Shown here piece after piece: positions 1 to 33,617 of a stretch of DNA of 33,617 bases. Source of the DNA: Natronogracilivirga saccharolytica (GTDB lineage Bacteria > Bacteroidota > Rhodothermia > Balneolales > Natronogracilivirgulaceae); the NCBI RefSeq assembly GCF_017921895.1, contig NZ_JAFIDN010000018.1, positions 1 to 33,617 on the forward strand, read 5' to 3'. The notes beneath the pieces were generated by a model. The model made no database searches. It worked only from the letters and a program-made list of their open reading frames with translations, and was not told the DNA's origin. The translations under genes were made by a program, and so were the position numbers. Every line of letters begins with the position of its first letter. Positions within the stretch are counted from its first letter, which is position 1.

Positions 1-56
1 TTCATGTGCTCGACTCTTTGGTAGGAGAAAAGACGGAAGCTACAAAACTTCGCGAA

Positions 57-84
57 AAATCCGGGGGGCTAGCCCCCCGGATTT
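57..84. terminator. 28-bp perfect palindrome, probable transcription-blocking hairpin
   Basis: Positions 57-84 form a perfect 28-bp inverted repeat with no loop, centred on CTAG and built mostly of G and C runs. It lies about 15 bp inside the inferred IS30 end. Folded in RNA it would be a very stable stem, with A/T flanks on both sides. Insertion sequences often carry such structures near their ends to block transcription entering from outside. That role is inferred. Confidence 0.55.
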
Positions 85-99
85 AAACTTTTCCCCCAG

Positions 100-111
100 A
101 ATCGGGCACTT
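100..111 (+). repeat. IS30 end repeat, left copy
   Basis: AATCGGGCACTT at 100-111 is identical to the reverse complement of 33508-33519. The bases after it are only partly similar (CAATTGTTAATT against GGAATGTTATTC). Both copies point the IS body outward from the window. Confidence 0.55.
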
Positions 112-264
112 CAATTGTTAATTAGCCACGACGATCCTGAAAGTGGGGTATTAGTAAAAGTGATTGACCAGTTAACCTTCTGTGATAGAAATGGGCATAA
201 AATCTACAACAAACTGGATGGAAAGGTCCGCATACATCATAAAAATAGCGCTTACAGTTATTAA
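112..264 (+). pseudogene. 3' remnant of an unrecognised gene cut by the left IS end
   Basis: An open frame runs from the IS end to a TAA at 262-264. It encodes about 45 protein-like residues (including SGVLVKVIDQ and FCDRNGHKIY) with no start codon of its own. It looks like the C-terminal tail of a larger protein removed by insertion or deletion at the IS boundary. The family is not recognised. It could also be chance coding, since it is short and the only support is its composition and the stop just upstream of the next gene. Confidence 0.3.
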
Positions 265-288
265 CTGATACTTAAGTTGTCAAATATT

Positions 289-1311
289 ATGATAGATAAA
301 TTGAAAATAAGAAATGAGTATCAGGAATTAAAAAAAATATTTAAAACTATAGAGTCATTATATCGCAATATAAATTCATTAGAACCTGGTGTATATTTAA
401 TATCTGGTAAAGTAGCTGTAATGTATAGATATAGAAGACACTATAAAACACTTTTGTACACAAGGGGCAAAGGAATGAAAATATTAGTTCCAGTATTTAG
501 TAAAAAAAGTGGAATTAGTAATGTCTTAAATAATGCACTATGCCGAGCTAACTCGAAATCAATTATTCTATTCAATAATATTCACAAAAGTGTAAGGCGT
601 ATTGAGAATGAACCCGTATATAATAAAAAATATATTGAATTACGCAATAAGTTACAAGAGTATTTATATCAACCAAAGTTTTATGTAAGTGATGATGAAA
701 AACAAATATTAGAAAAGTGGTATTATGGAAAGACACTTGAGAACATACCTATAAGAAAACGTATACGTGAGGTTGAGAAAATTATCAATGATTTATTGTA
801 TATGAATGAAAAAGAAAAAAACAATAACATTACAGGTTATCTAAGTAAAAATGATTTGTGTGAATATAAAGCCTATTTTAAAAGAATCGGTATATGCATA
901 AATGAAGCATATACTTTCATAAATAGATTTTCATTAGTACCAAGTCATGGTGATCTTGTTACTCGTCATGTGATAATAAATGATGGTAAGTATGTACTTA
1001 TCGATTGGGATGCTGAGTTAGTCTCCATGAGGCCAGGATGGTATGATATCATGAGCCCATTTGAAAACGATGAAGAATTAAAGAAAGCATGGATCATTGG
1101 AGAGTTTGATAACCAAATAGAAAAAACTATAGAAATTGCAGGTGTAGGAAACAAAGAATCGATTAGAATGATAATGCCGCTTGCATGGTCAATATCATTC
1201 TGCAGACATCGTCCTTCGCCTAGCGATGAAGTTAGGAGAAGAACAATAAAAAATAATTTAAACGAATGGTATCGTATAATAAAAGATAATTCACACCAAG
1301 GGTTTCAATAG
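289..1311 (+). CDS. APH/choline-kinase-like phosphotransferase
   Basis: A 340-residue protein if started at ATG 289; a TTG at 277 is in frame but less likely. The C-terminal half has the aminoglycoside-phosphotransferase/choline-kinase signature: the catalytic SHGDL loop at about residues 219-223 and the metal-binding LIDWD at about 237-241. In the usual HGDxxxxN loop the Asn that helps bind magnesium is His here (HGDLVTRH), which is atypical. Family members phosphorylate small hydroxylated molecules such as choline, sugars or antibiotics. In a surface-glycan locus a sugar or amino-alcohol kinase role is plausible, but the substrate cannot be read from sequence. The gene is clearly more AT-rich than the genes downstream, which suggests separate acquisition. 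It is followed by about 330 bp without a convincing gene. Confidence 0.65.
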   Translation: MIDKLKIRNEYQELKKIFKTIESLYRNINSLEPGVYLISGKVAVMYRYRRHYKTLLYTRGKGMKILVPVFSKKSGISNVLNNALCRANSKSIILFNNIHKSVRRIENEPVYNKKYIELRNKLQEYLYQPKFYVSDDEKQILEKWYYGKTLENIPIRKRIREVEKIINDLLYMNEKEKNNNITGYLSKNDLCEYKAYFKRIGICINEAYTFINRFSLVPSHGDLVTRHVIINDGKYVLIDWDAELVSMRPGWYDIMSPFENDEELKKAWIIGEFDNQIEKTIEIAGVGNKESIRMIMPLAWSISFCRHRPSPSDEVRRRTIKNNLNEWYRIIKDNSHQGFQ

Positions 1312-1430
1312 GGCTAAATAACATTCCAAGTACTCAAATATGTAAATATCATAATGGATAATATAGAAGGTAATGAAAGCTATGAAAAAAAAGAAAGATA
1401 AAAAGAAAGACATATGTCGAACATTTAAAA

Positions 1431-1613
1431 ATGCGGTTTAATGCAAAAGTACGTGTTGTAGATTTTTCTCGGATGATCACAGGATATCAGGAAAAGGTTC
1501 TTTATGATTCGTCAGAATCTACAATGAGTTTATATGATAAAGAGAAAGAAGAATTAGAATCAATGCAATATCAGAAATTGAACTGGATCAATTTCGGGAT
1601 ACAAACGACTTAA
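1431..1613 (+). other. Short unrecognised ORF in the 1312-1641 gap; possible gene remnant
   Basis: This is the only sizeable open frame in the 330-bp gap between the kinase and the next glycosyltransferase. It would encode 60 residues with no domain I recognise and no clear ribosome binding site. A lysine-rich mini-frame (from ATG 1384) ends just inside its start. It may be the remnant of a degraded gene or just AT-rich spacer. Nothing else is seen in the gap. Confidence 0.2.
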
Positions 1614-1641
1614 AATCACTATCAGCCAGGGCGTTTCGGAA

Positions 1642-2934
1642 ATGAATTTCAAACCATACAAAGATCACATAGAAAATTATTACAAAACGTATTCCCGCTA
1701 TTATGACAAGTATCCTTATGCCATGATAATATTTGAATGGTTTATAAGGGTCCCGGATGAAGAGTATTCAAAGAGTAAACATTTTCTGGACCTGAAAAAA
1801 TTTAACTATAAGCTCTATATACTTAGAAAGCTATTCAACTTCATCAGTTTGATCAGTATACTGGTAAAGAGCAAGCCGAAAGTAATATCAAACCTGCCAA
1901 GATTTTCATTTATTGATTCAAAATTGAGAGCCATTTGTCAGGAGAAGGGTTATACGTATTCAGGACGTTTAAACAATACATCTGACAAACCAGGGTTTAA
2001 AACCCTTATTTGCCTGTTGCTGCTTAAGAGATTCCCTTTTGAGGACACTCTTCTGTGCAGTATCAGGTTTTATTATTTATTCTCAAAAATTGCAGAGGAT
2101 GGATTGCAAAAAACGCTTGACAATGATAGTCTTATGAACAGATTAAATATCTATGTCAAGAATGAGATTGATGCTTATTCCCGAAACCTTGAAAGAATAA
2201 ATGTCCATAGTGTCTTTAGCCAGGGAGACAAAACCCCAAGACTGAGGGTTTTTTGTGAATCCGTTAAAAAGGCTCAGTCAAAATACATCGTAATAGCCCA
2301 TGGCTATATAGTTCATCCGCACCTGGTATCTTTTTGTCCCGTACATGCAGATAAGCTGATTGTCTGGAATGTTAAACAACTGGAAGATCTTTCTGATGTG
2401 CTGCCAGATAGTGAGATTGCCAAGGTATTATATATTGGCTGGCCTAAAGAGAAAGTGAACCTTGTGCCTCCGGATCAGAGAGACTACAGAAAAGCTTTAA
2501 TATTGCTGCGACCTTTAGAATATGAAAATAATAATTTATCAGAGAGTATAATAGAGGAATTAAAGAACAATAAGTTTAGTGTGACTGCCAAGATGCACCC
2601 CAAAGATTATAAGATAAAAGAGAATATCCGTTATATTAAGGAAAAGTTTAAAATAGATGTATCTGCATCTTCATATGAAGAAGAACTGATTGATTCCGAT
2701 ATTGTGCTAAGTTGTGTCAGTTCAGCGCTTGTGGAAGGTCTGGAAAACGGGGTTCCTTCTTTTCAACTTGAGGAGATGAAATGGTGGGATATGGATGAAG
2801 TCCCTGATATTTCTATAAATGAAATATCACGTTATTACAGCAAATACGAAAATTTTATAAAAGAAAATCATTTCTTCAACAATGATACTGATTTAAATAA
2901 GGAGATAAATAATTTGATATCAAATGACAATTGA
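1642..2934 (+). CDS. GT-B glycosyltransferase with HP and SS motifs; candidate nonulosonic-acid transferase
   Basis: A 430-residue protein with no signal peptide. The N-terminal half is not recognisable. The C-terminal half has an AHGY segment at residues 219-222, a KMHP motif at 317-320 and a CVSSALVEGL segment around 358-367. His-Pro and Ser-Ser motifs at this spacing are the hallmark of bacterial sialyl/polysialyl- and Kdo-type transferases (GT38, GT52, GT80 and related). There His acts in CMP binding and Ser binds the phosphate. CDP-glycerol glycerophosphotransferases share a similar fold, so that is the main alternative. Because the window encodes a CMP-legionaminic acid pathway, a CMP-nonulosonate transferase is an attractive reading, but this is inference. 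It is 6 bp upstream of the next gene, probably in the same operon. Confidence 0.5.
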   Translation: MNFKPYKDHIENYYKTYSRYYDKYPYAMIIFEWFIRVPDEEYSKSKHFLDLKKFNYKLYILRKLFNFISLISILVKSKPKVISNLPRFSFIDSKLRAICQEKGYTYSGRLNNTSDKPGFKTLICLLLLKRFPFEDTLLCSIRFYYLFSKIAEDGLQKTLDNDSLMNRLNIYVKNEIDAYSRNLERINVHSVFSQGDKTPRLRVFCESVKKAQSKYIVIAHGYIVHPHLVSFCPVHADKLIVWNVKQLEDLSDVLPDSEIAKVLYIGWPKEKVNLVPPDQRDYRKALILLRPLEYENNNLSESIIEELKNNKFSVTAKMHPKDYKIKENIRYIKEKFKIDVSASSYEEELIDSDIVLSCVSSALVEGLENGVPSFQLEEMKWWDMDEVPDISINEISRYYSKYENFIKENHFFNNDTDLNKEINNLISNDN

Positions 2935-2940
2935 GAGAGA

Positions 2941-3804
2941 ATGGACGGCAAGGTATCAGTTATAGTACCCGTTTATAATCGTGAAAAATATCTTGAGAAC
3001 AGCGTTTTAACAGCTGTCAACTTACCTGAAGTAAGTGAGGTTATTTTGATCGATGATGGTTCCAGGGATAACTCTCTGAATGTTTGTAAGAAACTTGAAA
3101 GCAAGTATGAAAAAATCAAGGTTATTGTTCATGATAATAACGTTAACAAAGGTACTTCGGCGTCAAGGAACGCTGGTATAAAACATGCCTCTGCTCCATT
3201 CATTGCCTTTCTGGATTCAGATGATATTTATCATCCGAACCGTTTTGAAAAAGCTCTGAAAATATTGAATAATGATGAAACCGTGGATGGTGTTTATGAC
3301 TCATATACCGTCAGGTTTGAAAATGGTATGGAAGATATCAGAGGTATACGGGAAAAGATTCCTTACCACAAACTGTTTGAAGAACTTATTGCCGGCAAAA
3401 AAGGCAGAATTCATACAAATGCCATCACTTTAAAAAAAGAAGTATTTGATAAAAGCGGTTATTTCAAAGAAGATCTACGCTTGCAGGAGGATGTCGAATT
3501 ATGGCTACGGATTGCCTGGCATTGCAAGCTGGTACCAGGCAACCTTGAGGAACCAGTTGCTACCGTCATACGGCATGATGAAAACTTGATGGATCAGACC
3601 AACTTCCATTCAAAAATCAAATATTATGAGTCCTCATTGAATTATTTTAAAAACAAGCAGATCAGTTTTAATTGTTATTGGTTGCTATGGCTCAAACTTG
3701 TAAAATTCAGGTTTAAAAATAAAAATATTGCCCAGTTTCTAAGTGGATTAATGTCTAATGATATGTTTTTTTTATTCCAAAGAATGAATAAGCAGGTGAA
3801 ATGA
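2941..3804 (+). CDS. Glycosyltransferase family 2
   Basis: A 287-residue GT-A enzyme. It starts with the classic GT2 strand and loop VSVIVPVYNREKYL, followed by EVILIDDGSRDNS (nucleotide binding), GTSASRNAGIKHA, and the DSDD metal-binding motif near residues 92-95. A later LQEDVELWLRIAW segment matches the catalytic-base and acceptor region (ED motif). It would transfer a sugar from an NDP-sugar to a lipid-linked acceptor at the cytoplasmic face of the membrane. The sugar is not predictable. It follows the preceding transferase after 6 bp and overlaps the next gene by four bases (ATGA), indicating translational coupling. Confidence 0.88.
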   Translation: MDGKVSVIVPVYNREKYLENSVLTAVNLPEVSEVILIDDGSRDNSLNVCKKLESKYEKIKVIVHDNNVNKGTSASRNAGIKHASAPFIAFLDSDDIYHPNRFEKALKILNNDETVDGVYDSYTVRFENGMEDIRGIREKIPYHKLFEELIAGKKGRIHTNAITLKKEVFDKSGYFKEDLRLQEDVELWLRIAWHCKLVPGNLEEPVATVIRHDENLMDQTNFHSKIKYYESSLNYFKNKQISFNCYWLLWLKLVKFRFKNKNIAQFLSGLMSNDMFFLFQRMNKQVK

Positions 3805-5411
3805 CCCTGTCTGTCTCTTCCAGTCAAAAAACCGCCTGGACTGTAAATAATAATATTTCAGTAAGAGGGTATGCTTATGAGGCTAACAACCAGTGTTTAT
3901 CCGGGAAAAAATTAGCGAACTTTTTTACTGACTGCCTCACTCCGGAGCTTTTCAAGAACAAACTCAAACAATTAAACGGTTCTTTTGCTGTCATTATCCA
4001 GATAACCCCCCGGGAAATCTGGGCAGCTGCAGACCCTTTGCGATCTGTTCCCTTGTTTTACTACTTTGAAGGTGACCAGCTGAAAGTAGTCGACAAATAC
4101 GATACGTTTACTAAAAATCCGGATCTGGATCCTGACTCAGTTAAGGAGTTTACCGGACTCTGTTATACCACTGGAAATAATACCCTTCTTCCGCACCTGC
4201 AGCAAATAGAAGCAGGCCAGCTGATTGCATCAGATGGCAGCATTGTCAGAAAAGAGTATTATTATCAGCATCTGCACAGGTACAGGAATCATTTTTCGAA
4301 AAATGAGCATTTCAAAAACCTGAATGATGTTTCATACAGTGTTTTCCAGAGAATGGCTGAATATTGCCGGGACAAAACCATAGTGCTGCCCCTTAGCGGT
4401 GGCTATGACAGCCGTTATATAATTGCATTTTGCAGGTATCTGGGAATAGATAATGTGATGTGCTTCACTTATGGCAAACCTGCAAGTTTTGAAGTTAAAG
4501 CTTCCCGGGAGGTTGCCCGTCAATTGGGTTACGACTGGCATTATGTGGAGTATAACAAAAACAAATGGCGCTTATTCCTGGACTCTGAAAAGGGATGGAA
4601 ATATATGGACTATGTGTTCAATTTTTCTTCCGCTCCGCACTTCCAGGAATTTATAGCTTTGGATGAACTGCAAAAAGAGGGTGTAATTCCTGACGATGCC
4701 GTTTTCATACCGGGCTTTTCTGCGGACCTGCTTGCCGGAAGCCACCTCCCTGCAGAGTACTATGAAAACCGCCCTGATGATTTAATGAATAAAGATCTTG
4801 CAGGGTACATTATAGATCATAACTTTCGAACAGAACTGAATGCGCAGGCAAGAAAAAAAATAACAGAGCGAATTACAGCATCACTGCACCAGAAATCGCC
4901 TCATTCACCAGATGAGTTCGTCAGTCTGAATGAAGACTGGTTTACCCGGCATAAAGTAGCCAGATTTATTAATAACAGTCTGAAGATTTACGAGTTTTTT
5001 GGCTATGACTGGATGATACCGCTATGGGACAAAGAACTTATGGAGTATTGGTACGATGTTCCCAATGAACAAAGGGTTTTATCAGCTCTCTACAATGAAT
5101 ATCTGGAACAGGAAGTTTTTAAACCGCTGAAGATTCATGATATAGAGAAAGCGGACAAACCTTCGCCCAACAAACTCAGGAAGGTGATGAAAACGGTACT
5201 TCCCAAACGCCTCATACCATCCATGAGAAATTACATAAGGCAAATAAAAGGGGAGTCTGGCATGATAGATATTAATGCTTACAATGATTTATCAGACCTT
5301 GCGATTGAAAGGCTGAAGGGAAAGGGATTAAAGAAGAATGATTATCACTTTTCTACATTAGTAGCCATGCTATATTTGCAAAATAGAGCATTATGGTCAC
5401 GTCCTGAATAA
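3801..5411 (+). CDS. Asparagine-synthase-like amide ligase without glutaminase nucleophile
   Basis: A 536-residue member of the asparagine synthase group. The ATP-pyrophosphatase loop LPLSGGYDSR lies at about residues 196-205 and is the adenylylating PP-loop. The N-terminal ~150 residues resemble the class II glutamine amidotransferase fold (NGSFAVIIQ, then AADPLRSVPLFYY). However, the protein does not start with Met-Cys, so the Cys nucleophile that releases ammonia from glutamine is absent. Such proteins occur in O-antigen and capsule loci, where they are thought to amidate uronic acids or make other amide or amidine bonds. Here ammonia would have to come from free ammonium or a partner. It overlaps the upstream GT2 gene by four bases. 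Substrate unknown. Confidence 0.75.
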   Translation: MTLSVSSSQKTAWTVNNNISVRGYAYEANNQCLSGKKLANFFTDCLTPELFKNKLKQLNGSFAVIIQITPREIWAAADPLRSVPLFYYFEGDQLKVVDKYDTFTKNPDLDPDSVKEFTGLCYTTGNNTLLPHLQQIEAGQLIASDGSIVRKEYYYQHLHRYRNHFSKNEHFKNLNDVSYSVFQRMAEYCRDKTIVLPLSGGYDSRYIIAFCRYLGIDNVMCFTYGKPASFEVKASREVARQLGYDWHYVEYNKNKWRLFLDSEKGWKYMDYVFNFSSAPHFQEFIALDELQKEGVIPDDAVFIPGFSADLLAGSHLPAEYYENRPDDLMNKDLAGYIIDHNFRTELNAQARKKITERITASLHQKSPHSPDEFVSLNEDWFTRHKVARFINNSLKIYEFFGYDWMIPLWDKELMEYWYDVPNEQRVLSALYNEYLEQEVFKPLKIHDIEKADKPSPNKLRKVMKTVLPKRLIPSMRNYIRQIKGESGMIDINAYNDLSDLAIERLKGKGLKKNDYHFSTLVAMLYLQNRALWSRPE

Positions 5412-5412
5412 A

Positions 5413-5426
5413 AGCTGGTACCAGCT
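5413..5426. terminator. 14-bp palindrome just after the amide ligase gene
   Basis: AGCTGGTACCAGCT is a perfect inverted repeat located one base after the stop codon of the upstream gene and before an AT-rich spacer. It could form a short stem, but there is no run of T directly after it, so a weak terminator or chance palindrome are both possible. Confidence 0.25.
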
Positions 5427-5461
5427 CAATCTGAATTTATTTATTGAATATTACTTACTAT

Positions 5462-6574
5462 ATGAAAATCGCCTATTTTTTTACCTGGAATGACGACCTC
5501 GAAAGCGGTGTAATGAAAAAGGTTCGCGATCAAGTCTCTTTCTGGGAAAGAGAAGGCCATCAAACGAAAATCTTGGTTTTAACTAACCGTAATTCGTTGC
5601 TTCATCAGAATTTTCATAATCTTGATGACACACCAAACATTTCGTGGCATTGCTTTGAATACGATGGCTTTATTGAAAGAAACAGGCAGTACGCGAATCT
5701 GCAAAAAGAAGTGATTGGCTTTAGCCCCGATATCGTTTATTTACGCAAATGCAAATTCTCTCCTGGTGCCTATCGTATTTTGAAACAATTTGTTTCCGTT
5801 ATGGAGTTGAATGGAAAACCAAAACCATTCAGGATCAGGTTGGGACATATTTATGACTTGGTGACATTTCGAATAATTCTCAATGAAGTGCAAGGATTTG
5901 TTACGGTTGGCAATGAAATTAAAACTGCACCTATCTATGCTGCTCAAAAAAAATCAACAAAAGTAATCGGAAACAGCATAGATCAGTCGCGTTATCAACC
6001 TTTACCTCCGGCTGAAAAAAAAAAAGGATTAACGTTCGTATACATTGGCTCATCCGGCCAACCCTGGCAGGGAGTAGATAAGATTTTGAAAATTGGCAGA
6101 ATGCGGCCTTCATGGCTTATACATATTATTGGCAGCAGGCCCGAAGAATTAGGAATTAAACCAAAAGAATTACCTAATGTAGTTTTCCATGGAAAAATGA
6201 ACAGGGAAGAATACCTGAAAGTATTCAGGGAGTCCGATATTGCTCTTGCTACACTGGCACTTCACCGTAAGGCCATGGACGAAACATCAACTCTCAAAAT
6301 ACGCGAATATTTTACCTGCGGACTTCCTGTAATAACAGGTCATAAAGATCCGGACTTCACAGGCAATGAGCCTCATATCCTTATTATACCAAATTATGAA
6401 AAAAACGTAGTGGACCATATTGAGCAAATTGAGGCTTTTGCAAAAAAATGGAAGGGAAAAAGAGTGGACAGGAAGCTGGTGGAACATCTTGATGTCCGTT
6501 ACAAAGAAAAAGAACGTCTGGACTTTTTTCAACAAATTTATGATTCCAGCCAAGCAGAAAAATCAGCTGTTTAA
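5462..6574 (+). CDS. Glycosyltransferase family 4-like (GT-B)
   Basis: About 370 residues from ATG 5462; an in-frame TTG at 5444 would add six residues and is less likely. The start MKIAYFFTWND and a C-terminal nucleotide-sugar binding half (LTFVYIGSSGQPWQGVDKI, ELPNVVFHGKMNREEYLKVFRESDIALATLALH, then TLKIREYFTCGLPVITG) match GT4 glycosyltransferases. The last segment takes the place of the EX7E motif: the Glu of KIREYFTCGLPV is retained. It is expected in the cytoplasm at the membrane, adding a sugar to the growing glycan. Donor and acceptor unknown. It is separated by about 75 bp from the P-loop gene downstream. Confidence 0.8.
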   Translation: MKIAYFFTWNDDLESGVMKKVRDQVSFWEREGHQTKILVLTNRNSLLHQNFHNLDDTPNISWHCFEYDGFIERNRQYANLQKEVIGFSPDIVYLRKCKFSPGAYRILKQFVSVMELNGKPKPFRIRLGHIYDLVTFRIILNEVQGFVTVGNEIKTAPIYAAQKKSTKVIGNSIDQSRYQPLPPAEKKKGLTFVYIGSSGQPWQGVDKILKIGRMRPSWLIHIIGSRPEELGIKPKELPNVVFHGKMNREEYLKVFRESDIALATLALHRKAMDETSTLKIREYFTCGLPVITGHKDPDFTGNEPHILIIPNYEKNVVDHIEQIEAFAKKWKGKRVDRKLVEHLDVRYKEKERLDFFQQIYDSSQAEKSAV

Positions 6575-6650
6575 AATTGTCTTATCTGTCGCTTTTTACG
6601 GTACTGAGTATTTAAGAATAAGAGCAGGCTGCTGAAGCTATAGCGCATCA

Positions 6651-7238
6651 ATGAATAATAAAGTAACTGAAATTTTCGGTATCGCCGGGTCAGGTAAAAC
6701 AACTTATGCCTGTGATCAGCGTGAATATGAATTGCTGACACTGTCAAGATGGAAAAAAGCTGCCATTTATCTATGGGCTGTTTTTTCAGAAATGAATGTC
6801 CTGGCAAAGAGTGTAAAGGCTACAGGAAGCCTCAGGTATATCAGGGCTTTGAGTTTTGTTTTATATAAACTGAAAATGGTTTCCGTTTTCAAGAAAAAAA
6901 ACAAAAACAATTACCTGTATGACCAGGGTCCCATATTCAACTATGTGCTGCTCAGAACATTAATTAACTACAGCAATCACTCCGGACTCCAAAAAGAACT
7001 GGACGAAATTTTCAACCGTATCAAAAACAATCTCGACGAGAGTATCTATCTCGAATGTGACCTGAAGGTAGCCATCGACAGAATATTTGAAAGGGAGAAA
7101 AATCACATTTATAAAAACATGAGTCGCAGCAAAGCTCTGAAAGATCTGGAGCTCTGGCAGCAGGAATATGACCGGGTCGCTGAGCTGCTGGCATCAAAAA
7201 GAATTCACGCAAATGACCAGGAGAGCGTCAGGCAATAA
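6651..7238 (+). CDS. Small P-loop kinase-like NTPase (first of two)
   Basis: A 195-residue protein with a Walker A loop GIAGSGKTT at residues 10-18, right at the N-terminus. A DQGP segment at 91-94 resembles the substrate-proximal acidic motif of nucleotide and nucleoside kinases. An LECDLKVAIDRIFEREK stretch follows, similar in pattern to the lid region of thymidylate-kinase-like enzymes. It is too short for an ATPase with extra domains and has no membrane segments. A small-molecule or nucleotide kinase is the best reading, with unknown substrate. It lies 48 bp upstream of the first AepX fusion. A second unrelated-looking P-loop kinase closes the phosphonate block at 12826-13506, so a role in phosphonate or nucleotide chemistry is plausible but unproven. 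Confidence 0.6.
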   Translation: MNNKVTEIFGIAGSGKTTYACDQREYELLTLSRWKKAAIYLWAVFSEMNVLAKSVKATGSLRYIRALSFVLYKLKMVSVFKKKNKNNYLYDQGPIFNYVLLRTLINYSNHSGLQKELDEIFNRIKNNLDESIYLECDLKVAIDRIFEREKNHIYKNMSRSKALKDLELWQQEYDRVAELLASKRIHANDQESVRQ

Positions 7239-7286
7239 CTTGCATTATCCGGAGCTTTTCTTCCATTTAAAAAGCACTCAGAGTCT

Positions 7287-8585
7287 ATGAAGTCTGTCTA
7301 TGTCGCAATGAGTGCTGACTTCATTCACCCGGGTCACCTCAATATTATCCATGAAGCAGCCAAACGTGGCAAATTGACCATCGGATTGCTGACTGATGAA
7401 GCCGTTGCCTCTTACAGAAGGCTGCCATACCTGGAATACGAGCACCGTAAAATCATCGTGGAAAGCATCAAAGGGGTGGAAAGTGTAGTCCCGCAGTATC
7501 AACTCGACTATCGTCCCAACCTCAGGGAGCTCAAACCCGATTATGTGGTTCACGGCGATGACTGGAGAGAGGGCCCGCAAAAACGGACACGCCAGCAAGT
7601 GATTGAAACACTGCAGGAGTGGGGGGGAGAACTGATCGAGCTGCCCTACACAAAAGAACTCTCTTCCACAAAGCTGTATGAGGCCATGATGGAGGTGGGC
7701 ATTACACCTGATGTCCGCCTGAAACGGCTGCGCAGGCTGATTAACTCCAAGGATATTGTGCGCATCATGGAATCCCACAGCGGATTATCCGGCCTTATCG
7801 TGGAACACACCCATGTGGATGTCAATGGCATAGTTCAGGAATTCGACGGAATGTGGGCAAGCAGCCTGACCGATTCCGCACTCAAGGGCAAGCCCGACAT
7901 CGAAGCGGTGGACATCAGTGCCAGATTGTCCAATATCAATGACCTTCTGGAAGTAACCACCAAGCCCATTATTTTCGACGGGGACACCGGTGGAAAAGTC
8001 GAACATCTCGGGTTTACAATCCGGACCCTCGAGCGCCTTGGTGTTTCGGCCATTATCATTGAGGACAAGGTCGGACCGAAAAAAAACTCGCTTTTCGGAA
8101 CAGACGTGCCGCAGGAGCAGGACAGCATAGAAAATTTTTGCGAAAAAATAAGGGTGGGCAAAAAATCCCAGGTCACCGATGATTTCATGATCATCTCGCG
8201 CATTGAAAGCCTCATACTCAAAGCCGGCATGAATGATGCTCTGAAAAGGGCGCAGGCTTATATTGAGGCCGGGGCAGACGGCATCATGATCCATTCCAGG
8301 GAAAAGAGCCCCGATGAAATTTTTGAATTCTGCCGGCATTTCAGTGAGTTCGAACGCGATGTTCCTTTGATCGTGGTACCGTCAAGTTTCGATTCGGTGT
8401 ATGAAGACGAACTGGCTGATGCCGGAGTCAACATGGTAATTTATGCGAATCAGCTTCTGCGCAGCGCTTATCCTGCCATGGTTGAAACAGCCAGAAGCAT
8501 CCTTACCCACAAACGATCTTTTGAAGCCAGAGATAACATGATGTCGATCAAAGACATCATTCACCTGATACCCGGCGGTAAATAA
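7287..8585 (+). CDS. aepX: Cytidylyltransferase-phosphoenolpyruvate mutase fusion, intact
   Basis: A 432-residue two-domain protein. Residues 1-140 are an HxGH-type nucleotidyltransferase: HPGH at 14-17, HGDDW at 89-93, SST at 126-128. Residues ~165-432 are PEP mutase (isocitrate-lyase superfamily), with the Mg-binding DGDTGG at 231-236, the signature loop [10 protein letters not shown] at 259-268, Arg305 in SRIES and His336 in MIHS. By comparison with the Mytilus enzyme these cover the metal ligands and the catalytic and substrate residues. PEP mutase rearranges phosphoenolpyruvate into phosphonopyruvate and forms the C-P bond that starts phosphonate biosynthesis. The N-terminal domain would activate a product with CTP (inference from family). 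The same architecture is typical of AepX in Bacteroides capsule loci. It acts in the cytoplasm. A paralogue with a degenerate mutase domain follows at 9687, and a deacetylase gene lies between them. Confidence 0.92.
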
Positions 8586-8652
8586 ATCCCGTATGATCCA
8601 TTCGGGATGAAACCTCCCGTACATAATAAACCCTTGAGTAAATAGTAGTTTC

Positions 8653-9615
8653 ATGCTGAGCATTATCATGTATCATTATGTCAGAGAGATTAAGCAGTCC
8701 CGCTATCCCAATATAAAAGGGCTTGAGGCGCATCTCTTTAAAAAACAACTCGATTACATTGAGCAAAATTACAGTGTGGTGACAGCAGAGCAGGTTATAG
8801 CATATTATAATGGCGCCGGTACGCTGCCGGAGAATGCGGCTTTGCTCACATTTGACGACGGGTACAGTGATCATTTCCAATACGTATATCCCATTCTTAA
8901 GAACAGAAAAATGCAGGGATCTTTTTTTGTCCCTGTCAAACCGGTTCAGGAAAACAGGGTTCTTGATGTAAATAAAATTCATCTTCTCCTTGAGGCGGTC
9001 CCGCCAAAAAAGCTGATTGCCGGAATCAAACGACTTCTTCCGGACTATCAAATGGAGCATGATGTGGCGGATTTCGAAGCCTACTATCAGGAACTGGCCA
9101 AACCCGGCAGATACGATACTGCCGAAGTGATCTTCATAAAGCGTCTTTTGCAGCACAAACTGCCCGATGACGTGAGGCTTGACCTTCTTTCACGGCTGTT
9201 CGAAACGTTCATATCCGTCCCGGAGCATGTCATTGCCAGGGAATTGTATATGACCGGCGATCAGTGCAAATGCCTGGTGGAAGACGGCATGCACGTGGGA
9301 GCGCACACCTGTGATCATTTGTGGCTGAACCAGATCAGTGATGACCGGCAGGATGAACAGTTCCGGAATAACGTATCTTTCCTGGAAAGCATTGGTGCGG
9401 ACGCAGACACGTATACCATGGCCTATCCGTACGGCGCATATAACCGCAAAACGCTGGACTTGATGAATAAATACAACATGAAGCTGGGTTTTACCACGGA
9501 ACCGATCGGAAATATCAACCTGAAAGAAACTCATCCATATGAACTGCCACGGCTGGATACCAATGACCTGCCCGTTCAGCAACATCCGGAATCATCCGTT
9601 TCCGCACGGAACTGA
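8653..9615 (+). CDS. Polysaccharide deacetylase family protein (NodB fold), intact motifs
   Basis: A 320-residue protein starting MLSIIMYHYV, a common opening of this family, with no obvious signal peptide. Motif 1 is TFDDGYSDH at 66-74: Asp68 is the catalytic base and Asp69 the metal ligand. Motif 2 is HTCDH at 218-222 (two metal-binding His). Motif 3 is represented by AYPYGAYN. NodB-fold enzymes use a metal to remove N- or O-acetyl groups from sugars. The lack of a signal suggests action on a cytoplasmic sugar or lipid-linked intermediate, such as an amino sugar in this glycan. Between motifs 1 and 2 there is an insertion of about 140 residues compared with compact NodB domains. The same insertion occurs in its degenerate paralogue at 27572. 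Confidence 0.85.
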   Translation: MLSIIMYHYVREIKQSRYPNIKGLEAHLFKKQLDYIEQNYSVVTAEQVIAYYNGAGTLPENAALLTFDDGYSDHFQYVYPILKNRKMQGSFFVPVKPVQENRVLDVNKIHLLLEAVPPKKLIAGIKRLLPDYQMEHDVADFEAYYQELAKPGRYDTAEVIFIKRLLQHKLPDDVRLDLLSRLFETFISVPEHVIARELYMTGDQCKCLVEDGMHVGAHTCDHLWLNQISDDRQDEQFRNNVSFLESIGADADTYTMAYPYGAYNRKTLDLMNKYNMKLGFTTEPIGNINLKETHPYELPRLDTNDLPVQQHPESSVSARN

Positions 9616-9686
9616 TCTGATCTGTTTCCGGAGGCGGTCGCCGGTCCGGCATCATGTCATAAGTAAACAAAGCAAGTAATTAATTA

Positions 9687-11003
9687 ATGAATAAGGAAGT
9701 AAAAGAAGTATATGTATGTATGGTTGCCGACATGCTTCATGCAGGGCACCTCAATATTATCAACGAAGCATCCAAACTCGGAAGCGTTACGTTGGGCCTG
9801 CTTACTGACGAGGCCGTAGCCACCTACAAGAGGGTTCCGCATCAAAGCTATGAGCAGCGGAAAGTGGTCCTGGAAAACCTGAAAGGTGTGGACCGGGTCG
9901 TCATACAGCACGAACTCGATTACCGGCCCAACCTGCGAAAATACAAACCTGATTACGTGGTTCACGGGGACGACTGGAAAGAGGGCCCTCTCAAAAAAAC
10001 TCGTGAGCAAATCATAGATGCCCTCAAGGAGTGGGGCGGCGAGCTGGTCGAGGTGCCGTACACGAAAGGCATTTCATCAACTCAGCTCAACAATGTGATC
10101 GAGGAGATCGGCGTGACACCCGAAATGCGGCTCAACCGCTTTCAAAGGCTGCTGTCATCCAAAAAAATGGTGCGGATTATTGAAACACACAACGCACTTT
10201 CAGGCCTGATAGGTCAACATGTGCATGTTTCAGAGAATGGTGCCAGGAAGCAATTTGACGCGATGTGGATCAGCAGTAAAACCGACGCCATGCTCAATGG
10301 CCTTTCAGATGATGAGACCCGGGACATATCCTCACGCATTGCCTCCATCAACGAACTGCTCGATGTGACTACCAAACCGGTTGTCTTTGAAGGGAATGCC
10401 GCGTGGCCGCCGGGGCAGCTGAAATTTGCCGTCCGGTCCCTCGAAAGGCTGGGCGTGTCGGCGCTTGTAATCCGGGACGGACAGGAACGGCAAAGCTATT
10501 CCGGTCAGGACGATAACCTTGACCGGGACCAGCTGTCGGCCGGGACATTTTGTTCCATAATCACGTCGGCCAAATCCACCCGGATTACCGATAAATTCAT
10601 GATCATCGCACGGATCGACAGTTTGCGTTTTGGAAAGGGAGTAAAGGATGCCGTTGACCGGGCAAAGGCATACATTAACGCCGGCGCGGACGCAATAATG
10701 ATCCAGTCTGACGATGACGACGCAGACCAGATCCTGAAGTTCTGCAAGGCTTACAAAGCACTTGAACGCAGGGTAACCCTGATTGCAGCCCCTACGGGTT
10801 GTGATACGGTATACGAGAAGGAACTTTCCGAAGCAGGGGTGAACATCGTCCTTTACGACAATCAACTGCTGCGAAGCGCGCTCCCCGCCATGATGGAAAC
10901 CGCCAGAAAAATTCTGACGCACGAGCGCTCATTTGAAGCAAGGGAAAGAATGATGACGGTCAGGGATTTTAACCACCTGATACCCGAAATACGGAAGAAA
11001 TGA
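9687..11003 (+). CDS. Cytidylyltransferase fused to a degenerate PEP-mutase domain (AepX paralogue)
   Basis: A 438-residue paralogue of the intact AepX upstream, alignable almost without gaps with a +4 offset. The N-terminal nucleotidyltransferase keeps all its motifs: HAGH 18-21, HGDDW 93-97 and SST 130-132. The mutase half has lost its chemistry. The metal-binding DGDTGG is EGNAAW (235-240). The [10 protein letters not shown] loop is [10 protein letters not shown] (263-272). The catalytic His is Gln (MIQS, around 340). Only the Arg (309) and the structural framework remain. It is therefore predicted not to be a PEP mutase. The likely function is cytidylyl transfer with the second domain as a scaffold or binding module. 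Its last codon overlaps the AepY start (ATGA), so it is made together with AepY, LicD and the second kinase. Confidence 0.88.
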
Positions 11004-12145
11004 TACCTAACGAGCCCTTTTTAAAAACTTTGCAGGATCTGGGTATCGATTTTTTTGCCGGTGTTCCCGATTCGCTCCTGAAACATATCTGCGCATGCAT
11101 ATACGATAACGTGGATGCCGGCCGGCAAGTCATAACAGCCAATGAGGGCGGCGCGGTTGCACTGGCCGCAGGCTATCATCTGGCGACGGGGAAAATCCCT
11201 CTGGTCTACATGCAAAACTCCGGACTGGGCAACAGCATCAACCCGCTTCTTTCCCTGGCCGATCCCGAAGTATACAGCATCCCCATGCTGCTGCTTGTCG
11301 GATGGCGCGGTGAGCCCGGTGTGCCTGACGAACCTCAGCATGTCAAGCAGGGAAGAGTGCAAGGAAGTCTGCTGGATGCCATGGAAATTCCATACGAAAC
11401 CATCGGACCGGATTCGGACAATTATGCCGAAATAGTTCGCAGCCTGATCGAAAAAGCAGATTCAGAAAAGCGTCCTGCAGCACTGGTTGTCCGACGCGGA
11501 ACCTTTGAGCCCTATGTCCGGAATCAGGATAAGCAGGAAAGCCACACCCTGACGCGCAGAGAGGCTCTTGATGTCCTTGTTCAGTCCCTCGATGATCAGG
11601 ACATTGTCGTATCTACTACCGGGATGCAATCCAGGGAGATTTTTGACATACGCGCTGAGACTCAAACGGGGCACCACCGGGATTTCCTTACCGTCGGGTC
11701 CATGGGACACTGCTCCCAGATTGCACTGGGCATTGCCCTGAAAAACAGATTCCGTAATGTCTACTGTTTCGATGGAGACGGTTCCGTTCTGATGCACATG
11801 GGATCACTTGCCATCATTGGAAATAACGCACCCCGGAATTTCAGGCATGTCGTCATAAACAACGGGGCGCATGACTCGGTTGGAGGGCAGCCAACGGTCG
11901 GGTTTTCGATTGATATTCCGGCCATCGCAACAGCATGCGGATACCGTGAGTGCCGCCGGGCGGATGACCGTGCCGGATTGATTGAAAACCTGGACTGGCT
12001 CAAAAGCACGGCGGGTCCCGTACTTCTGGAAGTGCGTGTCCACAAAGGTGTGCAGAAGGAGCCGGGCCGGCCCACCCGGAAACCGGTGGAGAACAAGACC
12101 GACTTTATGAACAATTTAAAATCTGCAGGTAAGCTGAATGTATAA
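11000..12145 (+). CDS. aepY: Phosphonopyruvate decarboxylase
   Basis: A 381-residue thiamine-diphosphate enzyme of the usual length for this family. The N-terminal PYR domain has the FAGVPDSLL opening and the catalytic Glu in ANEGGAV (Glu49). The C-terminal PP domain has GDGS at 259-262 and the NN pair at 287-288, which complete the ThDP/magnesium signature. [14 protein letters not shown] is typical of phosphonopyruvate decarboxylases. It removes CO2 from phosphonopyruvate to give phosphonoacetaldehyde. This pulls the unfavourable mutase reaction forward, so it should work with the intact AepX at 7287. It overlaps the upstream gene by four bases and the LicD gene by eight. No 2-AEP transaminase or aldehyde reductase follows in the window, so the fate of phosphonoacetaldehyde is open. 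Confidence 0.92.
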
Positions 12146-12839
12146 CCTGGGTTATAACGACCTGAAAATTTTAAAGCTGACAGACAAGTATATCCTCAAG
12201 GACCGCATTGCCTGGATTGATCAGGGGTCGCTGCTGGGGCTCGTCAGGGATGGTAAATTCATTGAGTGGGATGATGATATAGACATCACATGCATGTACG
12301 ACAAAAAGCCGGAACTGAGCATGTCAGATCTGAAGCTGCTTTTGGAGCATGACTACATCGTGCTGACTTCAAAATATGATTACACGCTCAAAAAACTCTC
12401 CCTCGGCAAAAGTTTGAAAAAAGTAGACCTGACTTTCATCTACAAAAAGAAGAACAAATATTATAAATCGTATTCCGATTACAAGAATCAGAACATTATT
12501 GCGAAAATTTTTGAGAAAACGATCAAGGAGTCCTTCCAGCTGCTGTGCAAACTGAAGCGGCCGGGCCCGAGACTGGCAGGATGGATGCTGGTGAACTCCC
12601 TGACGCACTTCTACCGGAGCTATGTCATGAAGACGGTAGATATGCTATGTCCGGAATGGCAGTTTGATCTGGAAATGGTCCCGATGCACGAGGGCTTCAG
12701 CTCCATCTGTATGTACAAGCAGCCTGAAAAGTATCTGGAGTACAAATTCGGCCCGGACTGGAAAACCCCGAAGCGGGAATGGGATTATACTACAGAAGAT
12801 GGCGGTCTTAAAAGCGGAGTGACAGATGGGCAGCCCTGA
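12138..12839 (+). CDS. LicD-family phospho/phosphono-transferase
   Basis: A 233-residue protein with the LicD signature: GSLLGLVRDGKFIEWDDDIDI at about residues 30-50, including the DDDID metal-binding cluster of the nucleotidyltransferase fold. LicD-type proteins transfer phosphocholine or related phospho-groups from CDP- or CMP-activated donors to glycans. Located directly after AepX2 and AepY with overlapping reading frames, the natural proposal is transfer of a CMP-activated phosphonate, for example 2-aminoethylphosphonate, onto a sugar of the surface polymer. The donor is inferred from context only. It acts in the cytoplasm. It overlaps AepY by eight bases at its start and the P-loop gene by 14 bases at its end. 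Confidence 0.8.
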   Translation: MYNLGYNDLKILKLTDKYILKDRIAWIDQGSLLGLVRDGKFIEWDDDIDITCMYDKKPELSMSDLKLLLEHDYIVLTSKYDYTLKKLSLGKSLKKVDLTFIYKKKNKYYKSYSDYKNQNIIAKIFEKTIKESFQLLCKLKRPGPRLAGWMLVNSLTHFYRSYVMKTVDMLCPEWQFDLEMVPMHEGFSSICMYKQPEKYLEYKFGPDWKTPKREWDYTTEDGGLKSGVTDGQP

Positions 12840-13506
12840 AAAAACAAGAATCGGCCATTTGGTCATCATAACGGGACCAACATCATCCGGCAAAAGTACA
12901 CTGCTGGCATCCATGAGAAACGGAGAGTTGAATGAAAAGCTCAAATCACTGTTGCCGGCCGGTGCCGCCGCCTGGGAGGAGTATCCATGCAGTGCCTTTG
13001 ATGGCAGCGTGAAGCTTGACGAATCCAAAGAAGGAATGGTTCTTCATTATGATATTATGAGGCCTTTCAAGAAATTTCTGGATAGTTATGAAGATGACCT
13101 GGCTTCCGGTCTTATGGATCTTGCTGATAACGTGACCATTGTCTTCATCAAACCCGACAGGGATGTACTTCTCCGACAACTGCAGGAGGGGGAGTTCAAA
13201 GGCGGAAAAGTCGAAACGGGCAAGGGCGCGATGTATCTCAGAAGTCTGCTCACCAGATCAATGCGGGTAATACCGTCATCAGTCCGGCAGTTTGTGAAAA
13301 ACGTATTGGTACCCGGCCAGAGGAAATCCATCACGGACTTTAATAAAATCCTGTACTTCAGGTATCAGGAATCCGGCTGGCTGGAAAACTGGTATGACAA
13401 ATTTGAAGCCTTTATTGCACGTAAAAAGGAAAACGGAACCCGAATCCGCATTTTCTTTGTCAAACCCGGCACAGCCGGTAGAAAAAACTGGGTTTTGATC
13501 GAGTAA
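12826..13506 (+). CDS. Small P-loop kinase-like NTPase (second of two)
   Basis: A 226-residue protein with a Walker A motif GPTSSGKST at residues 17-25 and a hydrophobic strand NVTIVFIKPDRDVLLRQL at about residues 102-119, the pattern of guanylate- or shikimate-kinase-like small kinases. Beyond the P-loop it has no family signature I can name. It is translationally coupled to the LicD gene (14-base overlap), so it probably belongs to the same function, perhaps kinase chemistry on a nucleotide or phosphonate intermediate. It differs in sequence from the P-loop protein at 6651-7238. Substrate unknown. Confidence 0.6.
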   Translation: MGSPEKTRIGHLVIITGPTSSGKSTLLASMRNGELNEKLKSLLPAGAAAWEEYPCSAFDGSVKLDESKEGMVLHYDIMRPFKKFLDSYEDDLASGLMDLADNVTIVFIKPDRDVLLRQLQEGEFKGGKVETGKGAMYLRSLLTRSMRVIPSSVRQFVKNVLVPGQRKSITDFNKILYFRYQESGWLENWYDKFEAFIARKKENGTRIRIFFVKPGTAGRKNWVLIE

Positions 13507-13527
13507 GAGGCCTGCCTTCAGAGCGTA

Positions 13528-14691
13528 ATGAAACTGTTGATTCTTGATAACGAAATCATCCGAAGGGGCGCACAGATGTTCGGCCAGCATTTCAAAAAAC
13601 AGCTGAATGATACCGGGCATGTTTGCAAAAGGGTTTTTCTGTACAGCCCCGAAGATGAGACGTCCCTTTTGCCGCTTGATGACGATGACCGTTTGCTTAA
13701 GGGGGACAAGAGCAATTTTCTTGAAATCATCCCGTCTTTTCAGCCCTGGCTGTGCCGGCTTATCGCCGGTCATATCCATGCCTTCGATCCGGACGTGGTA
13801 TTGCTGAACGGGGCAAGATCGGTCAAGTACGGCAGCATTGTCAAACGGTTTTATTACCGGGGAAATGCTCCCTTTGTCGTACGGGTCATTGACAGCGTTG
13901 TATACTGGAACCGGTCCATGGTCCGGCAGTGGTACAGCCGACATGTTATTACACCACAGATTGAAGGTGCCGTCGGTGTTGGTGCAAAAGCGCTGCAGGA
14001 TTACAGAAGCCTGTACAGGTACAATGGACCCGGCGTATCCATCCCGAGGTCATTTGATTTTCAGAGCTTCTCAAATGACAAAACCCGGAATCAAATCCGC
14101 AAAAGATTTCAGGCGGCTCCTTCCGAAAAAATCGTTCTTTTTTTGGGCAATATTACCAGGCAAAAACGGCCTGACCGGTTTCTTCGGGTATTTGCTGAAG
14201 TAAGGAAGTACATTCCCGAAGCGGTGGCCTGGGTTGTCGGTGACGGGGAGCTTGGAGCAGAAATGCAGCGTCAGGTATCCGAACTTGGCCTGGGCGGTTC
14301 CGTCCGATTTTTTGGCTATCAGAGTGACGTGGAACCATTTATTGTTGCCTCTGATGTATTGTTGATATCAAGCGATTCCGAAGGGGTGCCCGGCTCCGCA
14401 GTGGAAGCACATTATCTTGAAAGGCCGGTTGTTGCAACAAATGCCGGAGATGTGGCCATGGTGGTGCAGAATGATGTCAGCGGCTACATCAATGAAATAG
14501 ATGACGAAACCGGATTGGAAGTGAATGTGGTTGATCTGCTGTCCCGCCCCGATAAAGCGGAGCGATTTGGAAAGCAGGGAAAGGCGCATGTGGTTGCCAA
14601 TTTTAACCTGGCCGATATAACGGAAAGATATCTTGCCTTTTTTGATGACATCATCCGGAACAAGCAAAGGCAGGGGCAAGATGCATATTAA
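13528..14691 (+). CDS. Glycosyltransferase family 4
   Basis: A 387-residue GT-B enzyme. The N-terminal domain starts MKLLILDNEIIRRGAQMFG. The C-terminal donor-binding domain has IVLFLGNITRQKRPDRFLRVFAEV, AWVVGDGELGAEM, VRFFGYQSDVEPFIVASDVLLISSDSEGVPGSAVEAHYLERPVVATN, and ends with an AERFGKQGKAHV segment. The EGVPGSAVEAH stretch is the EX7E donor-binding motif. This is a canonical GT4 retaining transferase adding a sugar to the lipid-linked glycan at the cytoplasmic side of the membrane. Its 3' end overlaps the start of the next gene by eleven bases. Sugar specificity cannot be predicted. Confidence 0.88.
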   Translation: MKLLILDNEIIRRGAQMFGQHFKKQLNDTGHVCKRVFLYSPEDETSLLPLDDDDRLLKGDKSNFLEIIPSFQPWLCRLIAGHIHAFDPDVVLLNGARSVKYGSIVKRFYYRGNAPFVVRVIDSVVYWNRSMVRQWYSRHVITPQIEGAVGVGAKALQDYRSLYRYNGPGVSIPRSFDFQSFSNDKTRNQIRKRFQAAPSEKIVLFLGNITRQKRPDRFLRVFAEVRKYIPEAVAWVVGDGELGAEMQRQVSELGLGGSVRFFGYQSDVEPFIVASDVLLISSDSEGVPGSAVEAHYLERPVVATNAGDVAMVVQNDVSGYINEIDDETGLEVNVVDLLSRPDKAERFGKQGKAHVVANFNLADITERYLAFFDDIIRNKQRQGQDAY

Positions 14692-15658
14692 TTTTGTTGT
14701 AAAGGGTGATGATTATCACCGGTTTCCGGTTGATCCTGATAAAGACTGGCAATTTTTTACAAAGACCAACATGATATGGTCTTACCTGACCTGTCTGCGT
14801 TTGAAAAAATTCGGTTATCCCGATATTGGATATTCCAATAACATTGTATCAGGTGCTGTCAACGTCGGCACCGCTTCCGCCATGGGGATCGCCGGGTTCC
14901 ATTATACTCCTGATTACAAAAAGACAGTTTATGTGGTGATCAGGGCCGATAAGTATTATGCTTCATCAAAACACTTGTCGGTTGTTCAAAGTCCTGAACA
15001 CTCCCTTAAATACAGAAACTCGTACTACATTACCCACTGGCCGCAACCCGGACTGTTAAAAAGAAAGAAAACCGGGCATGGGGTGAAAAAAATCGGAATG
15101 GCCGGCATACCGAAACACTATGCCGTGTCCCGGTACCAGGAAAGATTCCGGAAGGACATGGCCGACAGGGGCATTGAAATAGTTCATCTTGACAGATCCC
15201 GCTGGCATGACTATTCGGATATTGACATTGTGCTGGCAGTCAGGGAGTTCAACAAGGACATCATCACGCATAAACCGGCTTCAAAACTGATTAACGGCTG
15301 GAAGGCCAAAGTGCCGGTGATTTGCAATCCGGAATCAACGTATCGGTGGATCGGAAGCAGGGGCGAAGACTTTCTTGAAGTGGAAAACTATGAACAGTTG
15401 ATTGATGCCATCGATTTATTGAGCAGTGACAGAGGGCGCTACCTTGATATTGTTGAAAAAGGAGCAAAAAAAGGGGAAGTCTACACCAATGAAAAAGTGT
15501 GTCTCGAGTGGGTCGAATTGTTCGATGGAATTCGAAAAGAGAGCATTACCGTAGCGAAGCCGGCGCATATCAGTATGAAAAAAACAGGTTTCCGGTTCGA
15601 AGAAGTAATACATGACGCACTGAAGTATTTTCGAAAAAAAGGAATTTATAAAAAGTAG
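14681..15658 (+). CDS. GT-B-like glycosyltransferase, family uncertain
   Basis: About 325 residues from ATG 14681, which is preceded by a purine-rich AGGGGCAAG; an earlier in-frame ATG at 14633 lies inside the previous gene and is rejected. The protein has two Rossmann-like halves. The second holds KKIGMAGIPKHYAVSRYQERFRKDMADRGIEIVHL, DIDIVLAVREF and GWKAKVPVICNPESTYRWIG, then a short helix-rich tail. The pattern (a GIDIVLA-like strand, followed by a conserved Pro-Val and Glu-Ser region) resembles donor-binding domains of GT-B transferases, but no specific family motif is present. It overlaps the upstream GT4 gene and lies 6 bp before the polymerase-like gene, so it belongs to the same operon. 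Confidence 0.55.
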   Translation: MHINFVVKGDDYHRFPVDPDKDWQFFTKTNMIWSYLTCLRLKKFGYPDIGYSNNIVSGAVNVGTASAMGIAGFHYTPDYKKTVYVVIRADKYYASSKHLSVVQSPEHSLKYRNSYYITHWPQPGLLKRKKTGHGVKKIGMAGIPKHYAVSRYQERFRKDMADRGIEIVHLDRSRWHDYSDIDIVLAVREFNKDIITHKPASKLINGWKAKVPVICNPESTYRWIGSRGEDFLEVENYEQLIDAIDLLSSDRGRYLDIVEKGAKKGEVYTNEKVCLEWVELFDGIRKESITVAKPAHISMKKTGFRFEEVIHDALKYFRKKGIYKK

Positions 15659-15664
15659 TTTACA

Positions 15665-16936
15665 ATGTATGATATTGTAGTAACATGGTCGATCATCCTG
15701 GTGGCGGCCTTCCTGACCCACTTGTTCACAAGCGCAGACTCGCAGCTCAGAAAGGTGCTCTACATTGCCTTGCTGGCTCGTGTTTTATTGATGGTGATCG
15801 ATGTGTACATCTACTCCGGCTTGCCGTACCTGACCGCCGCGGATGCCAGCAGGTTCCAGGGCAGGGCCATTGCCATGTACCAGACGTTCACCCTGCAGGA
15901 GCTCCTGTCCCCGCCATATCCGAGCGGATCCGGCCTCTATTCCTACATGATGGCCATTTTTTATTCCCTTTTCGGGACGGATAACAGTGCGATTATCAGG
16001 TCGATAAATATCCTTGCCGGAGTATTTACAGTATATAATGCATACCATATTTCCAGTTTGTTATGGACCAGGAAGATTGCACTGCAGAATGCCATGATAC
16101 TGGCCATATTCCCTCTGCTGGTGGTCTATGCACAAAACCCCATACGTGAATCCTTCGTTGTTTACTTTCTTACGCTCGGTTTTATGTACTTCGTGTCATG
16201 GTACAAATTCAAAAGGCCGCACTATCTGGTTTTGGCCATTTTCGGATTTGCACTGAGTACCGCGCTGCACATGGCCGCCCTTATGGCGCTGCTCGCCCTG
16301 GTCATCTACAATCTCTGGGTCATGGCCAATTCCATGCTCACGGGAAAGGTCTACATGCTCATCCATACGTTCTTTGCCGTGGCGATTGCCATAATGGGGC
16401 TTTATTACCTGAACACAACAGGGTGGGGATTAGGTACCATTGGAGGCGAGGGTGCCATAGGTCAATTTGGTGTAGAGGAGCTTATCGAAGAAAGAGGAGG
16501 CGACAGGAGGGCGGGCCGGGCTGCCTACCTGACCGGCATGACCGCAGGTAATCCGGCCGATGTCGTCTGGCAGACACCGGTCAGGTCCATCTATTTCCTG
16601 TTCTCACCTTTTCCCTGGATGATGAACTCGGTATGGGACTTGGTTGGTTTGTTTGATGCCCTGCTCTATATCTTCTTGTTCTGGGGCATCTACAAATCAT
16701 TTCCGCTGATCAGGAAAGATCCGGTCAAGATGTCTGTGTTTTTCATGCTGATAGGTATGATCATTGCGTTTGCATGGGGAGTGACCAATTTTGGTACCGG
16801 AATGCGCCACAGAGCCAAGATTGTGCCCATAATCATTTGCCTTGCCCCCCATTTTTATCCACTGCGAAAAGTGGTGTATGACAAGGTCAGGGACTCCGCA
16901 AGCGTAGTTTGGATTTCGAAGCGTTTGCGTCCCTGA
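15665..16936 (+). CDS. Polytopic membrane protein, Wzy-like polymerase or GT-C transferase
   Basis: A 423-residue, strongly hydrophobic protein with roughly ten membrane-spanning segments. A long polar loop follows TGWGLGTIGGEG in the C-terminal half (about residues 250-300). The final region has the FSPFPWMMNSVWDLVGLFDALLYI stretch and GTGMRHRAKIVPIIICLAP, both recurrent in O-antigen polymerase-type proteins. It may polymerise repeat units at the periplasmic face of the inner membrane. A GT-C glycosyltransferase is the alternative; the early AADASRFQGRA loop is reminiscent of that fold. Wzy proteins diverge strongly, so the call rests on topology and locus context. It is the only multi-spanning protein in the window. 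Confidence 0.6.
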   Translation: MYDIVVTWSIILVAAFLTHLFTSADSQLRKVLYIALLARVLLMVIDVYIYSGLPYLTAADASRFQGRAIAMYQTFTLQELLSPPYPSGSGLYSYMMAIFYSLFGTDNSAIIRSINILAGVFTVYNAYHISSLLWTRKIALQNAMILAIFPLLVVYAQNPIRESFVVYFLTLGFMYFVSWYKFKRPHYLVLAIFGFALSTALHMAALMALLALVIYNLWVMANSMLTGKVYMLIHTFFAVAIAIMGLYYLNTTGWGLGTIGGEGAIGQFGVEELIEERGGDRRAGRAAYLTGMTAGNPADVVWQTPVRSIYFLFSPFPWMMNSVWDLVGLFDALLYIFLFWGIYKSFPLIRKDPVKMSVFFMLIGMIIAFAWGVTNFGTGMRHRAKIVPIIICLAPHFYPLRKVVYDKVRDSASVVWISKRLRP

Positions 16937-16940
16937 TTGT

Positions 16941-16966
16941 CCGTAACCCGAACCGGGTGGTTATGG
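16941..16966 (+). terminator. Imperfect hairpin after the Wzy-like gene
   Basis: Just after the stop codon an imperfect inverted repeat contains the core ACCCG-AAC-CGGGT, extended by outer partial pairing (CCGTAACC with GGTTATGG). There is no T tract after it, so it is at best a weak or factor-dependent terminator. It marks the break before the next gene at 17005. Confidence 0.3.
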
Positions 16967-17004
16967 TTCAGATTATGTCTATACAGGATGTTGTGAAGTA
17001 AATA

Positions 17005-17877
17005 ATGAAGAAAATCAAGGAAAAGCTTTCACATCTGAACAAGCACGTTATTTACAGAAAATTCAGTTTCCTTTCTGTGATTAACAACACTGCTCTTCCC
17101 GTCGACCCGGAAGCAAAATTTGTGGTATCAATTGCCAGCTATCCGAAGCGAAGCCATCTTCTTCCCGCCATTTTTGAAGCCTTGAGCAGGCAAACAGTAT
17201 TGCCTGCAAAATGGATTCTGGTGCTATCTGAAGAAGAATGGCCGGATTTGATTCTGCCCGAATACATTCAAAAGCTGGTTCGGCGAAATCTGGAAATAAT
17301 CTGGGTGAAAAATAACACCTATGCGGTCAAAAAATTATTGCCGGTAATGGAGAAGTATCCGGACTATGGAGTGATAGCACTTGATGATGATCAAATTTAT
17401 CACCCCGGTGTTATAGCCAATCTGATACAAAACGAATATGCCCGTAAATCATACATTACCGGACATATCGGGATGGTATTGCATAAAAAAGGCCAGTCAC
17501 TGAATATGATGTACCGGGAAAATGAACGGGCGGATGAAAAAACACCATCGCAGCAAGTTTATTTCATCGGATGGGGGGGAGTTTATTACCCGCCGGCTTC
17601 ACTGGATAAGAGGGCCTTTGATATGAATGCCATAAATAAAATTGTTCCGGGCCGCGGATCGGATATATGGTTCTGGGCAGCAGCGCTTGCCAATGGTACA
17701 AGACAGGTTTGTGTAAGAATACCGAAGAAACTCGTAAGTACAAATATTCCTCTGAACTCTGTAACAGCACCAAAGGAATGGCTCGATAACGATCAGACGG
17801 AAGTGCGCTTTCAAAAGGCAATTGATCATTTTGATATCAGGAAAAAACTCCTGGAAGAATTGCCCGACCGGGGATAA
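17005..17877 (+). CDS. GT-A glycosyltransferase with DDDQ metal motif
   Basis: A 290-residue protein. After a short N-terminal stretch, KFVVSIASYPKRSHLLPAIFEALSRQTVLPAKWILVLSEEEW is typical of GT-A nucleotide-binding domains. VIALDDDQIYHP supplies the DXD-type metal motif at residues 127-129. SDIWFWAAALANGTRQVCV near the C-terminus matches the acceptor-side base region. The opening SIASYPKR is common among family-2-like transferases in surface-polysaccharide loci. Donor sugar unknown. It stands alone after a 68-bp gap and is 35 bp upstream of the next gene. Confidence 0.75.
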   Translation: MKKIKEKLSHLNKHVIYRKFSFLSVINNTALPVDPEAKFVVSIASYPKRSHLLPAIFEALSRQTVLPAKWILVLSEEEWPDLILPEYIQKLVRRNLEIIWVKNNTYAVKKLLPVMEKYPDYGVIALDDDQIYHPGVIANLIQNEYARKSYITGHIGMVLHKKGQSLNMMYRENERADEKTPSQQVYFIGWGGVYYPPASLDKRAFDMNAINKIVPGRGSDIWFWAAALANGTRQVCVRIPKKLVSTNIPLNSVTAPKEWLDNDQTEVRFQKAIDHFDIRKKLLEELPDRG

Positions 17878-17912
17878 CCATATCTGCACACAAACAAACA
17901 CCTGAACATTAC

Positions 17913-18668
17913 ATGAAGAAATCACTGCCTGAAGGAAAGCAACCGGTCCTTGTACTGGGGTCCAAAGAGGATTCCATGCTGCCGGATATCAGACCTGTAC
18001 ATATCTATGCCGCCAATGCGGCGGCTCTTAAAGCAAAACCGTATCGGGAATTGAATCCCGATGTGCAGCTCACCTGTGTCGTATCCGGAAAAACCGTTCT
18101 CGAAGAATACTTTCAAAATGTCATCAGGGAAGCCAAACCCAACAGATTAATCACAAAAAACCCGTGTCCCTACCCGTTGGAAGAGCTGTTTCCTGAATTC
18201 ATGAATAACGGAGTGCGGATGGAAAGAATGAAAAGAAAGGATTCATATATTCTCCAGCACGCTTTATTCGGTCGAAGGACCTACTGGGCTGAATGGCTTA
18301 AACTTACATCATTGCAAAAAATCAAGCACCCGGGAAGGGCTGTAAGAATAGTATATAACCTGGTGAAGGAAAAATATCCGACAGGCGCCTCATCCGGACT
18401 GTTTTGTGTAATCAAGGCACTGAGCGAATACCCCGGGCATCCAATTGTAATGAGTGGCATAAGTTTGCAGGGCGGAGGACACTTCGATCAGGTTGATTAT
18501 TTCACATCATCTCGTGGCAAAATCGACCGGTACCTCTTCAGGTCACTGCCTGATCATGTGAAAAAGAATCTGTTCACAGTTGACTCTTTGATGACTGAAA
18601 ACGGCGGAGTTCAGCCGGCTGATGTGACCCCGTTAAACCATAAATTCGAATATAATTCAGATACCTGA
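17913..18668 (+). CDS. Unrecognised protein resembling the GT42/DUF115-type sialyltransferase fold
   Basis: A 251-residue cytoplasmic protein of no family I can name with certainty. The N-terminus PVLVLGSKEDSML, followed by VHIYAANAAALKA (residues 11-40), recalls the CMP-binding glycine-rich loop and Asn strand of GT42 sialyltransferases. YPTGASSGLFCVIKAL (155-170) followed by IVMSGISLQGGGHF (178-191) recalls the PTTG-x-S-L-A and GID-type segments of GT42/GT29-like proteins. The gene lies 33 bp upstream of legB, so a legionaminic-acid transferase is an attractive guess. The similarity is by eye only and is weak. The alternative is an unrelated glycan enzyme. Confidence 0.35.
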   Translation: MKKSLPEGKQPVLVLGSKEDSMLPDIRPVHIYAANAAALKAKPYRELNPDVQLTCVVSGKTVLEEYFQNVIREAKPNRLITKNPCPYPLEELFPEFMNNGVRMERMKRKDSYILQHALFGRRTYWAEWLKLTSLQKIKHPGRAVRIVYNLVKEKYPTGASSGLFCVIKALSEYPGHPIVMSGISLQGGGHFDQVDYFTSSRGKIDRYLFRSLPDHVKKNLFTVDSLMTENGGVQPADVTPLNHKFEYNSDT

Positions 18669-18701
18669 ATAATTAATACTCTTGAATAAATTTTTCAAAG
18701 A

Positions 18702-19682
18702 ATGAACAGGGCATTGGTTACAGGCGCAGATGGTTTTATCGGTTCTCACTTGACAGAGCTTCTGCTGGAGAAAGGATTCAGGGTCAGAGCGCTTTCATAC
18801 TACAACTCGTTCAACTTCTGGGGCTGGCTGGAAGATGTCCGGGATCACCCTGACCTGGAAATTATCAGCGGAGATATCCGTGATCCGCATTTTGTAAAGC
18901 ATTGTCTCAAGGATATGGATGTCGTTTTCCATCTGGCATCATTGATCGCAATTCCATATTCCTACATCGCACCCGACAGTTATGTTGATACCAATGTCAG
19001 GGGCACCCTGAATGTATGTCAGGCGGCCAAAGAGCTTGGCGGCATCCGGGTATTGAGTACTTCCACCTCAGAAGTTTACGGTACGGCACGGTATGTTCCG
19101 ATTGATGAAGATCATCCCAGGCAGCCGCAATCACCATACTCAGCTTCAAAAATTGCAGCCGATGCCATGGCGATGAGTTTTTACACATCCTTTGATTTGC
19201 CGGTCACCATTGTCAGGCCGTTCAATACCTATGGCCCGCGTCAATCGGCGCGCGCCATCATTCCGACCATCATCACCCAGATAGTCGCCGGTGAGAAAAG
19301 CATTAAACTGGGCGATGTATCCCCGACAAGGGACTTTAATTTTGTTAAAGACGTTGTGCGCGGATTCCTGGCCGTGGCTGCATCCGGCAAGACCATTGGA
19401 GAGGAGATCAATATTGCATCCAATTCTGAAATATCAATGGCTGACACGCTGGCACTCATAAAAAGTATCATGAAAAGCGATGTGCAGTTCATAACAGATG
19501 AGCAGCGTATCAGACCTGAAAAATCTGAAGTGTTCAGACTTTGGGGCGACAACAAAAAGATCACAAATTTGACAGACTGGGAGCCGGCCTGCTCTTTGGA
19601 AGCCGGACTGGAAGAGACGGTTTCATGGTACACAAACCCTCATAATCTGCAAAAGTTCAAATCGGCGATCTATAATATTTAG
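18702..19682 (+). CDS. legB: NDP-GlcNAc 4,6-dehydratase of the legionaminic acid pathway
   Basis: A 326-residue extended SDR. The NAD-binding TGADGFIG is at residues 7-14, the active-site STSEVYG at 121-127, and YSASK (Tyr146, Lys150) the catalytic pair. The segments YYNSFNFWGWLE (33-44) and RPFNTYGPRQSARAIIPT are characteristic of LegB-type dehydratases and distinguish them from PseB. LegB removes water from GDP- or UDP-GlcNAc to give the 4-keto-6-deoxy sugar, the first committed step to legionaminic acid. The following gene is the partner aminotransferase LegC. PtmE at 24059 suggests the GDP-linked route known from Campylobacter (established pathway). Cytoplasmic. Confidence 0.9.
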   Translation: MNRALVTGADGFIGSHLTELLLEKGFRVRALSYYNSFNFWGWLEDVRDHPDLEIISGDIRDPHFVKHCLKDMDVVFHLASLIAIPYSYIAPDSYVDTNVRGTLNVCQAAKELGGIRVLSTSTSEVYGTARYVPIDEDHPRQPQSPYSASKIAADAMAMSFYTSFDLPVTIVRPFNTYGPRQSARAIIPTIITQIVAGEKSIKLGDVSPTRDFNFVKDVVRGFLAVAASGKTIGEEINIASNSEISMADTLALIKSIMKSDVQFITDEQRIRPEKSEVFRLWGDNKKITNLTDWEPACSLEAGLEETVSWYTNPHNLQKFKSAIYNI

Positions 19683-19724
19683 AGCTTTTGACAAGCCCCC
19701 GCAACCCTGGAACTACTTAGCTCA

Positions 19725-20954
19725 TTGGAACCCGGATTTACGACATACTGCAAAAAAGTAACGGAATTTATACGTAATGTGTACGGAGATCCGGAACAGC
19801 CCGAAGCATTCATCCCGCTTCACGCGCCGGTCTTCAGGGGCAACGAAAAAAAGTACCTGGAAAAGTGCATCGACAGCACATTTGTTTCCAGTGTCGGGGC
19901 CTATGTGGACGAATTCGAAGGCCGGATGACAGAATATACCGGATCCGCTCAAGCGGTGGCATGCGTCAACGGCACAAGCGCTTTGCACCTGGCGCTCCGG
20001 TTGTGCGGTGCAGATCGCGAAACCGAGGTGATTACCCAGCCGCTTACTTTTGTAGCCACAGCCAATGCCATTCGGTACTGCGGGGCGGAGCCCGTATTTC
20101 TGGATGTCGATCGCGAAACCATGGGATTGTCACCCGATGCATTGCGCAACTGGCTGAAAAATCATGCAGAGATAACAAGCATCAGCGACTGGAACGAACC
20201 GACATGCATCAACAAATCGACCGGACGGCGGATTGCCGCCTGCGTACCCATGCATGCCTATGGGCATCCGTGCCGGATCGATGACATTGTCCGCATTTGC
20301 GAAGAGTATCATATACCGCTGGTCGAAGACGCGGCCGAGAGCGTGGGCAGTTTCTTCCGGGAGAGGCACACCGGCACGTTCGGAGATATTGGTGTGCTCA
20401 GCTTTAACGGCAACAAGGTGATCACGGCAGGCGGGGGCGGGATGCTCCTTTTCCGGGACAAGGAAATGGCCGGCCGGGCAAAGCACCTGTCCACACAGGC
20501 CAGGGTTCCCCACAAATGGGAGTTTATCCATGATCAGACCGGATACAACTACCGGATGCCCAATGTCAATGCCGCCCTCGGACTGGCCCAGCTCGAGCAA
20601 CTTCCCCGGTTTCTGCGTGAAAAACGGCGCATTGCAGAACAGTACAGGGAATTCTTTGCCGGCTCAGACACAAATGGTCAGGCAGCAGGGGATGCATCCA
20701 TCATCTTCATGACCGAGCCCGAACATGCACACTCGAATTACTGGCTGAACACCATCATGCTCCCCGGCAAACCGGCCCGGGATGAATTTCTTGCTTACAC
20801 CAACGACCAGGGTATTATGACCCGTCCGGCATGGCGCCTGATGAACGAGCTGGAAATGTACCGTTCCTGCCAAACGGACCGGCTTGACAATGCAAGAGAC
20901 CTGGCTGACCGGCTTGTGAATATTCCAAGCTCCGTTCCGGGAAACATATTATGA
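19725..20954 (+). CDS. legC: PLP-dependent sugar aminotransferase of the legionaminic acid pathway
   Basis: A 409-residue DegT/DnrJ/EryC1-family enzyme, starting with TTG at 19725. The start is chosen because it gives the full LegC-like N-terminus and no ATG lies nearby. Landmarks are FIPLHAPVFRGNEKKYL, STFVSSVGAYVDEFE, the VNGTSALHLAL cofactor region, and SFNGNKVITAGGGG with the PLP-binding Lys at residue 231. It transfers an amino group to C4 of the keto sugar made by LegB, giving the 4-amino-6-deoxy sugar. Normally LegH then acetylates this amine; here a formyltransferase gene follows directly. The gap to legB is 42 bp. It is not a 2-AEP transaminase, which belongs to a different PLP fold-type group. 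Confidence 0.88.
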   Translation: MEPGFTTYCKKVTEFIRNVYGDPEQPEAFIPLHAPVFRGNEKKYLEKCIDSTFVSSVGAYVDEFEGRMTEYTGSAQAVACVNGTSALHLALRLCGADRETEVITQPLTFVATANAIRYCGAEPVFLDVDRETMGLSPDALRNWLKNHAEITSISDWNEPTCINKSTGRRIAACVPMHAYGHPCRIDDIVRICEEYHIPLVEDAAESVGSFFRERHTGTFGDIGVLSFNGNKVITAGGGGMLLFRDKEMAGRAKHLSTQARVPHKWEFIHDQTGYNYRMPNVNAALGLAQLEQLPRFLREKRRIAEQYREFFAGSDTNGQAAGDASIIFMTEPEHAHSNYWLNTIMLPGKPARDEFLAYTNDQGIMTRPAWRLMNELEMYRSCQTDRLDNARDLADRLVNIPSSVPGNIL

Positions 20955-20984
20955 TTTTATACGGCATTACATTGCAGCAGGTAT

Positions 20985-21881
20985 ATGAATAAAATTACAA
21001 TCGGTTATTTCGCCGACGGTCCCTGGTCGCACCAGGCCCTGGATCGTCTGGCAGATGATCCATCCGTTGAAATATCATTTGTTGTGCCCAGAAAGGGCTC
21101 GCGCGATCAGACGCTGATCCGGCTTGCCCGGGAACATCAGATTCCCTGCCATGAAAACGCGCTTGTCAATTCACCGGAATTCATGGAGCTGGCAGCCGGC
21201 TATGAATGCGATCTGTTTGTATCCATGAGTTTCAACCAGATATTCAGGGAACTGTTGCTGAACATTCCCAAATGGGGCTCCATCAACTGCCATGCGGGAA
21301 AACTCCCGTTTTACCGTGGCCGGAATATTCTGAACTGGGCGTTGATCAATGACGAAAAGGAGTTCGGCATCACCGTGCACCATATTGATACCGGCATTGA
21401 TACCGGAGACATCATTTCGCAGCAAACCTATCCCATCCGGGATTCCGATACCTACCGGACGCTGCTGGAACGGTCCTATACGTATTGTGCCGGCCTGCTT
21501 CATGATACTGTAAAAAAAATTCAGAACGGCACAGCAGCAAGAACACCGCAGTCGGAGATTCATCCCGTCGGATTTTATTGCGGAATGAGGGGGGAAGGTG
21601 ATGAAATCATCGACTGGAATCATTCCTCACGGAATCTCTTCAACTTTATCCGGGCTGTTTGCGATCCCGCTCCCAAAGCCACAACGTTCTTCAAAGGACA
21701 AACCGTCAGGATCAACAAGGCCAAGATGATTCCCGGCGCACCGGCCTATATTGGAATTCCCGGTCAGCTGGTCGGAACCACATCTGCCGGATTAATTGTC
21801 AAAACAAAAGATACTACACTGGAACTGATGGAAATTGACAGTCCGGTTCCACTTAAAACAGGAGACAGGTTAGGATCATGA
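20985..21881 (+). CDS. Sugar N-formyltransferase (replaces LegH)
   Basis: A 298-residue formyltransferase-family protein. The catalytic Asn-His-Asp set is present: INCHAGKLPFYRG supplies Asn101 and His103, and HHIDTGIDTGDII supplies Asp139. A C-terminal OB-fold-like region follows (NKAKMIPGAPAYIGIPGQLVG). The family uses N10-formyl-tetrahydrofolate to formylate amines. Located between LegC and LegI, the slot normally occupied by the acetyltransferase LegH, it is predicted to formylate the 4-amino group. That group becomes the 7-amino group of the nine-carbon sugar, giving a 7-N-formyl legionaminic acid derivative. That is an inference from position and family; the substrate is untested. It overlaps legI by four bases (ATGA). 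It is not a tRNA formyltransferase, which is longer and housekeeping. Confidence 0.82.
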   Translation: MNKITIGYFADGPWSHQALDRLADDPSVEISFVVPRKGSRDQTLIRLAREHQIPCHENALVNSPEFMELAAGYECDLFVSMSFNQIFRELLLNIPKWGSINCHAGKLPFYRGRNILNWALINDEKEFGITVHHIDTGIDTGDIISQQTYPIRDSDTYRTLLERSYTYCAGLLHDTVKKIQNGTAARTPQSEIHPVGFYCGMRGEGDEIIDWNHSSRNLFNFIRAVCDPAPKATTFFKGQTVRINKAKMIPGAPAYIGIPGQLVGTTSAGLIVKTKDTTLELMEIDSPVPLKTGDRLGS

Positions 21882-22885
21882 GCAATGGCATTAAAATCAT
21901 AGCAGAAGCGGGAGTGAACCATAACGGTTCGATGAAACTGGCTGAAGAGCTGATTGATGCTGCCGCTGAAGCAGGGGCTGATTTTGTCAAATTCCAAAGC
22001 TTCCGGGCTGACGGTCTCGTCAGCAAGAATGCTCCCAAGGCCGATTACCAGAACAGGACAACCGATGTGACGGAATCCCAGTACGACATGATCAGGCGCC
22101 TGGAGTTGCAGGTACAGGATCATGAGCGGCTGATTTCACACTGCCGGAGCAGAGGCATCGGCTTTCTTTCATCTCCCTTTGACCATGACAGCATTGATCT
22201 TCTGGATCGTCTCGGACTCGATATATTCAAGGTCCCCTCGGGAGACGTGACCAACCTGCCCTATCTGCGCAAACTGGGCGCTTTGAAAAAACAGGTTATC
22301 CTGTCCACCGGAATGGCAGACATGAAGGAGGTCGGGGATGCACTGCAGGTGCTGGTTTCCGGCGGCACACCCAAAAGTAACATAACGGTGCTGCACTGCA
22401 ATACGGAATACCCAACGCCCTTTGAGGATGTTAATCTGCGTGCCATGCAGGCCATCAAGCGGACATACGATGTCAATATCGGATATTCTGACCACACGAC
22501 GGGAATTGAAATACCACTCGCCGCAGCGGCGCTGGGCGCAACAGTGATCGAAAAGCATTTCACTCTGGACCGGAACATGGAAGGGCCGGACCACAAGGCC
22601 TCACTGGAACCGGATGAACTTCAGCAAATGGTTGCCGGCATCTGGAATGTAGAAAAGGCTCTCGGCAGCGAAACCAAAAAACCGTCACCGTCCGAGGCCG
22701 CCAACATACCTGTGGTAAGAAAAAGTATTGTTGCTGCAACAGATATAGCAAAAGGCGATGAGTTTACCGAAGGCAACCTTGCCGTCAAACGTCCGGGAAG
22801 CGGCCTCTCACCGATGCTCTGGGATGAAGTGCTGGGCAGAAAGGCAGAAAAGGACTTCATGAAAGATGAACTGATCACCATATGA
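21878..22885 (+). CDS. legI: Legionaminic acid synthase (NeuB family)
   Basis: A 335-residue protein of standard length. A TIM-barrel domain starts IIAEAGVNHNGSMKLAEELI (EAGVNHNG, residues 10-17), then GADFVKFQSF, STGMADMKEV, TVLHCNTEYPTPFEDVNL, IGYSDHTTGIEIPLAAAALGATVIEKHFTLDR and GPDHKASLEPDEL. A C-terminal SAF/antifreeze-like domain starts at about residue 277 (RKSIVAATDIAKGD). It condenses the six-carbon diamino-sugar with phosphoenolpyruvate to give the nine-carbon nonulosonic acid. NeuB (sialic acid) and PseI are alternatives, but LegB and LegC in the same operon favour the legionaminic substrate. Overlaps at both ends (four bases each) show translational coupling. Confidence 0.88.
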   Translation: MSNGIKIIAEAGVNHNGSMKLAEELIDAAAEAGADFVKFQSFRADGLVSKNAPKADYQNRTTDVTESQYDMIRRLELQVQDHERLISHCRSRGIGFLSSPFDHDSIDLLDRLGLDIFKVPSGDVTNLPYLRKLGALKKQVILSTGMADMKEVGDALQVLVSGGTPKSNITVLHCNTEYPTPFEDVNLRAMQAIKRTYDVNIGYSDHTTGIEIPLAAAALGATVIEKHFTLDRNMEGPDHKASLEPDELQQMVAGIWNVEKALGSETKKPSPSEAANIPVVRKSIVAATDIAKGDEFTEGNLAVKRPGSGLSPMLWDEVLGRKAEKDFMKDELITI

Positions 22886-24051
22886 GCCGGAAAATTTGTG
22901 TTTTTACGGGTACCCGTGCCGAATACGGGTTGCTTGAGCCACTGATAAGCGAACTCAGGAATGAAGCCGGTGTGGAACTGCAGCTGCTTGTGACCGGGAT
23001 GCACCTGTCTCCGGAATTCGGCCTGACGCATCAGGAAATCGATGCAGCCGGGTGCCATCAGGTCGAAAAAGTGGAAATTTTGCTCTCATCTGATTCGCCG
23101 GTCGGCATCTCCAAGGCCATGGGCCTGGGCATGATCTCCTTTTCCGAGGCACTGCAGCGTCTTGAACCGGATCTGCTGATCGGTGTGGGTGATCGCTTTG
23201 AACTGCTTGCCGCCGCCGCTGCCGCCACGGTCATGCGCATCCCCATAGCACATATTCACGGAGGTGAAACCACCGAAGGGGCAATGGACGAGTCATTCCG
23301 GCATGCCATCACAAAAATGAGCCACTGGCATTTTGCATCCACCGAAATCTACAGAAACCGGATTATCCGGATGGGCGAACATCCCGACAGGGTATTCAAT
23401 ACAGGTGCACCCGGAATTGACAACATCAGGCGGATGGAGCTTATGTCCGTGACCGGGCTGGAAAAAGAGCTCCCGTTCAGGATCACCGATAACACCCTGC
23501 TCGTGACATTTCATCCTGTGACACTGGAAGCACAGACGGCAGGTTCCCAGTTCGGGAAATTGCTGGATGCAATCGATCAGGCCGGGGATGTCAGGGTAGT
23601 CTTTACCAAACCCAATGCCGATACCGGCGGCCGGATTATCATTTCCATGATTGATGACTATGTCAAAAAAAATCCCGGAAAGGCAGTTTCCTTTGTGTCG
23701 ATGGGGCAGAAGCGTTATTTATCCGCCCTGAAACATGCCGCATGCATCGTGGGCAATTCCTCCAGCGGAATTATAGAGGCGCCCAGCCTGAAAACCGGAA
23801 CCGTAAATATCGGAAACCGGCAGAAAGGAAGGGTAAGGGCTGAAAGTGTCATTGACTGTGAACCGGACAGCGATGCCATTGCATCGGCCATAAAAACCTG
23901 CCTGAGTACTGAATTCAGGAGCAAGCTCGGCAACATAACCAATCCCTATGAATCACAGGGTGAAATGACATCCCGAAAAATCGCGAGAGTCCTTCTGTCA
24001 AGTCCCCCGGACGGACCGGTGATGAAGTCATTTTATGATCTGAAAACCTGA
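22882..24051 (+). CDS. legG: Hydrolysing NDP-sugar 2-epimerase
   Basis: A 389-residue NeuC/LegG-type enzyme starting MSRKICVFTGTRAEYG (GTRAEYG 10-16). Conserved HIHGGETTEGAMDESFRHAITKMSHWHF, GAPGIDNI, VTFHPVT and GNSSSGIIEAPSLKTGTVNIGNRQKGR line the nucleotide-sugar site. LegG epimerises C2 and releases the nucleotide from the NDP-diamido-sugar to give the free mannose-configured sugar used by LegI. NeuC of sialic acid synthesis is the close relative, but the operon context fixes the legionaminic role. It overlaps legI by four bases and is followed by the CBS nucleotidyltransferase after 7 bp. Confidence 0.88.
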   Translation: MSRKICVFTGTRAEYGLLEPLISELRNEAGVELQLLVTGMHLSPEFGLTHQEIDAAGCHQVEKVEILLSSDSPVGISKAMGLGMISFSEALQRLEPDLLIGVGDRFELLAAAAAATVMRIPIAHIHGGETTEGAMDESFRHAITKMSHWHFASTEIYRNRIIRMGEHPDRVFNTGAPGIDNIRRMELMSVTGLEKELPFRITDNTLLVTFHPVTLEAQTAGSQFGKLLDAIDQAGDVRVVFTKPNADTGGRIIISMIDDYVKKNPGKAVSFVSMGQKRYLSALKHAACIVGNSSSGIIEAPSLKTGTVNIGNRQKGRVRAESVIDCEPDSDAIASAIKTCLSTEFRSKLGNITNPYESQGEMTSRKIARVLLSSPPDGPVMKSFYDLKT

Positions 24052-24058
24052 AAACTTC

Positions 24059-25126
24059 ATGACGCTGGAACAATTCAAGAGTATCATCATAGACCAGTCC
24101 GCAGCGGTCAAGGATGCGCTGGTCAAGCTGGAAAAAAACGAACAGAAAATCCTGTTTGTGGTCGAAAACGGGAACAGGCTGATCGGTTCACTCACGGATG
24201 GCGATATCCGGAGGTGGATTCTCAAGGACGGCCCCCTGAATGCCAGTGTGGAGAAGGTTTGCTTCAAGGGAACATTTTTTGTCAAAACCGGATATGATCT
24301 GGTGCAGGTAAAAGAGGGTATGCGGGAGCGCAATATCACCTATGTGCCGGTTGTAGATGATAATCATGAGATCAAGGAATTTCTGTTATACGACAAGCTT
24401 TTCAACAACCGGGTCACCAAAAGGCCCGGGCATCTTGTCGACGCCGATGTCGTAATCATGGCCGGTGGCAAAGGAACCCGCCTGGAACCGTTTACCAGGG
24501 TTCTTCCCAAACCATTGATCCCCGTAGGTGACAAAACCATTCTGGAATACATCATATCCAAGTTTCTGCCGTACCAGGTCGATACTTTTTATTTGTCGCT
24601 TGGTCACAAGGCGAACATCATCCGGTCCTATTTCGAGGAACTGTCTCCGGACTACAAAATATCATACCTGATTGAAAACAAGCCGCTTGGAACCGTCGGA
24701 GCGCTGAAGAAACTCGAAGGCAAAACAAACGGGGAGATCATCCTGACCAACTGTGATATCATCATCGAAGCCGATTACGCCGATCTGCTGAAACATCACA
24801 AGGATGCGGGGAACGACATGACCATGGTATCCTCCCTTAAGAATTACAGTATTCCATATGGTGTCTGCAAGGTTAGCAGCGATGGTAAGCTGGTTAGTCT
24901 GGAAGAAAAACCGGAATACGATCTGCTGGTGAATACCGGAATGTATGTATTGAATTCGGACTTGCTCCGCTATATTCCGGATGATGAGTTTTTTCATATT
25001 ACCGATCTGATCGATAAGATTTCAGACAGCCACAAAATTGGCATATATCCGATCAGTGAAAACTCCTGGATCGATGTCGGCGAATGGATCGAGTACAAAA
25101 AGGCCGTAGAAAAACTGAGTTTGTGA
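24059..25126 (+). CDS. ptmE: CBS-domain nucleotidyltransferase, PtmE-like GlcN-1-P guanylyltransferase
   Basis: A 355-residue two-part protein. Residues ~1-120 are a CBS pair (AVKDALVKLEKNEQKILFVVENGNRLIGSLTDGDIRRWIL, then ERNITYVPVVDDN). Residues ~127-355 are a nucleotidyltransferase with VIMAGGKGTRLEPFTRVLPKPLIPVG (GGKGTR 136-141). This CBS-NTP transferase architecture matches PtmE of Campylobacter, reported to make GDP-glucosamine for legionaminic acid synthesis. It implies that this pathway uses GDP-linked sugars. CBS domains bind adenosine nucleotides in other proteins, so product or energy regulation is possible. It lies between LegG and LegF and is cytoplasmic. The alternative is a general sugar-1-P nucleotidyltransferase. 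Confidence 0.8.
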   Translation: MTLEQFKSIIIDQSAAVKDALVKLEKNEQKILFVVENGNRLIGSLTDGDIRRWILKDGPLNASVEKVCFKGTFFVKTGYDLVQVKEGMRERNITYVPVVDDNHEIKEFLLYDKLFNNRVTKRPGHLVDADVVIMAGGKGTRLEPFTRVLPKPLIPVGDKTILEYIISKFLPYQVDTFYLSLGHKANIIRSYFEELSPDYKISYLIENKPLGTVGALKKLEGKTNGEIILTNCDIIIEADYADLLKHHKDAGNDMTMVSSLKNYSIPYGVCKVSSDGKLVSLEEKPEYDLLVNTGMYVLNSDLLRYIPDDEFFHITDLIDKISDSHKIGIYPISENSWIDVGEWIEYKKAVEKLSL

Positions 25127-25127
25127 T

Positions 25128-25838
25128 ATGAGCAGAAATATTATCGCCATCATACCTGCACGAGGCGGCTCCAAGGGAGTTCCCGGAAAAAACCTGAAAC
25201 CTCTTGCCGGGATGCCCTTGATTGACCACACTTTGTCCTTTGCTGTCCGGAGCAACGTATTTGACCGCATTGTGTTAACTTCAGACGACGAGAAAATTTG
25301 TGAGCGGGCAGAAGAGCACGGGGTTCAGGTTATAAAAAGGCCGGAACATCTGGCCGGGGACAACTCCCTGGTGGTGGATGCCATGGTTCATGTTCTTGAT
25401 GAGCTGGCCAAAGAGCCTTATGAACCAGAGTTGATTTTTTTGCTGGAACCAACCGCGCCGGTGAGGGATCGCGGAGAACTGGTCGAGGCCATTTCCGCAC
25501 TGGAAGACGGATACGATTCGGTCGCATCTTTTTGTGAGACCAATCCGCCGGCCAGCCGGATCTGGTTGCGCAGCGAGGATGGTGTTCAGCCATTGATGCC
25601 CGGCGCTGATCCTTTTTTGCCCAGACAGCAGCAGGTGCCCGGATACCGGCTTACCGGGCAGTACTACGGTTTCAAAAAACATCTTTTTTCCGGTAAGATC
25701 ACAAAACTGCCCCTTTCCGGGCGTATATATCCGCTCATAACCGATGCTGAAAGTGTTGTTGACATAGATCGCGAGATTGATTTTTTCATCGCCGAACAGG
25801 TGTTGAAAATGCGTGAGAGTCAGAAAGCGGGGAAATAG
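25128..25838 (+). CDS. legF: CMP-legionaminic acid synthetase
   Basis: A 236-residue acylneuraminate cytidylyltransferase-family protein. The N-terminal IIAIIPARGGSKGVPGKNL (residues 5-23) is the CTP-binding motif. Further conserved segments are RIVLTSDDEKICERAE, FLLEPTAPVRDRGELVEA, TGQYYGFK, and DIDREIDF at the C-terminus (metal ligands). It activates the free nonulosonic acid with CTP to CMP-legionaminic acid, the donor for the transferase. It follows the PtmE-like gene after a single base (TGA then ATG at 25128). NeuA or PseF are alternatives; the legB, legC and ptmE context favours LegF. Confidence 0.86.
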   Translation: MSRNIIAIIPARGGSKGVPGKNLKPLAGMPLIDHTLSFAVRSNVFDRIVLTSDDEKICERAEEHGVQVIKRPEHLAGDNSLVVDAMVHVLDELAKEPYEPELIFLLEPTAPVRDRGELVEAISALEDGYDSVASFCETNPPASRIWLRSEDGVQPLMPGADPFLPRQQQVPGYRLTGQYYGFKKHLFSGKITKLPLSGRIYPLITDAESVVDIDREIDFFIAEQVLKMRESQKAGK

Positions 25839-25903
25839 GAGATCGGTGTTGCGGTAACAGGAATTATTCACCCGCATAAGTTTAAAATAAAACACCAAAG
25901 CTG

Positions 25904-26641
25904 ATGGAGAATAAAACAGTTTTGCTGACGGGAGCCAGCAGCGGAGTCGGGAAATCGCTCTCTTATTATTTGCATGACAGGGGATATGATTTGGTCCTGG
26001 TGTCGAGGAGGGAACCTGAAATTCTGCATGAACACGGTAATGAGCGCATTGCATTCGTCCCGGCCGACCTGGGGGATGTGGATGCGTCTGAGAAACAAAT
26101 CGATGATATTGTTGCCGGGCATGGTCATATCCCTTATGTGATAAACAACGCAGGGGTCATGACAGGTGGAAATCTGGACGAACACGACTGGGAAAACGTG
26201 GAACAGGACATTAATGTCAATGCCCGCATGCCATGGTACATCATGAAACGAGTCCTGCCTGAAATGCGAAAGCAGAACTTCGGCCGGATCATCAACGTAA
26301 CCTCGGGCGCTCCGCTGAACTGCTTTCCCGGATTCGGCATCTACAGTGCAACAAAAGGCTTGTTGAACTCCCTGACGGTCACTATGGCAAAGGAGAACCG
26401 GGAGTACAACATCAAGATCAATCTCATGAGTCCCGGTCCGGTAAAATCAGAAATGGCGCCGAAGGCACCCATGGAGCCCGAAGTTTGTCACCCGACACTG
26501 GATTATCTGCTGCAGCTGCCGGAATCGGGAGAGACCGGACGATTTTACTGGCTGGGATATGAAGTGCCGCTGTTTCCGGATCTGGAGGGCGTACAGTGGC
26601 TGAAGGGAATCGGCAACGAAAAACTGAAAAAGGTACTGTAA
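25904..26641 (+). CDS. Short-chain dehydrogenase/reductase
   Basis: A 245-residue classical SDR. TGASSGVG (9-16) binds NAD(P), NNAGVM (81-86) is the core motif, Ser134 and Tyr147-x3-Lys151 (YSATK) form the active site. The substrate cannot be predicted. It lies in the cluster of pathway accessory genes that follow legF, next to a Gfo/Idh/MocA oxidoreductase whose GTG start is 2 bp downstream. Reduction or oxidation of a sugar or nonulosonate derivative is plausible. It is only distantly similar to the PtmA-like SDR at 28520. Confidence 0.75.
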   Translation: MENKTVLLTGASSGVGKSLSYYLHDRGYDLVLVSRREPEILHEHGNERIAFVPADLGDVDASEKQIDDIVAGHGHIPYVINNAGVMTGGNLDEHDWENVEQDINVNARMPWYIMKRVLPEMRKQNFGRIINVTSGAPLNCFPGFGIYSATKGLLNSLTVTMAKENREYNIKINLMSPGPVKSEMAPKAPMEPEVCHPTLDYLLQLPESGETGRFYWLGYEVPLFPDLEGVQWLKGIGNEKLKKVL

Positions 26642-26643
26642 AA

Positions 26644-27570
26644 GTGAAGAAGATATCACTGGGCATGATCGGCTATAATGAAGGAAACGGGCATCCCTAT
26701 TCCTTTTCGGCAATTATAAACGGATACCGGCAGGACCGCATGGATCAGTCTCCCTACCCGGTCATTGCAGATTATCTGCGGAAAAGAAGTCCGTTCGAAT
26801 TCGGAATCCGCAACCTTTCCGTTGATTATGTGTGGGCACCCGATGAAAACATATCCCGTAATATTGCCGAATGCTGCCATATTTCTCACGTGGCATCTGC
26901 TTATGAGGAGATGACCGGAAAAGTGGACGGTGTCATTATTGCACGTGATGATGCGGAGTCACACAGGGCATTGGCGCAGCCGTTTCTCGAAGAGGGGCTT
27001 CATGTTTTCATTGACAAGCCCCTTGCAACCACGGAAGATGACCTGGAGTATTTCATTCCGTTTCTCAAAAAGGGTCAGCTCATGAGTTGTTCCGGTTTCC
27101 GGTTTTATCCGCGGCTCATGGATCCTGTGTTTCTGGATGCGATGCGGAGTGACCTTGTCTGTGCCTCGGCGGTCACGACCATTGACTGGTACAAATACGG
27201 CATACATATGATGGAAGCAATCCAGCCGGTCTTTAACTCCCCGATCACAGAGGTTCAGAACATTGGATCTGGGCAAACCGATGTAGTTCGGCTGAACTAT
27301 CAGAACGGAAAATATGCCGTTGTGATCAGAGACAATGCCCTGAAAGGATTCAATGCAACATTTTATGCGAAAAGCGGACGGCACGTCAGTGTGACCTTCG
27401 ATGACAACTTCTCCTGTTTCAGAAATCTGCTCTTTTCGTTCCATGAACTGATGACTGGCGGGCGTCATGTTGTGGATTACAGGGAAACCCTCAATCTGAT
27501 GCGGGCGTTGATGGCTGCTGCTGAATCCAGAGAAACGAACAAAAAAGTACAGGTAAGCGACAAGGAATAA
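26644..27570 (+). CDS. Gfo/Idh/MocA-family oxidoreductase
   Basis: About 308 residues from GTG 26644, 2 bp after the upstream stop; an ATG at 26596 lies inside the previous gene and would add a charged, unconserved tail, so it is rejected. The N-terminus KKISLGMIGYNEGNGHPYSFSAIINGY is a glycine-rich Rossmann start. It is followed by VDGVIIARDDAESH and FIDKPLATTEDDLEYFIPFL, where the (E/D)KPL Lys is the usual catalytic residue. The C-terminal half is the alpha/beta substrate-binding domain. NEGNGHPYSF openings recur in oxidoreductases of nonulosonic acid loci. It is probably an NAD(P)-dependent sugar dehydrogenase acting in legionaminic-acid modification or precursor supply. Substrate unknown. 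Confidence 0.75.
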   Translation: MKKISLGMIGYNEGNGHPYSFSAIINGYRQDRMDQSPYPVIADYLRKRSPFEFGIRNLSVDYVWAPDENISRNIAECCHISHVASAYEEMTGKVDGVIIARDDAESHRALAQPFLEEGLHVFIDKPLATTEDDLEYFIPFLKKGQLMSCSGFRFYPRLMDPVFLDAMRSDLVCASAVTTIDWYKYGIHMMEAIQPVFNSPITEVQNIGSGQTDVVRLNYQNGKYAVVIRDNALKGFNATFYAKSGRHVSVTFDDNFSCFRNLLFSFHELMTGGRHVVDYRETLNLMRALMAAAESRETNKKVQVSDKE

Positions 27571-27571
27571 T

Positions 27572-28513
27572 ATGGGAAATGAAGTCACAATCGTCGTCTA
27601 CCATTACGTCAGAGAACGAAAAACCAGCAGGTATCCGGCCATTAATGCACTTGAACCGGATATGTTCCGGAAGCAGCTGCGGTATTTCAAAAAGCACTAC
27701 CATGTTATCTCCCTGAAAGATTTGATACGTGCACTTGAAGGCGAATCGCAATTGCCGCAGAATGCATTGCTGCTCACATTCAACGACTGTTTCAGTGACC
27801 ATTACAGAACTGTTTTTCCTGAATTGCTGAAACACTCGGTCAGCGGTGCATTCTTCCCGGAAATTCAGCCGCTGAAAGAAAGGGAAATAATACTCAACCA
27901 CAAAATACACCACATACTTGCCTGCGCAGAGAATGTCCCGGATCTTGTTCAGGATCTACTGAACCTTTTGAAGCAATTCAAAGAAGAGTATGATCTTGAG
28001 GACGGATCGCATTATCAGCAAAAATATTCCGTGGCATCATCGTATGATCCAGCCGAGGTGGTGTTTGTAAAACGCTTGCTGCAGAGTGGCCTGGATTTCC
28101 AGTTGTCTCACAAAATTTCAGACATTCTTCTGGATACATATTGTGACGCAAGCCGGGAAGTATTGCACCATGAGATTTACATGAATGATGACCAGATCCG
28201 GTGCATGATACAAAATGGTATGGATTTCGGCATGATTGGCTATTCCCACAAAAGACTGACAGATGTGAACCCGGATCAACTGGAATATGAAATAGATGCC
28301 TCAAAAAAGCACATTATTGAGCTGGGGCAGGATCCGTCATTTATTTCCATGAGTTATCCATGGGGAGAAACCAATGAAGCAGTTGTATCTGCGCTGAAAA
28401 AAGCTGGATGCAAAGTGGCATTTACATCAGAAGAGAGGATTGCAGATATTCAGTCAGGTGACAGATACCGTCTGCCCCGATTTGACACAAACTACTTTTT
28501 AAATCTGGTATAG
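27572..28513 (+). CDS. Degenerate NodB-fold deacetylase-like protein
   Basis: A 313-residue paralogue of the deacetylase at 8653, sharing the YHYVRE start, the RYP(x)I spacing, the long insertion and the C-terminal PRxDTN(x) end. Catalytic motif 1 reads TFNDCFSDH (69-77) instead of TFDDGYSDH: the base Asp is Asn and the Gly is Cys. Motif 2 reads IGYSH (222-226) instead of HTCDH, so the first metal-binding His is Ile. Asp72 and His226 remain. It is predicted to be inactive or to have a changed activity, perhaps binding a sugar or pairing with the active copy. It starts one base after the Gfo/Idh gene and is 6 bp from the PtmA-like SDR, so it is in the same operon. Confidence 0.85.
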   Translation: MGNEVTIVVYHYVRERKTSRYPAINALEPDMFRKQLRYFKKHYHVISLKDLIRALEGESQLPQNALLLTFNDCFSDHYRTVFPELLKHSVSGAFFPEIQPLKEREIILNHKIHHILACAENVPDLVQDLLNLLKQFKEEYDLEDGSHYQQKYSVASSYDPAEVVFVKRLLQSGLDFQLSHKISDILLDTYCDASREVLHHEIYMNDDQIRCMIQNGMDFGMIGYSHKRLTDVNPDQLEYEIDASKKHIIELGQDPSFISMSYPWGETNEAVVSALKKAGCKVAFTSEERIADIQSGDRYRLPRFDTNYFLNLV

Positions 28514-28519
28514 CAGTCC

Positions 28520-29251
28520 ATGAATAAAAAAATCATTTTGGTAACAGGCGGTTCCGGCCTGATAGGCCGGGAAGTTGTTTCCCACATCATGGCGAAACAG
28601 GCGGTTCCGGTAAATATGGATATCCGGGCAAGCGGGGTGGAAGGTGTCGATGAAGTGGAAGGCGACGTGACCAGGGTTGATGACCTGATTTCTGCCGTTG
28701 CGTACGTCAAGAAAGAATACGGGTCAATCGACGGACTTGTAACCAGCGCGTATCCGCGAACGGAGGACTGGGGGCTTGCATTCGAAGACATTAAGCCCGA
28801 ATCCCTGAAAAAAAATATGGACTGGCAGCTTGGTTCCAGTTTCCTCCTGAACCAGCAGGTATTGAAACACATGAGACAGCAGAGAGGCGGGAGTATCGTG
28901 AATATTGCCTCCACTTACGGGGTGGTTGGCAACGACTTTACCATTTATGAAGGAACCGATATGAATCCGCCCGCCGCGTATCCGGCCATCAAGGGAGGGA
29001 TTATCAATATGACCCGCTATCTGGCATCCCTCTATGGCCAATATAATGTCCGTGTGAACTGCGTCTCACCAGGCGGCATCTTTGATAACCAACCCGACCC
29101 GTTTGTCCGGGCCTACGAGAAAAAAACACCTTTGAAACGAATGGGCAGGCCTGATGATATTGCACCGGCCGTATGGTTTTTGTTGTCAGACGATGCAAAA
29201 TATATCACCGGACAAAATCTGATTGTGGATGGTGGCTGGACGGCAATTTAA
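28520..29251 (+). CDS. ptmA: PtmA-like short-chain dehydrogenase
   Basis: A 243-residue SDR with TGGSGLIG (9-16), the unusual DGLVTSAYPRTEDWG segment (71-85) in place of NNAG, and NIASTYGVVGNDFTIYEGTDMNPPAAYPAIKGG (128-160) carrying Ser131, Tyr154 and Lys158. The AYPR, YGVV and IYEGT elements match PtmA, the oxidoreductase in the Campylobacter legionaminic-acid locus, where it is needed for an early pathway step. The exact reaction here is inferred. A conventional short SDR of another function is the alternative. It is 12 bp upstream of the next gene and ends the tight block. Confidence 0.72.
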   Translation: MNKKIILVTGGSGLIGREVVSHIMAKQAVPVNMDIRASGVEGVDEVEGDVTRVDDLISAVAYVKKEYGSIDGLVTSAYPRTEDWGLAFEDIKPESLKKNMDWQLGSSFLLNQQVLKHMRQQRGGSIVNIASTYGVVGNDFTIYEGTDMNPPAAYPAIKGGIINMTRYLASLYGQYNVRVNCVSPGGIFDNQPDPFVRAYEKKTPLKRMGRPDDIAPAVWFLLSDDAKYITGQNLIVDGGWTAI

Positions 29252-29263
29252 TTAAAAGCAGCC

Positions 29264-29893
29264 ATGGATCTGTACCCGGTCAGAAGAAAACTCAGCGTCC
29301 TGAAACACGGTCCGCGGTTCTTGCTTTCTGATCTTCATGCCGTAAGAAACGAATACCGGATCAGAAAGGGAATTGTCAGATGGCCGCTGAAAAGTCTGTT
29401 TGAAGTCATTTGGATTGACAGTGACTCGGTCATCGGCACTATGAAGAATGGTTTTTCGAGAAGGTTTGCCGGTTGTCATATGCCGGGTGACTGGGACAGG
29501 GATTTCGTAAATATTGAAGACACCATAGACTACTATTTCATGTATAACCGGTTTGTTGAGGGGAAAGACTGGGAAAAAATCATATCAGATTATCAGGAAG
29601 AGCACGGTAAGCTCAGAACCGATTATCGTAACAAAATCATGAGACGGTCAGCTGAGAGGGATAATCTTTATCGTGACTTAAAAGAATCGGGTTGGAAGCT
29701 CAGCAGGAATTTGAAGGATTCCCTTCTGTTTACGGATGAACTGACCGTGAATATAACCAGGGATGGTTCCTGTATCCGCAATTACGCCGGAATGCACCGA
29801 TTGATCATCAGCAGGTTTGCAGGCATTGAGAAAGTGCCCTGCAGGTTACATGTCGTGCATAGTGAATTTTATAATAAGGAAATTCATACCTAA
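29264..29893 (+). CDS. ParB-fold-like protein of unknown function
   Basis: A 209-residue soluble protein of unknown role. It has GDWDRD (75-80), then KDWEKIISDYQEEHG, and a C-terminal ITRDGSCIRNYAGMHRLIISRFAGIEKVPCRLHVVH pattern (164-199). The RDG, G-x-HRL and VPxxLHVVH pieces match the ParB/sulfiredoxin-like nucleotide-binding fold found in hypothetical proteins of surface-glycan clusters. GMHRL is the candidate binding motif. No membrane segment or signal peptide is present. It begins 12 bp after the PtmA-like gene and is followed by a hairpin, so it is probably the last gene of the operon. A DNA-binding partition role is unlikely because no HTH follows. Confidence 0.5.
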   Translation: MDLYPVRRKLSVLKHGPRFLLSDLHAVRNEYRIRKGIVRWPLKSLFEVIWIDSDSVIGTMKNGFSRRFAGCHMPGDWDRDFVNIEDTIDYYFMYNRFVEGKDWEKIISDYQEEHGKLRTDYRNKIMRRSAERDNLYRDLKESGWKLSRNLKDSLLFTDELTVNITRDGSCIRNYAGMHRLIISRFAGIEKVPCRLHVVHSEFYNKEIHT

Positions 29894-29905
29894 AGTTTCA
29901 GTAGT

Positions 29906-29937
29906 TCCTGACCAGGTATGGTCTGAAGTGGTCAGGA
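29906..29937 (+). terminator. Stem-loop at the end of the nonulosonic block
   Basis: TCCTGACCA at 29906-29914 pairs perfectly with TGGTCAGGA at 29929-29937, with a 14-nt loop. It lies 13 bp after the last gene of the compact run and before an AT-rich gene of different composition. There is no strong T tract, so it may terminate weakly or stabilise the transcript end. Confidence 0.4.
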
Positions 29938-30002
29938 TATACTGGAGTTAAATACCAAACAACCGAGGCTTCTGGACTTTTTAACCTGACATTAGGCAAA
30001 AT

Positions 30003-31157
30003 ATGCTAAAAAATCACGACAGAATTGCCATCGCTACAGGTAAATTAGGAGCTGTTTCCGAAACATTTATAAGTAGACACATAAATAAATTAAATAATGG
30101 TAACACCATTATTATTTGTAATAAAGTAGATGATGCTAGTAAATATGATAATAAAATATATGTGGAAAAAGTATTGTATAACTGGCATAATTATCCTAAG
30201 CCCATTAGAAAAGTCCTTCGATTATCACAATCGATCAGGTTTGGGTATAAAAGAATTCCAGATAAAAAAGAGCGAAAAAGCATTCAGCGTTTTTTAATAA
30301 CAAATAGGGTAAAAATAATTCTTGCTGAATTTGGTACACATGGCTGTATGATGCTTCCAATTGCAAAACCAATGGGTATTCCTGTTTATACTTATTTCAG
30401 AGGTTTTGATGCATCGGAAAAACTGAAGGATTGGAAAATAAGATATTCATATCGCAGATTGATACCTCAAATGGAAGGTATTTTTGCTGTCTCCCCCCAC
30501 CTGTTGGATAATCTATCTAATATCGGTGTTAAATGGAAACAAGCACATGTTATTCCAAGTGGCACTGATGTCGAAAAGTTCAGGCCGACAGAAAAAGACA
30601 GACACTTGATTCTTGGTGTGGGACGTTTTGTGAGTAAAAAAGCACCGGACATTACAATACGCGCATTTGCTAAAGTAAAAGAAGGTATTCCTAATGCAAA
30701 ACTTGTCATGGTTGGAGACGGACCTTTATTTGAAAATTGTAGAGCATTGGCCCACTCACTTGGAATTGAAAAAAGTGTTAACTTTGCCGGTGCTCAGAAC
30801 CACGATGTTGTTAGTAACTTGATGGCCAAAACATCTCTATTTGTAATTCATTCAGTTATGGATGAAAATGGTAATACCGAAGGTTTCCCTTCTGTAATAC
30901 AAGAAGCAATGTCTGCTGGTGCTGTAACAATTTCAACACGACATGGTGGAATTCCACATTTTGTTAAACATGGTGAAACCGGAATGCTGGTTGATGAATA
31001 TGATGTTGATGCATATGCAGCTTATATCAGCAAGTTATTAAAAGATCAATCCTTGCGGGAAAAAATGAGCAAGAATGCACGAACATATGCCATGCAACAT
31101 TTTGATTATCGTAAGTTGTATAATAAAATTGAAAAAATTATGGGTATTCGGAATTAG
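30003..31157 (+). CDS. Glycosyltransferase family 4, AT-rich
   Basis: A 384-residue GT-B protein. The N-terminal domain has IAIATGKLGAVSETFISRHINKL, typical of WcaL/colanic-acid-like transferases (a GAVSETF element). The donor domain has AHVIPSGTDVEKFRPTEKDRHLILGVGRFVSKKAPDITIRAF, LVMVGDGPLFENC, and ENGNTEGFPSVIQEAMSAGAVTISTRHGG, which contains the EX7E motif (EGFPSVIQE). It is expected to add a sugar at the cytoplasmic membrane face. Base composition is clearly more AT-rich than 7.3-29.9 kb, resembling the leftmost genes, which suggests a separate origin. A 5-bp inverted repeat with a T-rich tail at 31156-31175 may end its transcript. Confidence 0.85.
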   Translation: MLKNHDRIAIATGKLGAVSETFISRHINKLNNGNTIIICNKVDDASKYDNKIYVEKVLYNWHNYPKPIRKVLRLSQSIRFGYKRIPDKKERKSIQRFLITNRVKIILAEFGTHGCMMLPIAKPMGIPVYTYFRGFDASEKLKDWKIRYSYRRLIPQMEGIFAVSPHLLDNLSNIGVKWKQAHVIPSGTDVEKFRPTEKDRHLILGVGRFVSKKAPDITIRAFAKVKEGIPNAKLVMVGDGPLFENCRALAHSLGIEKSVNFAGAQNHDVVSNLMAKTSLFVIHSVMDENGNTEGFPSVIQEAMSAGAVTISTRHGGIPHFVKHGETGMLVDEYDVDAYAAYISKLLKDQSLREKMSKNARTYAMQHFDYRKLYNKIEKIMGIRN

Positions 31158-31412
31158 TCTGTAGACTTTTCTTTTACCTGAATCCTGAGTTAGTGCTCAT
31201 TTTCAATTTTTGGAACCGAAAAAACCGAAAACTTCTTATTTCATTCATTTTCGCAGACAATTGGGCTGTAAAAATCCATAAACAAGCTCCAAATATCCGA
31301 GCAATATATTGTTTATCAGCTATTTATAGCGAATAACACAGGCACCGATCCCATGGGCTGTATCTCCAAAATCTTCGATGGTCTTGCAAGCGGCTTTCCG
31401 GGACTTTCCCGC

Positions 31413-32515
31413 TCAGTCCGGGCTCCGCGCCAAGGCCATGACCGGCATTGCCCAGCCGTGTCCATTAATAATATGCAATATATTGCGACGCGCATGACGC
31501 ACCAGACGCCCAGCCATATACATCAGATTCTGCATGACCGTGCGCAGACGCAACCGATGGCTTCGTGCCTTGCGGCCCGGTACCAGTCCGGTCTCGAGCA
31601 TTTGCTGACCCAACAGGCGAAGCAGGTTGTAGGCGATCATGGCCAGATCCAAAACCTGCTGATTGGCCGCCATTTTGCCCGACGGCAGGTGCTCCAAGTC
31701 CATATCACTTTTCAGTTCGCTGTGATACTGTTCGCTGGTACCGCTTTGTTGGTAAAAGGCTTTAATATGTTGCGGGATCCAGTCCAGCGAGTTCCAGTAG
31801 GCATCGATGGTTATCTGCGGATCGGTCACATACTGGGCGGTCACTCCATCAGGCCTGGCAAAACGCCAGATAGCCCGGAATACTACGCGCTGTTTGACTT
31901 TCTTGTCTTCCGGGACATCGTCCTGACCTGGCAAAGCCACTTTTTCCTCTCCATACCAGGCCCGCGTCCCAATATCGACCTCCTCGTGTTTTTTCTCACC
32001 GGTCTGCTCCTTGGCCAGGGCCAGCCACTCGGCCGGGTCTTGCTTACGCAGATTGTGTTTGAGAATAAAATCGGTGTTTGGTTGCTCTCGCAACATTTCC
32101 ACGTTATCGGTGCTGTCGTTGCCCGAATCGGCTGTAAACAGAATCGGGGCATCGGTGATTTTCCGGACCATCTGCAGCGTTTGGGCAATCCACCGGCCCG
32201 TCCCCTCGCAATTACTGTTGGCCGGCGACCATGAATCTTTTCGATCACATATTTTTTGTTTCGCCGGAGCCGACGAATGTTGAAATTGCGCCAGACCTCA
32301 CGCGTTTTTTTCCGGCCAACAGGCAATACGTTGCCGCAGGGTTTCCGGCGATGGCAAGCGTTCCATGCCAGGCTGTGGGTGAAAAACCGCTCATCGCGAT
32401 ATTCACCAATGCCATCATTATCGGGTTTGCCGAGGGAAAGCAGTCCGATCATGGATTTGGCAACGTCGATATCGGCAATGCGACCGGATTTTCGAAGCAT
32501 GGCGGTCTCAAGTTT
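31413..32515 (-). pseudogene. IS1380-family transposase, frameshifted and internally deleted
   Basis: The long 31413-32171 minus-strand frame carries the C-terminal part of an IS1380 transposase: TADSGNDSTDNVEMLREQPNTDFILKHNLRK, then TSEQYHSELKSDMDLEHLPSGKMAANQ and a C-terminal helix-rich end. The N-terminal part lies in another frame upstream (LETAMLRKSGRIADIDVAKSMIGLLSLGKPDNDGI, ending at about 32515). Near 32365 the frame shifts; ERLPSPETLRQRI continues in a third frame to a stop at about 32295. The region between this and the C-terminal part, where the first catalytic Asp lies, is missing. The transposase is therefore dead. On the 3' side CCTGAATCC around 31178 may be an IS end, while the 5' end appears truncated near the IS30 fragment at 32553. 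Confidence 0.8.
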
Positions 32516-32552
32516 CTAACGCAACATTTCCAACAAATGGAGATCTTGCGCT

Positions 32553-32690
32553 ATGGAAACACACAAACGACTCACCCACTATGATCGTGAACGAATCGCA
32601 TCGTTGCTTCTTCTGGACTACAAGCTGGCACAAATTGCAAAAAAACTTTGTCGTCATCGTAGCGTAATCACGCGTGAGATTCGAAACAAG
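32553..32690 (+). pseudogene. IS30-family transposase N-terminal fragment
   Basis: About 46 residues from ATG 32553 match the IS30 N-terminal helix-turn-helix domain: RLTHYDRERIASLLLLDYKLAQIAKKLCRHRSVITREIRN. After REIRNK the sequence stops resembling IS30 and continues as unrelated residues to a stop at 32786. It is a truncated remnant, placed head-on to the C-terminal IS30 piece at the right end, which is on the other strand and so belongs to a different copy. Confidence 0.75.
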
Positions 32691-32739
32691 GATCAATTAC
32701 ATATTGTGGGGAGAAGGGTGAGAATTTGTATACTTGGTC

Positions 32740-32868
32740 ATGGAAAAAGACCTACTCAATCTCTTTCTGCCCGAGGGGCTGCTTAATCAAATCGATATTC
32801 AAAACATCGAACATCTAATAAAAAATATGAGCGTTCCTTATTTACATTCTCATTACCTAATAAAATAA
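32740..32868 (+). pseudogene. ISAon1-family transposase N-terminal fragment
   Basis: A 42-residue frame begins MEKDLLNLFLPEGLLNQIDIQNIEH. This pattern (a short lead, LFLPEGLL, an acidic/Ile-rich strand) is the conserved start of ISAon1-family transposase N-terminal proteins common in Bacteroidota. The rest is missing and the frame ends at a TAA at 32866-32868. It overlaps the tail of the IS30 fragment in another frame, so one remnant was inserted into or joined with another. Confidence 0.6.
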
Positions 32869-33076
32869 GTTAAATGAGGAACACGAACTATATAATTGCT
32901 AACTTATAGAGCTTTTAAGATACTTAAATTATAGAATAACCCTTACTAAAATAAATAATAATATAATATATTAATTATGCCTATAAAAAAATATTAATGG
33001 TCGACGAAAATAATAGTATTTATAATACATAAATATACAATGATAATAAAAATATTATTAAAGAAATACTAAAAGT
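32869..33076. other. AT-rich spacer without recognised gene
   Basis: About 208 bp of very AT-rich sequence with many TATA/AATA runs. No coding frame, tRNA or clear hairpin was seen. It may hold the promoter of the truncated deacetylase gene at 33077, but no specific -10/-35 or Bacteroidota -7/-33 pair can be defended by eye. Confidence 0.35.
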
Positions 33077-33523
33077 ATGGCTTCATTTAAAAATATTGAT
33101 AAAAGAATGAATAAAATAGTTAATGTCGTATTTCGGTTTGATGATTATTCTGCCCGAAGCTCGACGGACTTAGAGTTAAGATTAATTGATACATTCCGCG
33201 AAAATGAAGTAGCCATAACCTTTGGAGTTATACCCTTTGTCTCTACTGGTAACCTACATGACCCTTCACCTAAGAATTTAGCACCCCTTACTTCTGAGAA
33301 GGTGGATATTCTAAAGAAAGGTTATGTAAAGGGAACGTTGGATATAGCGCTACACGGCTATTCTCACCAAACAATTAGTGTAAAAAAAAACACGGAGTTT
33401 TCGGGTCTTGATTACAATAGCCAGATAGAAAGAATAGACAAAGGAAAAAAGTTTCTTGAAAATATAATAGATGATTCGGTAACTACATTTGGGCAGAATA
33501 ACATTCCAAGTGCCCGATTATGA
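33077..33523 (+). pseudogene. NodB-like deacetylase, 3' end cut by an IS30 copy
   Basis: 148 residues are present; an internal Met at 33107 is an alternative start. NVVFRFDDYSARSS (16-29) contains the FDD metal-binding motif and DIALHGYSHQ (89-98) the HxxxH-like motif. This is a DUF2334/NodB-like polysaccharide deacetylase. VAITFGVIPFVSTG between them is the usual strand. The protein stops after IDDSVTTFGQNNIPSARL, where the last residues are encoded by the IS end (AAGTGCCCGATT at 33508-33519). Only the N-terminal half of the domain remains, so it is probably non-functional. Very AT-rich, unlike the core. Confidence 0.7.
33508..33519 (-). repeat. IS30 end repeat, right copy
   Basis: AAGTGCCCGATT on the + strand, the inverted partner of 100-111. 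It lies 6 bp from the stop codon of the partial IS30 transposase, as expected for a terminal inverted repeat, and it supplies the last codons of the truncated deacetylase gene. Confidence 0.6.
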
Positions 33524-33524
33524 T

Positions 33525-33617
33525 TTATGAGGTATCGGGTATAGTTAAAGGTTTGAAGGTATTGAAGAATACTTCAAAAGGCGTTTTATATCCAAGTTTT
33601 TTTCGTGGTCTGTTGTT
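33525..33617 (-). mobile_element. IS30-family transposase, C-terminal end (partial, runs off window)
   Basis: Read on the minus strand, the last 93 bp encode NNRPRKKLGYKTPFEVFFNTFKPL and stop at TAA (33527-33525). NNRPRKxLGYKTPxEVF is the invariant C-terminal signature of IS30 transposases. The element's end is just to the left at about 33496-33522, and the body lies to the right, outside the window. Together with the related left end, it suggests that the window is bracketed by copies of the same IS30 type. Confidence 0.85.

Follow-up and report, generated by a model that had tools for sequence, protein, structure and literature searches.

In the genome of Natronogracilivirga saccharolytica, we examined a stretch of 33,617 nucleotides (here called the window; contig NZ_JAFIDN010000018.1) and confirmed by sequence comparison that one of its two cytidylyltransferase-PEP mutase fusions, here named AepX2, has lost the mutase active site. 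With a probability of roughly three in four, AepX2 serves as a dedicated CMP-phosphonate synthetase for a LicD transferase and carries a dead mutase tail, the intact paralog AepX1 being the maker of the C-P bond. In this pathway, AepX1 would form phosphonopyruvate, AepY would decarboxylate it, AepX2 would turn the resulting phosphonate into its CMP ester, and LicD would move the phosphonate from that ester onto a surface glycan. The copy heading the AepY-LicD operon would thus have lost the mutase and the other copy kept it; the making half was apparently dispensable in AepX2 because its paralog within the cluster continues to make the C-P compound. The relevant features of the window are as follows.

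7287 to 8585, + strand: AepX1, intact cytidylyltransferase-PEP mutase fusion of 432 amino acids (Pfam PF01467 and PF13714)
8653 to 9615, + strand: polysaccharide deacetylase between AepX1 and AepX2 (PF01522, 82.6 bits)
9687 to 11003, + strand: AepX2, fusion of a cytidylyltransferase with a degenerate PEP mutase domain (AlphaFold2 model, mean pLDDT 89.5)
9687 to 10121, + strand: AepX2 residues 1 to 145, conserved Fom1-type cytidylyltransferase domain
10122 to 11000, + strand: AepX2 residues 146 to 438, pseudo-PEP-mutase domain with the TIM-barrel fold kept and the metal and phosphoryl site lost
11000 to 12145, + strand: AepY, phosphonopyruvate decarboxylase (TIGR03297, 476.8 bits, cut-off 312.5)
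12138 to 12839, + strand: LicD family transferase (PF04991, 33.2 bits, above the cut-off; short N-terminal match)
12826 to 13506, + strand: small P-loop protein without a Pfam family above cut-off, with counterparts adjacent or close to LicD in two relatives (39 to 44% identity)

Anatomy of AepX2 and loss of the mutase site

The AepX2 reading frame starts with ATG and is open and unbroken over 438 amino acids. In a pairwise alignment it shares 56% identity with AepX1 over 431 amino acids, and both proteins have the Pfam domain order PF01467-PF13714 (in AepX2, 49 bits for PF01467 against a cut-off of 21, and 140.6 bits for PF13714). The NCBIfam PEP mutase equivalog TIGR02320, with a curated cut-off of 319.55 bits, placed AepX1 above this line (416.1 bits) and AepX2 below it (257.5 bits). 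Aligned to AepX1, AepX2 shows the changes DGDTGG to EGNAAW, MIHS to MIQS, and GKPD to GLSD, which bears out an earlier note on this DNA that had reported the first of these and the replacement of the catalytic His by Gln. The note had also described an altered EDK loop; the change itself stood, while the ungapped ten-residue counterpart it gave was slightly off register, as the aligned AepX2 loop reads RD--GQERQS with a deletion of two residues. In the numbering of mussel PEP mutase, the Mg site of AepX2 carries D85E, D87N, and E114R with D58 kept, and the phosphoryl contacts N122 and H190 are both Gln; the equivalents of W44, S46, D58, D115, S123, and R159 are retained. The 438-residue protein lacks a TIGR02320 match above cut-off, the EDKXXXXXNS motif, and the intact Mg site and has the predicted barrel fold.

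We then compared AepX2 with other fusions in an alignment of 95 non-redundant sequences from public genomes and relatives, using 16 active-site positions mapped from the mussel enzyme. Positions W44, 46 to 48, 115 to 116, 120, and 124 were picked from family knowledge and are taken by us to be active-site residues. All 16 positions are present in 92 of 92 intact fusions. AepX2 keeps 7, and degenerate copies in two genomes of the same taxonomic family, G011 and G003, keep 8 and 2, respectively. Roles in the mussel enzyme are described for D58, D85, D87, E114, N122, S123, R159, and H190, with D85 as Mg ligand and D58, D87, and E114 holding waters of the Mg site (PMC7916636). At the other invariant positions of the C-terminal domain, 55 of 79 residues are kept in AepX2 and 66 and 54 in the two relatives' copies; in the N-terminal domain the counts are 47, 45, and 46 of 48. 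The description of AepX2 in the earlier note as a nucleotidyltransferase with a pseudo-mutase module agrees with these figures. Comparison of active-site with other invariant positions gave Fisher p values of 0.08 for AepX2 (marginal when taken alone), 0.007 for the G011 copy, and 4e-5 for the G003 copy. Both relatives' copies also score below the TIGR02320 cut-off (G011, 311.3 bits; G003, 200.6 bits), and their EDKXXXXXNS motif is replaced by HDNVASESGK and GDGAGNDANA.

A sequencing error as the source of the altered motifs, already considered unlikely in the earlier note, is improbable in view of the unbroken frame and of the two independent genomes of the family that carry a degenerate copy at the same operon place. 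The equivalog scores, the 92 intact fusions, and these two genomes likewise speak against chance. No further degenerate copies were found among the other full-length fusions in surveys of the order, class, phylum, and a second class, among 80 loci from genome contigs, or among 11 full fusions assigned to viruses, and a plasmid search returned nothing closer. Each of the eleven virus-assigned contigs (L150 to L160) encodes an entire fusion of cytidylyltransferase and PEP mutase in which the EDK motif is preserved.

Structure prediction of both paralogs, which the earlier note had proposed as a check, gave confident models (mean pLDDT of 88.1 for AepX1, comparable to AepX2), with a weak stretch in AepX2 at residues 261 to 280, the gating loop region. 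In Foldseek searches, the C-terminal domain of AepX2 still matched PEP mutases best (5unc and 1pym; TMt 0.82 to 0.85). Terminal branches of the three degenerate copies measured 0.43, 0.20, and 0.46 in the N-domain tree versus 1.69, 1.10, and 3.43 in the C-domain tree, and in an outgroup count AepX2 had accumulated 14 substitutions versus 6 in an intact relative in the N-domain and 78 versus 5 in the C-domain. By these sequence measures, the mutase domains of the degenerate copies evolve several times faster, yet they stay unbroken. As is typical of a pseudoenzyme, catalytic residues are gone and fold and reading frame have been retained across a speciation interval. We infer that the C-terminal domain of AepX2 is a pseudoenzyme whose barrel would fold but could neither hold Mg-phosphonopyruvate nor isomerize PEP.

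Cytidylyltransferase domain and operon context

The N-terminal domain of AepX2 contains HAGH and KGISST, and the retention of HAGH, HGDDW, and SST, read earlier from the letters, was confirmed. Its nearest solved structure by sequence is the Fom1 cytidylyltransferase with HEP-CMP (PDB 5x3d; 2.7e-52), and the predicted fold superimposes on this domain with a TM score of 0.96 at 1.0 Å and 60% identity. Judged by the alignment, the N-domains of the degenerate copies are conserved to the same degree as those of intact enzymes. AepX2 is probably a working Fom1-type cytidylyltransferase. Its predicted substrate is most likely 2-hydroxyethylphosphonate (HEP) or a close derivative, but AEP or a different phosphonate is also possible. 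Stand-alone domains of this type occur on two virus-assigned contigs: a cytidylyltransferase of 138 amino acids lies directly before LicD on L161, a 12-kb fragment (3007 to 4054), and one of the same length is followed by a short Fe-ADH-like gene and then LicD on L162 (2992 to 4777). Neither PEP mutase nor AepY was found on these two records, so the pairing of cytidylyltransferase and LicD exists without an attached mutase domain.

AepX2 and AepY overlap by 4 bases (ATGA), and the AepY, LicD, and P-loop genes overlap successively, in agreement with the coupling of AepX2 to AepY and LicD claimed previously. Whether a degenerate copy accompanies AepY and LicD elsewhere had been posed as a check, and it does so in three of three genomes, heading an operon of the type AepX-AepY-(Fe-ADH)-LicD. 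The order is degenerate AepX-AepY-Fe-ADH-LicD-P-loop-GT4 in G011 and degenerate AepX-AepY-Fe-ADH-LicD in G003. In two genomes with intact orthologs from genus g9 (G017 and G012), AepX1 lies several genes off and an HpcH/HpaI aldolase is found upstream of AepY (family scanned in G017). The region between intact AepX1 and AepY in G017 (L112, 1651 to 7920) encodes this aldolase, a 2-hydroxyacid dehydrogenase, a CTP_transf_3 protein, and a GAPDH-like protein; together these may constitute a 2-keto acid sugar module of an unusual kind.

A TIGR02320 search of the window genome returned AepX1 and AepX2 only, and AepX1, with 16 of 16 active-site positions, is the sole intact PEP mutase found in the assembly. 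Several findings weigh against our preferred pathway. The assignment of LicD is based on a short motif match. The window genome has no ortholog of the relatives' Fe-ADH; AepZ did not reach the cut-off there, and the one Fe-ADH family match of the genome is weak, so that any assignment of a fate to phosphonoacetaldehyde, and hence of a substrate to AepX2, is tentative. Moreover, a supplier of the AepX1 type was seen in the window genome only. An intact mutase was not found in the G011 and G003 assemblies, which are 88% and 93% complete and hold their degenerate genes near contig ends (about 3 kb away in G011, 284 bases in G003). As G013 and G016 have an intact AepX and no assembled AepY, cluster genes are often missing from these assemblies, and the apparent absence of the mutase from G011 and G003 may be an effect of incomplete assembly.

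Further along the window, at 18702 to 25838, we observed a nonulosonic-acid-like set comprising an NAD epimerase, a DegT aminotransferase, a formyltransferase, NeuB, a UDP-GlcNAc epimerase type, a CBS-nucleotidyltransferase, and CTP_transf_3; a formylated nonulosonic acid is probably a further component of the glycan. Third-position G+C is 0.23 to 0.43 in the genes at 277 to 6574 and 0.25 at 30003 to 31157, and about 0.5 to 0.6 in most genes from 7287 on.

Origin of the pair and role of the pseudo-mutase tail

The degenerate copies of the three genomes group in a single clade, with support of 91/90 on the N-domain alone and 98/98 at full length, and in the N-domain tree this clade is sister to AepX1 and its intact g9 orthologs. 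All three share the derived residues Q98L and H240Q. Independent decay of the G011 copy within its own genus was rejected (p-AU of 0.0095 for the N-domain and 0.019 for the full length), as was a recent tandem duplication confined to the window (0.029 and 0.011). A long-branch artifact as the sole cause of the clade was likewise dismissed, as the slower N-domain alone recovers it and Q98L and H240Q are shared. The simplest account of these trees is a single duplication followed by mutase loss in one copy before the genera of the family split, which we regard as likely, not proven, as the N-domain support lies under the 95 line. The AepX2 type represents an old variant, specific to this lineage, within an already known family of fusions.

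Why the tail persists can be answered in several ways. It is quite possible, if short of an even chance, that it is a tolerated relic without a role, in which the old active site drifts neutrally and the domain is kept since an unfolded barrel would harm the cytidylyltransferase. Fast evolution of the C-domain fits this, as do the stand-alone cytidylyltransferases adjoining LicD and the loss in all three copies of the equivalents of D87, E114, K116, K120, and L124 with no shared replacement. However, the reading frame of the domain has remained open over its whole length in all three genera from a time before they diverged, 68 to 84% of the non-catalytic invariant positions are kept, the fold of AepX2 is confidently predicted, and none of the three copies shows a simple truncation. 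A role as oligomerization partner or scaffold is on the unlikely side; here, AepX2 would form mixed dimers or tetramers with AepX1, dock AepY, or both, and phosphonopyruvate would pass from AepX1 to AepY and its product to AepX2. PEP mutases reportedly occur as homodimers that can assemble into tetramers (PMC7916636), the region corresponding to AepX1 residues 382 to 421 keeps 10, 10, and 8 of 12 invariants in the three copies, and AepX2 is translationally coupled to AepY, but the G003 and G011 assemblies yielded no intact partner. The more specific proposal of a conserved assembly module that binds AepX1, and perhaps AepY, in a channeled phosphonate-to-CMP-phosphonate complex, with catalysis and scaffolding divided between the paralogs, appears rather doubtful. 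It is very improbable that the tail gained a new catalytic activity within the PEP mutase/isocitrate lyase superfamily. The equivalents of D58 and R159 are kept in AepX2 and the G011 copy, the latter also having those of D85 and H190, and G003 and G011 have AepY and no visible mutase; yet the differing replacements at the five lost positions argue against a new common active site, no new conserved site was seen, and the gating loop of AepX2 carries a deletion. For the phosphonate-binding role suggested earlier, a conserved site is also unlikely, given that each of the three copies has its own replacements at the ligand-binding positions.

A further question is whether the two cytidylyltransferases divide substrates or labor reciprocally, with AepX1 becoming mutase only and AepX2 cytidylyltransferase only, which we consider doubtful. 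The GISST loop of AepX1 has the change G124E, which no other member of its clade shows and at which just two others of the 95 sequences depart from G, and its N-domain is faster than in the g9 orthologs (11 to 13 versus 1 to 3 changes; relative-rate p of 0.006 to 0.035, in comparisons that were made post hoc and share sequences), while its C-domain rate differs less. These sequence changes hint that the AepX1 N-domain may be relaxing. Nevertheless, it keeps 47 of 48 invariants, including HPGH and SST. The earlier claim that the two paralogs divide CTP activation and mutase chemistry between them is therefore not supported as worded: the split is one-sided, since the cytidylyltransferase domain of AepX1 is itself almost fully retained, and CTP activation may reside on both copies and the mutase on one. 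As to the G124 changes, G087 has a stand-alone PF01467 gene and L081 a PF00483/PF12804 gene nearby; a second cytidylyltransferase as the explanation was set aside, being post hoc and at odds with L052, which has a second gene and no such change listed. Separately, the AepX of G087 (L141, 8687 to 12552) has lost 9 of 48 N-domain invariants (EDVSSS loop) and shares its operon with a separate PF01467 cytidylyltransferase, making it a possible mirror image of AepX2.

Relation to known phosphonate systems

AepX2 resembles Fom1 of the Streptomyces wedmorensis fosfomycin pathway (PDB 5x3d; PMC6697681, ref. 28) in having an N-terminal cytidylyltransferase fused to PEP mutase. Fom1, however, is bifunctional and belongs to an antibiotic cluster, whereas AepX2 lacks the mutase site and is part of a glycan cluster that includes LicD. 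The barrel predicted for AepX2 residues 146 to 438 matches that of the Mytilus edulis PEP mutase (1PYM/1S2V; TMt 0.82 to 0.84), with Mg and phosphoryl contacts changed. Tailoring cytidylyltransferases of the PntC type are alike in the proposed CMP activation of a phosphonate before LicD-type transfer but belong to a different nucleotidyltransferase family (PF12804 rather than PF01467). The Ppm-PF01467 fusions, for which cell-surface phosphonyl tailoring has been proposed (Rice et al. 2019, PMC6697681), combine the same two Pfam domains in one protein. According to that study, a nucleotidyltransferase domain is found in about 60% of Ppm enzymes, and EDKXXXXXNS is present in 883 of 905 fusions, the other 22 having been dropped as presumed non-Ppm; AepX2 would fall into this discarded class. 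A literature search, with subscription papers outside its scope, found no description of a pseudo-mutase fused to a cytidylyltransferase.

Phosphonate producers are called from a PEP mutase match, and the AepX2 clade, which passes Pfam, would be miscalled; a motif filter discards the clade, and a probable cytidylyltransferase is then lost from surveys. In this clade, phosphonate activation has been separated by nature from the making of the C-P bond, which bears on why the fusion is common and whether it channels, and the matched live and dead copies in one cluster make this question testable.
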